51,106 nt of DNA from Candidatus Omnitrophota bacterium. GTDB taxonomy: Bacteria; Omnitrophota; Gorgyraeia; Tantalellales; Tantalellaceae. The stretch covers positions 1 to 51,106 of the forward strand of contig WJMG01000004.1 in assembly GCA_014728075.1 (NCBI GenBank). Direction: 5' to 3'. Made by a program: the position numbers and the translations under genes. The number at the start of each line of letters is the position of its first letter. Positions within the stretch are counted from its first letter, which is position 1. The notes below the pieces were generated by a model. That model saw only the letters and a list, made by a program, of their open reading frames with translations. It was not told where the DNA came from and did no database searches. Shown in pieces: positions 1-51,106 of the stretch.

Positions 1-114
1 CTTCCATACACCGGCCCTGGAACAACCTAATTCCCGGCTCATGGCCTCCCCGGAAACATACTCCCCGCCGCTCAGCGACTTAAGGATACTTTTCTTTATT
101 CCCTGTTTTCTCAT
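1..114 (-). CDS. birA: BirA-type biotin ligase/repressor, N-terminal fragment cut by window edge
   Basis: The frame opens with ATG at 114 and runs off the left edge after 38 codons. The peptide reads as a winged-helix start: a basic helix (MRKQGIKKSILKSLSGG), then EYVSGEAMSRELG and CSRAGVWK. The SGE...LG.SR..VWK pattern is the DNA-binding domain of BirA biotin-protein ligases, which attach biotin to carboxyl carrier proteins and can repress biotin genes. The catalytic domain lies outside the window. The ATG overlaps the TGA of the upstream 67-codon gene (ATGA), so translation is probably coupled. An HTH_11-type regulator without the ligase domain is the alternative. Confidence 0.75.
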   Translation of the reverse strand, partial: MRKQGIKKSILKSLSGGEYVSGEAMSRELGCSRAGVWK

Positions 115-314
115 TTGCGCCTTAAAGCCTCCAGTATACGGAAAAGAAGATATAACGCAAGGGAACAGAAGATCCCCTTGGCCAGAAAATACCAGGCTAT
201 GCCGTCATTTGCGAACCTTCCCTTGAACACCTCGTTCCCGAGAAGGAAAGAATAAACACATATAAAAAAGACCGCCAAGGAAGCAGCTACAACTATTATG
301 CGCATATTTTTCAT
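111..314 (-). CDS. Small two-helix membrane protein of unknown function
   Basis: This 67-residue protein has an N-terminal hydrophobic helix at about residues 5-25 and a second at about 41-60, ending in a basic tail (EALRRK). I do not recognise a family. It starts inside the stop of the DUF456 gene (ATGA overlap) and its own stop overlaps the birA start, so it sits within a tightly packed run, which supports it being a real gene. A small inner-membrane protein is the most that can be said. Confidence 0.55.
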   Translation of the reverse strand: MKNMRIIVVAASLAVFFICVYSFLLGNEVFKGRFANDGIAWYFLAKGIFCSLALYLLFRILEALRRK

Positions 315-946
315 ACAATGCCCCTTTTTTGTTTTTGCCGGGAGAAGCCGCGTCCTTCCAATGCGGCGGCCCCGAAACCGTTCCGCATTGCCCGGGCCGT
401 CCGTTCGGCTCCCGCGGCTTCACTTTTATCCTTTTCCGCCTTCGCCCCGCCGATAATGCCCGTGACCGTTATCGTTATCATCAATATCCCGACGGCGGAT
501 TTAAAAAGTATAGCCCCGGCCCTGCCCATCATGCTGCCTATACCCGCCCTTATCGACCCTCTTACATCCCTTTTGATGAAAAGCTCCACAAGGAAAGCTC
601 CGGCGAATATGCCCAGGAAAGTACCGGGCAGGATGCCCATCCCCATAAAGGCTGCCCCGGCGACAGCCCCGGCTATCCCGCCGATCAGCGCGCCGGCCAC
701 CGCCGCGTTGGAAGAACCAAAACGCTTAGCCCCTAATATCACCGCCAGGTTCTCAAAGACCTCGCCCGCCGCGTAAAGTCCGGCGACCCAGGCCAGGGTA
801 CCGGCTCCGATAACCTCAAAACGGGTCATAAAAGCGAACAGGACCGTTCCGGTCAGGATAAGAAGCGTTCCGAACTGCGTAAAGAACACGGCTATCAAAC
901 CGGAAAGAGCAAAAAAGCAAAATACCGCCAGCGCCGTAAAATACAT
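311..946 (-). CDS. DUF456 family integral membrane protein
   Basis: This 211-residue protein has several hydrophobic helices. Its centre is Gly/Ala-rich: GEVFENLAVILGAKRFGSSNAAV, then repeated GxxxG stretches around residues 85-120, then LVELFIKRDVRGSIRAGIGSMMGRAGA. The pairing of a Glu-containing GE..E...GA.RFG motif with a glycine-zipper region and a VELF..RD...R.G.G segment is the pattern I know from DUF456 proteins, whose function is unknown. The C-terminal 45 residues are charged and likely cytoplasmic. Its start shares one base with the stop of the DUF4126 gene (TGATG), so the two membrane proteins are probably co-translated. Confidence 0.75.
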   Translation of the reverse strand: MYFTALAVFCFFALSGLIAVFFTQFGTLLILTGTVLFAFMTRFEVIGAGTLAWVAGLYAAGEVFENLAVILGAKRFGSSNAAVAGALIGGIAGAVAGAAFMGMGILPGTFLGIFAGAFLVELFIKRDVRGSIRAGIGSMMGRAGAILFKSAVGILMITITVTGIIGGAKAEKDKSEAAGAERTARAMRNGFGAAALEGRGFSRQKQKRGIV

Positions 947-1566
947 CAGGACCCGACGCCTCCGGGGCGGCCGCCCTCTTTATTACCGCGTGAAAAAAAA
1001 GTTAATACTTTTTTCAAAAAACGGAACATGACCTTAAGGAACCATATCGAGAAAACCAGAAAAGAAAGCACAAGTATTCCCGCGATCACCGGGTGCCTGG
1101 CCATAAGCCAGAGTAGTACGACCACGGACGCATCTTCGGCCGCACTGGCCGCTATATTGCTCAAAGGTTCGGGAGAAGTGTTTATCGCTACCCGGGCGGA
1201 GGCTTTGGTAAGGTGAGCGTCCAGGGCTATGGTGCCGCAAACCAGAGCGGCCGCGACCTGCACCTCAGCCCCCGCGCCGGAAGAAGCCATGTAAGCCATA
1301 ACAGCGCCCCCGGCGGGCCGTATGAAAGTATGGAACGAATCCCACGCCGAATCCACATAGGGTATCTTGTCCGCAAGGAACTCTATAGCGAACAATACCA
1401 AAGCGGCGGTGATGACGAGCGGATGGGACAACACATCCAGCCTCCCCGGAAGGTCCATCAACCCCGCCCTTTCCGCAATGCCGAGTCCGGCTACGGTAAG
1501 ATAAAGGTTAACACCGCTGGCCCAGGCCCCGCCCGCCAGTATTCCCGCTTCGCTCAGCATCCCCAC
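946..1566 (-). CDS. DUF4126 family integral membrane protein
   Basis: This 206-residue protein carries the DUF4126 signature as I know it: ASGVNLYLTVAGLGIAER, LP.RLDVLSHP, then IEFLADKIPYVDSAWDSFHTF followed by IRPAGG. The EF.ADKIP.VDS.WD core is very characteristic. Five or six hydrophobic segments place it in the membrane; the biochemical role is unknown. I prefer the GTG start at 1566 because GAGGTGATC lies at good distance just upstream; an ATG two codons later (1560) is possible. It begins a tight four-gene run with the DUF456 protein, the small membrane protein and birA. Confidence 0.8.
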   Translation of the reverse strand: MGMLSEAGILAGGAWASGVNLYLTVAGLGIAERAGLMDLPGRLDVLSHPLVITAALVLFAIEFLADKIPYVDSAWDSFHTFIRPAGGAVMAYMASSGAGAEVQVAAALVCGTIALDAHLTKASARVAINTSPEPLSNIAASAAEDASVVVLLWLMARHPVIAGILVLSFLVFSIWFLKVMFRFLKKVLTFFSRGNKEGGRPGGVGS

Positions 1567-1669
1567 AGATCACCTCACATAGATCAAAAAAGTTCTTTGC
1601 CGGTCCGAGCGTCTGAAAGACCCCGGCCGGCGGTACCTGTCAATGTTCCGTACCGCTCTTCCGGAAGGC

Positions 1670-2125
1670 TTATTCGGAAGCCTCCTTGTCCACCTCGTCC
1701 AGTTCCGTTTTTATCACCTCTATGAGCTCCATGGTCTTATCAAGTTTGTCCCGCATATCGCTGACCGTTTTCTCTGTCTCCGCCGATCGAGCGCCCGCGT
1801 CCCCCGGGGAAGCCTTTCCCTCCGACGCCGTCGAGGAAACTTTATTCCACATCCTGATCACCGCGCTCAGTTTTCCCTTAAGCCTGTCGGCCAGGCTTTG
1901 CTCTGAAGGGTCCGCGGCGGCGCCGGCTTCGGTCTTTTCCATATTACGGAGCTCTTCTTTCACGACATTCAGAATTTTTATGGACCGGTCCACTTTATCG
2001 CTGAGATCTTCGGTCCACCTCTCAGGAGAGGTAGAATAAGAAGCGCTCTGCTGCGGAAAAGCGACGCTCCCCCCCGCAGATGACATTAAGACAAAAAAAG
2101 ACACGAATATGGCGATCTTAGGCAT
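1670..2125 (-). CDS. Secreted coiled-coil protein with an internal duplication
   Basis: This 151-residue protein has a clear signal peptide (residues 1-22, likely cleaved after SVA). The mature part is charged and helical. Residues 40-67 (starting DLSDKVDRSIK) and 123-150 (starting DMRDKLDKTME) align along their whole length: D..DK.D at the start, V.K.EL in the middle and a late Lys. This suggests duplication of a coiled-coil unit around an Ala/Ser/Gly-rich linker. A perfect Shine-Dalgarno (AAGGAGGT) and an extended -10 box lie directly upstream. I do not recognise a family. An extracytoplasmic role follows from the signal peptide only. Confidence 0.65.
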   Translation of the reverse strand: MPKIAIFVSFFVLMSSAGGSVAFPQQSASYSTSPERWTEDLSDKVDRSIKILNVVKEELRNMEKTEAGAAADPSEQSLADRLKGKLSAVIRMWNKVSSTASEGKASPGDAGARSAETEKTVSDMRDKLDKTMELIEVIKTELDEVDKEASE

Positions 2126-2150
2126 AGAAACCTCCTTGGCGTTTCGGGAT

Positions 2151-2159
2151 ATTATAACA
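2151..2159 (-). promoter_or_regulatory. Extended -10 promoter element for the secreted coiled-coil gene
   Basis: Read on the minus strand, TGTTATAAT at 2159-2151 is a perfect extended -10 box. It sits 25 nt upstream of the ATG at 2125, which would give a leader of roughly 15-20 nt carrying AAGGAGGT. The -35 region is poor, which is usual for extended -10 promoters. Confidence 0.55.
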
Positions 2160-2247
2160 CAAGGAAAGGTTTTTAGGAATCTCGGAGACCGCCGGTGAAG
2201 GCCTCCCGGGATGCATCCGCAACGCTTCGTATCTTCGGCAGGTTACA

Positions 2248-3246
2248 TCAATCGGCGATGATCTTGATATTATCAGTATCGGTTTCCGTGACGGTATTGT
2301 CCTCTTCCGCGTTTCTCTCTATAAGGTCCATCCTCCTCTTATCCAGGAGATTGGTCCGCTGAACCTGCCTGTTCTCCTCTATTTTGTTCTTAACACCGTC
2401 CATCATCAGATTATTACGCATCTGAAGGGACTTCATTTGAACAGGAGCTGTTCTTGCCGGCACCAGCTGGTCCGAATGTCCGTAATCTTTTCTCGTTATA
2501 CTCGAAGAGATCCTGTTAAGCTTGTTCTCAACGGAAGAGATCGTCCTGGCCAGCCTTTTTTCGTTCATCTCTACCTTTGCCTCATCCGCTGTCATCTCCT
2601 TTTTCCTGTTCATCATTTTCCGGGGCAGGGTTATCTCGTTACGAAGGGCCTCGAGTTTACCTTCCGGCATCCTCTTCTTTTTCTCGGGCCTGTCGAACTT
2701 TTTGACCCTGGTCGTAAATCCTCTTTCGATAAGGTACTCCGTCCGGGCTAATTTTCCGCTTCTTTCGATCGGCCTGATAAAAACTACCCCGTCGAACACT
2801 TCCAGATCAAGCACCTTGCCGTCCGTACGCATCTTCCAGCCCGTCCCCCTCGCTCCGCAGGCAGCGGCAGGGGTCCTTATCCTGAAAGTCTCCCCTTTGT
2901 GGAGGTTCTTGAGAAAAGTAATAATCTCACCTTTTACAAGCTCCAGCCGGTCCTCATCCGTTATCATTATTATCGCTTCGGTAGATCCGCCGAGTTTGAC
3001 CACATTGCCGCCTTCTTTGTCAAAGGCTAATTCAAGCGATGCCTTTCTTTCGGTCCTGACCACATCTCCACCGGAAAGCTCCATGCCTTCTTTGACAACG
3101 ACCGGTTTTTCAGCTCCTTTTATCATTACGCTTACATTGCCTTCGACGGCGATCACAACGGCCTTACCTTCTCCGTTATCGCCGTTGCAGGGTACGGACA
3201 TAAAGATCAAAGCTAAAACTACTGACATCGCTAACAGTTTCTTCAT
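2248..3246 (-). CDS. FecR-domain secreted protein
   Basis: This 332-residue protein begins with a signal peptide (residues 1-22, MKKLLAMSVVLALIFMSVPC). Residues 30-160 form a FecR-like domain: AVEGNVSVM, VKEGMELSGGDVVRTE, LELAFDKEGGNVVKLGGST, LVKGEI, and FRIRTPAAACGARGTGW. The last is the typical FecR ..TP.A..GVRGT.f motif. The remaining half (170-332) is basic, helical and rich in Arg/Asn/Lys, of unknown function. FecR domains occur in anti-sigma regulators and in envelope proteins. This one has no cytoplasmic anti-sigma part and no neighbouring sigma factor, so a periplasmic or cell-surface role is likelier. It lies directly downstream of an orphan response regulator and has a good ribosome-binding site (AAGGGGG). 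Confidence 0.8.
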   Translation of the reverse strand: MKKLLAMSVVLALIFMSVPCNGDNGEGKAVVIAVEGNVSVMIKGAEKPVVVKEGMELSGGDVVRTERKASLELAFDKEGGNVVKLGGSTEAIIMITDEDRLELVKGEIITFLKNLHKGETFRIRTPAAACGARGTGWKMRTDGKVLDLEVFDGVVFIRPIERSGKLARTEYLIERGFTTRVKKFDRPEKKKRMPEGKLEALRNEITLPRKMMNRKKEMTADEAKVEMNEKRLARTISSVENKLNRISSSITRKDYGHSDQLVPARTAPVQMKSLQMRNNLMMDGVKNKIEENRQVQRTNLLDKRRMDLIERNAEEDNTVTETDTDNIKIIAD

Positions 3247-3341
3247 GACGAACCCCCTTGCGAAAATTACTTTTAAAAACTTTTTACTTATTTTTCAAAA
3301 AAAACTCTTTCCCTGCTTTCACTTAAAGCTTACACGGAAAG

Positions 3342-3358
3342 TGTTAACTTTTTGTTAA
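3342..3358 (-). promoter_or_regulatory. 11-bp-phased direct repeat, possible response-regulator binding site
   Basis: On the minus strand TTAACA occurs twice, at 3358-3353 and 3347-3342, exactly 11 bp apart, in an AT-rich 166-bp gap between the response regulator and the FecR gene. OmpR/PhoB-type regulators bind tandem half-sites with 11-bp phasing. A TATAAT (3385-3380) lies just upstream. The link to the neighbouring regulator is inference; two six-base copies are thin evidence. Confidence 0.35.
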
Positions 3359-3412
3359 TCTTATATTATTTTTCGATTAATTATACGAACGGTAAACGGG
3401 CGGCAAACAATC

Positions 3413-4108
3413 CTATACGGCATCCTCGAACTTATATCCTACCCCCCGGACATTCTTTATAAGGTTTCCGGCCGGGCCCAGTTTTTTCCTCAGGTGGCGT
3501 ATATGAACATCTACCGTCCTTTCGATCACCACCTTTTCCTCGCCCCAGAGGTAGTCGAGTATTCGGTCCCGGGAAAACACCTGGCCCTTTCTGGAAAGCA
3601 GAAGCTCGAGTATATTGAATTCGGCGGGCGTAAGGTCTATCTTACGGCCCCGCACATGAACTTCATACTTTTTAAGGTCCATCACGAGCGAACCTTCCTC
3701 CGCCTCCAGGACCTTTTCGCTCTCGACGGACCGGCTTCTCCTCAGTACGGCCTTCATCCTGGCTTCAAGCTCTTTAAGGGAAAAAGGTTTTACCACATAA
3801 TCGTCCGCTCCGAAATCGAGCCCCGAGACCTTACTGGCTTCGGAGTCCTTTCCGGAAAGCATTATGACGGGGATATGAGCGGTCTTGTCCTTCTGCCTGA
3901 GCTTCCTGCAGATATCAAAACCGGTTGAACCGGGCAGCACCACATCGAGTATCATAAGGTCGGGTGTATTCCTTGACAGAAAAGAGAAAAGCCCGTCCTC
4001 GCTCTGAAAAGACTTCACCCTGGCCCCCTGCATGTGAAGAAAGCCGGAAATTATGTGTATTATGTTCGGGTCGTCATCTACCAGAACGACCAGTTTGCCC
4101 TCTAGCAT
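3413..4108 (-). CDS. OmpR/PhoB-family response regulator without adjacent kinase
   Basis: This 231-residue protein has two domains. Residues 1-120 are a receiver with the acidic pocket DDD at 11-13, phosphoacceptor Asp55 (MILDVVLPG), Ser85 and the conserved Lys107 (DDYVVKPF). Residues 135-231 are a winged-helix effector with DLTPAEFNILELLLSRKGQVFSRDRILDYLWG in outline and the closing VRGVGYKFE. It therefore binds DNA in response to phosphorylation by a histidine kinase. No kinase gene is present within the window. It follows a small membrane protein and uvrB with almost no spacing and precedes the FecR gene, whose upstream region carries an 11-bp-phased repeat that could be its target. Confidence 0.93.
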   Translation of the reverse strand: MLEGKLVVLVDDDPNIIHIISGFLHMQGARVKSFQSEDGLFSFLSRNTPDLMILDVVLPGSTGFDICRKLRQKDKTAHIPVIMLSGKDSEASKVSGLDFGADDYVVKPFSLKELEARMKAVLRRSRSVESEKVLEAEEGSLVMDLKKYEVHVRGRKIDLTPAEFNILELLLSRKGQVFSRDRILDYLWGEEKVVIERTVDVHIRHLRKKLGPAGNLIKNVRGVGYKFEDAV

Positions 4109-4117
4109 ATATTCCCT

Positions 4118-4510
4118 TTATATATTTACGGGCCTTCGCCTGAAGATCAACAGCGAGACCAGGATAACAAAATGATAAAAAAGCGAGATGATGTTCTTGA
4201 TCCCCGCGGGAACAAAGACGGCCGTTTCCCAGTTCAGGGCCAGCAGGCCCGCGAACAAAAGCACCTTCTGTATGATTATATAACCTGAAAAGAAAACTAG
4301 CAAGACCCGGGCCCATTCCTTCATGCAGATCAGACCGGCCCCTAAAGCAAACGAAATGACCGCCGAAACGATAACGAAAATGTAAATGTTAAGAGGCTTT
4401 TCGGGAAACCCCCGCAGAAAGCCCAGCTTACCTGATACGAGGAAAGAGATAGTGAACAGTCCTATCAGCATCTCTATTGTCCCGATGATCAGATAGACCT
4501 TCCTGCTCAT
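4118..4510 (-). CDS. Four-helix integral membrane protein of unknown function
   Basis: This 130-residue protein is strongly hydrophobic, with four predicted membrane helices at about residues 5-26, 41-62, 67-90 and 100-124, and a short basic tail (FRRRPVNI). I do not recognise the family. It starts one base after the uvrB stop and ends 9 nt before the response regulator, so it lies in the same transcription unit. A membrane partner of the regulator is conceivable from position alone, but there is no sensor-kinase domain in it. Confidence 0.65.
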   Translation of the reverse strand: MSRKVYLIIGTIEMLIGLFTISFLVSGKLGFLRGFPEKPLNIYIFVIVSAVISFALGAGLICMKEWARVLLVFFSGYIIIQKVLLFAGLLALNWETAVFVPAGIKNIISLFYHFVILVSLLIFRRRPVNI

Positions 4511-4511
4511 A

Positions 4512-6488
4512 TCAGCCCTCTTTCCGGAGTATTTTCTTCAGCTTTTCGATCTGGTCCCTGTAAACTATGGCTTTTTCGAACTGCAGGTTCCTGGCGGCAT
4601 CTTCCATTTCGGACTCAAGCTGGGAGATAACTTCGTTTATATCGTACTCTTCGTCGGTCTCACCGGTAACTTCCTGCACTATCTCTTTGGCCTGTCTGTA
4701 AGCTTCGATACCGTCCTTTATGGCTTTTTTTATGGTGCGTGGTTCGATATTATGCCGCTCATTATATTCTATCTGTTTTTTCCGCCTTCTTTCCGTCTCC
4801 TCAATGGTCCTTTTCATGGCGGCCGTAACGGTGTCCGCGTAAAGCAGGACCAGCCCGTTCACATTCCGGGCGGCCCGACCGGCCACCTGGATAAGGGAAG
4901 TAGCGCTTCTGAGAAACCCTTCCTTGTCCGCGTCGAGCACGGCTACAAGAGAAACTTCCGGGAGGTCCAATCCCTCCCTCAACAGGTTTATTCCTACCAG
5001 GCAATCGAATTTTCCCATTCTGAGGTCCCGTATAATATCTATCCTGTCCAGGGCGTTAATTTCCGAATGCAGGTACCTCACTCTCATTTTCATATCCTTA
5101 AGGAATCTTGTAAGTTCCTCGGACATTTTTTTCGTCAGAGTGGTAACCAGCGTCCTTTCGCCCCTGCCGGCCCTTTTCCGCACCTCGTCGACCAGATCGT
5201 AGATCTGTCCTTCTGTAGGCCTTACTTCAACGGGAGGATCGATTAGGCCCGTAGGCCTTATGACCTGTTCGGCTATCGTCGCGCTTTTCTCAGACTCAAA
5301 GCTTCCGGGTGTAGCGGAAACAAAAAGCAGCTGGCCGACCGTATCCATAAATTCGTGGAACTTGAGAGGCCGGTTGTCCAAAGCCGAAGGAAGCCTGAAC
5401 CCGTAATCAACCAGGTTCTGCTTTCGGGCCCGGTCACCGTTGTACATAGCATGAAGCTGGGGCAGCGTCACATGCGACTCGTCGATTATCACCAGAAGAT
5501 CCCTGTTGAAATAATCCAGCAGGCACCAGGGCCTGCTGCCGGGCTCTCTTCCCGATAAATGCCTGGAATAGTTCTCGATACCGTTACAGTAACCCAGCTC
5601 CTTCAACATGTCGATATCGTATCTGGTCCTTTTGAGAAGCCGCTGTGCCTCGAGAAGTTTTTCGCAGCGCTTGAGCTCTTCGACCCTCTCCATAAGCTCC
5701 GTTTCGATGGACGCAACGGCTTTTTCGATCTTATCCTCGGTGGTCACGAAATGCTTTGCCGGATATATGGCCGCTTTTTCCAGGTCGCTTATGATCTCGG
5801 AAGAAACCGGGTCAATTTCGGAAATGCGGGTAACTTCGTCGCCGAAGAACTCTATGCGCAGAGCCGTCTGCTTATAAGCGGGAAAGACCTCGACTATGTC
5901 CCCCTTTACCCTGAATTTAGCCCGCTGCAGTTCCATGTTGTTGCGCTCATACTGGATATCGACCAGTTTACGGAGGATCTCGTCCCTCGAAACCTCTTCT
6001 CCCCTGGATACATTTACCAGCATACTGGAATAGTCTTCCGGAGAACCCAACCCGTATATGCAGGAAACGCTCGCTACTACCAGCACATCGTTGCGGGAAA
6101 AAAGAGAACTTGTCGCGGACAGTCTCAACCGGTCTATATCCTCGTTTATCGAGGCGTCTTTTTCTATATATACATCCGTCTGCGGGACATATGCCTCTGG
6201 CTGGTAGTAATCGTAATAGCTTACGAAATATTCGACGGCATTCTTCGGAAAAAATCCCTTGAACTCCGAATAAAGCTGGGCGGCAAGGGTCTTATTGTGT
6301 GAAATGACGAGGACGGGCCTGTTAAGCCTTTCGACTATATTAGCCATCGTAAAGGTCTTTCCGCTTCCCGTGACACCGAGGAGTGTCTGATACGGCTCAC
6401 CGTTACCGACGGATCTGACTATCCTGTCGATCGCTTCCGGCTGGTCTCCGGCAGGCACAAGATCGCTAACTAGCTGAAATCTCTCCAT
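4512..6488 (-). CDS. uvrB: Excinuclease ABC subunit B
   Basis: UvrB verifies damage and hands DNA to UvrC in nucleotide excision repair. The 658 residues match the usual length. Walker A GVTGSGKT is at 38-45, followed by the beta-hairpin region rich in Tyr ([15 protein letters not shown]), Walker B-type DESH, the helicase motifs [10 protein letters not shown] and QVAGRAARN, and a C-terminal UVR motif ([20 protein letters not shown]). The start overlaps the nadC 3' end by 23 nt. No SOS-like inverted repeat is visible upstream because the gene is embedded in the hom-to-uvrB run. Confidence 0.98.
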
Positions 6489-7380
6489 TTTTCAGTATGA
6501 CCTCTAAGCTGAAATCGACGGGATCTACGGATCCGGTCAGGGAACCTGAAGATATGATCTCTATGCCCGTTTCCGCGTAATCTCTGACATTTTCCAGGTT
6601 TATGCCCCCCGAGACCTCGAAGAGCACTTCACCGTCCAGGCGCATCTTTTTCCTCAGATCCACCGCCTTCCGAACGGTTTTCGGGGACATGTTATCGAGC
6701 ATTATGACATCCGGCTTTTCCGAGAGGGCGTACCCGCATTCGACAAGGTTTTCCACCTCTATCTCTACACGGATATTTTTCTGCACGCTCGCGCGCGCTC
6801 TTCTTATCAGGTGGGGAATTATAGTTCCGCTACTCTTCTCTCCGGTACTGGAACTGAAAGCTCTTATGTGGTTATCCTTGATAAGCACCATATCCCACAA
6901 TCCCTTTCTGTGGTTCTCGCCACCCCCCACCGTTACGGCGTACTTCTGGAAATACCTGTGAAGAGGAAGGGTTTTTCGCGTATCGTATATCTTTACACCG
7001 GTGCCGGATACCTTATCCACCATCGCTCTGGTCTTTGTGGCGACCCCGCTCAGTATACTGAGATAGTTCAGCGCGGTCCTTTCGGCCTTCAACACGGAAG
7101 CGGCTCTTCCCTCGATGAAGGCGGTTTCCATGCCGTCGTCAAGCGCGTCCCCGTCTACCGCCTGCGGCCGGAATTTAAGTTCGGGGTCAACGCGGGCGAA
7201 AATGCGTTCGACTATGTCTATACCGCAAAGCACCCCCCGCTGCCTGGCTAGAATGACCGAATCGATCAGCGTATCCTCATCGAGAACGGAAGAGGATGTT
7301 ATATCTCCCTTCCAGATATCCTCTTTAAGCGAGAATCTTATTATCGCGTCCACTCTTTTAAGGTCAAGTCCGCTTATCAT
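6466..7380 (-). CDS. nadC: Nicotinate-nucleotide pyrophosphorylase (quinolinate phosphoribosyltransferase)
   Basis: NadC converts quinolinate and PRPP to nicotinate mononucleotide in de novo NAD synthesis. The 304 residues include the N-terminal EDI..GDITS segment, [37 protein letters not shown] and LIKDNH, then the C-terminal barrel motifs [22 protein letters not shown] and ISSGSLT. These cover the PRPP- and quinolinate-binding residues of the family. It overlaps rluB (17 nt) upstream and uvrB downstream, so it is translationally embedded. nadA and nadB are not in the window. Confidence 0.96.
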
Positions 7381-8095
7381 CCGACAACCCTTTCAATTTT
7401 AAGACCTCTGCCGGGGTAAGGTAGCGCCACCGGCCCTCCGTCAGGCCTTCCAGAGTAAGCCCGGCGTACCTCACCCTTTCAAGGCTGACCACTTTCGCTC
7501 CTATACTCGATATCATCGACCTTATCTGCCTCTTTCTCCCTTCGTGTATGGTCATAGCAAGTAAAGTCCGCCCTTTCTTCTCCTCCAGGACCTTTACACT
7601 GCACGGACTGGTCTTCTTCCCCTCTACAAAAACCCCTTCGGAAAGGCGCCGCAGCTTTTCGGGGGTGATCTTTCCGGACACCTCGGCCCTGTACTCTTTT
7701 TCTACTTCAAAACTCGGATGTGACAGCCTGTGGGCGAGCTTACCGTCATTGGTGAGAACAAGCAGACCCGTAGTATCCTTGTCCAGCCTGCCCACGGGAT
7801 ACACCCTTTCTTTAAGGCCCGGGACAAGATCGGTCACCTTTTTCCGGCCATGGGTATCTTTCACTGTGGTTATAACGCCCGCGGGCTTATAGAGCAGTAT
7901 GTATTTCTTTTGCTCTTCGGCGGACAGCGGCCGGCCCATGACCGTGATCCGGTGCAAGGACGGGTCCAGACGATATCCCTTTTCTCTGACAACTTTTCCG
8001 TCAACCTCTACCAGACCATCTTCGATCAAACCCGCGGATCGTCTTCTTGAAGCTATGCCCGCGTGGGCCAGTACCGACTGGAGTCTCTTCTTCAT
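7364..8095 (-). CDS. rluB: rRNA pseudouridine synthase, RluB/RsuA family
   Basis: This 243-residue protein has an N-terminal S4 RNA-binding domain (residues 1-60: VLAHAGIASRRRSAGLIEDGLVEVDG). The catalytic RsuA-type domain carries YKPAGVITTVKD and the active-site Asp motif GRLDKDTTGLLVLTNDG, then EGRKRQIRSM. It isomerises a uridine in ribosomal RNA; RluB (23S) and RsuA (16S) cannot be told apart safely by eye, and RluB is the commoner assignment for single copies. Its ATG overlaps the valS stop (ATGA). Confidence 0.9.
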   Translation of the reverse strand: MKKRLQSVLAHAGIASRRRSAGLIEDGLVEVDGKVVREKGYRLDPSLHRITVMGRPLSAEEQKKYILLYKPAGVITTVKDTHGRKKVTDLVPGLKERVYPVGRLDKDTTGLLVLTNDGKLAHRLSHPSFEVEKEYRAEVSGKITPEKLRRLSEGVFVEGKKTSPCSVKVLEEKKGRTLLAMTIHEGRKRQIRSMISSIGAKVVSLERVRYAGLTLEGLTEGRWRYLTPAEVLKLKGLSDDKRT

Positions 8096-10779
8096 TCAAG
8101 TGAAGCCAGATTTTCTTTAAGGTTCCGGATAGAGATCTCGAATTTATCTTTTTTAGCCTTTTCCTTTTCGACGACCTCGGCTGGCGCCTTGGAAACGAAG
8201 CTCCGGTTGGACAGTTTCTTCTCTATACTTTTCAGGTAGTTTTCCATTTCACCCAGTTTTTTTCCTATCCGGTCCTTCTCCTTGTCTATATCTATCGACC
8301 CGCCCAGCGGAACGAAAATACGGATCTTCCCGGATAGAGCCGAAACGGACCGGGAAGGCCTTTCGGTAGCCGTTCCCGCCTCAAGCACCCGGCAGCCCGC
8401 GAGTTTCTCCAGGTAGATACGGTTATCGCCGATAAGAACAGCTTCCTCTTCCGTGTCCGTAAGAAAAAGGGCTTCGACCTCACCGGAATTCGGTATATTC
8501 CAGAAGGCCTTAACATTACGGATGGAAGTTATCAAGCCGATTATTTTTTCCATACTGGGAACAGATCCGTCATCCGCCAGGCCGCGAAGGGGTTCCGGCC
8601 ACCCGGCTGTCATGAGGCAACCCCTGTCCTTTCCGGGCATGTTCTGCCATATATTCTCGGTAATGAAGGGCATAAAAGGATGGAGAAGTTTAAGACACTC
8701 TCCCAGCACCAGAACGAGTATATTATCAACGGCTTCCCGGTTTTCGGCGAATTTGGAGATCTCAAGGTACCAGTCGCAGTATTTATGCCATATGAACTCG
8801 TACAGCGATGAGGCCGCGTCGTTGAACCTGTAAGCCTCGAGGCTCTCGTTCACCGCGCCGACTGTCCCGGCAAGGGAAGAAAGTATCCATTTATCCGCGA
8901 TAGTAAGGGCGTTCTCTCCGGGAAGCTCCCCGCGGGCCTTTTCCCCGGAGCTCATCAGAACATATCTTGAAGCGTTCCACAGCTTGTTGGCGAAATTCCT
9001 GCCTGTTTCGAACTTTTCTTTCGAGAGAAAAACATCCTGCCCCTGGGAGGTTATGGAGATTATGCTGTACCTGAGAGCGTCACTGCCCACTTCCCGGATA
9101 ACATCCATGGGATCTATCACATTCCCCAGCGACTTGGACATTTTAGTACCCGTCGCATCCCTTACCGTACCGTGTATATAAACATCCCTGAAAGGTATAT
9201 CGCCCATAAAATAAAGACCGGACATTATCATCCTCGCCACCCAGAAGAAAATTATCTCCTGGGCAGTTACAAGGGCGTCGGTGGGGTAAAAATATTCCAG
9301 CTCTCCGGTCTTTTCGGGCCATCCCATGGTCGAGAACGGCCACAGCCACGAACTGAACCAGGTATCCAGGACATCGGGGTCCTGTTCCATGGAAGCCGAA
9401 CCGCACACGGGACACTCGGAGGGCGCCTCTCCCACGACTATCCCTGCTTTCCCGGGAGCGTCAACCGCAATGTCCCTCACATCCGCCGAACCGAAGCAAT
9501 CCCGGCAGTACCAGACGGGTATCCTGTGCCCCCACCATATCTGTCTGGAAATACACCAGTCCCGGATGTTCTCCATCCAGTTAAGGTATACCTTCGACCA
9601 CCTGGGAGGATAAAAACGGACCCGGTCTTCCTTTACTACCTTTATGGCTTCTCCGGCCAGAGGCTTCATCCTCACGAACCACTGTTTGGAAAGGCGGGGT
9701 TCCACTACGGTATGGCATCTGTAACAGTGTCCCACCGCATGGTGGTGTTCTTCCGCACGGACAAAAAGTTTCCTCTGTTTAAGGTCTTCGATTATCGCCT
9801 CACGGCACTCGAACCTGTCCATGCCTTCGTAATCCCCGCCGAGATCGTTTATTGCAGCGTCCGGACCCATGACATTAAGCCTTTCAAGCCCGTGTCTCGA
9901 CCCCATTTCGAAATCCACGGGATCGTGCGCGGGCGTGACCTTCAGTGCGCCGGTACCGAATTCGGGGTCCACGCTTTCGTCAAAAATAACATCGAGTTCA
10001 CGCCCCAGGATAGGAAGCAAAAGCTTTTTACCTTCAAGGTGCCGATATCTCGGATCTTTGGGGCTTACCGCGACGGCTACATCCCCCAGCATCGTCTCCG
10101 GACGCGTGGTAGCGACCACCACGAAATCCTCGTTAGCTTTTTCCAGCTTCTCTCTTCCTTTTACCGGGTACTTAATGTAGTAGAGCATCCCGAGGACTTC
10201 TCTGTGCTCGGCCTCTTCGTCGCTCAGGGCGGTAGTGCACCTCGGGCACCAGTTTATGATATAATCCCCCTTGTATAGAAGCCCGTCCTCGTAGAGCTTT
10301 ACGAACACCTTCCTGACAGCGTTTGAAAGCCCTTCGTCCATGGTAAACCTGGTCCTGTCCCAGTCACAGGAACACCCCAGGCTCTTGAGCTGCCGTATGA
10401 TAGTGGACCCGTGTTCTTCCTTCCACTTCCAGACCTCCTCAAGGAACTTATCGCGTCCGAGATCCGTCCTCTTCAGGCCTTCCCCTGCCAGCTTTCTCTC
10501 GACGACATTCTGGGTAGCTATGCCGGCATGGTCCGTACCCGGCATCCAGAGAGTTTCGTGCCCCTGCATTCTTTTCCAGCGTATAAGTATGTCCTGGATC
10601 GTATTATTGAGCGCGTGCCCCATGTGCAGTATACCGGTAACATTCGGGGGCGGTATCACGATACTGTAGGATGGTTTGCCGCTGTCCGGCCGGGCGCGGT
10701 TCAGGCCGTTCTTTTCCCATAGCTTATAGATCCCGCCCTCTACTTCGGCGGGGGAATATTTTGTGGGGATATCCTTCAT
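8092..10779 (-). CDS. valS: Valyl-tRNA synthetase
   Basis: This class I synthetase of 895 residues charges tRNA-Val. The HIGH-type signature is PPPNVTGILHMGHAL (HMGH at 52-55) and the KMSKS loop is in TGTKMSKSLGNVIDP. WMPGTDHAGIATQ and WFSSWLWPFSTMGWP are ValS-typical. The editing domain and zinc-knuckle-like CRDCFG...CPVCG cysteines are present. The C-terminal coiled-coil tRNA-binding arm (residues about 835-895) is complete. The gene overlaps cimA and rluB by ATGA contacts, which ties valine charging to branched-chain amino acid genes. Confidence 0.98.
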   Translation of the reverse strand: MKDIPTKYSPAEVEGGIYKLWEKNGLNRARPDSGKPSYSIVIPPPNVTGILHMGHALNNTIQDILIRWKRMQGHETLWMPGTDHAGIATQNVVERKLAGEGLKRTDLGRDKFLEEVWKWKEEHGSTIIRQLKSLGCSCDWDRTRFTMDEGLSNAVRKVFVKLYEDGLLYKGDYIINWCPRCTTALSDEEAEHREVLGMLYYIKYPVKGREKLEKANEDFVVVATTRPETMLGDVAVAVSPKDPRYRHLEGKKLLLPILGRELDVIFDESVDPEFGTGALKVTPAHDPVDFEMGSRHGLERLNVMGPDAAINDLGGDYEGMDRFECREAIIEDLKQRKLFVRAEEHHHAVGHCYRCHTVVEPRLSKQWFVRMKPLAGEAIKVVKEDRVRFYPPRWSKVYLNWMENIRDWCISRQIWWGHRIPVWYCRDCFGSADVRDIAVDAPGKAGIVVGEAPSECPVCGSASMEQDPDVLDTWFSSWLWPFSTMGWPEKTGELEYFYPTDALVTAQEIIFFWVARMIMSGLYFMGDIPFRDVYIHGTVRDATGTKMSKSLGNVIDPMDVIREVGSDALRYSIISITSQGQDVFLSKEKFETGRNFANKLWNASRYVLMSSGEKARGELPGENALTIADKWILSSLAGTVGAVNESLEAYRFNDAASSLYEFIWHKYCDWYLEISKFAENREAVDNILVLVLGECLKLLHPFMPFITENIWQNMPGKDRGCLMTAGWPEPLRGLADDGSVPSMEKIIGLITSIRNVKAFWNIPNSGEVEALFLTDTEEEAVLIGDNRIYLEKLAGCRVLEAGTATERPSRSVSALSGKIRIFVPLGGSIDIDKEKDRIGKKLGEMENYLKSIEKKLSNRSFVSKAPAEVVEKEKAKKDKFEISIRNLKENLASLE

Positions 10780-12389
10780 TTTCTCTTTTTTCTTTTTTTA
10801 GCTTTTTTCCCTGCCTTTTCCCTGCTTTCGTCCTTTACGAACTTGTACTCGAACGAATCGATCAAAGCGTTCCAGCTGGCTTCAACGATATTTTCCGAGA
10901 CACCTACGGTCCACCAGGAATCATGTTTATCCTGCGATTGTATAAGAACCCTCACGCTCGCCGCCGTGCCTTCTGTCTCGTCAAGCACCCTTACCCTGAA
11001 ATCGGACAGGTGCATTTGCGCCAGCGTGGGATAAAATTCCGTAAGGGCTTTCCTCAAGGCCTGGTCCAGAGCATGTACGGGTCCGTCCCCGAGGGCTACT
11101 GTATGCCTCTCTTCTCCGCCTATCTCTATCCGTACGGTAGCTTCGGAAATTATGCCGTCCTCTCCTCTTTTTTCGACTATTACCCGGAGATCCGTCAACT
11201 TGAAGTGTAATTTGCCTGAACCCGCCGCCCTGCGCATCAGAAGAGCAAGGGACGCGTCAGCCAGTTCGAACTGGTATCCCCGGCTTTCTTTTTCCTGTAT
11301 AAGCATGAGGATATCCCTGGCATTGCTGCCGGCGCTTTCCAGATCTATGTTAAGCTCCCGAGCTTTACCCGCCACACTGGACTTCCCGGAAAGCTCCGAT
11401 ATGAGCATGCGCCTTCTGTTGCCGACCCTGGACGGCTCTAAATGTTCGTATGTACGGGGATCCTTGTTCATGGCGTTGACATGCACTCCCGCCTTATGGG
11501 CAAAAGCGCTTTTCCCCACATAAGGTTGGGAATCCAGCTGTTTAACATTAGCTATCTCCGCGATGAACCTCGAGGCGTCCGTCAGCTCGCGGAATTCGAA
11601 TCCGGCGAGGCAATCCATTCCGAGCTTGAACTTGATCGCGGGCATGATGGACATGAGGTTCGCGTTACCGCACCTTTCCCCGTAACCGTTCATTGTACCC
11701 TGAACCTGGGAACACCCCGCCTGTACGGCGGCAATGGAATTAGCCACGGCCATATCCCCGTCATTGTGGACATGTATACCCAGCGGAGCATCGGTAAAGT
11801 CCGCAACATCCTCTACTATCTCGAAGATCTGGCTGGTAAGCATACCCCCGTTCGTATCGCAAAGGACCAGTGTTTCCGCGCCGCCATCCACGGCGGCCCT
11901 TAAAGTCTCCAGAGCGTATTCACGGTTATCCTCGTAACCGTCGAAAAAATGTTCGGCGTCGAATATAACGCGCCGGCCCTTTCGGGTCAGATACCTGACG
12001 GTGTCAGAGACCATCTTCAGGTTCTCCTTTAAGGATGTCTTGAACACTTCCCTGACATGCAGGTCCCAGCTTTTCCCGAAAATGGTCACATATTCGGTCC
12101 CGGCGCCCAAAAGAGCTTTTACTACCGGGTCAGAGGCCGTCCTTCCTCCCGCCCTTCTGGTGCTGCCGAAAGCGACGAGCCTGGCTTTCCGGAGCTTAAG
12201 GGAACGCGAGGCCTCTTTAAAGAACGCGTCCGTCTTTGGGTTCGCGCCGGGCCATCCACCTTCGATGAAATCCACTCCCAGATCGTCGAGCTTTTGCGCC
12301 ACGCGCATCTTATCCATTACGGAAAAAGAGATACCCTCTCCCTGTTCGCCGTCCCTGAGGGTAGTATCGTAAATTTGGACCTTTTTCAT
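10776..12389 (-). CDS. cimA: (R)-citramalate synthase
   Basis: CimA condenses pyruvate and acetyl-CoA to citramalate, giving 2-oxobutyrate for isoleucine without threonine deaminase. The 537 residues begin YDTTLRDGEQGEGISFSV, with metal-binding HVHNDGDMAVANS and the GTMNGYGERCGNANL motif. The C-terminal regulatory (LeuA dimer) domain spans about residues 390-520, before a Lys/Arg-rich tail. The GEQGEG start and the length above 500 fit the CimA branch of the isopropylmalate synthase family better than LeuA. It follows lysC by 30 nt and overlaps valS. The very basic tail (KAGKKAKKRKKRK) is unusual. Confidence 0.9.
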   Translation of the reverse strand: MKKVQIYDTTLRDGEQGEGISFSVMDKMRVAQKLDDLGVDFIEGGWPGANPKTDAFFKEASRSLKLRKARLVAFGSTRRAGGRTASDPVVKALLGAGTEYVTIFGKSWDLHVREVFKTSLKENLKMVSDTVRYLTRKGRRVIFDAEHFFDGYEDNREYALETLRAAVDGGAETLVLCDTNGGMLTSQIFEIVEDVADFTDAPLGIHVHNDGDMAVANSIAAVQAGCSQVQGTMNGYGERCGNANLMSIMPAIKFKLGMDCLAGFEFRELTDASRFIAEIANVKQLDSQPYVGKSAFAHKAGVHVNAMNKDPRTYEHLEPSRVGNRRRMLISELSGKSSVAGKARELNIDLESAGSNARDILMLIQEKESRGYQFELADASLALLMRRAAGSGKLHFKLTDLRVIVEKRGEDGIISEATVRIEIGGEERHTVALGDGPVHALDQALRKALTEFYPTLAQMHLSDFRVRVLDETEGTAASVRVLIQSQDKHDSWWTVGVSENIVEASWNALIDSFEYKFVKDESREKAGKKAKKRKKRK

Positions 12390-12419
12390 TTTTCCCTCTT
12401 TTTGTGTTTGTTCCTGAGA

Positions 12420-13673
12420 TCAGGATCTTACGGCCCGCTTCTTCCGTGATAGCGTCTTTTTCCCGAGACCGAAAGAATCGTGAAGGGCCTTTATGGCTTT
12501 ATCCGCGTCGGTTCTATGGATAACACAGGATATCTTTATCTCGCTGGTCGATATCATTTCTATATTGATCTTCCGCGCGGCAAGTGCCTTGAACATCTTC
12601 GCCGCGACCCCGGAATGGCTTCTCATACCTATTCCGACAACCGATATTTTCGCGATATCCCTGTCATACTTCGCTCCTTTGGCGCCGATCTCCTTATTGA
12701 CCTTCCTGACGACCTCCTGGGTTTTGGCAAGGTCGCTCGTGGGGACCGTGAACGAGATATCGGTCTTCCTGGTCCTGGATATGTTCTGTATTATCATATC
12801 GACATTGATCCTGGCCTCCGCCAGCCTCTCGAAAAGTTTACTGGCTTCGCCGGGCTTATCGGGAACATCACATACCGTGACCTTGGCCTCCTTTTTATTG
12901 GCGGTCACGCCTCTGACCAAGACATCTTCCATGGATCTTACCTCCTTGCTTATCATGGTACCTTTCTCTTTACAAAAGCTCGCGCGCACATGTATCGGGA
13001 CATTGTATTTTCCGGCAACCTCTATGCTCCTGGCCTGCATCACCTGGGCCCCCAGAGAAGCCAGCTCCAGCATCTCCTCGTATGATATGCTTTCCAGCTT
13101 ACGGGCGTTCTTCACTAACCTGGGATCGGCCGTGTATACCCCTTTCACATCGGTATAGATCTCGCATTCTCTTGCTTTGAGCACCTTAGCGAGGGCCACT
13201 GCCGTCATATCCGAGCCTCCTCTTCCCAGGGTGGTTATCTCCTGGTCCCCGCTTACTCCCTGGAAACCGGCTACTATCACCACGCTTCCCTTTTTAAGCT
13301 TTTCCTTGATCCTGGAAGTGCCGATATCCACTATCCTGGCCTTGGTATGGGAAGAATCGGTGCGGATGCCCACCTGGGCGCCGGTAAAGGAGATCGCGTC
13401 GACCCCGAGCTTATGCAGCGCCATGGCCAGAAGCGAAACGGAAACCTGCTCGCCGGTAGAAAGCAGCATATCCATTTCTCTCTCGGAAGGGTTTTTGTTT
13501 ATCTGGTCAGCGAGTTTTATGAGTTCGTCGGTCGTGCCTCCCAGGGCCGACACGACTACCACCACCTTGTACCCCTTCCTGCTGTAGGACGCTACCCGCC
13601 GGGCCACCTTTTTGATCTTATCTACATCACCTACGCTGGTCCCGCCGTATTTCTGTACTATTATGTCTTTCAT
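12420..13673 (-). CDS. lysC: Aspartate kinase
   Basis: LysC phosphorylates aspartate, the first step to lysine, methionine and threonine. From the chosen start (ATG at 13673, with AGGAG just upstream) the protein has 417 residues. The catalytic domain includes VQKYGGTSVG, FTGAQVGIRTD, GFQGV, TLGRGGSDMTAVALA and YTDVKGVYTADPR. Two ACT domains follow (from about residue 270 and 345), as in feedback-inhibited monofunctional enzymes. An in-frame start 11 codons upstream exists but lacks a ribosome-binding site. It sits between the homoserine-kinase candidate (40-nt gap) and cimA. Confidence 0.96.
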   Translation of the reverse strand: MKDIIVQKYGGTSVGDVDKIKKVARRVASYSRKGYKVVVVVSALGGTTDELIKLADQINKNPSEREMDMLLSTGEQVSVSLLAMALHKLGVDAISFTGAQVGIRTDSSHTKARIVDIGTSRIKEKLKKGSVVIVAGFQGVSGDQEITTLGRGGSDMTAVALAKVLKARECEIYTDVKGVYTADPRLVKNARKLESISYEEMLELASLGAQVMQARSIEVAGKYNVPIHVRASFCKEKGTMISKEVRSMEDVLVRGVTANKKEAKVTVCDVPDKPGEASKLFERLAEARINVDMIIQNISRTRKTDISFTVPTSDLAKTQEVVRKVNKEIGAKGAKYDRDIAKISVVGIGMRSHSGVAAKMFKALAARKINIEMISTSEIKISCVIHRTDADKAIKALHDSFGLGKKTLSRKKRAVRS

Positions 13674-13713
13674 GGTCTCCTGCTCTCTGTCACGGATGCC
13701 CTGCAACAGGGCC

Positions 13714-14916
13714 TCATATACTGTCAGACATCAAAAGTTTCATAAGTTCATGTCCTTTGGACAGGAACCTGCTTCCCGCCCTCGCGGACCTTTCCGTAAA
13801 TACCGTAACCGTATCCGCCGTTACCCCGGCGCCCATCATAGCGAAAGGGACCGGATCGGCGGTGTGCGTCCTCATTTTTATCGGGGTGGGATGATCCGGG
13901 AGCAACAGCACCCTGAAATCATCACGGCCATCGAATGCCTTCAGCACAGGACCGGTTATCTTGCTGTCGAAATTCTCGATAGCCTTTATTTTTTCCCTCA
14001 TATCCCCGTTGTGGCCGGCTTCGTCGGCGGCTTCAACATGCACAAAGACAAAATCTTTGTTCTCAAGCACTTTCAAAGCGGCCCGGGCCTTGCCTTCGTA
14101 ATTGGTGTCATAATATCCGGTAGCACCTTCGACCTCTATAACTTCAAGCCCTATTATACGGCCTATTCCTTTCAGGAGGTCAACGGCGGATATGATTCCT
14201 CCTGTAACCCCGTAAGCTTCTTTCATCGTGGGCATATCGGGGCTTTTTCCCTGCCCCCATGCCCATATCATGTTGCCCGGGTTCTGTCCGAGGTCTATCC
14301 TCACCTTGTTTATATCGTGGTCCTGAAGAACGGTCTTTGACCTTTCCATTATTTCCACCAGTTCAGCGTTCTTTGGCATGAATTTCGTCACGGCCCGCTC
14401 CAGGATATCGTGCGGAGGGAAACATTTAACACCTGTAAGAGCGCTGGCCTCTTCGGGAGAAGAGCATTTTATCACCATCAGGTTCCTGTAGCTGGTGCCG
14501 GGATAGAACTTTACCCTATCGCTGCCCAGCTTTCTGTCCAACTCTTTGACCAGCACCCTGGTCTCTTCTGTTGTAATGTGCCCGGCGCTGTAGTCCATCA
14601 TCTTGTCGTCGAAACAGGTGACGAGGTTGAACCTGAAAGCGACATCTTCTTCCTCGAGGCGGACCCCGAGATTGGCTGCCTCCATAGGACCTCTGCCGCA
14701 ATAATATTTCCGCGGGTCATATCCCAGAATGGACAGGTTGGCCACATCGCTGGCGGGGACCATCCCTTTGGGTATGTTCTGGGACATACCCACTATCCCT
14801 TCTCTCGCGATAGTATCCATGTTCGGGGTTATGGCGGCCTCCATACAGGTACGATCGTTCAACTCTTCAAGCGGCAGGCCCGCCATACCGTCGGGCACAA
14901 GAACTATATACTTCAT
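13714..14916 (-). CDS. Phosphoglycerate-mutase-like enzyme, proposed homoserine kinase
   Basis: This 400-residue alkaline-phosphatase-superfamily protein resembles archaeal-type cofactor-independent phosphoglycerate mutase (ApgM). The VPDGMAG metal motif is at 7-13, the nucleophile Ser56 is in [16 protein letters not shown], and [13 protein letters not shown] and LLPDHPTP supply further metal ligands. It lies between thrC and lysC, and no GHMP-type ThrB is present in the cluster. A bacterial subfamily in exactly this context has been proposed to act as homoserine kinase (the TIGR02535-type assignment, from memory). I infer that role; glycolytic mutase activity is the alternative. ATG 14916 is chosen because GAAGAGGTCAG precedes it; it overlaps thrC by 50 nt. 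Confidence 0.85.
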
Positions 14917-15997
14917 CTGACCTCTTCCCGGGATCATATTCCCGCAGCTCTGACAACCGCTTCAAGATCGGCATCAACAACTTCGGGTTTTCTATGCATT
15001 TAATTGCCCTGTCCGGATCTTTCAAACCGTGGCCGGTCAGGACGCAGACTATATCTTTTTTTCCCTGCCCCGGGGCGGGGACGGGGAAATATCCTTCATT
15101 CGCTTTTTTGAAGATACCCGCTACGCTTGCGGCGGAAGCGGGTTCGGCGAAGACACCTACCTTTGAGGCGAGGAACTTATACGCCCCCACTATCTCATCA
15201 TCGGTGACCATGTCTATAAGCCCCTCCGAAGAGTCCCTTGCCTTTTCCGCCTGCTTCCAGCTGGCGGGGTTACCTATCCTTATAGCGGTGGCAAGGGTTT
15301 CGGGCTTTTCAACTCTCTTACCCGTAACTATCGGACAAGCCCCTGCCGCCTGAAATCCCAGCATTTTAGGCAGCGTATCTATCTTGCCGTCATCCCTGTA
15401 TTCGGTATAGCCTTTCCAGTAAGCGGTTATGTTCCCGGCATTCCCTACCGGAAGAGCGTGGTAGTCCGGCGCTTTTCCAAGCCGGTCGCATATCTCGAAA
15501 GCACCCGATTTCTGTCCCTCGATCCTGAACGGATTGAGCGAATTTACAAGGGTAACGGGATATTTCTCGGTAAGTTCTTTCACTATATCAAGAGCGTCGT
15601 CGAAATTGCCTTTTATGGGCACTACGCGGGCCCCGTGGATAAGGGCCTGGGCCAGCTTGCCGAAAGCGATATTCCCCTCGGGTATGACCACAACGCATTT
15701 CATGCCCGCTCTTACGGCGTAAGCGGCAGCCGAGGCGGAAGTATTACCCGTCGAGGCGCAGGCTATCGCCCTCGACCCTTCCTCCAGAGCCTTTGAAACG
15801 GCCATCGTCATCCCCCTGTCCTTGAAGCTGCCTGTCGGGTTCAGCCCTTCGTACTTAAGCCAGACATTATATCCTTCCCCGATCTTTTCGGCTATGGGGT
15901 CGGCCTTTATAAGAGGCGTATTCCCTTCCTCCAGGGAAATGACCGGAGTATCGTCCGTCACCGGAAGGTATTTCCTGTATTTTTCGATAATTCCCAT
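14867..15997 (-). CDS. thrC: Threonine synthase
   Basis: ThrC converts O-phosphohomoserine to threonine with PLP. The 376 residues carry LEEGNTPLI, the PLP-lysine motif [10 protein letters not shown] (Lys59), [15 protein letters not shown], and the phosphate-binding [29 protein letters not shown] closes the fold. The short form, without the extra N-terminal domain of the long bacterial enzymes, is typical of this subfamily. Its 3' end overlaps the next gene by 50 nt, far more than a simple stop-start contact, which may couple the kinase candidate to its downstream enzyme. Confidence 0.96.
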
Positions 15998-16040
15998 CGT
16001 TCGGTCCTTTGGTGAAATTACGGAAAAACGCGAAAAGATA

Positions 16041-17339
16041 TCACTCCTCTATGCGTATAACAACAGTCCTGGCCTTTATGAAGTCCATTGAATCGATCTT
16101 CTGTATGGCCTTCCGAAGGTCTCCTTCCCTGGAACTATGTGTCAGTATTATGACCGGGACCTGTTTCCCGCTTTTACGCTCCTCCTGGGATACGCTGGCA
16201 ATGCTTATCTTGTTCTCTGAAAGTACCGAAGATATACCCGCCAGCACCCCGGGCTTGTCGATAACGGTGAAACGCAGGTAGAAGGGGATATTAAGGTCCT
16301 CCATGTCCTTGAGCTTTTTATCCGGATCGTAATTAAGTTTCGGGAACACGGGAGAAGGCCTTCCCGTATTGGCGAGATGTCCGGCTATCTCGACTATATC
16401 ACCCATAACCGAACTTGCGGTCGGTTTGCGTCCGGCGCCTTTCCCGAAAAGCAGTGCTTCCCCCACAAGGTCGCCTTTCACGAATACCGCGTTATCCTCG
16501 CCCTTTACACCGGAAAGCAAGTGCCTGGACGGTATCAGCGTCGGGTGCACTCTCAGGGAAAGGCCATCGCCGGAATCTCTGGCTATAGCGAGAAGTTTTA
16601 CGCTGTACCCCCAGCGAGAAGCGTTCCTGAGGTCCTGCGGCCCTATGCTCGTGATCCCCTCGGTAAAGATACTGTCCCCGGGGACATCTACCCCGAACCC
16701 CAGAAGGGAGAGTATCGACAGTTTATGCGCTGCGTCTTTACCGCTTACATCCAGCTCAGGGTCGGCTTCGGCTATGCCTTTCTCCTGGGCGGTCTTCAGG
16801 GCATCCTTGAAAGAAGATCCCTTATCGGCCATCATGCTCAGGATAAAGTTAGTGGTCCCGTTAAGTATCCCGTATATCTTGTCGAAACGGTTGGCTACAA
16901 GGCTTTCCCGAAGAGACCGGATAACGGGGATCCCTCCCCCTACGCTGGCTTCGAATTTCACGAAGACGCCTTTTCGGGACGCCGCCTCGAATATTTCTTT
17001 CCAGCGCGCCGAAAGCAGGGCCTTGTTGGCGGTAACGACATGCTTGCCGCCGGAGATGGACTTAAGGATAATATCGCCGGCGGGTTCCAGTCCGCCGATA
17101 AGTTCGACGATAATGTCTATGCCGGGGTCCTTTATAAGCTCATCGGCCGAATCGGTAACCACGGGGCAATGCCGCTTGTCTATCCCCTTAAGCGCCCGGG
17201 GATCGCGGTCGCATACCCCCTTAAGGGACAACGACACTCCCGCCCTGCGGCTGATCATGTTCCCGTTCTGGATTATAGCGTCGTACACTCCCCTGCCTAT
17301 CGTCCCGAGTCCGATAAGCCCTATATTGACGGATCTCAT
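16041..17339 (-). CDS. hom: Homoserine dehydrogenase
   Basis: Hom reduces aspartate semialdehyde to homoserine. The 432 residues start with a Rossmann motif ([17 protein letters not shown]). Further motifs are [47 protein letters not shown] and [19 protein letters not shown]-terminal ACT domain (from about residue 345: [18 protein letters not shown]) should give feedback control by threonine. AAGGAG lies six bases before the ATG. It is the first gene after tRNA-Pro in a run that continues to uvrB, with a 43-nt gap to thrC. Confidence 0.97.
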
Positions 17340-17417
17340 CTCGGCTCCTTCATATCATAAGGGCCCAAGCTATAGAGCTTAGTCGCATGACCGCCCTGTA
17401 ATCCCGGGCCCTGAAAA

Positions 17418-17494
17418 TGGTCGGGATGGCCGGATTTGAACCGGCGGCCCCTTGTCCCCCAGACAAGTGCGCTACCAGACTGCGCCACATCCCG
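17418..17494 (-). tRNA. tRNA-Pro (anticodon GGG)
   Basis: The minus strand folds as a full cloverleaf: acceptor CGGGATG/CATCCCG, D arm GCGC-AGTCTGGTA-GCGC, anticodon stem CTTGT/ACAAG with loop CTGGGGG (anticodon GGG), and T arm with GGTTCAAATCC. The discriminator is A and the CCA end is encoded, giving 77 nt. It lies 71 nt after the gpsA stop and 78 nt before hom, so it may be processed from a gpsA transcript. Confidence 0.96.
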
Positions 17495-17565
17495 TTATGT
17501 TATGATCTTACAAACTCTGTTCCCGTCCTTTTCCTGCCTGACGGTAACGATATCCCTGCCCCTGT

Positions 17566-18552
17566 TCAAGTATGGTCCTCGTCTCTCGGGTCCCTGGTCA
17601 TGAGCTCGCGAACGGCCACGCTGGGATCCTTGCCTTCATAGAGGACCTCGTAAACTTTTCTGATAATGGGCATATCCACACCGTGCCGCAAAGAAAGCTC
17701 ATTGGCCGACCTGGCGGTGCGATAGCCCTCTACGGTCATTTCGGTCGAGGAAAGAAGCTCAGACGGGTCTTTGCCCTTACCTATCTCCTCGCCGAACCAC
17801 CTGTTCCTGCTATGCGTACTTATACATGTCGTAGCAAGATCTCCCATACCGCTCAACCCGCTGAAAGTACTTGCCTTAGCCCCCAGCGCCCTGCCGAGCC
17901 TGGATATCTCGGCCAGTCCCCGGGTAAGCAGTGCAGCCTTGGAATTCGCGCCGAACCCCAAACCGTCGGATATCCCGGCGGCTATCGCTATAACATTCTT
18001 CAGGGCCCCTCCGAGTTCCACACCGGGGACATCGTCGGAAGTATAGACCCTGAACATCTCGGTCATCAGAAGGTCCCGGGCCTTTTCCCTGGAAGGCTCC
18101 CCGGACGCCAGTACGACGGTAGTGGGATAGCCCCTTGCTACCTCGTATGAAATGCTTGGTCCGGAAACGACGCTTATATCGCTTCCGGTAAAATATTCGG
18201 AAAGGATCTCCGAAGGCCTTTTCAAAGATCCGACCTCTATACCTTTAGTAGCGCTTACTACATATCCGAAACTGTATCTGCCAAAACGGGCTAGAACTTC
18301 CCGGAGATACTCACAGGGAACCGCTATAACTGCATGGTCCGATTCGGCGGCCCGGGCTTCATCGGAAGTGATCCTGAGTTCAGGCGGGAGCTCGACCCCC
18401 TTCAGGAACTTCGGATTCTCTCTTTTATCCCTGAGAACCTGGGCGTATTCGGGAGAAACACTCCAAAGGGTGGTATCTACACCCCTTGAAACCAGAAGAA
18501 GGGCAAGTGCCGTACCCCATCCCCCGTCACCGATAACCGATATCTTTTCCAT
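17566..18552 (-). CDS. gpsA: NAD(P)-dependent glycerol-3-phosphate dehydrogenase
   Basis: GpsA makes sn-glycerol 3-phosphate for phospholipid synthesis. The 328 residues begin ISVIGDGGWGTALALLL (nucleotide-binding loop). They continue with VSATKGIE, VVSGPSISYEVARGYPT, the catalytic Lys region GVELGGALKNVIAIAAGISDGLGFGANSKAAL, and GLSGMGDLATTC. A GTG seven codons upstream is in frame, but the ATG at 18552 fits the family start. No Shine-Dalgarno precedes either. A 17-bp-spaced promoter places the transcript start close to the ATG, so the mRNA may be nearly leaderless. Confidence 0.96.
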   Translation of the reverse strand: MEKISVIGDGGWGTALALLLVSRGVDTTLWSVSPEYAQVLRDKRENPKFLKGVELPPELRITSDEARAAESDHAVIAVPCEYLREVLARFGRYSFGYVVSATKGIEVGSLKRPSEILSEYFTGSDISVVSGPSISYEVARGYPTTVVLASGEPSREKARDLLMTEMFRVYTSDDVPGVELGGALKNVIAIAAGISDGLGFGANSKAALLTRGLAEISRLGRALGAKASTFSGLSGMGDLATTCISTHSRNRWFGEEIGKGKDPSELLSSTEMTVEGYRTARSANELSLRHGVDMPIIRKVYEVLYEGKDPSVAVRELMTRDPRDEDHT

Positions 18553-18563
18553 AATATTGTGAG

Positions 18564-18592
18564 AGTTTAACACATATAATAGTAATAGTCAA
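18564..18592 (-). promoter_or_regulatory. Predicted sigma-70-type promoter of gpsA
   Basis: On the minus strand TTGACT (18592-18587) is followed after exactly 17 bp by TAAACT (18569-18564). The expected start point is about 18556-18558, only a few bases before the gpsA ATG at 18552. It lies just downstream of a strong terminator, where a new promoter is needed. The -10 matches four of six consensus bases. Confidence 0.45.
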
Positions 18593-18621
18593 TGTCATAC
18601 GGCATATTGCGGAGGGGAGCC

Positions 18622-18660
18622 TAAAAAACTGGGAGCGACGATCCTAAGACCGCCGCTCCC
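18622..18660 (-). terminator. Rho-independent terminator ending the cassette transcript
   Basis: On the minus strand GGGAGCG (18660-18654) pairs with CGCTCCC (18637-18631). The 7-bp GC-rich outer stem has a large loop that can pair further, and AGTTTTTT follows directly. Only the minus orientation has the U tract. It closes the unit holding the 117-codon gene and isolates it from gpsA. Confidence 0.75.
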
Positions 18661-18699
18661 GTCTGGAGGTTAGGGCACACAACACGTGTGTCCTGGGGA

Positions 18700-18801
18700 T
18701 TATCTCTTTAAGGCCAGTTCAGCGACAAAGAACTGGCATTTTATCAGCGTTAGCTTCAGCACAGCTACAAAAACCATAAAAGAGTGCGAAATGTTCCTCA
18801 T
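18700..18801 (-). CDS. Possible 33-residue small protein downstream of the 117-codon gene
   Basis: An ATG at 18801 opens 33 codons to a TAA at 18700. It starts 20 nt after the stop of the 117-codon gene and has GAGAGGAAG eight to ten bases upstream. The peptide starts MRNISHSFMVFVAVLKLTL and ends with basic residues, with one hydrophobic or amphipathic helix. The same DNA contains an 8-bp perfect inverted repeat (GCCAGTTC at 18713-18720, GAACTGGC at 18730-18737) and a second hairpin at 18673-18693. A structured 3' UTR or small RNA is therefore an equal alternative. Confidence 0.3.
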   Translation of the reverse strand: MRNISHSFMVFVAVLKLTLIKCQFFVAELALKR

Positions 18802-18821
18802 AGAACGAGCTTCCTCTCGGG

Positions 18822-19175
18822 TTAATCCGTCTTTATGTCTATTTTTATTTCGTTCATGTAAACTATCTTGTAAGCTGTAAGGTCTTTAGCGACATAGAAC
18901 TCTCCCAGAACCTTACAGATGATCTTGTTCTCGCCCGTTCTTTCGTCAAGCTGCCTGAGAAGATGACAATTTTTCTTCACGCCGTTCCTTTTCATGAACC
19001 TGATCCATGCCCTGAGCTTTGTCGGATTCTCGGCCGTGAATTTTTCTTTGACAAAATACTTGCTTGTCCACTTCCGGGAAACATTGTTCATGGACTTTCG
19101 AGAAACTTCCTCGATGGAAACTTCTTTCTTTCTGGGATTCGACCCCAGGATGTTCCTGTAGACAAGCTCTTTCAT
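18822..19175 (-). CDS. Unrecognised basic 117-residue protein in an AT-rich cassette
   Basis: The protein is soluble, rich in Lys/Arg and Glu, with no signal peptide or membrane segment. Residues 1-40 are charged and helical (starting MKELVYRNILG). Residues 80-117 look like beta strands: NKIICKVLGEFYVAKDL, TAYKIVYMNEIKIDI. I cannot name a family; a lineage-restricted conserved protein is possible. The gene is AT-richer than its neighbours and has its own promoter, a hairpin leader of about 90 nt, a modest AAAGGTAAAG ribosome-binding site and a terminator. It separates plsY from gpsA. Confidence 0.65.
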   Translation of the reverse strand: MKELVYRNILGSNPRKKEVSIEEVSRKSMNNVSRKWTSKYFVKEKFTAENPTKLRAWIRFMKRNGVKKNCHLLRQLDERTGENKIICKVLGEFYVAKDLTAYKIVYMNEIKIDIKTD

Positions 19176-19224
19176 CTTCTTTACCTTTCTACATCACTTT
19201 TTAAAAGATTTTATTAAGTTCTAC

Positions 19225-19249
19225 AAAAAAACAGAAACTATTTGTTTCT
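19225..19249 (-). promoter_or_regulatory. Hairpin plus U tract in the leader of the 117-codon gene
   Basis: On the minus strand AGAAAC (19249-19244) and GTTTCT (19238-19233) form a six-base stem with a five-base loop. G and seven T residues (19231-19225) follow. It lies between the TATAAT at 19277-19272 and the start codon at 19175, so it could attenuate the gene, or act as the plsY terminator. The stem is AT-rich and weak. Confidence 0.4.
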
Positions 19250-19271
19250 TTTGTAAAGCTTAACCACTTCT

Positions 19272-19299
19272 ATTATACACTGAATATTCAGAAAAACAA
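19272..19299 (-). promoter_or_regulatory. Predicted promoter of the 117-codon gene
   Basis: A perfect TATAAT at 19277-19272 on the minus strand is preceded after 16 bp by TTGTTT (19299-19294). It sits in an AT-rich gap just after the plsY stop (19326) and would give a leader of about 90 nt. Confidence 0.5.
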
Positions 19300-19325
19300 G
19301 AGAAAAATAATAACTTTTTTATGGT

Positions 19326-19940
19326 CTAACGAATTTTCTTCTCTTCTCCCCTCAAAAGCCTTTTTATATTTGCCCTGTGGGCAAAAACGCCCACCAGGCA
19401 CAATATAGAGCAGAACAACACGAACTCAAGATCTTTTCCCATTATAACGGCAACTACAGGCAAACATACCGAAGCAATTATAGAAGCCATTGACACATAA
19501 TGGGTTATGGAAAACACAATTATCCATATGGACAGGCAGATCAAAAGCAGAACAGGAGAAAGAGCCGTCATAACACCGGCTGTTGTGGCTACCCCCTTGC
19601 CTCCCTTGAACCTCAGGAATATGGTCCAGATATGGCCGAGTATGGCCGCGGCGCCCAGAAGTATTTTAATGTTTTCATTAGAAATTGTTGACGCCTGCGG
19701 AAGAATAGATCCCATCAGCTTCGGTATAAGCATTACGGCAACGGATCCTTTGAGAAGATCAAGCGCGAAAACAACTAAACCGGGCCCCTTACCGACGACC
19801 CTGTAAACATTCGTGGCCCCCACATTCCCGCTTCCGTGCTCTCGTATATCTATGCCCTTCAGGGCTTTTGCGAAGATATAACCGGTAGGCACCGAACCAA
19901 GCAAATACGCCAGCGGAACGGAGATCAAAAGATATATCAT
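19326..19940 (-). CDS. plsY: Glycerol-3-phosphate acyltransferase PlsY
   Basis: PlsY transfers an acyl group from acyl-phosphate to glycerol 3-phosphate in the membrane, making lysophosphatidic acid. The 204 residues have five or more membrane helices and the family motifs LLGSVPTGYIFAKALKGIDIREHGSGNVGATNVYR, in outline, FKGGKGVAT, and the loop containing FAHRANIKRLLRGEE. Its ATG overlaps the der stop (ATGA). The substrate is made by GpsA, encoded 800 bp downstream beyond the AT-rich cassette. Confidence 0.96.
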   Translation of the reverse strand: MIYLLISVPLAYLLGSVPTGYIFAKALKGIDIREHGSGNVGATNVYRVVGKGPGLVVFALDLLKGSVAVMLIPKLMGSILPQASTISNENIKILLGAAAILGHIWTIFLRFKGGKGVATTAGVMTALSPVLLLICLSIWIIVFSITHYVSMASIIASVCLPVVAVIMGKDLEFVLFCSILCLVGVFAHRANIKRLLRGEEKKIR

Positions 19941-21286
19941 TTTTTATCCTTTCTCGATCTGTGGATCGAAATTCTGACGGGTATCCCCTTCAGCGGCAGG
20001 TTCTCTCTCAGCTGGTTCTCTATAAAGCTTAGATGAGCGGGCAATACCGACGAGGGGCGATTGACAAAATATTTGAATTCCATGGGCTTTCTCCCGCTTT
20101 GTATAATATAAAGGAAATTAGGCCGCCTTTTTCTTTTAGGTATCGGGACCTCTTCCGGATCGTTCCTCTCGAATATGCGGTTCAGGCGCGAAGTGGATAT
20201 CTTCAATTCCAGGTTCGAATCGACCACCTCGGCCATTGACAGCACCTGTAGAACATTCCTGCCAGTTTGAGCTGAAATGAACAGTATGGGAAACTTCCCG
20301 ACCTGGCTTGAGGCGTAAAGAAGGTGCTTCCGGTATTCATCCGCGGTCACCTCCGCCCCCGCTTCCCTCGCCAGGTCCCACTTGTTCACCGCGATCAGAC
20401 AGCCTTTTCCGGAATCGGAGATGAACTTGAGTATACCGGAATCGTCCCGCGTGAACCCGTCGGACGCGTCTATCAGCAGAACAGCTATATCCGAACGCAG
20501 GATAGACTCCTTTGACCTCATTATACTGTATGTGTCGACGGCTGTCTTTATCTTGCGCCTGTGGCGGATGCCTGCTGTATCTATAAGTATATAATCTTTA
20601 TCCTCGTAACTGAAATATGTATCTATGGAATCCCTGGTAGTGCCGGGCATATCGCTGACTATAACCCTTCTCTGGTCCAGCAGACGGTTTACAAAGGAAG
20701 ATTTACCCACATTGGGCCTACCGACAACCGCTATTTTCAGGGTCTTCCTGGAAGTCCGGGGACTCTTCCCGGCGGTCTCCGGCAAAGCTTCCGACAGGCG
20801 TTCCCGAAGGGGGTTCATGCCTCTGCCGTGAAGGCAGGATACCGGGACCGGGTCGCCGAAACCGAGACTGTAAAATTCCATCGCGTCGTTCCTGAGCCTG
20901 TCGTTATCCGTTTTATTGGCGACGACTATAACGGGCTTCCCGGTCCTTCTAAGCACGGATGAGACATCTTCATCCGCCGGTGAAATACCCTCGGAGGCGT
21001 CAACGGTAAAAAGCAATATATCGGACCCTTCCATGGAATCCTTCGCCTGTTCCCTCACCTCGGCCGAAATACCGTCCGTGTCGGAGGAAAGATACCCTCC
21101 GGTGTCCACAAGCTTGAAACGCTTTCCCGACAGCGAGACTACCGCTTCGACCCTGTCGCGGGTGGTACCTGATTGCTCCACGACCACGGCTTTCCTCTCC
21201 CCCAGAAGCCTGTTGAAAAGCGAGGATTTACCGACATTCGGGCGTCCTACAATACTAACTACGGGAATATCAATGTAACTTGTCAT
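19937..21286 (-). CDS. der: Ribosome assembly GTPase Der (EngA)
   Basis: Der acts in 50S subunit assembly. The 449 residues contain two tandem GTPase domains. The first has GRPNVGKSSLFNRLLG near residue 14, DTGGY and NKTD. The second has GRPNVGKSSFVNRLLD near residue 187, DTAGIRHRRKIK and NKWD. A C-terminal KH-like domain (about 360-449) ends in basic residues (RSRKDKK). Two G domains plus KH is unique to this family. The gene starts inside the 3' end of pgsA (17-nt overlap) and its stop overlaps plsY. Confidence 0.98.
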   Translation of the reverse strand: MTSYIDIPVVSIVGRPNVGKSSLFNRLLGERKAVVVEQSGTTRDRVEAVVSLSGKRFKLVDTGGYLSSDTDGISAEVREQAKDSMEGSDILLFTVDASEGISPADEDVSSVLRRTGKPVIVVANKTDNDRLRNDAMEFYSLGFGDPVPVSCLHGRGMNPLRERLSEALPETAGKSPRTSRKTLKIAVVGRPNVGKSSFVNRLLDQRRVIVSDMPGTTRDSIDTYFSYEDKDYILIDTAGIRHRRKIKTAVDTYSIMRSKESILRSDIAVLLIDASDGFTRDDSGILKFISDSGKGCLIAVNKWDLAREAGAEVTADEYRKHLLYASSQVGKFPILFISAQTGRNVLQVLSMAEVVDSNLELKISTSRLNRIFERNDPEEVPIPKRKRRPNFLYIIQSGRKPMEFKYFVNRPSSVLPAHLSFIENQLRENLPLKGIPVRISIHRSRKDKK

Positions 21287-21806
21287 TTATCTGCTTAGAC
21301 CCTGTTCTCAGGTAATCAAGTCCGGAGACCAGCGTAAGAAATGTTGTAAAATTCCAAAGCCAGGAGGAATGGACGAACCGCAGAAGAAGGGCTATTACGG
21401 TCAGCATCTGGAATACGGTGGTCACTTTTCCGAGATAAGAAGGCTTTACATCTATGCCCCCTTTGAGCATATAGATTATTACCGCCCCCAAAAGTATAAA
21501 AACATCCCGGCTTATCACTATGATAGGGACATACGCGGGCAACCTGAGGTACTCGGGCACCCCCGAAACTATACAGAAACTTATGTAAGCGCTGCCGATA
21601 AGGAGCTTATCGGCTATGGGGTCCAGAATAGTACCAAGAACCGTTTTCTGGTCGCGGGAACGGGCGATGTAGCCGTCAAGCCCGTCCGTAACCGCGGCGA
21701 AAAGAAAGACCGCCAGCGCCAGGCCGTATTTTCCGTAAAGAACGGCCGAAATAAAGACAGGGGCCAGAATTATCCTTAAAATGGTCAACCTGTTAGCCCA
21801 GTTCAT
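21270..21806 (-). CDS. pgsA: CDP-diacylglycerol-glycerol-3-phosphate 3-phosphatidyltransferase
   Basis: PgsA makes phosphatidylglycerol phosphate in the membrane. The 178-residue protein carries the CDP-alcohol phosphotransferase motif DGLDGYIARSRDQKTVLG followed by TILDPIADKLL (DG..AR...G...D...D) and four to six hydrophobic helices. The ATG at 21806 with GGAG five bases upstream is preferred over a GTG two codons earlier. A TATAAT (21821-21816) lies directly upstream, but no -35 box is evident and read-through from lepB is likely. Confidence 0.93.
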   Translation of the reverse strand: MNWANRLTILRIILAPVFISAVLYGKYGLALAVFLFAAVTDGLDGYIARSRDQKTVLGTILDPIADKLLIGSAYISFCIVSGVPEYLRLPAYVPIIVISRDVFILLGAVIIYMLKGGIDVKPSYLGKVTTVFQMLTVIALLLRFVHSSWLWNFTTFLTLVSGLDYLRTGSKQINDKLH

Positions 21807-21868
21807 GCGCACTCCATTATATTACGGCTTAAAAACATTTGGGTCACCCGTCAATAGCGTTCGAAGTT

Positions 21869-22471
21869 CTATCGTTTACCCGTACCGTCTATCAGCCGGA
21901 TGCGGCGGATCGGCCAGTGTATAAGGAACGCCTTTCCCACAAGGTTCTCGTCGGGGACAAATCCCCAGTACCTTGAATCCATTGAATTGGCGCTGTTATC
22001 TCCCAGAACATAAAAATAGTTTTCGGGGACCTTTATCTTACCCCCTTCGGACCCGTACTCGCCCCTGTTGTAATAGAAAAAATTCCCGACCTTTCCGCTG
22101 TCCTTCTCCTCTCCGTCGACATACACCCTTCCGTCCTTTATTTCCACGGTGTCCCCTCCGGAAGCTATAAAGCGTTTGACGAGAAATTTCTTCTTTTCAA
22201 CGGGTGACTTGAAAACCACTATGTCCCCGAATTCGGGCGGCCTTACCTCGGGAAGCTGAATACCCGTAAAGGGCACCCTGGCCCCGTAGATGAACTTGCT
22301 GACGAATATCCTGTCTCCGGGCCTTAATGTGGGGTACATGGAGTTGGATGGTATCTTGAAGGGCTGTATAACGAAAGTCCTTATGAAAAAGGCCAGGATC
22401 GCGGCTATTATTACGGGTTTTATCCATTCCTGCCACCAGTATTCCCAGCGGGCTCTGTCGAATTTCATCAT
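21869..22471 (-). CDS. lepB: Signal peptidase I
   Basis: LepB cleaves signal peptides of exported proteins at the outer face of the inner membrane. The 200-residue protein has one N-terminal membrane anchor (about 16-36), the serine motif PSNSMYPTL (Ser44) and GDRIFVSKF. The general-base lysine is in LVKRFIASGGD (Lys99), and GDNSANSMDSRYWGFVP is also present. These are the canonical boxes B-E. It overlaps the lepA stop (ATGA), the classic lepA-lepB order. Confidence 0.97.
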   Translation of the reverse strand: MMKFDRARWEYWWQEWIKPVIIAAILAFFIRTFVIQPFKIPSNSMYPTLRPGDRIFVSKFIYGARVPFTGIQLPEVRPPEFGDIVVFKSPVEKKKFLVKRFIASGGDTVEIKDGRVYVDGEEKDSGKVGNFFYYNRGEYGSEGGKIKVPENYFYVLGDNSANSMDSRYWGFVPDENLVGKAFLIHWPIRRIRLIDGTGKR

Positions 22472-24267
22472 GATATCCTCATCGCTTTCAGGAACGCTTC
22501 CTTGGGAACATCCACCTGCCCTATCCTTCTCATCTTCTTTTTACCTTCCTTCTGTTTTTCCCAGAGTTTCCGTTTACGGGTTATGTCCCCTCCGTAGCAT
22601 TTACCGGTAACATGTTTCTTGAGAGCGGTCACCGTTTCCCTGGCGATTATATCCCCTCCTACGGCAGCCTGTATAGCGATCTTGAAAAGATGCTTCGGTA
22701 TAGTGTCTTTCAATTTAGCGGCCAGGTCCTTGCCCTTTGACCTGGCCTTGTCCCTGTGGACAAGGCAGGAAAGCGCGTCACAGGAAACCCCGTTTATAAG
22801 GATGTCCAGCTTTACTATATCCGAACGCCTGTATCCGATGATCTCGTAATCAAGCGAACCGTACCCCTGGGTGGAAGACTTTATCTTATCGTAAAAATCG
22901 ATGACTATCTCCGAAAGCGGCATATTATAGGTCAGCTGTACCCGCGTCGGATCAAGGTATTTGGTGCTCACGAAATCCCCTCTTTTATTCTCGCAAAGCT
23001 TCATAAGAGCGCCCAGGGAATCAGCCGGAGCGAAAATATAGCATTTAACATAGGGCTCCTCCACCTGCTCTATCTTCTCCCTTTCGGGGAATTTGGTGGG
23101 ATTATCCACCTCCTGGACCTCGCCGGATACGGTCTTGACCCTGTAATTAACACTGGGGCTTGAGACTATCAGGTCCAGGTTGAACTCCCTTTCCAGCCTT
23201 TCCTGTATTATCTCCATGTGCAAAAGCCCGAGAAAACCGCACCTGAACCCGAAACCCAGCGCGGCCGAGGTTTCCGCATCGTATATGAAAGAGGAATCCG
23301 AAAGCCTCAGTTTTTCCATAGCTGATTTCAGGTCCTCGTAATCTTCGTTGCTCACCGGATAGATGCCGCTGAACACCATCGGCTTTACGGATTTATATCC
23401 GGGCAGGGGTTTTTGCGCGGGCCGGGCGAGGTCCGTAACAGTATCCCCGACCACTACCTCTCTGGCTTCTTTTATATTGCAGACCATGTATCCCACTTCA
23501 CCGCAGTCTATCCTTTCTACCGGCTGTTCGTTCGGAGTGAAAACCCCCACTTCCTTTACCTCGTATTTGCTGCCCTTGTTCATCATCTCTATCTGCATCC
23601 CGGATTCCAGGAAGCCGTTCATTACTCTGACATATACGACCACTCCCCTGTAGGAATCGTAGGAGGAATCAAAGATCAGGGCCTGAAGCGGTTCCTCCCT
23701 TGATCCTACGGGAGGCGGTACTCTTTCCACTATGGCGTCCAGAAGCTCTTTCGTGCCTATATTCTCCTTGGCGCTTACCTGTATTATCTCATCTTCCTCG
23801 ACCCCGAGGGAATCTACCATCTGGCGCTTAACCTCGTTTATTCTGGCCGTCTTAAGGTCTATCTTGTTTATAACGGGTATGATCTTCAGTTCGTGTTCCA
23901 TTGCCAGGTAAAGATTAGCGAGCGTCTGAGCCTCGATCCCCTGCACGGCATCTACGACAAGTATCGCGCCTTCACACGCCGCTATGCTTTTTGAGACCTC
24001 ATAGGAAAAATCCACATGACCGGGAGTATCGATAAGGTTCAGGGTATAGACATCTTCCCTTTCTTTACGGTAAGTCAATTTTACCGCGCTGGATTTTATG
24101 GTTATCCCCCGCTCTCTCTCGAGGTCCATGTCGTCAAGGAACTGGTCCCTGAACTCTCTGGACTTCACCGTATCGGTAACCACTATCATCCTGTCGGCCA
24201 GAGTGGATTTACCGTGGTCGATGTGAGCTATAATGCAGAAGTTCCTTATCTTCAGGAGTTTTTTCAT
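22468..24267 (-). CDS. lepA: Elongation factor 4 (LepA)
   Basis: LepA is a ribosome-associated GTPase related to EF-G that aids translation or ribosome assembly under stress. The 599 residues start RNFCIIAHIDHGKSTLADRM (G1). They contain RERGITIKSSAV, DTPGHVDFSYEVSKS, NKIDL, and the LepA-specific C-terminal region with TYNMPLSEIVIDFYDKIKS and GKCYGGDITRKRKLWEKQKEGKKKMR in outline. No clear Shine-Dalgarno precedes the ATG, which lies 16 nt after the phosphohexomutase stop. Confidence 0.98.
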   Translation of the reverse strand: MKKLLKIRNFCIIAHIDHGKSTLADRMIVVTDTVKSREFRDQFLDDMDLERERGITIKSSAVKLTYRKEREDVYTLNLIDTPGHVDFSYEVSKSIAACEGAILVVDAVQGIEAQTLANLYLAMEHELKIIPVINKIDLKTARINEVKRQMVDSLGVEEDEIIQVSAKENIGTKELLDAIVERVPPPVGSREEPLQALIFDSSYDSYRGVVVYVRVMNGFLESGMQIEMMNKGSKYEVKEVGVFTPNEQPVERIDCGEVGYMVCNIKEAREVVVGDTVTDLARPAQKPLPGYKSVKPMVFSGIYPVSNEDYEDLKSAMEKLRLSDSSFIYDAETSAALGFGFRCGFLGLLHMEIIQERLEREFNLDLIVSSPSVNYRVKTVSGEVQEVDNPTKFPEREKIEQVEEPYVKCYIFAPADSLGALMKLCENKRGDFVSTKYLDPTRVQLTYNMPLSEIVIDFYDKIKSSTQGYGSLDYEIIGYRRSDIVKLDILINGVSCDALSCLVHRDKARSKGKDLAAKLKDTIPKHLFKIAIQAAVGGDIIARETVTALKKHVTGKCYGGDITRKRKLWEKQKEGKKKMRRIGQVDVPKEAFLKAMRIS

Positions 24268-24283
24268 GGGGTCCGGTTTTCTT

Positions 24284-25711
24284 CTATTTCATAAGGGAGA
24301 AAGCGTATTCCTTCCCCGCCTCAAGGTATTGCCTGGACTTTTTCGAAGACGATGTTTCACTGTATATCCTCAGCTTGGGTTCAGTTCCGGAAAGCCTTAT
24401 CAAAAGCCAGCTTCCGTCCTCGCAGATGAACTTTGACCCGTCGTAATCCTTTATATCCACTACTTTTTTACCCAGGACCTCTTTCATGGGATGCTTTTTA
24501 AGGCCCTTTATGAGCTTATTCCTTTTGGTCTCATCAAACCGGTAATCCCCTCTTTCGTAAACAAAGTTACCGTATTTACGATTAATGTCCCCTACTAACG
24601 CGCTCAAGGACTTTCTGGAGGAAGCCAGCATTTCCATAACAAGAAGAGCCGAAAGAAAGCCGTCCCTTTCGGGCACATAATTCTTGAAACCTATCCCTCC
24701 GGTCTCTTCACCTCCTATCATGATGTCTTTTTTTGTCATCATCTCGCATATGTACTTGAACCCGACCGGAGTCTCATAGCTTTCCAGACCGTATTCCTCG
24801 CATATCCTGTCGATCAGGCCGGTACCGCATATGGTCTGCACTACCCCTCCTTTCATCTTCCTGCTTTTCATCAGGTGGAGCAGAAGCATGGCCATAAGCT
24901 TGTGGCCCGTCAGCACCTTCCCCTTTTCGTCCACTATGGCCAGCCGGTCAGCATCACCGTCGGTCGCGACCCCAAGGTCGTATTTGCCTTTTTTTACCGC
25001 GGAAGTAAGCTCTTTAAGGTGTTTTGCGTTCGGCTCGGGGGCCCTTCCGTTAAAAGAAGGGTTCCTTTCGGCATACATGTAATCAAGCTTAATGGAAGAG
25101 TTCCTCAGGACCTCTCCTAGGTGTTTTTCTCCGGTACCGTTCATGGAATCTACCAGGACTCTTAGTTTTGCCCTGTTAAGAAGTTTCATGTCCGCGAACT
25201 TGCGGACCCACGAAAGCTGCACCTTCACAAGGTTGTCGTATTTGACCTTGTTTTTCCTGATCGCCTCGTCTAACTCCATATATTTCACCTTGGACTTACC
25301 CAGGCGCTTCTCTATACTGTCGATAATATCACTTCCGGCGGACCCCCCGAAATAGCCCTTGTATTTAATACCGTTGTACTGAGGAGGATTATGGCTCGCC
25401 GTTATCATTATCCCTCCCGAAAGTTTTCTATCCTTTATGTAAACGCACACGGCCGGTGTGGGCGAAGGCCCATCGGAAAGAACGGTCTTGATCCCGTTGG
25501 CGGCGAAAACCCCTGCCATGAGTTCCGCGTACCTGTCCGAAAGGAATCTGGTATCGTACCCGACGACGATCTTCCGTTTCCTGTAAACGGCTTTTTTCCC
25601 GGACTTCACGAAATCAGCGACAGCCTGCGCTACGGTCTTGACATTATCGAAAGTAAAATCCTCGCTTATTATCGCTCTCCATCCGTCAGTCCCGAACTTT
25701 ATCTTAGACAT
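24284..25711 (-). CDS. Phosphoglucomutase/phosphomannomutase family protein
   Basis: This alpha-D-phosphohexomutase (475 residues from ATG 25711, preceded by GGAGGAGC) interconverts hexose 1- and 6-phosphates. Domain motifs in order are FGTDGWRAIISEDFT, the phosphoserine loop TASHNPPQYNGIK, the metal loop DGDADRLA, the sugar-binding GGEETGGIG, and the phosphate-binding RLSGTEPKLRIYSET. Which sugar is used cannot be read from motifs alone; a role in nucleotide-sugar supply is likely. The longer frame to 25789 lacks a ribosome-binding site. Confidence 0.93.
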   Translation of the reverse strand: MSKIKFGTDGWRAIISEDFTFDNVKTVAQAVADFVKSGKKAVYRKRKIVVGYDTRFLSDRYAELMAGVFAANGIKTVLSDGPSPTPAVCVYIKDRKLSGGIMITASHNPPQYNGIKYKGYFGGSAGSDIIDSIEKRLGKSKVKYMELDEAIRKNKVKYDNLVKVQLSWVRKFADMKLLNRAKLRVLVDSMNGTGEKHLGEVLRNSSIKLDYMYAERNPSFNGRAPEPNAKHLKELTSAVKKGKYDLGVATDGDADRLAIVDEKGKVLTGHKLMAMLLLHLMKSRKMKGGVVQTICGTGLIDRICEEYGLESYETPVGFKYICEMMTKKDIMIGGEETGGIGFKNYVPERDGFLSALLVMEMLASSRKSLSALVGDINRKYGNFVYERGDYRFDETKRNKLIKGLKKHPMKEVLGKKVVDIKDYDGSKFICEDGSWLLIRLSGTEPKLRIYSETSSSKKSRQYLEAGKEYAFSLMK

Positions 25712-25801
25712 TTGCTCCTCCGTATAAGGTTGTTGTTCACGCACAAGGGGAACAGACGCGGCAGGAGCTTTATTATCCCGCCGCCTCAAGAGTATATACC
25801 A

Positions 25802-26443
25802 TTATCCGTTTCCGCGCAAACCGCTTATGGCCGACGAGTAATCGTCTTCTCCGAACACCGCGGTCCCCGCGACGAGGACATCCGCTCCGGCGGACAACGC
25901 CAGGGGAGCGGTCATGGGGTTTATCCCTCCGTCCACCTGGATCAGTCCGTCGAAGTCTCTCCTCAGCTCTCTCACCTTTGACAGCATATCCGACATGAAG
26001 GACTGGCCTCCGAAACCCGGCTCTACCGTCATAACGAGTACCATGTCCACCGCCGGCAGGACCGGTCTTATTCTCGAAACAGAAGTGCCGGGTTTTATGG
26101 AAATACCGGCCTTTTTACCTTTCTCCCTGATACGGCCTATTATATTTTCGGGCGAATCTATAGCCTCGGCATGAAAGGTTATCATGTCACTGCCCGCGTC
26201 CGCGAAAGGTTCGATGTATTTTTCCGGATCGGCTATCATAAGATGGACATCAAGGAACATACCGGTAACCGGCCTAAGAGACCTTACTACAAGCGGCCCT
26301 ATGGTGATATTGGGGACGAAAGCCCCGTCCATGACATCGATATGCACCCAATCCGCCCCGGCTTTTTCGATGGCCCTGACCTCGTCCCCCAGCCGGCTGA
26401 AATCGGCCGATAATATACTGGGCGCGATAAGTTTCTTCCGCAT
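25802..26443 (-). CDS. rpe: Ribulose-phosphate 3-epimerase
   Basis: Rpe interconverts ribulose 5-phosphate and xylulose 5-phosphate in the pentose phosphate pathway. The 213-residue TIM barrel has APSILSADFSRLG, HIDVMDGAFVPNITIGP, DVHLMI, MTVEPGFGGQSF and QVDGGINP, covering both catalytic Asp residues and the metal-binding His. GGGAGGGGGAA precedes the ATG. The 170 bp upstream (26444-26613) hold no gene that I can support, only a 6-bp GC stem-loop without a U tract. Confidence 0.97.
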   Translation of the reverse strand: MRKKLIAPSILSADFSRLGDEVRAIEKAGADWVHIDVMDGAFVPNITIGPLVVRSLRPVTGMFLDVHLMIADPEKYIEPFADAGSDMITFHAEAIDSPENIIGRIREKGKKAGISIKPGTSVSRIRPVLPAVDMVLVMTVEPGFGGQSFMSDMLSKVRELRRDFDGLIQVDGGINPMTAPLALSAGADVLVAGTAVFGEDDYSSAISGLRGNG

Positions 26444-26613
26444 TTCCCCCTCCCGTGGATGAGAATTAAAGAACCGTGGTCTTAAATTGAAAAGGGATCA
26501 AGAACCGAGTTTCACTGCCCGGGTCCTTTTAACCGGGCGCTTGCCCCGCCCTTTACGCTTTTCTCTAAAGTCGTTCTGTCTGTCGGACCCCCGTTAATTA
26601 CCGTCCGGCGTTC

Positions 26614-27687
26614 CTACTCCTCGGTCAACATTATATACAAACGGTTAACATCATCAAGTGTCACAACTCCCGTTATTCTCCCGTTCTCCTCGACCGGAAG
26701 CGCGCTGGTATTATGGTCCTGCATTATTTTCTGCAGTCTGTCCAGCGGTGTCGAAGCCGATACCGGGGGTATGTCGGTGCGCATTATGCCTCCTATTCCG
26801 CTCGACTTATCTTTTTCGTGCGCGGCCCTGATAAGGTCCCTTCTTGTAATAAATCCCGCCAGACGGCCGTCTTCCATTACGGGAAAATCCTCCTGGTGTT
26901 TATGGAACACCTTTTCGAGGACTTCGGCCAGGGTGGATGTAGGCGAAACTGTTTCGAAAACGCCTCCGAGGATATCTCTGACCCTGTATTTTTTTATGGT
27001 TTCCCTTACCTGGACCTGCATCCCTTCGCTTGAGGCTGCCATGTAGATAAAAACCGCTATGATGATAAGGAATATGTGTCCGTTCACGAGCCCCAGATAA
27101 CCGAAGAAAAGAGCGAAAATATGCCCCAGCCGCACTGCCGCGCGGGTAGCCTTCTTATAGCCTATCCTCGTAGCCATTAACGCCCTGAGCGCCCTGCCTC
27201 CGTCCATCGGGAAAGCGGGAAGTATATTGAAAACCGCCAGAATGAGATTGATCCAGTAAATGTGAGCAAGTATGTTAAAACCGCCCGTATACTCGGCCCT
27301 TCCGGTCAAAACAAGAAAAGGGTACATCAGCGTTTCTCTGCCCAGCAATGCTGTAAGGGGAAAATAGAAAACAGCCACTACAAGTATGTTGAACACGGGG
27401 CCGGCAAGTGAAATAACCAGTTCCTGATGGGGTTTTTTCGGCATCTCGGCCATCGAGGCGACGCCCCCGATGGGAAGCAGGGTTATTCGTTTGACCTGTA
27501 TACCGAAATACGCGGCAGCCAGACTGTGGCAAAGCTCGTGCAAAGTAACGAAAAAGAAAACCCCCACTATCAGCACCAGCCCTCTGGGCCCCATGAGAAG
27601 GGCAAAAAGTGCCAGGAGCAGGAAAAAAGTAAAGTGAATATCTATGTCTATACCGAAGACCCTGGCAAGCTTGAACGAACCTCTCAT
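26614..27687 (-). CDS. M50 family site-2-type protease with C-terminal CBS pair
   Basis: This 357-residue intramembrane metalloprotease has the zinc motif HELCH at 50-54 inside a membrane helix, and the third ligand motif NILPAFPMDGGRALRAL (Asp162). Two CBS domains occupy about 235-357 (LAEVLEKVFHKHQEDFPVMEDGRLAGFITRRDLIR in outline, then DRLQKIMQDHNTSALPVEENGRITGVVTLDDV). M50-CBS proteases are thought to sense adenine nucleotides through the CBS pair; their substrates are mostly unknown. The gene overlaps the M16 protease by ATGA, so the two are co-expressed. Confidence 0.93.
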   Translation of the reverse strand: MRGSFKLARVFGIDIDIHFTFFLLLALFALLMGPRGLVLIVGVFFFVTLHELCHSLAAAYFGIQVKRITLLPIGGVASMAEMPKKPHQELVISLAGPVFNILVVAVFYFPLTALLGRETLMYPFLVLTGRAEYTGGFNILAHIYWINLILAVFNILPAFPMDGGRALRALMATRIGYKKATRAAVRLGHIFALFFGYLGLVNGHIFLIIIAVFIYMAASSEGMQVQVRETIKKYRVRDILGGVFETVSPTSTLAEVLEKVFHKHQEDFPVMEDGRLAGFITRRDLIRAAHEKDKSSGIGGIMRTDIPPVSASTPLDRLQKIMQDHNTSALPVEENGRITGVVTLDDVNRLYIMLTEE

Positions 27688-28955
27688 AATTTTTCAAGCT
27701 CCTTTCTCACTTTTATTTTTTGTGAGGAGGTTATATTGCTTATCATGGCAAGACTTGCCGCCCGGGCGTTAAAGACCCTGGAACACGCCCTGTTGACATC
27801 TTCAAGCGTCAGTTCATCCAGTTTCTTTAAGACATAGGGGACATCGGGTATCTCCCTGTGGACCATGAACCTGTCCCCCAGCCATAACATTCGGCTGGAA
27901 GTCCCTTCCATAGCCAGCATGAATTGTCCTTTAGTATATTCTTTTGCACGGACCAGTTCGTCCTCGGTAATCCCTATGTCTTTCATATTTCTGAGTTCGT
28001 CGAGTATTGCCACAAGTGACTTTACCGCGTTCCTGTTATCCACTCCGGAATGTATGATCACTTCTCCCACATCGCTGTGCCGCTTGTACATTGAAGAAAT
28101 GTCGTAGCACAACCCGTATTTTTCTCTCAACTCCTCAAAAAGGCGGGAAGACATGTTCCCTCCGAGGATAACATTCATCAGTTTGTAGGCGAAGCGCTCT
28201 TTTATATTCCTGTCGAAAGCGTAAAAACCGAGCGCGATATGCGTCTGATTGGTGTCGGCTGAGGAAAAACGGGTCCTTGGGCCCCGCGAAGTTACCGCCG
28301 GAGATGAGAACCGGCCCTTTCTTTTACGCTTCAGGCCGGAGAACTTCTCGCCCGCGTAGGAGAAGATCCTTTCCGGGGAAACTTTACCGGACGCTACCAC
28401 CGCTATATTACCGGGATGATAATGGGCTTCCTTGAAGTCCAGGACATCGGCCATCCTGAAATTCCTGACAGTGGAAATATTTCCGGTGAGCGGCCGCCCC
28501 AGGGGAGAACCGGGCCACATGATGGCCTCAAGAAGCTCCATCACCCTGTCCCCGGGGTGGTCCCGGTACATCTTGATCTCTTCACAGATAACGGATTTTT
28601 CCCGAAGAAAATCTTTCTTGTCGAACCTGGGTTCCAATATCATATCGGCGAGTATGTCCATTCCCAGTTCCATGTATTTTGAAGGCACTTTGACCATGTA
28701 ACAGGTCACTTCGTCGGAAGTGAATCCGTTAAAAGCCCCGCCTACACCCTCGACCGCCTGTTTAAGGTCCTTGGCTGTCCTGGTACGGGTGCCCTTGAAA
28801 AGCATGTGCTCGATAACATGGCTTATCCCGCTGTTGTGCTCGGACTCATACCTTCCCCCTACCCCGATCCAGACACCCAGGGAAACGGAACTCATCTGTT
28901 TCATGGGCGAAACCACAGTGGTCAGTCCGTTCTTTTCCTTCGTTTTTTTATACAT
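27684..28955 (-). CDS. M16 family zinc peptidase (mitochondrial processing peptidase-like)
   Basis: This 423-residue protein contains the inverted zinc motif HVIEH at 46-50 with the downstream Glu near 126 (SVICEEIKMYRDHPGDR). The second M16 half has the ALGFYAF and NVILGGNMSSRLFEELREKYGLCYDISS motifs. It is a single-chain, PqqL/YmxG-like processing protease expected to degrade or mature peptides in the cytoplasm. ATG 28955 is preferred, with GAAGGGATC upstream. The 135-bp upstream gap holds a 14-bp palindrome and a pyrimidine/purine repeat tract. Confidence 0.93.
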   Translation of the reverse strand: MYKKTKEKNGLTTVVSPMKQMSSVSLGVWIGVGGRYESEHNSGISHVIEHMLFKGTRTRTAKDLKQAVEGVGGAFNGFTSDEVTCYMVKVPSKYMELGMDILADMILEPRFDKKDFLREKSVICEEIKMYRDHPGDRVMELLEAIMWPGSPLGRPLTGNISTVRNFRMADVLDFKEAHYHPGNIAVVASGKVSPERIFSYAGEKFSGLKRKRKGRFSSPAVTSRGPRTRFSSADTNQTHIALGFYAFDRNIKERFAYKLMNVILGGNMSSRLFEELREKYGLCYDISSMYKRHSDVGEVIIHSGVDNRNAVKSLVAILDELRNMKDIGITEDELVRAKEYTKGQFMLAMEGTSSRMLWLGDRFMVHREIPDVPYVLKKLDELTLEDVNRACSRVFNARAASLAMISNITSSQKIKVRKELEKL

Positions 28956-29028
28956 AAGATCCCTTCGTTCTTTTTCCGGACCGGCAAGCGCCAAAACCCG
29001 GCTCGGACGGGCACGGGATATTCGGGTA

Positions 29029-29042
29029 TCTTCATATGAAGA
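29029..29042. promoter_or_regulatory. 14-bp perfect palindrome upstream of the M16-M50 protease pair
   Basis: TCTTCATATGAAGA is self-complementary over all 14 bases, in the gap between ruvX and the M16 gene, about 75 bp before the protease start. A dimeric regulator could bind it. No good -35/-10 pair is visible nearby, so function is open. Confidence 0.3.
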
Positions 29043-29049
29043 ACAGGCC

Positions 29050-29106
29050 TTCCGGCCCTTTCCCCTTTTTACTCTTTCCCCTTTAAGCTTTCAGCCCTTT
29101 AACCTC
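29050..29106. repeat. Degenerate purine-rich intergenic repeat tract
   Basis: On the minus strand this reads as GGTTAAAGGGCTGAAAGC, TTAAAGGGGAAAGAG and TAAAAAGGGGAAAGGGCC, loose 7-9-nt units of the (T/G)AAAGG type. It covers the end of ruvX and the start of the gap. Similar tracts occur near 40950, 46600, 46740 and 47900. Confidence 0.4.
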
Positions 29107-29507
29107 ATATCCAGATATGTCTGCAATATAAGCTGCGCGGCCATTTTGTCTATGACCCTGCGTCTTTTCGCCCGGGACATATCAGCCAAAATAAGTATAT
29201 CTTCAGCCTCTTTCGTGCTTAATCTCTCATCGAAGAGAGTAACATCGATCCCGCTTACATTCTCAAGAAGAGAAGCGAATTTTCGGGCGTCCTCTGCCCT
29301 TTCCCCTTCTGAGCCGTCCATATTGACCGGCAGGCCCACCACTATCCCCGAAACACCGTATCTGCAAGCCATGGAAGCGATCTCGTCCGCGGCTTCTTTG
29401 TCGGAAGTCCTCTTCACCACATCCCTGCCCTGGGCTATCGTACAGCTTTCGTCGCTCACCGCTACACCTATGTTCCTGGTCCCCAGGTCTATCCCCATAA
29501 ATCTCAT
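29091..29507 (-). CDS. ruvX: Holliday junction resolvase-like / pre-16S rRNA nuclease YqgF
   Basis: This 138-residue RNase H-fold protein has the N-terminal motif FMGIDLGTRNIGVAVSDE (first catalytic Asp), IVVGLPVNMDGSEGERAEDARKF, VTLFDERLSTKEAE, and a late Asp in RRVIDKMAAQLILQTYLD. YqgF/RuvX trims the 16S rRNA 5' end and may act on branched DNA. It begins one base after the trpA stop, so it is co-transcribed with the trp genes. Its final codons fall in a repeat-like purine tract. Confidence 0.93.
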   Translation of the reverse strand: MRFMGIDLGTRNIGVAVSDESCTIAQGRDVVKRTSDKEAADEIASMACRYGVSGIVVGLPVNMDGSEGERAEDARKFASLLENVSGIDVTLFDERLSTKEAEDILILADMSRAKRRRVIDKMAAQLILQTYLDMRLKG

Positions 29508-29508
29508 G

Positions 29509-30315
29509 CTACCTCACGCCGTGAACCGCCCTGGAAAGCGACGAAGCCAGCTTCCCCAGGTCTTTCAGCATCTTTTTTCCCCCTTTCGGGTTCTCCTCGA
29601 TGACCCTGACCAGGGCGCTGCCTACTATAACACCGTCCGCGCAGGAAGCTACCTCACGGGCCTGTGCCGGTGTAGAAACGCCGAACCCGACGCATACGGG
29701 CTTTTTCGTTATTCTCTTGAGGGCTTTCACCTGTCTTTTGATACCCGAAGGCAAACCTTCTCTTGCGCCGGTCACGCCTGTCAGGGAAACATAATAGATG
29801 AATCCGCCGGATCTAGAGGCTATCCTGCGGAACCTTGACAGGGAAGTGGTAGGGGCCGCCAGCAATATCACCTTGAAATCACTCTTCCCCGCTTCGTCCA
29901 GAAGCTCACCGGCTTCTTCAAGAGGAAGGTCCGGGACTATGACACCGTCCGCTCCGGCTCCGCTCGCTTCTCTGACGAAGCGCCCTATGCCGTAATGAAG
30001 TATTATATTGTAATATGTCATAAAAACAAGAGGGACTTTCACCTTCTTTCGGATATCCTTTACCATATTGATGACTTTACGGGCGGTACAGCCTGCCTTT
30101 AGAGCCCTTTCCACCGCCTTCTGTATCGTGGGGCCGTCGGCAAGCGGGTCAGAAAAAGGTATCCCAAGCTCAATTATATCGGCTCCCGAACTCTCCAGCG
30201 CGGCAACGATGCCGGAGGTCGCGGAAATGCTCGGGTCACCCGCGGCTACATAAGCTATAAAAGCTTTTCTGTTCTCTTTTTTCAGCTTATCAAAAGTTTC
30301 ATCTATTCTGTTCAT
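29509..30315 (-). CDS. trpA: Tryptophan synthase alpha subunit
   Basis: TrpA cleaves indole-3-glycerol phosphate to indole, which is channelled to the beta subunit. The 268-residue barrel has FIAYVAAGDPS, the catalytic Glu in IIELGIPFSDPLADGPTIQ, MTYYNIILHYG, GVIVPDLPLEE and YYVSLTGVTGAR, then FGVSTPAQA and DGVIVGSALV (phosphate site). It lies 25 nt after trpB, the usual partner order. Confidence 0.97.
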   Translation of the reverse strand: MNRIDETFDKLKKENRKAFIAYVAAGDPSISATSGIVAALESSGADIIELGIPFSDPLADGPTIQKAVERALKAGCTARKVINMVKDIRKKVKVPLVFMTYYNIILHYGIGRFVREASGAGADGVIVPDLPLEEAGELLDEAGKSDFKVILLAAPTTSLSRFRRIASRSGGFIYYVSLTGVTGAREGLPSGIKRQVKALKRITKKPVCVGFGVSTPAQAREVASCADGVIVGSALVRVIEENPKGGKKMLKDLGKLASSLSRAVHGVR

Positions 30316-30340
30316 GATATCCCCGGACTTTGTTGTTCTA

Positions 30341-31531
30341 TCATATGAATTTCTCTATTATGCTCATATCCTTATCTCCCCTTCCCGAAAGACAGAGGAC
30401 GATAACATCGCTTTTCCTGGTACCGGGAGCGAGTTTTGTCAGATACTGTATGGCGTGCGCCGTCTCAAGAGCGGGAATTATGCCTTCCGTCTCGGAAAGA
30501 AGGCGTACGCCTTTGATCGCCCCCTTATCGTCTACCGAAACATACCTGGCCCTCCCCGAGACCTTGTAATACGAGTGCTCCGGCCCCACCCCCGGATAAT
30601 CAAGGCCCGCTGAAACCGAATGGGCCAGTTCAACCTGCCCGTCGGCATCCTGCAGAAGATAGCTCTTGCTGCCGTGAAGCACACCGACCCCGCCTTTCAT
30701 AAGCGCCGCGGCGTGCTTTCCGGAATTTATACCCTTTCCCGCGGCTTCAACGCCTATGAAAGCCACTTCTTCGTCATCGACAAAAGGGTGGAAAAGGCCG
30801 ATCGAATTGCTTCCTCCTCCGACACAGGCGACGAGATATTCGGGAAGCTTGCCCTCCTTTTTCCTGACCTGTTTACGGGCTTCCCTGCCGATAACCGCCT
30901 GAAAATCCCGGACCATCATCGGATAGGGATGCGGGCCGACAACGGAACCTATTATGTAGTGCGTGTTCTTTACATTGGTTACCCAGTCCCGTATGGCCTC
31001 GTTCGTCGCGTCCTTAAGGGTACACGATCCGCTGGAAACGGGTATAACCCGTGTGCCCATCAGTTTCATCCTGTTAACATTAAGATTCTGCCGTTCGATA
31101 TCCTCCGTGCCCATGTACACATCGCATTCGAGACCGAAAAGTGCTGCTACCGTAGCCGTAGCTACTCCGTGTTGTCCGGCGCCGGTCTCGGCTATCAAGC
31201 GGGTCTTTCCCATCTTCACGGCCAGCAGAGCCTGCCCTATGGTATTGTTTATCTTATGGGCGCCGCTATGAAGGAGGTCTTCCCTCTTAAGGTATATCTT
31301 TCCCCCTCCCAGTTTTCTTGTGAGTTTTTGGGCGAAATAAAGAGGCGTCGGCCTCCCCGCGTACTCCTTCAAATAATACTCAAGGTCCTTTTTGAAGGAT
31401 GTCTTGGACGCTATTCTCTCGTAGGCGGAAGTAAGTTCCCTTAAAGCGGGCATAAGGGTTTCCGGAACATATTCTCCCCCGAACTCTCCGAAATAACCTC
31501 TTTTATCGGGCATCTTATATCTTTTTGGCAT
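30341..31531 (-). CDS. trpB: Tryptophan synthase beta subunit (TrpB1 type)
   Basis: TrpB joins indole and serine using PLP. The 396 residues match canonical TrpB1: [30 protein letters not shown], the PLP-lysine motif [16 protein letters not shown] (Lys93), [13 protein letters not shown], the phosphate loop [12 protein letters not shown], and [21 protein letters not shown] precedes the ATG, which overlaps the trpF 3' end by 17 nt. A second, different beta subunit (TrpB2) is encoded two genes upstream. Confidence 0.97.
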
Positions 31532-32171
31532 TTTCTATGAACTCCTTTATCTTTTGAGGGTCCTTCTTACCCGGATACGCTTCTACCCCGCTGGAGGAAT
31601 CCACTCCGTAAGGCCTGACCGCTTTCACAGCTGCTTCCACATTCTCCGGGACCAGTCCGCCGGCAAGAAGGAAAGGCGCCGGTATGATGTCCCTTCTCTC
31701 TGAGAGGATTTCCCAGTCAAAGGTCAGGCCCGTCCCGCCCGAAAGCCCCCTGTGAAAAGTATCAAAAACGAAAAGGTCGGCGGAAGCGTAATCCCCGGGC
31801 ATATATGAGCCGTTCGAAAGGATATTGTCCCGCACCTTGAAGGTCTTCAACACCTTTACGCCGAGATCTGATCTCAGTTTTTCGCAATAGTCCGGCGTTT
31901 CGAGGCCGTGCAGCTGAACGCATTCGAATCCGCCCGCCCTGACTACATCCTTCACCTTTCCGGGTTCAGCGTCACGGAAAAGAGCGACTTTAAGCACTTC
32001 GGGGTATTCCGACCTGACCGCGGCGGCTATCTCCATTACGCTCGAGATTTCCAGGCAGCGTGGCGACTCCGGGACGAAAACGAACCCCAGCATGTCGGCT
32101 CCGTTCTCACACGATATCAAAGCGTCGCGGCCGTTCGTTATCCCGCAGATCTTTACCTTTACTTCTCTCAC
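31515..32171 (-). CDS. trpF: Phosphoribosylanthranilate isomerase
   Basis: TrpF isomerises phosphoribosylanthranilate in tryptophan synthesis. The 218-residue barrel begins [10 protein letters not shown] (catalytic Cys), with [40 protein letters not shown] (catalytic Asp), [10 protein letters not shown] and [17 protein letters not shown] place the start at the GTG 32171 because AGGGAG lies six bases before it. A GTG six codons earlier (32189) is possible. It sits between the two beta-subunit genes. Confidence 0.94.
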
Positions 32172-32191
32172 AGGGTTCTCCCTATACACGG

Positions 32192-33550
32192 TCAGCCTTC
32201 CACGACGGGAACATTCTTCTGGGCGTCATCGATCTTTTTGTCCGGAAGCTCAAAATCCTCGAGTTTCCCCGAAAGATAGGCATCGTAAGAGTTAAGGTCG
32301 AAATGACCGTGCCCGCTGAACATGAAAACGATGCATTTCTCTTCTCCGGTCTCCTTGCACTTCAACGCTTCGTCTATAGTACCCCTTATGGCATGTGAAG
32401 TTTCCGGCGCCGGTATTATGCCCTCGGTCCTCGCGAAAAGGACCGCAGCCTCAAAACAGGGATTCTGATGATAAGATCTCGGTTCTATGACCTTCTGGTC
32501 TACCAGAAGACTGACGAGCGGGGCCATGCCGTGGTATCTCAAGCCGCCCGCGTGTATCCCGGCCGGAACGAAATCGTGGCCGAGCGTATGCATCATCAAT
32601 AGCGGTGTCATCTGGGCCGTATCGCCGAAATCGTACCTGTAGGGGCCCTTGGTAAGGGTCGGACAGGCAGTAGGTTCCGTACCGATTATACTTATATCCT
32701 TTCCGTCAAGCTTGTCCTTGACGAACGGGAAAGAGAAACCGGCGAAATTACTTCCTCCTCCGCAGCAGCCGATGAGGACATCCGGTTCTTCACCGGCTAT
32801 ATCCAGCTGCTTCCTGACCTCCTGGCCTACGATGGTCTGGTGAAGAAGAACATGGTTAAGGACACTGCCGAGGGAATATTTGGTGTCTTCGTTCTTCGCG
32901 GCCACTTCCACGGCTTCCGAAATAGCTATTCCCAGGCTTCCCGGTGTATCCGGGTCTCTGGCCAGTATTTTCTTTCCCGATTCGGTCCTTTCGCTCGGTG
33001 AAGGATAGACATTCCCGTTCCAGATATGCATGAGAAATTTCCGGTAAGGCTTCTGGTCGTAACTGCACCTTACCATATAGACCTCGCACTCCAGCCCCAG
33101 GATATTACACGCAAAGGACAGCGCGCTGCCCCACTGTCCCGCCCCGGTTTCGGTGGCTATCTTCCTTACACCCTCTTTCTTGTTGTAATAAGCCTGCGCC
33201 ACGGCGGTATTGGGCTTGTGGCTGCCGGGAGGCGATACGCTCTCGTCCTTGAAGTATATGCGCGCGGGAGTACCCAGAGCTTTTTCAAGCCTCCGGGCCC
33301 TTCTAAGGGGAGTGGGCCTCCACATCCTGTATATATCCATAAGCTCATCGGGAATATCTATGTACTTTTCCCGGGAGACTTCCTGCTGAATAAGCCCCAT
33401 CGGGAATATCGGGGCCAGGTCTTCCGGGCCTATCGGTTTGCCCGTAGCCGGGTTCACCGGGGGCTTGAGCGGCGCCGGGAGGTCCGGCTGGATGTTATAC
33501 CAACTCACGGGCATGTCTTTTTCGCCTAAAAGTATCTTGTCATCAGCCAT
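32192..33550 (-). CDS. trpB2: TrpB2-type tryptophan synthase beta chain
   Basis: This 452-residue PLP enzyme belongs to the TrpB2 branch. It has the long N-terminal region ([29 protein letters not shown]), [14 protein letters not shown], the PLP lysine in [21 protein letters not shown] (Lys112), [12 protein letters not shown] and [12 protein letters not shown]. It lacks the TrpB1-specific N-terminus for TrpA contact. TrpB2 can condense indole and serine without TrpA; some members may use other substrates such as phosphoserine. ATG 33550 is chosen over a longer frame because AGAAGGAGTTAACG precedes it. Confidence 0.93.
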
Positions 33551-33622
33551 CGTTAACTCCTTCTCTGTTTGTTTTCGGGATCGCGCCTGCGTTGCGGACC
33601 CTCCGGCCGGAACGCCCATAGC

Positions 33623-34399
33623 TCATTCTCTTATCAACTCTCTCACCTTGCTGCCTACATTATCTTCTCTCATGAAGACCTCGCCCGCGAGCACGGCGTT
33701 CACTCCCAGGCTTTTAAGGAACATAATCTGTTCATAAGTTGAAATGCCGCTCTCCGAAACTATGATCTTGTTCTCCGGTATCATGTGTATCAGGCGCTGT
33801 GTAGTAGCGAGATCGACGGTAAAGCTCGAAAGGTCCCGGTTATTTATCCCTATTATGGAAGCGTTGCATCTAAGGGCCTTATCTAGCTCTTCCTCGTTAT
33901 GGACCTCAAGGAGCACATCCATGCCCAGTTCCTTTGAAAGTTCGTATAACCTGGATATCTCCCCGGCCGTAAGGATGTGCGCTATGAGCAATACCGCGTC
34001 CGCGCCCCAGGCGGCGGACTGATATACCTGATATTCATCCAAAATGAAATCTTTCCTCAATACCGGTATGGTAACCCTTTCCTTTATCATTTTGAGGTAC
34101 TCGGGCCGCCCGTCAAAGAACCTTTCGTCCGTAAGGACGCTTATCGCGCTTGCACCCGACGCCTGGTACGCCAGGCCGATCTGCAGGGGATCGAAATCTT
34201 CCCTTATAACTCCCCTCGAAGGAGAGCTCTTTTTAATTTCCGCTATCAGGTTTATATGTCCTTTTCTCCCGATGTTCTTCTTGAATGTGCTCCTGATGCA
34301 TTTTTCCTCGGCCTTCTTTTTGATATCGGACAGAGGGACCGCGGCTTTCTGTTTTTCGATCTCCTTTTTTTTATGTTCTATGATCCGTGTTAAGAACAT
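33623..34399 (-). CDS. trpC: Indole-3-glycerol phosphate synthase
   Basis: TrpC closes the indole ring of carboxyphenylaminodeoxyribulose phosphate. The 258 residues start ILTR-like (LTRIIEHKKKEIEKQK). They have LIAEIKKSSPSRG (catalytic Glu and Lys), ISVLTDERFFDGRPEYL, PVLRKDFILDEYQVYQSAAWGADAVLLI, LLEVHNEEEL, IIGINNRDLSSFTVD and VSESGI. It is monofunctional, with no TrpF fusion. It overlaps the trpD 3' end by 10 nt and is followed by trpB2 after 72 nt. Confidence 0.97.
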   Translation of the reverse strand: MFLTRIIEHKKKEIEKQKAAVPLSDIKKKAEEKCIRSTFKKNIGRKGHINLIAEIKKSSPSRGVIREDFDPLQIGLAYQASGASAISVLTDERFFDGRPEYLKMIKERVTIPVLRKDFILDEYQVYQSAAWGADAVLLIAHILTAGEISRLYELSKELGMDVLLEVHNEEELDKALRCNASIIGINNRDLSSFTVDLATTQRLIHMIPENKIIVSESGISTYEQIMFLKSLGVNAVLAGEVFMREDNVGSKVRELIRE

Positions 34400-35427
34400 G
34401 CTTTTCCCCCTCCGGCCTTTCCGGTCATCTCAACAAGGGCATTGAGGGTTTCAAGGGCTTTGCCGGAATCTATGGAATCTTGGGCCAGCCTCACCCCTTC
34501 CTTAAGGTCGGCGGTTCTGCCGGCCGCAAGAAAACCCGCGCTGGAATTGATGAGAACGATATCCCTCCTGGGACCTCTCTCCCCCGAAAGCACGGCTTTA
34601 ACGATGGCCGCGTTATCACGGGCCGAGCCTCCCGTTATCTCCTCGATCCCCGCTTTTTCTACTCCGAAATCGGAAGGTCCGATGTCATATGTCCTGACGG
34701 CGCCGTCCTTCAGCTCGCTTACCCTGGTGGGCCCGGTAATGGTTATCTCGTCCAGGCCGTCTTCGCCGTGGACCACCAGCGCCCTCTCCGATCCGAGACG
34801 CCCGAGCACTTCCGCAAGCGGGACCGTAAGTTTCCTTTCGAAGACACCAAGGACCTGGCAGCTTACGGAGGCGGGATTGGAAAGGGGCCCTAATATGTTG
34901 AAAATGGTCCTTTTCCCGATCTCCTTCCTCGCGGGGGCGGCGTATTTCATAGCTTTATGGAATATGGGTGCGAAAAGAAAGGCTATATTTATCTCGTTCA
35001 GACATCGGGACATAATAGAGTGGTCCGCGTCGATCCTGACACCCAGAGCCTCCAGCACATCCGCGCTCCCGCATTTACTGGAGGCGGACCTGTTGCCGTG
35101 TTTGGCGACCTTCACGCCTCCTCCGGCCAGGACAAAAGAAACAGCGGTCGAGATATTGAAACGGTTTATCCCCGACCCTCCCGTTCCGCAGGTATCGAGG
35201 ACGGGCCCCTTCTCAACCCTGACCTTAAGCGCCTTATCCCGCATGACCCTGGCGCCTCCCGATATTTCCTCTACCGTCTCTCCCTTTTCGCTTAAACCCG
35301 TCAGAAAGGAAACTATGTCTTCCCGGGAGGCGGCCCCCGTCATGATCTGCTCAAAGACCTGTCCGGATTCATCCTGTGTAAGGTCACATCCGAGTTTTAT
35401 CTTTTCTATCGCCTGTTTAATATTCAT
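34390..35427 (-). CDS. trpD: Anthranilate phosphoribosyltransferase
   Basis: TrpD adds phosphoribose to anthranilate. The 345 residues have the N-terminal helical domain (IKLGCDLTQDESGQVFEQIMTGAAS), the PRPP loop DTCGTGGSGINRFNISTAVSFVLAGGGVKVAKHGNRSASSKCGSADVLEALG in outline, and RKEIGKRTIFNILGPLSNP, VHGEDGLDEI and NSSAGFL. It is monofunctional, unlike enterobacterial TrpGD. Its own ribosome-binding site is weak; trpG lies 35 nt upstream. Confidence 0.97.
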   Translation of the reverse strand: MNIKQAIEKIKLGCDLTQDESGQVFEQIMTGAASREDIVSFLTGLSEKGETVEEISGGARVMRDKALKVRVEKGPVLDTCGTGGSGINRFNISTAVSFVLAGGGVKVAKHGNRSASSKCGSADVLEALGVRIDADHSIMSRCLNEINIAFLFAPIFHKAMKYAAPARKEIGKRTIFNILGPLSNPASVSCQVLGVFERKLTVPLAEVLGRLGSERALVVHGEDGLDEITITGPTRVSELKDGAVRTYDIGPSDFGVEKAGIEEITGGSARDNAAIVKAVLSGERGPRRDIVLINSSAGFLAAGRTADLKEGVRLAQDSIDSGKALETLNALVEMTGKAGGGKACS

Positions 35428-35462
35428 TTTTTTCCGCGTTTTTATAGCTTACCCACCGTGAT

Positions 35463-36026
35463 CTACAGACTTAAAAAGTTCTCCAGCATCTTTTTTCCGT
35501 CCTCCGTCAGGATGGACTCGGGATGGAACTGAACTCCCCATATGGGGTATTCTTTATGGCGCAGCGCCATGATCTCTTCTTCTTCCGTCCATGCCGTCCT
35601 TTCAAGCGGTTCTCTAAGGCTTCCGGGTTCGACTATCAGGGAGTGGTATCTTGTGGCCATAAAAGGATCGCTGAGACCCTTGAAGATATCCTCCCCGTTA
35701 TGCTGGATAGGGCTGACTTTTCCGTGCATTATACGGCTGCCCCTGACGACCCTGGCCCCGTATACTTCCGCGATGGTCTGATGTCCCAGGCAGACTCCGA
35801 GTATAGGTATCCTGTTCTCGAAAGCTTTTACGGCTTCGGCCGATACGCCCGCGTCAGCGGGACAGCCGGGCCCCGGGGATATTACGAGCCTGCCGGGGGA
35901 TAATTCCTTTATCTCCCTGACAGATACCCTGTCGTTCCTGCGCACAATAACTTCCTGCCCGAGCTCCCCGAGATACTGAACGATGTTATAAGTAAAGGAA
36001 TCGTAATTATCTATGACGAATATCAT
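35463..36026 (-). CDS. trpG: Anthranilate synthase component II, glutamine amidotransferase
   Basis: TrpG supplies ammonia from glutamine to TrpE. The 187 residues carry [19 protein letters not shown], the oxyanion segment [11 protein letters not shown], the nucleophile loop [17 protein letters not shown], and the catalytic His/Glu in [15 protein letters not shown]. It overlaps the trpE stop (ATGA). PabA activity for folate synthesis can be shared by such proteins; no pabB is seen here. Confidence 0.96.
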
Positions 36027-37495
36027 TCCAGCCCCTTGTCGGCGAATTCAATTGCCTTCATCATACCTTCCGCCTTGTTACGGGTCTCTTTGAATTCCAG
36101 TTCCGGCCTCGAATCAAGCACTATTCCGGCGCCCGCCTGCACATAAGCGTCTTTATCCCGCATCAAGATAGTGCGTATGGTTATGCACATGTCCAGATTA
36201 CCGGAAAAACTGATATATCCCACGCTTCCGGCGTAAGGGCCCCTCCTGGTCTTCTCAAGTTCGTCTATAAGCTCCATGGCCCGTACCTTCGGCGCACCGC
36301 TTACGGTCCCCGCGGGGAAAGTCGCCCTGATCAGATCGAAAATATCCTTGTCTTTCCTCAGGGTGCCTACTACATCGCTGACAATATGCATAACATGAGA
36401 GTACCGTTCTATCCGCATAAGTTCAGGGGTCCTCACGCTCCCGTACTCGCAGACCCTGCCGATATCGTTCCTGCCGAGATCCACGAGCATGACATGCTCG
36501 GCCCTTTCCTTGGGGTCCGCGAGAAGCTGTTTTTCGAGCCTCAGGTCATCTGCCTCGTCAGACCCGCGCCGGCGTGTACCCGCGATAGGCCTTACCTCGA
36601 CACATTTGTCCTCGCACCTTACAAGTATTTCCGGAGACGCCCCGATAAGCCTGTGTGTCCCGCAGTCGAGATAGAACATATAAGGCGAGGGGTTGATAGA
36701 CCTCAGCGCCCTGTATATACTGAAAGGGTCGGCTTCGGTGCGTTTTCGGAACCTCTGAGAAAGAACTATCTGTATTATCTCTCCCGCGCGTATATATTCC
36801 CTGGCCTTCTCGACGGACTCCTTGAACTCTTCCTCTGTAAAATTCGATTCCACCCCGGGGTCCGTGCTTTTACAGGGGCCGGCTTCCGGCTCGCTGAACG
36901 GTGTTTCCAGTTTTTTCACCAGGCGTTCTATTTTTTCCACCGCTTTATCGTATGTTTCCCCCGGAGGGTCCTTCTCTACCAGGCAATTCGAGACTATCTT
37001 TATCTTGTGGTCGACATGGTCGAAAATAAGGATCGTGTCGGTAAGGGCCAAATGCATGTCCGGCACACCAAGTTCATCCGGATTACCATCGGGGATATCC
37101 TCGATGAACCTGACAATATCGTAGCCCATATATCCGACAAGCCCTCCGCAAAATCTCGGCAGGCCTTTTATGGGAACGAACTTGAACCGGGAAACATATT
37201 CCCGGACAGCTTCAAGGGGATCGCCCGTTTCGATCTCTTCGACACCGGAAGGCCTTATGAACCTCACCCGACGCCCCTTGCTCTCTATCCTGAGAGAAGG
37301 ATCGCTCCCCAGGAAAGAATACCGGGCCATATGCTCGCCGCCCTCTACCGACTCGAGAAGATAGGAGAACCTGCCCTCGATCTTCCTGAAAGCGGAAAGA
37401 GGCGTGTCGAAATCAGCGAGAAGCTCCCTGTAAACGGGTATGACATTACCCTGTTCCGAAAGCCCGATAAATTCTTCTTTGCCCGGACAATACAT
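36023..37495 (-). CDS. trpE: Anthranilate synthase component I
   Basis: TrpE converts chorismate and ammonia to anthranilate. From ATG 37495 (preceded by AAAGGTGATC) the protein has 490 residues. The N-terminal domain shows [18 protein letters not shown] and [18 protein letters not shown], the region of the tryptophan feedback site. The chorismate-binding domain shows [79 protein letters not shown] in outline, and [13 protein letters not shown]. The 89-bp gap before it has no Trp-rich leader peptide or T-box that I can see. Confidence 0.97.
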
Positions 37496-37583
37496 ACTGA
37501 TCACCTTTAACGATATATTACACAGCGCATAGCGCAAAGTGAACGGGAACCGCGGCTCTGCCGCCATGCCCTATGCTCTTTTC

Positions 37584-37964
37584 TTATTTGTACACATCTT
37601 TAGGATCGAACACTCTCTCCCCCCGGATCTCCAGTGTCCCGTCCTCTTTCAGCTTTCTGTAATAACAGCTGAAGTAACCTTTATGGCATCCGGCCCTGTG
37701 CTGGTCCACTTTAAAAAGAAGAGAATTGTCGGCACAGTCGACATGGACGCTTTTGAGCAGCTGTATACAACCGGATGTCTCACCCTTCAGCATAAGACGG
37801 CCCTTTGATCTTCGGAAAACATATACTTTCTTTTCCTCGAGGGTCTTTTCCACGGCCTCACGGGTCATGTAACACAGGGTCAAGACCTCTCTGGTCCGCT
37901 CGTCCTGTATGATAGCCGGGATCAATCCCTTGTCGTCAAAATTCAAACTGTCAATAAAACCCAT
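37584..37964 (-). CDS. hisI: Phosphoribosyl-AMP cyclohydrolase
   Basis: HisI opens the purine ring of phosphoribosyl-AMP. The 126 residues carry IPAIIQDERTREVLTLCYMTREAV, FRRSKGRLMLKGETSG, the metal-binding CADNSLLFKVDQHRAGCHKGYFSCYYR segment in outline with its Cys and Asp ligands, and LYRK-like endings. There is no HisE domain, so the pyrophosphohydrolase must be elsewhere. AAGGAGATAAA precedes the ATG. It is the last his gene before trpE. Confidence 0.96.
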   Translation of the reverse strand: MGFIDSLNFDDKGLIPAIIQDERTREVLTLCYMTREAVEKTLEEKKVYVFRRSKGRLMLKGETSGCIQLLKSVHVDCADNSLLFKVDQHRAGCHKGYFSCYYRKLKEDGTLEIRGERVFDPKDVYK

Positions 37965-38022
37965 TTTATCTCCTTAAAGTGCGTGGTCCGTGGCCTGGCG
38001 TCCGCGGACCTTTCAAAACAGA

Positions 38023-38781
38023 TCACTCCCTCACCAGAACGCCGTTGCCCCTGAGATACGCCTTCACCTCTCCGATGGTATATTCCTTGAAGTGGAATAT
38101 CGAAGCGGCGAGAGCGGCGTCGGCCTTGCCGTCGGTAAGCGCTTCGAGTATATGCTCCCTGCTCCCGCATCCTCCCGAAGCTATGACCGGTACCCTGACC
38201 GACTCGCTTACCTTTCTGGTCAACTCGATATCGTACCCGTCCTTTGTGCCGTCGCGGTCCATACTGGTGAGCAGTATCTCCCCGGCCCCCAGGGAATCCA
38301 CCTTACGGGCCCATTCGACGGCGTCCATCCCGGTATCTTCCCTGCCCCCCTTCACGAAAACATTCCACGACCCGCTCTGGTTCTTTTTGGCGTCAATGGC
38401 CACCACTATGCACTGGGACCCGAACTTCTCGCTGCCCTTTGATACGATAGAAGGGTCGTTCACCGCCGAAGTATTGACCGATATCTTGTCACAGCCGGCG
38501 TTCAGCAGTTCTCTTATGTCCTCCACGCCCGATATCCCGCCTCCCACCGTATAAGGCATAAAAACCTTTTCGGCCACACGGCGGGCCACATCGACCATGG
38601 TCTTGCGTTTTTCGTGGCTGGCGGTTATGTCCAGAAAGACAAGTTCATCCGCGCCTTCGGCGTTGTATATCTCAGCGTTGCTTACCGGATCGCCCGCATC
38701 CACGAGATTGACGAAATTAACTCCCTTTACAACCCGGCCGTCCTTCACATCAAGACAGGGTATTATCCTTTTAGCCAGCAT
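38023..38781 (-). CDS. hisF: Imidazole glycerol phosphate synthase, cyclase subunit
   Basis: HisF uses ammonia from HisH to make imidazole glycerol phosphate and AICAR. The 252-residue barrel starts [22 protein letters not shown] (catalytic Asp11), with [56 protein letters not shown] (second Asp), and ASGGCGS. It overlaps hisA by 11 nt. Confidence 0.97.
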
Positions 38782-39490
38782 TTATAGCCTCTTTCAGGTC
38801 TATGGTGCCTTCGTAAAGCGCCCTTCCCACTATGGCCCCGGAAAGACCCAAAGGTTCAAGCTTCTTTAACTCCTTTATATGTTCAACTGTCTTTATCCCG
38901 CCGGCGGAAATGAGCTTGACATCGACCTTGGAGAGAAGATCCTCCAGCAGGTCCGTGCTGGGGCCCGAAAGCATACCGTCTTTCTCGATATCGGTAAAGA
39001 TCATCTCTTGCGCGCCGAAAGAAACGAACCTTTTCAAAATATCCAGCAGGTCAATATCCATTCCCTTTTCCCAGCCGCTTATCATGGGCCTGGCGTTCCT
39101 GGCGTCAACGCTTATAATGACCTTTTCGCCGAACTCCTCGATGCAGGACCTGGCGAAATCTATGTCGGTCAAAGCTTTTGAGCCTATTATCACCCTCGCG
39201 ACACCACCGGCCAGAGCGCCGCGTATGTCTTTTTTTTCACGGAAGCCGCCCCCGAGCTCGACCGGGATATCTACTGATCTCGATATCTCTTCAGCCGTAG
39301 CAAGGTTCATGGGCCTGCCCTTCCTCGCGCCGTCCAGGTCGACAATGTGAAGCAGCTCCGCCCCCATTTTACGCCACCTGCGCGCGGCGTCTACGGGAGA
39401 AACATCGTAATTGAGCTCCTTGTCGTATTTGCCCTGGAGAAGCCTTACGGTCTTTCCATCTATAAGGTCGATCGCGGGTATGACTTTCAT
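38771..39490 (-). CDS. hisA: ProFAR isomerase
   Basis: HisA performs the Amadori rearrangement of ProFAR to PRFAR. The 239-residue barrel starts [22 protein letters not shown] (Asp8), then [55 protein letters not shown] (second catalytic Asp) and ISAGGI. The GGTGAA upstream serves as ribosome-binding site. Nothing suggests the bifunctional PriA form, since a separate trpF is present. Confidence 0.96.
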
Positions 39491-39531
39491 TTCACCGTCC
39501 TACATTATAATGCGGGCTATTACACCGCGTT

Positions 39532-40140
39532 CTATAGATCCATGAAATTCTTTATGACCCTGAGCCCGTTTTCCTGGGAACGCTCCGGGTGGAACTGAAC
39601 AGCGTAAACATTATCTTTCCACAGGGCTGATGTATATCTGATGCCGTACTCGGTCTCTCCCGCCACAAGCGCCCTGTCAGCGCTTTCACAATAGTATGAA
39701 TGCACGAAATAAAAATACGGGTCGTTCTCCAGTCCCTTGAAAAGAGGACAATGCCTTTTGCTGAGGCTCACCGTATTCCATCCTATCTGAGGGACCTTGA
39801 GCTCTTTACTTCCGGGGAAAAGCCTGACCTTTCCCTCTACCAGCCCCAGGCAGTCACAACCTCCGCCTTCTTCGCTATGTTCATAGAGCAGCTGAAGCCC
39901 CAGGCATATCCCGAGAAAAGGCACTCCTCTGCTTATGTTCTCAAGCACAGGCTCTACAAGGCCCTTGCGGCTTAACTCGCGCAGGGCGTCCGCCGAGGTC
40001 CCGACTCCCGGCAAGACTATTTTATCGGCGGCCTTAACCTCTTCGGGAGTTCTGCACACCTTCGCCTCCTCTCCAAGATACCGGAAAGCGTTATACACGC
40101 TCCTCAAATTTCCCGCGCCGTAGTCAATTATTCCTATCAT
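39532..40140 (-). CDS. hisH: Imidazole glycerol phosphate synthase, glutaminase subunit
   Basis: HisH releases ammonia for HisF. The 202-residue class I amidotransferase has IIDYGAGNLRSVYNAF, VLPGVGTSADAL, the nucleophile loop FLGICLGLQLLYEHSEEG, IGWNTV, FVHSYY and the catalytic His/Glu in YAVQFHPERSQENG. The 92-bp gap to hisB upstream is filled by a degenerate hairpin-like element. Confidence 0.96.
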   Translation of the reverse strand: MIGIIDYGAGNLRSVYNAFRYLGEEAKVCRTPEEVKAADKIVLPGVGTSADALRELSRKGLVEPVLENISRGVPFLGICLGLQLLYEHSEEGGGCDCLGLVEGKVRLFPGSKELKVPQIGWNTVSLSKRHCPLFKGLENDPYFYFVHSYYCESADRALVAGETEYGIRYTSALWKDNVYAVQFHPERSQENGLRVIKNFMDL

Positions 40141-40154
40141 ACTTGCCTTGTCAG

Positions 40155-40225
40155 CGTTTAGATTCAGACTTAGATTTAGTGCGCCTCCGGCGTGTTTCTT
40201 TTTCCGAACCCGAACCTAATTCTCG
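40155..40225. repeat. Degenerate inverted repeat between hisB and hisH
   Basis: On the minus strand GGTTCGGGTTCGG near the left arm and TAAATCTAAGTCTGAATC near the right arm can pair with several G-U pairs around a CGCC/GGCG core. Both arms have short tandem units (GGTTCGG twice; TCTAA and TCTGAA). No U tract follows, so this is not a terminator. It resembles the other low-complexity gap elements. Confidence 0.35.
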
Positions 40226-40232
40226 ATCTGCT

Positions 40233-40883
40233 CTATAATATTCCCTTGCTCGAAGGCACCTCTCCGGCCCTCCTGGGGTCGATGCGGGTCGCCTTGTCAA
40301 GAGCGATGCCGAGCGCCTTGAAAACAGCTTCAAGATAATGGTGAAGGTCCCCCTCTCCCGAGATCTCTACATGGAGGTTCATGCACATCTTATTGGCAAA
40401 ACTCTCCAGAAAATCCTTACCGTAATGCAGGGAATACCCCTCGTCGTCCTTTACCGCCTCCTTACCGACCCCTTTGCCTTCCTCGAAACAGAACGCGGGC
40501 CTGTTGGACATATCGACCAGCACCCTGGCCCTGGCCTTGTCCATGGGGACCTCAGCGGAAGCCGTGCGCACGATCCCCTTGCTGTCACCCAGGGTCTTCT
40601 TGAAAGCTTCCCCCAGAGCAAGCCCTATATCCTCGTTGAGGTGGTGCTTATCTACATGGGTATCACCCTTCGCGTCCATTTCGATATCGAAATAGCCGTG
40701 ATAAGCGAAAAGCGTGAGCATGTGGTCGAGAAAACCTATGGTGGTGCTTATCCTGCTTTCGCCTCTGCCGTCGATGTTCAAGAGCGGTATCTCTATTTGT
40801 GTTTCTTTAGATCTGCGCTCGTAAGAAAGAAGCTTTCTCTCGAGCGATACTTCCCTGGACTTGCCTGTGCCGAAAATCCCCAT
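40233..40883 (-). CDS. hisB: Imidazoleglycerol-phosphate dehydratase
   Basis: HisB dehydrates imidazole glycerol phosphate. The 216-residue monofunctional form shows GRGESRISTTIGFLDHMLTLFAYHG, metal-binding GDTHVDKHHLNEDIGLALGEAF, VPMDKARARVLVDMSNRP, and DLHHYLEAVFKALGIALDKATR. The N-terminal 25 residues (MGIFGTGKSREVSLERKLLS) are extra relative to most IGPDs. No histidinol-phosphate phosphatase domain is fused. AGGAGGTAAG precedes the ATG, and a repeat tract separates it from hisD. Confidence 0.95.
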   Translation of the reverse strand: MGIFGTGKSREVSLERKLLSYERRSKETQIEIPLLNIDGRGESRISTTIGFLDHMLTLFAYHGYFDIEMDAKGDTHVDKHHLNEDIGLALGEAFKKTLGDSKGIVRTASAEVPMDKARARVLVDMSNRPAFCFEEGKGVGKEAVKDDEGYSLHYGKDFLESFANKMCMNLHVEISGEGDLHHYLEAVFKALGIALDKATRIDPRRAGEVPSSKGIL

Positions 40884-40944
40884 CTTACCTCCTGAAATAG
40901 CCTAAAAGACGCGGCGTCGAAACAGAACAACCCGGGCTCCGGCT

Positions 40945-40981
40945 CCGCGCGTTACCTTTACACTTTACCCTTTTAAGCTTT
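40945..40981. repeat. Purine-rich intergenic repeat between hisD and hisB
   Basis: On the minus strand the tract reads AAGCTTAAAAGGGTAAAG then TGTAAAGGTAACGCG, with units of the type TAAA(A)GG. It occupies the 100-bp gap just after the hisD stop, with a GC-rich stretch beside it. Compare the tracts near 29080, 46600 and 47900. Confidence 0.4.
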
Positions 40982-40983
40982 GT

Positions 40984-42204
40984 TTATTCACACCTTACTC
41001 TTACCGATTCCCAGTGCTGCCGTAATTGCTCCAGCTGCGTCAGTTCACGGACCCAGTCCGCGGAAGCGCAGAGCGCTTTTTTCGAATAGGAAATCACATG
41101 CGAGCTTTTTATAAAACTCCTGAGGTTAAGCCCCGAATAATAGGCGGCGGTCCCTCCCGTAGGCAGCACATGGCTGGGTCCCGCGATGTAATCTCCCAGC
41201 GCGACCGGGGTGAACTGCCCCAGGAAAACCGCTCCGGCGTGATTGATGTGCTTAAGCAGGCGTTTGGGGCTTTTCACCATCAGCTGAAGATGCTCCGGGG
41301 CTATGAGATTTGAGACCTCGGCGGCCTCTTCCAGGTTCCTGACCTTTATCAGATAACCATCGATGGGCTCCTTCTTCAGGGCGTCATATATCTTTTTTGA
41401 AGGCGTTACAAGTACTGAAAGGCCTTTGTGATGTTCGGACTGGGACATCAGGTCCTTTTTCAGGTATTCGAGGTTCGCGTGCTGGCTGGCTATGATCAAT
41501 GCCTCACTGGGGCCGGCGAGCATGTCGATATCACAGAACCCGAATACCTGTCTTTTCGCCTCGGTTACGAACTCGTTGCCCGGGCCTACTATCTTATCCA
41601 CCCGGGGCACGGTCCTGGTGCCGAAAGCGAGCGCCCCTATAGCCTGGGCTCCGCCTATCTTGTATATCTCGTCAACATCCAGCAGGTTCGCCACTACGAG
41701 TATATGCGGGTCTATCGAGTTGTACTTGTTGGGGGGCGAGACCAGCACTATCTTCTTCACCCCGGCCATCCTGGCCGGAAGGACCGTCATGTAAACGCTG
41801 GAGACCAGGGGCGCCGTGCCGGCGGGCACATAAACACCGACTTTCTCTATAGGAACGAATTTTTCGCCGAGCTCTATCCCGCTTCCCTGTTTTATCGTCC
41901 ACGACCGCGGGACCTGGTTCTTGTAGAACTTGTTGACATTGTTTATTATTTCCTTGAGAGTGTTAACCATCTCCGGTTTGATGTCCTGGTACGCGCCGCT
42001 TATTTCCGCCTCGCTGACCCGAAGTTCTTTCTTTTTGATATCCACCTTATCGAATTTCTTGGTATACCGGATAACGGCCTTGTCACCCTCTTTCCTGACC
42101 GATTCAAGTATCTTCGAGACTTTCCTCTGGAGGCGTATGCTTTTGCTGTCCGACCGGTTGACAAGTGTTTCAAAAGCCCTGCTTCCGAATTTTACGCTTT
42201 TCAT
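40984..42204 (-). CDS. hisD: Histidinol dehydrogenase
   Basis: HisD oxidises histidinol to histidine in two NAD-dependent steps. The 406 residues are slightly short of the usual 430. Motifs are GVYVPAGTAPLVSSVYMTVLPARMAGV, KIGGAQAIGALAFGT, KIVGPGNEFVTEAKRQVFG, MLAGPSEALIIA, zinc ligands in LMSQSEHH and in ALGDYIAGPSHVLPTGG, and the late His in QLRQHWESVRVR. Its ATG overlaps the alaS stop (ATGA). The C-terminus is compact and no key ligand is missing. Confidence 0.96.
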   Translation of the reverse strand: MKSVKFGSRAFETLVNRSDSKSIRLQRKVSKILESVRKEGDKAVIRYTKKFDKVDIKKKELRVSEAEISGAYQDIKPEMVNTLKEIINNVNKFYKNQVPRSWTIKQGSGIELGEKFVPIEKVGVYVPAGTAPLVSSVYMTVLPARMAGVKKIVLVSPPNKYNSIDPHILVVANLLDVDEIYKIGGAQAIGALAFGTRTVPRVDKIVGPGNEFVTEAKRQVFGFCDIDMLAGPSEALIIASQHANLEYLKKDLMSQSEHHKGLSVLVTPSKKIYDALKKEPIDGYLIKVRNLEEAAEVSNLIAPEHLQLMVKSPKRLLKHINHAGAVFLGQFTPVALGDYIAGPSHVLPTGGTAAYYSGLNLRSFIKSSHVISYSKKALCASADWVRELTQLEQLRQHWESVRVRCE

Positions 42205-44939
42205 GATCTCCCCTTCTTACTGCTCTTACCTATTCTTTCCCCCAGGATGCGTTTGCCCTTTTCCATGGCCTTTTCGAGGCCCGACGGGTCTTTACCACCG
42301 GCCTGGGCGAAATTAGGTTTACCTCCCCCGCCTCCGTTTATCTCCGCGGCTATTCCGTTGATGACCTGTCTGGCGTCGAATCCCCTGGGCACGAGATCCT
42401 CCGTTACCGCGCATATGACACACGCTTTACCTTCCTTGATCCCTCCCAGGAGGATAACCCCCGAATCGACCTTCTTCTCGATATACGCCGCCGCTTTTCT
42501 CATAGCCCCCATGTCCGCTCCGCGCAGAGTAGCGCAGAAGGCGTCCACTCCCGCTATCTTTTCGGGCGATCCCAGCGCAGAATCAAGGATAGACCTGATC
42601 TCGTTGAAAGAATCCGACGCCTTCTTCTTTTGCTTCTTCCTCGCCTCTTTCCTGATGCTGTTCACCGCATCCAGAATGGCGGGTTTGACCTTGTCCTCGA
42701 ATTCATGGACCGTACGGGGTGTCGCACGGTAGTTCCCTGAAAGCATATCATCCAATTTTTCCGATATTTCGGGGGGAAGATATTCCCGCAGGTCCGCTCC
42801 CGCAGAGGAGGCATCCTCCGCCGCGCTTTCCGCGAAGCCTTTCATCCATTCGGAGACCGAGTCCGATGTCACCGCTTCTATCCGCCGTATCCCGCTGGCG
42901 ACGGAACTCTCGTTTATTATCTTGACCGCCCCGATGTCGGCGGTATTATCCACATGAGTGCCTCCGCAGAATTCCTTCGATTCGCCGCCTATGGAAACCA
43001 CCCTTACGGTATCCCCGTACTTCTCCCCGAAAAAAGAAAGAGCGCCCTCTTTCCTGGCCTCTTCTATACCCTTTACCTCCTTGCAGACCTCTATTCCTTT
43101 CCCGATCCAGCCGTTCACGAGACCCTCGATCTTGATCATTTCCCGGTCGGAAAGCTTTTTCATGTGTGAAAAGTCGAACCTGAGCCTTTTATCGTCTACA
43201 TGCGAACCGGACTGTTTCACATGCTCTCCCAGGACCTCCCGTAAAGCCGCCTGCAGAAGATGGGTCGCGGTATGGTTTCTGGCCGTCCGCTGCTTTTTCT
43301 GCCTGTCAATGTCCAGTGAAACCCTGTCGCCCTTTTTAAAAGACCCTTTTTCGGCTACGACCTGCATCACCTTCTTGCCGTCAGTCTCGAAAGTATCTAC
43401 TACCCGTAGCAGGGCGTCGCCGCGGGTAATAGTGCCGCTGTCCCCTACCTGCCCGCCCGCTTCGGCGTAAAGCCTGGAGCTCTGCGGTGAGGTTATGACC
43501 TCCCCCCTTTCTCCTTCCAGTATGTCTTCGGAAGGGCTGTCTCCCTTGAGTATGAACTCTATCGAGGTTTCCAGAGGCAACCGGTCGGAATAGTCCGGCC
43601 TTGGGACACCGGAGAATTTATCCGGCTTAAAGATAAAATCACTCGTTATATTACTGCCCTTTCTCGACTGTTCTTTTCTTTCGGACATCTTCCGCTCGAA
43701 ACCTTCCAGGTCGAGGGAAAAACCTCTGTCGGCCGCTTCGTCCTGTATGATATCTACAGGAAGGCCGTAGGTATCGACCAGCTTGAATATCTGTCCTCCG
43801 TTCAGTGCCTTTGACCCTCCGGAGAGCATCTGTTCCATTACGGGCATGGCCGCTTCGAGGGTAGAGCTGAACCTGGCTTCCTCTTCCTTGATTATGGCGG
43901 CTATGTGTTCCCGCTTCTCCTCAAGATAGGGGTAAGCGTCACGCATGACGGAAACCACCCTGGGCACGAGGTTGAACAGGAAAGGTTCCGCGCTTCCGCT
44001 TTTCAGAAAAGCCCTCCGTATAAGTTTCCTTACCACATAGCCCCTTCTTTCGTTGGAAGGGGAAACACCGTCAGCTATGGCGAACACAACGGCCCTTATA
44101 TGGTCCGCTATCATGTTCAGGCTTTCTTCCGGCATCTTTTTCGACCCCCGCGGCAGGGACTTTATGATCTCTTCGATTATGGGAACGAAAAGATCCGTCT
44201 TGAAGTTAGTGTCGACTCCCTGTACCACGGCCGCTATCCTTTCCAGCCCCATTCCGGTATCTATGTTCCTGCTGGGAAGCGGTTCGAGCCGGCCGTCCGG
44301 CTGCCTGTCGAACTGTGTAAAGACCAGGTTCCAGACTTCCAGGAACCTGTCGCACCCGCACGAGGGGTCCTTAGCACACCCCGCCCCGCAGCCCATCTTT
44401 TCTCCCTGGTCGAAGAATATCTCGGAGCAGGGGCCGCAGGGGCCGTTGGGTCCCATGGAAGGCGCGTCCGCCGGCCAGAAATTGTCGTGCTCTCCGAGCC
44501 GTATGACCCTTTCAGCCGGTAAGCTCACCGTGCGGGTCCATATATCATAAGCTTCGTCATCGTCTTTATATACTGATACCCACAGTTTTTCCGCGGGGAT
44601 GCCGAGCTCGGAAGTCATGAATTCCCACGCCCATTCGATGGCCTCTTTTTTGAAGTAGTCCCCGAAAGAAAAATTGCCCAGCATTTCAAAGAATGTGTGA
44701 TGTCTCGGCGTTCTGCCTACATTTTCAAGGTCACCCGTACGCAGGCATTTCTGAGAAGAGGCCGCCCGGGAAAAGGTCACATTCTTACCCATGAACTGTT
44801 CCTTGAACTGGTTCATCCCGGCGCCCGTAAAAAGAAGCGTGGGGTCGTTACGGGGGACCAGCAGATCGCTTTCCGTTACCTTATGCCCTTTATTCCTGAA
44901 AAAATCCAGGAAAAGGCCTCTTATTTCCCTTGACTGCAT
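42201..44939 (-). CDS. alaS: Alanyl-tRNA synthetase
   Basis: AlaS charges tRNA-Ala. From ATG 44939 (preceded by AAAAGGAAGGAT; the longer frame begins at a TTG) the protein has 912 residues. The class II catalytic domain starts SREIRGLFLDFFRNKGH, with FTGAGMNQFKEQF, GPNGPCGPCSEI, GMGLERIAAV and NERRGYVVRKLIRRA. The editing domain has HTATHLLQAALRE and zinc-binding CGGTHVDNTADIG. A C-Ala domain closes with GGGGKPNFAQAGG. An extra cysteine cluster (MGCGAGCAKDPSCGCD) sits in the catalytic domain after GPCSEIFFD. Confidence 0.98.
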   Translation of the reverse strand: MQSREIRGLFLDFFRNKGHKVTESDLLVPRNDPTLLFTGAGMNQFKEQFMGKNVTFSRAASSQKCLRTGDLENVGRTPRHHTFFEMLGNFSFGDYFKKEAIEWAWEFMTSELGIPAEKLWVSVYKDDDEAYDIWTRTVSLPAERVIRLGEHDNFWPADAPSMGPNGPCGPCSEIFFDQGEKMGCGAGCAKDPSCGCDRFLEVWNLVFTQFDRQPDGRLEPLPSRNIDTGMGLERIAAVVQGVDTNFKTDLFVPIIEEIIKSLPRGSKKMPEESLNMIADHIRAVVFAIADGVSPSNERRGYVVRKLIRRAFLKSGSAEPFLFNLVPRVVSVMRDAYPYLEEKREHIAAIIKEEEARFSSTLEAAMPVMEQMLSGGSKALNGGQIFKLVDTYGLPVDIIQDEAADRGFSLDLEGFERKMSERKEQSRKGSNITSDFIFKPDKFSGVPRPDYSDRLPLETSIEFILKGDSPSEDILEGERGEVITSPQSSRLYAEAGGQVGDSGTITRGDALLRVVDTFETDGKKVMQVVAEKGSFKKGDRVSLDIDRQKKQRTARNHTATHLLQAALREVLGEHVKQSGSHVDDKRLRFDFSHMKKLSDREMIKIEGLVNGWIGKGIEVCKEVKGIEEARKEGALSFFGEKYGDTVRVVSIGGESKEFCGGTHVDNTADIGAVKIINESSVASGIRRIEAVTSDSVSEWMKGFAESAAEDASSAGADLREYLPPEISEKLDDMLSGNYRATPRTVHEFEDKVKPAILDAVNSIRKEARKKQKKKASDSFNEIRSILDSALGSPEKIAGVDAFCATLRGADMGAMRKAAAYIEKKVDSGVILLGGIKEGKACVICAVTEDLVPRGFDARQVINGIAAEINGGGGGKPNFAQAGGKDPSGLEKAMEKGKRILGERIGKSSKKGRS

Positions 44940-44957
44940 ATCCTTCCTTTTCAATAT

Positions 44958-45431
44958 TCATCCTTCCATTACCTTGTTGACCGCCTCCTCGGCGGTATCC
45001 GGGTCGATGCCCCTGGACGCAAGGAACCGGTAAACAGCCGCTTTCCGCTTTTCCGGGTCACTGCCCGACGCGGTCCGGGCCCTTTCGTACGCCAGGGACT
45101 CCGCGATGATGGTGTCATCGGGGATCTTCGCTTTTTCGATCGCCTGATCTATAACGGCTTCCGGGACCCTTTTCCCGTAAAGTTCCTTTTCCAGAGCCTT
45201 CCTGCCCCTGGGGCTTGCGCTCATTCTGTACTCTATCCATTCAAGGGCGAATTTAAGGTCGTCGATAAGGCTTTCGGCTTTTAACCGCGAAACCACTTCC
45301 TCAGCTACTTCGCCGTAACCTTTTGCCTTGAGCTTTTCAATGACCTCTTCCTCGGTCCGGTTCCTTACGGCCAGAAGCCGGATACAATACTTTCGGGCTT
45401 TCAGGGCTTTTTCGCTAACGGGCATGGTCAT
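44958..45431 (-). CDS. recX: Regulatory protein RecX
   Basis: RecX binds RecA filaments and inhibits their growth. The 157-residue helical protein shows RKYCIRLLAVRNRTEEEVIEKLKAKGY, FALEWIEYRMSASPRGRKALEKELYGKRVPEAVI in outline, and YRFLASRGIDPDTAEEAV, the three-repeat RecX pattern. ATG 45431 is chosen because GAGG lies five bases upstream; it starts 7 nt after the recA stop. The recA-recX-alaS order is common in bacteria. Confidence 0.93.
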   Translation of the reverse strand: MTMPVSEKALKARKYCIRLLAVRNRTEEEVIEKLKAKGYGEVAEEVVSRLKAESLIDDLKFALEWIEYRMSASPRGRKALEKELYGKRVPEAVIDQAIEKAKIPDDTIIAESLAYERARTASGSDPEKRKAAVYRFLASRGIDPDTAEEAVNKVMEG

Positions 45432-45438
45432 TAACGCC

Positions 45439-46482
45439 TCATTCTTCGGGGGAAGCCATCGCTTTTTTAACTTCACCTTCAATGCTTTTCAGCAGCTTAG
45501 CGTTCTCTTTAAGATAAAGCCGCGCGTTCTCTTTACCCTGCCCCAGCTTTTCGTCCCCGTATGAAAGCCATGTCCCGGTCTTCTTGATAACACCGGTCTT
45601 TTCTCCCATGTCGATAACGCCGGAAGCCCTGGAAATGCCCTCGTCGAACATGATATCGAACTCCGCCTGCTTAAAGGGGGCCGCCAGCTTGTTCTTGACC
45701 ACCTTGGCTCTGATCCTGTTGCCGATCACATTATCCCCTTTCTTCAGGGAAGCGATCCTTCTCAGGTCGATCCGGACAGAAGAATAGAATTTCAGGGCGT
45801 TACCGCCGGTGGTAGTCTCGGGATTGCCGAACATCACGCCTATTTTCATCCTTATCTGGTTGATGAAGATCACGCAGGTCTTTGACTTGCTGATGGCGCC
45901 GGTAAGTTTTCGCAGGGCCTGGCTCATGAGCCTTGCCTGAAGACCTACATGGGAATCTCCCATCTCTCCGTCTATCTCTTTTTTGGGAGTAAGTGCCGCT
46001 ACGGAATCTATAACGACCGCATCGACCGCGTTGCTGCGCACGAGTGTCTCGGATATTTCCAGGGCCTGCTCGCCGTTGTCCGGCTGCGAGATCAGGAGCC
46101 CGTCAAGGTTTACGCCTATCTTCCGCGCGTAGACCGGGTCAAAGGCGTGTTCGGCGTCAACGAACGCCACCTCTCCACCTGATCTCTGGGCATTGGCTAT
46201 TATGCTCAGCGTCAGGGTAGTCTTTCCGCTTGATTCCGGACCGTATATCTCAACTATTCTTCCTCGGGGGACACCCCCTACACCCAGTGCAAGGTCAAGA
46301 CCGAGCGAACCTGTCGGGATCGCCTCAACTTCTACGGCGTATCCTTTACCCATTTTCATTATAGCGCCCTCTCCGTAATCTTTTTCTATTTTACTGAGAG
46401 CGAGCTCCAGGGCTTTTTCCTTTGCGCTTGCTTTAGCCTGACTATCTGCCGGCCCTTTATCTGAAGTCGTTTTTTTTGCCAT
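45439..46482 (-). CDS. recA: Recombinase RecA
   Basis: RecA performs homologous strand exchange and activates the SOS response. The 347 residues show [13 protein letters not shown], Walker A GPESSGKT at 81-88, [61 protein letters not shown] in outline, [31 protein letters not shown] in outline, and an acidic C-terminal tail. A clear promoter with an inverted repeat over its -10 box lies 55-92 bp upstream. The ribosome-binding site GGAGG is strong. Confidence 0.98.
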
Positions 46483-46536
46483 GATGCGCCTCCATTAATA
46501 TGTTATTATTAATAAAAATAAGATTTCTATATTTAG

Positions 46537-46574
46537 ACGCGTCCTATTATACAGGGACGCGTTGTTTTTGAAAA
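46537..46574 (-). promoter_or_regulatory. recA promoter with 8-bp inverted repeat over the -10 box
   Basis: On the minus strand TTTTCA (46574-46569), a 17-bp spacer and TATAAT (46551-46546) form a good promoter about 64 nt before the recA ATG. Perfect 8-base arms, ACGCGTCC (46537-46544 on the plus strand) and GGACGCGT (46555-46562), flank the -10 box with a 10-base centre. A dimeric repressor bound there would block RNA polymerase. This fits a LexA-like SOS operator of unfamiliar sequence, but the protein is not identified. Confidence 0.75.
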
Positions 46575-46590
46575 GGAATATTTAAATCGG

Positions 46591-46752
46591 GCTGAAAGGT
46601 GAAAGGGGTAAACGGTAACGAGATTAAAAGGCTAAAGGATCAGTTGCTCCGCGGCGGTCGTTGAGGGCTTCCGCCTGACAACACCCGTTCATCAAACGAC
46701 TCCGGCCGAAAACCAAAGATACGGTCCCCGCTTTCACTTTTTACCCTCTATT
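46591..46752. repeat. Intergenic region with two opposed purine-rich repeat tracts
   Basis: The 300-bp gap between recA and thpR holds no gene. Its left tract (46591-46640, plus strand) has units such as AAAGGTGAAAGGGGTAAACGG. Its right tract (46728-46752) carries the same type of motif on the other strand. GTGAAAG at 46599-46605 and CTTTCAC at 46731-46737 are exact complements, so the pair could fold into a long hairpin around a GC-rich middle. Confidence 0.4.
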
Positions 46753-46782
46753 ATTATATACAACTTTTTGGCGGGTTTTCTT

Positions 46783-47370
46783 TCATTTTTTTTCAGATGG
46801 CCGAAGAGGGAACTCCCGGAGCACCGAATGCATGGCTCCGCCGGGGTCAAGTTCCGACCTGAAAAGAGTTACCTTTTTGACGGGCAATACGGCCGCGGGA
46901 ATAACTGCCTTTTCCGCCGCTTCCCTCAATTTTCCGGTATTTCTGCCTCCACGGACCCTTCCCAGGGTAAGATGCGCCCTGAAGGCCCTTTTTTCCCTTT
47001 CGAACCCCAGGCTCTCCAGCGCGGAAGAGACCGCAGCGGCCAGGGCCTCGACTTCCTTTTTCCCGCGGGAAACGCCCGCCCATATTACCCTGGGGCGTGA
47101 CCACGAAGGGAAAACACCGATACCGGAGAACGAGATCCGGAAAAAAGGGACCTCCCCTGAAACCCGGGAAAGAGCCTCGGATATCAACGGCACGCTGCTT
47201 TCGTCTACATCGCCCAGGAATTTAAGGGTAAGGTGCAGGTTCCCGGAACGGGCCCATTTCACCTGGGCTCCCGAAGATTTCAACGAACGGATAAGCCCGC
47301 AGAGTTCACTTTTCATCTCCGGAGCGAGCTCCAGGGCCACAAAGGTCCGTATTTTTCCCTGTTCAGACAT
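46783..47370 (-). CDS. thpR: RNA 2',3'-cyclic phosphodiesterase (2'-5' RNA ligase family)
   Basis: This 195-residue 2H-family protein opens 2',3'-cyclic phosphate ends of RNA. It has the two HxT motifs, NLHLTLKFLGDV and RAHLTLGRVRGG, in tandem repeats of the fold, plus RTFVALEL at the start. ATG 47370 overlaps the pncC 3' end by 8 nt, so it is coupled. The longer frame to 47436 lies entirely in pncC and is unlikely. pncC (cinA)-thpR-recA order is seen in other bacteria. Confidence 0.92.
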   Translation of the reverse strand: MSEQGKIRTFVALELAPEMKSELCGLIRSLKSSGAQVKWARSGNLHLTLKFLGDVDESSVPLISEALSRVSGEVPFFRISFSGIGVFPSWSRPRVIWAGVSRGKKEVEALAAAVSSALESLGFEREKRAFRAHLTLGRVRGGRNTGKLREAAEKAVIPAAVLPVKKVTLFRSELDPGGAMHSVLREFPLRPSEKK

Positions 47371-47869
47371 TTTCCCGGATAAAATCAATAACTGCCTGCG
47401 CGAATTTAAGCTTAAGTGAGATCCTGTTGCCGTCAAGGACGATCTTTTTGGTGCGGTCGCCGTCTTCGGAAGAAAAAGCGATGTAGGCGAGCCCCACCGG
47501 TTTGCGGGCCGACCCTCCTCCGGGCCCCGCTATGCCGGTTATGGCCGCGGCCATATCCGCCTTTAATACCCTGCGGGCGCCTTCGGCCATAGCCCTTGCG
47601 GTCTGCCGGCTTACCGCTCCGTGTTCGCCGATAACATCCGGGGGCACATTCAACAGGTCCGTCTTCGCGCCGTCGGAATACGATACTATGCCCCCCTTGA
47701 AAGAAGCGGACGCTCCGGGGACATTGGTCATCCTGTGCGCCACAAGGCCGCCCGTACACGATTCGGCCAGCGCGAGGGTCTTCCTGCTTTTTTTAAGGGC
47801 AAGCAGTATCTTTTCCTCTGGCCTTGCGGCCTGACGCCCAAGCTTACTGTTCTTTGAAACTGAGTTCAT
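47363..47869 (-). CDS. pncC: Nicotinamide-nucleotide amidase (CinA C-terminal domain)
   Basis: PncC deamidates nicotinamide mononucleotide to nicotinate mononucleotide in the pyridine nucleotide cycle. The 168 residues match a stand-alone CinA C-terminal domain: LALAESCTGGLVAHRMTNVPGASASFKGGIVSYSD in outline, GAVSRQTARAMAEGAR, AITGIAGPGGGSARKPVGLAYIA. There is no N-terminal COG1058 domain. No Shine-Dalgarno is present; TATAAT ends seven bases before the ATG, which suggests a leaderless mRNA. Confidence 0.94.
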   Translation of the reverse strand: MNSVSKNSKLGRQAARPEEKILLALKKSRKTLALAESCTGGLVAHRMTNVPGASASFKGGIVSYSDGAKTDLLNVPPDVIGEHGAVSRQTARAMAEGARRVLKADMAAAITGIAGPGGGSARKPVGLAYIAFSSEDGDRTKKIVLDGNRISLKLKFAQAVIDFIRENV

Positions 47870-47876
47870 GAAAGTT

Positions 47877-47882
47877 ATTATA
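47877..47882 (-). promoter_or_regulatory. -10 box of a probable leaderless pncC-thpR transcript
   Basis: TATAAT on the minus strand at 47882-47877 is followed by AACTTTC and then the pncC ATG at 47869. A start point 7-8 bases after the -10 falls on or next to the A of ATG. No ribosome-binding site exists. The -35 region is weak (TTTTAA at 17 bp). Confidence 0.55.
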
Positions 47883-47895
47883 TCTCATATAAGTT

Positions 47896-47919
47896 AAGGT
47901 TAAAAGGCCAAAAGGTTAA
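47896..47919 (+). repeat. Three perfect-register 8-nt tandem units
   Basis: The plus strand reads AAGGTTAA, AAGGCCAA, AAGGTTAA without interruption, flanked by AAGTT before and AAA after. It lies in the 74-bp gap between the giant gene's stop and the pncC promoter and is the cleanest member of the purine-rich gap repeats in this window. Confidence 0.7.
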
Positions 47920-47943
47920 AAATGCGAAACCGGGGAACCCGTA

Positions 47944-50900
47944 TCAGGCCTGAGCCCTGATATACTCCTCCAGTTCCTTATATATAGACCTGTCCGCTCC
48001 CTTGACCGCGCCCGGGACCACCCGGATAAAGAAAGTACTGTTGAATGCCCCTGTGCCGCTGTCAAAACACATCTCCGTTATCTCTTCGGCTTCCAGATCG
48101 GTGATGTTAGGTATATCCCTGTAGCATCTCAGAAGGTATTCAGATAACTCATCCTTCTCGCTTTTCGACAATCCTTTTTCTTCCAGTATCCTGGCCAGGC
48201 TGGCCACTATGGTGAAACGGACCACCTCGGTCATAGGATAGTAGTACCCCGGCCTCCATTCGCTGTCGTCGACGCTCGTGACCGTACCCTTGCCGCTGAG
48301 CCAGCCGAAATCCTCAAGGTTGCTCCTGTTAGAGATGACTATAATGTTCTCCGCCTCTATTTTCCCTTCCGAAACAAGCCTCCGCATGTCCCCGGACAGG
48401 GAAACGCTGTTGCCGCGCCGGATCGATATATCCCTTACGAGCCTTCCCAGTTTATCGCCCCTCCTGGAAAGCCTGTCAAGCTCCGTGACCACATCTCCCA
48501 CGGCCTTACGGGTCCATCCCTTTGCCAGGTCCTCGTCCACCGCGAGAATCACCTTTCCCCTGTTATATCCCAGCGAGGCCATCCTGGCCTTTATATCAGG
48601 GACCACTATATTCTCATTGGACTTCAGGATATCACCGGGCCCGGCGGCGCCGTTCAAATCGTCAAGAGGCGCTTTCGGGCTCTTTCCCCGGACACGGTCC
48701 CTTATCCTCGGGTAAAACTGTTCTATTATGCGGTCCCTTATGCCCAGGGCTGCGGGCCTTCCGCATTCCGGAAGGATAACGCCCATATACCCTCCTTTCC
48801 AGACCAGCCTTTCCGGTGAGGGGTGGCTTCTTTCCATCCCGTTCTCGATGAGCATGGCCGCGCGCCTCAGCATCATCTCGGTTCTCTCTCTCTCCGCGGG
48901 GTCTATCGACGCAGCGTAAGTTTCGGCAAAAGGCGTTATGCCTTCCGCCTCGTGCTCCTCGACGGTCCTATGGCCGTTCGCGAAGAGTATGCCTTTGACT
49001 ATGTACCTGTCGTGAGGTATGCGGAATCTGTATTTTTCCGCGGCGGACAGAAGTTTTTTCCTGTCGGAAAGAAGATCCCTGACCTTCCTGATGACCGTGC
49101 CGTGGAAACCGGTATCGACTATGGTTATCTCCCTCTTCGCAAGCACACCCCTGTCAAAAAGGTGTTTTATTATCTCTTCGTCCGTATTGTTCCGCATGAC
49201 CTTTCTGGTGAGGAACAACTTCCCGGGTTTGTCCTTCCCGCCGAAAACATCGTCTTCCGCCAGGCCCGATATTATTTTTTCGAAAAATTCCGAGCCCATG
49301 AAGGCAAAATACAGGCCCTTGTCCGGGTCATCGCTGAGACGGCCGCCGACCAGTTTGACGAATTCACAGAGCGGTTCTTCGATCTCCAGGAGCTTTCTGT
49401 AAAGAAAATACCTCAGGAAATCCTCGGCCCTTTCCAGGACCTCTCTGTCATCGTATGTTTCCAGAACTTTTCCGAGGCGCGTGAGCGCCACGGCCACGAG
49501 GTTTACCGGATAAGCTTCAAGCCTTTCGGCCGCGTCTGCGGTTTTCAGAGAACTGTTGAAAACCGTCTCTTCCAGCAGGTTCTTGACCGTATGGTACTGC
49601 ATAAGTTCCATGTATTCGGGAGTAAAAACCCTCGCGTACAGACGCTTTATCACACCCAGTCCCGCGCTCCCCCGGAACTGCAGGAACTTTTTCAGGTATA
49701 AGGAATATTCGCTTCCGTTGGACGGGTCCATTACAATGCGGATAACCTCGTCAAAAAGATCTTCTCCGTCCTTGTTCCTTACCGCCCCGGCAAGTTCTTT
49801 ATTGAGATCGTTCCGGGACTCGAATTCACTTATGGCCGGTTCCCCCACAGCCCGCAGTCTTTCGGCAAGGTACATAAGACCCGCGACCTCTATCAAAAGC
49901 CCGTCGGCCCTGTCAGCCTCTAAGATCTCTTCCAGGGTTTCAAGCTCCAGTTCGATCTGCAGGATGGTCTCGCGCGGGTGACCTCCCCGTATTTGAAAGA
50001 TAAATTCTTCTCCGCTTAGATCGAACCCGCCGGAAGATACCCTGCTTTCGGGCTCATCCTCCCTCCCGCTCTCCGTAAGGGCGTCTTCATCCGTTCCGGA
50101 CCCGGGGTCCTCGGTCTTTACGGGCTCATCCGCCGGCCCCCCCCCTTCAGGAGCGGTGGTGATAATCGCTTTTCCCGTCCCCTCTTCTTCTCCTGTTCTC
50201 GTTACGGCATCGTGTCCGGCCGTATGCCCCTTCACGCTTTTTATTCCCTCTTTTCTCTCTCTCGGTTTTCCCGCGCTTTCCGGGGCGGCACGCTTTTTGT
50301 CGCGGCCCACTTTCTTCATGACCAGCACAAGTTCGCCGTTAAAGTCCTCTTTGTGCTCCACCTCGAACCCGGCCTCCTCCGCTATCCTGACCGTAGCTTT
50401 CGCCAGGCGGCTCTGCCTTTTCATGTCTATGGCCGTGTTAATAATGCATATGCCGCCTTCATCGAGAAGGCCGCGGCAAGCCTCGATATATTTTCGGCCG
50501 GTATCGCGGCTGCTGAAATCCTCGAGGTCTACCAGTGGATACCTCGCGATGACCCGGTCGAATCTTTGCCCGCCGAAGATCTTTTCGCTTTCCATGAGGT
50601 CCCCGGTCACCACATCCAGACTTCCCCCGCTTCTGGCCGCATCGGCAGCCGCGTCGTCCTTGTCCAGACCTTTAACCGTTATTCTTTTCCCCGTCGCTTC
50701 GGCAAACCTCTCCAGCGCCAGCATAAAAGTGCCCTGAGCGCATCCTACTTCCAGTATTCTCTTTCCGTCAAGGTCCCCGGACTCCCTGAGTTCGAGAAAG
50801 AGGCTGCCGTATCCCAGAGCGTTCATCGCGGCGCCTCTTCTTCGGGTTCTCATGTAATGATCGAAGCTGATACCTGTAAGGGCCATGCCCAGTTCCGCCT

Positions 50901-51106
50901 GGTCACGGCTTTCCGCGAGTATCCTTAATTTTTTCTCCGGGATAAGAGAAGGCCGGGTCGAAGGCGCCTTTTCCTCTCTCATCGTTACAGGCGGCGTTTC
51001 TGTTCCCTCTTCCGGACGGACGATCTTTTCGATCCCGCCGAAGACCCGGGAAAAGATGCGTTTTACGAAAGGCCTGGAAGATAAGAAGGTCTCAAGATAC
51101 CCCTTC
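47944..51106 (-). CDS. Giant SAM-methyltransferase fusion protein of unknown function, 5' end outside window
   Basis: The first ATG is at 50982, but the frame stays open for 41 more codons to the right edge (KGYLETFLSSRPFVKRIFSR and on) and the ATG has no ribosome-binding site. The gene is therefore probably longer. Numbered from that ATG: residues 70-225 are a class I methyltransferase (motif I ILEVGCAQGTF at 76-86, LDKDDAA, GDLM, NTA). 228-320 is a low-complexity acidic linker. 320-600 is helical and unrecognised. Around 618-630 is TIVDTGFHGTVIR. 795-910 looks alpha/beta (KVILAVDEDLAKGW, IIVISNRSNLEDF, VTSVDDSEW). I recall similar C-terminal modules in long Omnitrophota proteins, which is unverified. 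Confidence 0.85.
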   Translation of the reverse strand, partial: KGYLETFLSSRPFVKRIFSRVFGGIEKIVRPEEGTETPPVTMREEKAPSTRPSLIPEKKLRILAESRDQAELGMALTGISFDHYMRTRRRGAAMNALGYGSLFLELRESGDLDGKRILEVGCAQGTFMLALERFAEATGKRITVKGLDKDDAAADAARSGGSLDVVTGDLMESEKIFGGQRFDRVIARYPLVDLEDFSSRDTGRKYIEACRGLLDEGGICIINTAIDMKRQSRLAKATVRIAEEAGFEVEHKEDFNGELVLVMKKVGRDKKRAAPESAGKPRERKEGIKSVKGHTAGHDAVTRTGEEEGTGKAIITTAPEGGGPADEPVKTEDPGSGTDEDALTESGREDEPESRVSSGGFDLSGEEFIFQIRGGHPRETILQIELELETLEEILEADRADGLLIEVAGLMYLAERLRAVGEPAISEFESRNDLNKELAGAVRNKDGEDLFDEVIRIVMDPSNGSEYSLYLKKFLQFRGSAGLGVIKRLYARVFTPEYMELMQYHTVKNLLEETVFNSSLKTADAAERLEAYPVNLVAVALTRLGKVLETYDDREVLERAEDFLRYFLYRKLLEIEEPLCEFVKLVGGRLSDDPDKGLYFAFMGSEFFEKIISGLAEDDVFGGKDKPGKLFLTRKVMRNNTDEEIIKHLFDRGVLAKREITIVDTGFHGTVIRKVRDLLSDRKKLLSAAEKYRFRIPHDRYIVKGILFANGHRTVEEHEAEGITPFAETYAASIDPAERERTEMMLRRAAMLIENGMERSHPSPERLVWKGGYMGVILPECGRPAALGIRDRIIEQFYPRIRDRVRGKSPKAPLDDLNGAAGPGDILKSNENIVVPDIKARMASLGYNRGKVILAVDEDLAKGWTRKAVGDVVTELDRLSRRGDKLGRLVRDISIRRGNSVSLSGDMRRLVSEGKIEAENIIVISNRSNLEDFGWLSGKGTVTSVDDSEWRPGYYYPMTEVVRFTIVASLARILEEKGLSKSEKDELSEYLLRCYRDIPNITDLEAEEITEMCFDSGTGAFNSTFFIRVVPGAVKGADRSIYKELEEYIRAQA

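What the first reader, a model, noticed from the sequence alone, without database searches (positions are those of the whole stretch)
47944..51106. Giant multidomain protein: methyltransferase, acidic linker and two unassigned domains, extending past the window
At least 1,053 codons are open with no stop, continuing upstream of the first ATG to the window edge in the same codon style. Only the methyltransferase part (about residues 70-225) is recognisable. The 320-760 region contains VDTGFHGT, reminiscent of the VDIGW.GT strings I associate with some HAD/polysaccharide-cluster proteins. The last 220 residues look like a separate alpha/beta domain with invariant-looking acidic motifs (AVDEDLA, VDDSEW). 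A modifying enzyme acting on a glycan, lipid or protein partner is conceivable. This is the strongest candidate for undescribed biology in the window.
Basis: partly seen in the sequence, partly recalled or inferred. Interest (0 to 1): 0.75.

Follow-up and report, generated by a model that had tools for sequence, protein, structure and literature searches.

The report
Giant secreted-type protein with conserved ends
The cut-off gene is the last fifth of a 5,709-residue protein from an uncultured Omnitrophota bacterium, one of a large family whose two ends are conserved (an export-type signal at the front, a previously unnamed domain ending in alanine at the back) while the enzymes carried in between are swapped, which suggests a dedicated way of sorting very large proteins.

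Summary
The window is a whole contig. Its last 27 bases are the first 27 of another contig of the same genome; joined in frame they give one 5,709-aa gene. Synteny supports the join: smc–[this gene]–cinA–thpR–recA–recX–alaS lies on one contig in a relative. The 'C-terminal alpha/beta domain' (CTD, 47947–48666) is an undescribed, strongly diverged domain family: 14 matches in this genome, found in 27 of 285 genomes searched in the phylum (Ca. Omnitrophota), nearly always at the very end of large proteins. The last residue is alanine in 81 of 91 distinct proteins (background 14/199), with all four Ala codons used. The same proteins begin with a Sec-type signal peptide and a TLxxxSxF block. Between the ends they carry changing, cytoplasm-type modules (kinases, HD, methyltransferases, helicase, HTH arrays, CofD), even at the same chromosomal position. 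I read this as a bookended, exported cargo family with a C-terminal recognition or sorting domain; export and recognition are inferred, not shown. The methyltransferase call is supported; the middle region (48667–50031) stays an orphan. Giant Omnitrophota ORFs are known; I found this two-ended architecture in no source held.

The parts
47944..51106 (-). 3' part (1,053 codons plus stop) of a 5,709-aa bookended giant gene; the other 4,656 residues lie on contig C24 (L003:3-13994 minus)
   Evidence: synteny
51080..51106 (.). 27-base end overlap with the start of contig C24
50347..50799 (-). class I SAM-dependent methyltransferase-like module, motif I ILEVGCAQG at 50731-50757; a related module follows the signal peptide of another giant (L055)
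   Evidence: (sub-threshold Pfam/NCBIfam, PADLOC mad2 E 7e-12)
50032..50310 (-). low-complexity, mildly acidic linker (93 aa)
48667..50031 (-). orphan middle region (455 aa) with VDTGFHGT at 49096-49119; no family, no homologue at the sensitivity used
47947..48666 (-). C-terminal bookend domain (CTD), Rossmann-like order of strands and helices in a moderate-confidence model, ends in ...EEYIRAQA
47947..47949 (-). terminal alanine codon (GCC), the conserved last residue of the family
47363..47869 (-). cinA, conserved downstream neighbour of the bookended gene (context, with thpR, recA, recX and alaS further downstream to 42201)

Best explanation
The gene is one member of a multi-copy Omnitrophota family of large 'bookended' proteins. 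The front end is a Sec-type signal peptide plus a conserved TLxxxSxF block; the back end is a ~200-240-aa alpha/beta domain (CTD) whose last residue is alanine. The interior is replaceable cargo made of cytoplasm-type enzyme and regulatory modules; in this gene at least two histidine-kinase modules, an HD hydrolase-like domain, a methyltransferase and several unnamed modules shared with other family members. Most likely mechanism: the signal peptide takes the chain across the inner membrane, and the CTD, read at its C-terminal carboxylate/alanine by a tail-binding partner, sorts, anchors or matures it (working like the C-terminal sorting domain of another secretion system, not a member of one). 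The cargo would then act at or beyond the cell surface, plausibly on a partner or prey cell. Shown by sequence: the two conserved ends, the position of the CTD, conservation of the last residue at amino-acid level, cargo exchange at a fixed locus, and intact motifs in several cargo modules. Inferred: export, recognition of the tail, site of action.
For: CTD sits at the extreme C terminus of ORFs of about 1,000-7,000 aa in Omnitrophota genomes; 14 matches in the own genome. Last residue Ala in 81/91 distinct complete CTD proteins versus 14/199 other ORFs of the same loci, Fisher p 3e-45; 46 clusters at 40% identity, 38 all-Ala; four Ala codons and three stop codons used, so selection is on the residue. 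Proteins found by the N-terminal profile without a full-length CTD match mostly keep a P...L...SA/AA/RA-like tail, e.g. a 10,544-aa ORF. N-termini: signal peptide with AxA-like site and TLxxxSxF block; many have no other predicted membrane segment. Cargo: HTH arrays, SF2 helicase with intact motifs, CofD, HD, macro plus DNA methylase, HATPase, methyltransferases. Modules of the giant recur in other members in other positions. Syntenic locus next to cinA in at least nine genomes with different cargo.
Against: No experiment shows export or processing. ATP-dependent cargo in an exported protein is odd unless it reaches another cytoplasm or some proteins are membrane-anchored with cytoplasmic parts: the giant itself has further membrane segments. 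No dedicated partner was found: the one tail-protease family tested, S41, is present in nearly all genomes regardless of the CTD, and recurrent neighbours are housekeeping genes. Ten of 91 CTD proteins do not end in Ala (5 V, 2 T, 2 L, 1 D). Some family members are split by stop codons.
Confidence: 0.5

Rival explanations
1. Membrane-anchored signalling scaffold: the hydrophobic N terminus and internal membrane segments anchor a giant sensor/kinase complex; cargo works in the cell's own cytoplasm and the CTD is a ligand-binding or docking domain with a Rossmann-like fold.
For: The giant carries two histidine-kinase modules (second one with HEIANVLA, N- and G-boxes intact) and further hydrophobic segments at 209-292 and 2007-2025. 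Two sister proteins on C84 look like hybrid PAS/HisKA/HATPase/receiver kinases. CTD model has an alpha/beta order.
Against: Many members have the signal-like N terminus as their only hydrophobic segment yet carry helicase, HTH, HD or CofD cargo; with a positively charged n-region the rest would lie outside. A docking fold alone does not explain a conserved last residue.
Confidence: 0.25
2. The alanine tail is a proteolysis signal: a C-terminal processing protease (S41/Prc) or a ClpXP-like system reads the small uncharged C terminus and matures or destroys these chains.
For: Terminal residues are nearly all small or hydrophobic (A, V, T, L) with A/S/K/R before them; an S41 peptidase is present in the own genome and almost all relatives. 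PDZ-containing C-terminal processing proteases exist as a class (PMC6686036).
Against: S41 is equally present in genomes without the CTD, so it explains nothing specific. A degron needs no 200-aa domain.
Confidence: 0.15
3. Lineage-specific accretion: long ORFs accumulate duplicated domains by drift, with conserved ends only because of shared ancestry.
For: Cargo is highly diverged and mosaic, the middle region is an orphan, some copies are split by stops.
Against: Ala kept with all codon choices across clusters of <40% identity, catalytic motifs intact in several modules, fixed locus in many genera.
Confidence: 0.08

Closest known systems
Giant ORFs of Omnitrophota (Seymour et al. 2023, PMC10066038; Ca. 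Velamenicoccus archaeovorus giant protein)
   Same: Same phylum, very long ORFs with few annotated domains, proposed role in cell-cell interaction
   Different: That paper calls them poorly conserved with few annotated domains and counts ORFs over 20 kb; here the joined gene is 17.1 kb and conserved front and back ends with swapped cytoplasm-type cargo are shown. The V. archaeovorus protein was not tested for the CTD
Type IX secretion C-terminal domains (Bacteroidota; PMC11285876)
   Same: Works like: signal peptide at the front, conserved C-terminal domain on many unrelated cargo proteins of one phylum
   Different: T9SS CTDs are Ig-like beta-sandwiches; this CTD is predicted alpha/beta, longer, and ends in a conserved alanine. 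Not a member
Polymorphic effector/toxin families (general knowledge)
   Same: Fixed trafficking parts with exchangeable functional modules
   Different: Here both ends are fixed and the interior varies; no immunity gene or toxin domain was identified
C-terminal processing protease substrates (general knowledge; PMC6686036, PMC8909930)
   Same: Recognition of a small uncharged C-terminal tail
   Different: No protease link shown; a whole folded domain precedes the tail

Membership tests
Huge proteins (over 5,000 aa; definition of PMC11573180) | single ORF above 5,000 aa | tested here: met
   5,709 aa after joining C25 and C24
Omnitrophota giant ORFs as counted in PMC10066038 | ORF longer than 20 kb | tested here: not met
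   17,130 bases including stop; family members up to 10,544 aa exist in the same genome
Class I SAM-dependent methyltransferase | glycine-rich motif I after strand 1 | tested here: met
   ILEVGCAQG at 50731-50757; family matches 5.7e-6 to 7e-12
Class I SAM-dependent methyltransferase | match above a curated Pfam cut-off | tested here: not met
   best Methyltransf_31 20.4 bits, cut-off 27
Bookend family defined here | Sec-type signal peptide plus TLxxxSxF block at the N terminus | tested here: met
   MKRSSLYDSLFLRVISIILLITFISSDIARA-YP...DTLATGSVN; own-genome profile match E 8.4e-23 (the giant is one row of that profile)
Bookend family defined here | CTD at the extreme C terminus ending in Ala | tested here: met
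Type IX secretion cargo | Ig-like beta-sandwich CTD | tested here: not met
   predicted alternating strands and helices, pLDDT 68, pTM 0.64
Response regulator receiver domain (CTD) | profile similarity to PF00072 | tested here: not met
   hhalign probability below 1% against own-genome receivers
HAD / polysaccharide-cluster proteins with VDIGW.GT | homology of the region around VDTGFHGT | tested here: inconclusive
   no match and model pLDDT 43; reference family itself not compared
Sec export | protein crosses the inner membrane | not testable with these tools
   only N-terminal sequence features seen

The most novel reading that the evidence does not exclude
Omnitrophota have a dedicated, undescribed export and sorting route for very large multi-enzyme proteins: a Sec signal in front and a C-terminal domain read at its final alanine behind, delivering swappable cytoplasm-acting cargo (kinases, helicases, DNA-binding arrays, methyltransferases) to the cell surface or into partner cells.
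Probability: 0.3. Interest if true: 0.85.

Novelty: new variant of a known kind. Interest (0 to 1): 0.62.

Why it matters
Giant proteins of Omnitrophota are a noted puzzle: few annotated domains and, by published account, little conservation. A shared front end and a shared, alanine-ended back end give a handle for finding and grouping many of them, for predicting that they are exported, and for searching for the machinery that reads the tail. A fixed chromosomal locus (smc–X–cinA–thpR–recA–recX–alaS) with changing cargo lets cargo exchange be followed between genera.

Tried and rejected
Scans of viral contigs with the CTD alignment, the window CTD and the middle region found nothing; the CTD query is also absent from phages and plasmids and the VDTGFHGT region from plasmids. 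The full CTD alignment was too diverged for a pattern scan; a closer subset worked and gave only Omnitrophota. Receiver-domain homology of the CTD was suspected from the order of elements and the conserved proline before the last helix, and rejected by profile comparison. Foldseek of the CTD gave no hit at E<=0.001 (best 0.11, TM-scores of listed hits at most 0.40); the model is only of moderate confidence. Structure prediction of the middle region from one sequence failed (pLDDT 43). Short PDB matches of the middle region to an epoxidase (E 0.16) were taken as chance. S41 protease count does not follow CTD presence. Neighbour analysis for a dedicated transporter returned housekeeping genes, which revealed the synteny instead.

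Full report
What is in the window. The minus-strand frame 47944..51105 is open for 1,053 codons and reaches the window edge. The window is the complete contig C25 of a 2.1-Mb, 93-contig genome, and its last 27 bases are the first 27 bases of contig C24, with no other match in the genome. C24 carries a minus-strand ORF of 4,664 codons starting at an ATG with a signal-peptide-like N terminus and ending ...YFYLKGYLETFL, the same residues with which the window frame begins. Joined, the frame is kept and gives 5,709 aa. The next gene upstream is smc; downstream in the window come cinA, thpR, recA, recX and alaS. In locus L095, from another Omnitrophota genome, smc, a 1,593-aa relative, cinA, thpR, recA, recX and alaS lie in this order on one contig, which supports the join independently.

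Organism. The scan of genome contigs with the closer CTD subset returned eight loci, all titled Candidatus Omnitrophota, one of them Ca. Tantalella remota. The window's own genome is placed with them by kinship in the genome search; its name is not shown.

Methyltransferase and middle region. Residues ~103-253 of the 1,053 match class I methyltransferase profiles, below Pfam cut-offs but consistently, and carry motif I ILEVGCAQG. The closest relative found of this module sits directly behind the signal peptide of another giant (L055, 35% identity over 169 aa), so the module moves. The middle region (48667-50031) has no Pfam match, no convincing PDB match, and no real homologue in 237 genomes of the phylum; AlphaFold from a single sequence failed.

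The C-terminal domain. The last ~240 residues (47947-48666) match many ORFs of relatives, in almost every case at their extreme C terminus. A 19-sequence profile finds it in 27 of 285 genomes of the phylum; a 67-sequence profile finds 14 matches in the own genome, the weakest partial. No Pfam, NCBIfam or PADLOC family covers it. A ten-sequence AlphaFold model (pLDDT 68, pTM 0.64) shows a leading helix and alternating strands and helices; Foldseek against the PDB gives no significant hit and receiver domains are excluded at profile level. I therefore call it Rossmann-like in order of elements only.

The last residue. Among 91 distinct complete CTD proteins, 81 end in Ala, 5 in Val, 2 in Thr, 2 in Leu and 1 in Asp; among 199 other dominant ORFs of the same loci 14 end in Ala (Fisher p 3e-45; the sequences are related, so the p-value overstates independence). 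Clustering at 40% identity leaves 46 clusters, 38 of them all-Ala. GCG, GCA, GCC and GCT and all three stop codons occur, so the residue rather than a DNA motif is conserved. Several proteins found through the N-terminal profile, whose CTD is too diverged for a full match, still end ...LISA...LIAA...LTRA; others end SL or SV.

The front end. Members with a complete 5' end mostly start with a positively charged n-region, a hydrophobic stretch, an AxA-like site often written (D)I(A/V)WA-(Y/D/N)P, and a block T-L-x-x-x-S-x-F. Many have no other predicted membrane segment (a simple hydropathy scan, not a trained predictor).

The cargo. Interiors of members carry Cro/C1 HTH arrays, an SF2 helicase with ATATGKT, DEVHH, GLTAT and QSIGRGLR, CofD, HD, macro and DNA-methylase domains, HATPase/histidine kinases, methyltransferases, UPF0489 and others. 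Modules of the 5,709-aa giant recur singly in other members in different orders: histidine-kinase modules (672-973 and 2423-2732), HD (1169-1350), a 943-aa stretch shared with the syntenic giant of G011, and several unnamed modules.

Fixed locus, changing cargo. A bookended gene lies next to cinA in G000, G001, G006, G011, G012, G013, G016, G017 and G018. At this position the recognised cargo is HATPase (G001, G006, G011), HATPase plus CofD beside a second, 6,838-aa member (G016), UPF0489 (G012), HD (G018), methyltransferase (G013/L095) and the mixture described here. The ends and the neighbourhood persist while the interior changes.

How it most likely works. Shown: conserved ends, terminal alanine, mosaic cargo, intact motifs in several modules, syntenic locus. 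Inferred: the signal peptide exports the chain; a partner reads the CTD at its C-terminal alanine and sorts, anchors or matures the protein; the cargo acts at or beyond the surface. The last step is the weakest: ATP-using cargo outside the own cytoplasm makes sense only if it reaches another cytoplasm or if parts are folded back through the membrane. Published work reports giant ORFs as common in Omnitrophota, proposes adhesion, predation or parasitism, and calls the ORFs poorly conserved with few annotated domains (PMC10066038). I found no description of the two-ended architecture in the papers held; preprints are not held, and a preprint on giant genes of predatory bacteria known to me only from memory could not be checked.

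Verdict. Novelty lies in the bookend architecture and the alanine-ended domain family, not in the existence of giant ORFs as such.

Noticed in passing
L149 (G000:C84:15000-29840) 3191-9439 and 9754-14841: Two adjacent giant ORFs with the same N-terminal block carrying PAS, HisKA, HATPase and receiver modules; the first (2,082 aa) has no recognisable CTD but still ends in ...LLEVCA.
   Followed up: partly
G000:C32, start near 44319 minus; C terminus in L192: A 10,544-aa ORF in the same genome with a weak N-terminal profile match and a CTD-like tail ...FILIPNIEKIDLDSLRKEIENYEKILIAA.
   Followed up: partly
L037 6195-19604 (G000:C24): Four bookended genes in tandem on one strand, 920 to 1,294 aa, none with a Pfam match in the two scanned individually.
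   Followed up: partly
L049:4613-8314: Array of several Cro/C1-type HTH domains behind a signal peptide and in front of the CTD, an unusual exported-looking DNA-binding design.
   Followed up: no
L040:8368-14214 (G000:C31): SF2 helicase with all main motifs intact inside a protein with signal peptide and CTD.
   Followed up: partly
L018 268-2043, L109 15907-18174, L129 851-3574, L074 1450-3205: Front and back ends of one bookended gene on neighbouring ORFs separated by a stop or a short gap: decaying copies, frameshifts or assembly errors.
   Followed up: no
window 50347-50799: The methyltransferase module matches the PADLOC model mad2 (E 7e-12), probably only through the shared methyltransferase fold.
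   Followed up: no
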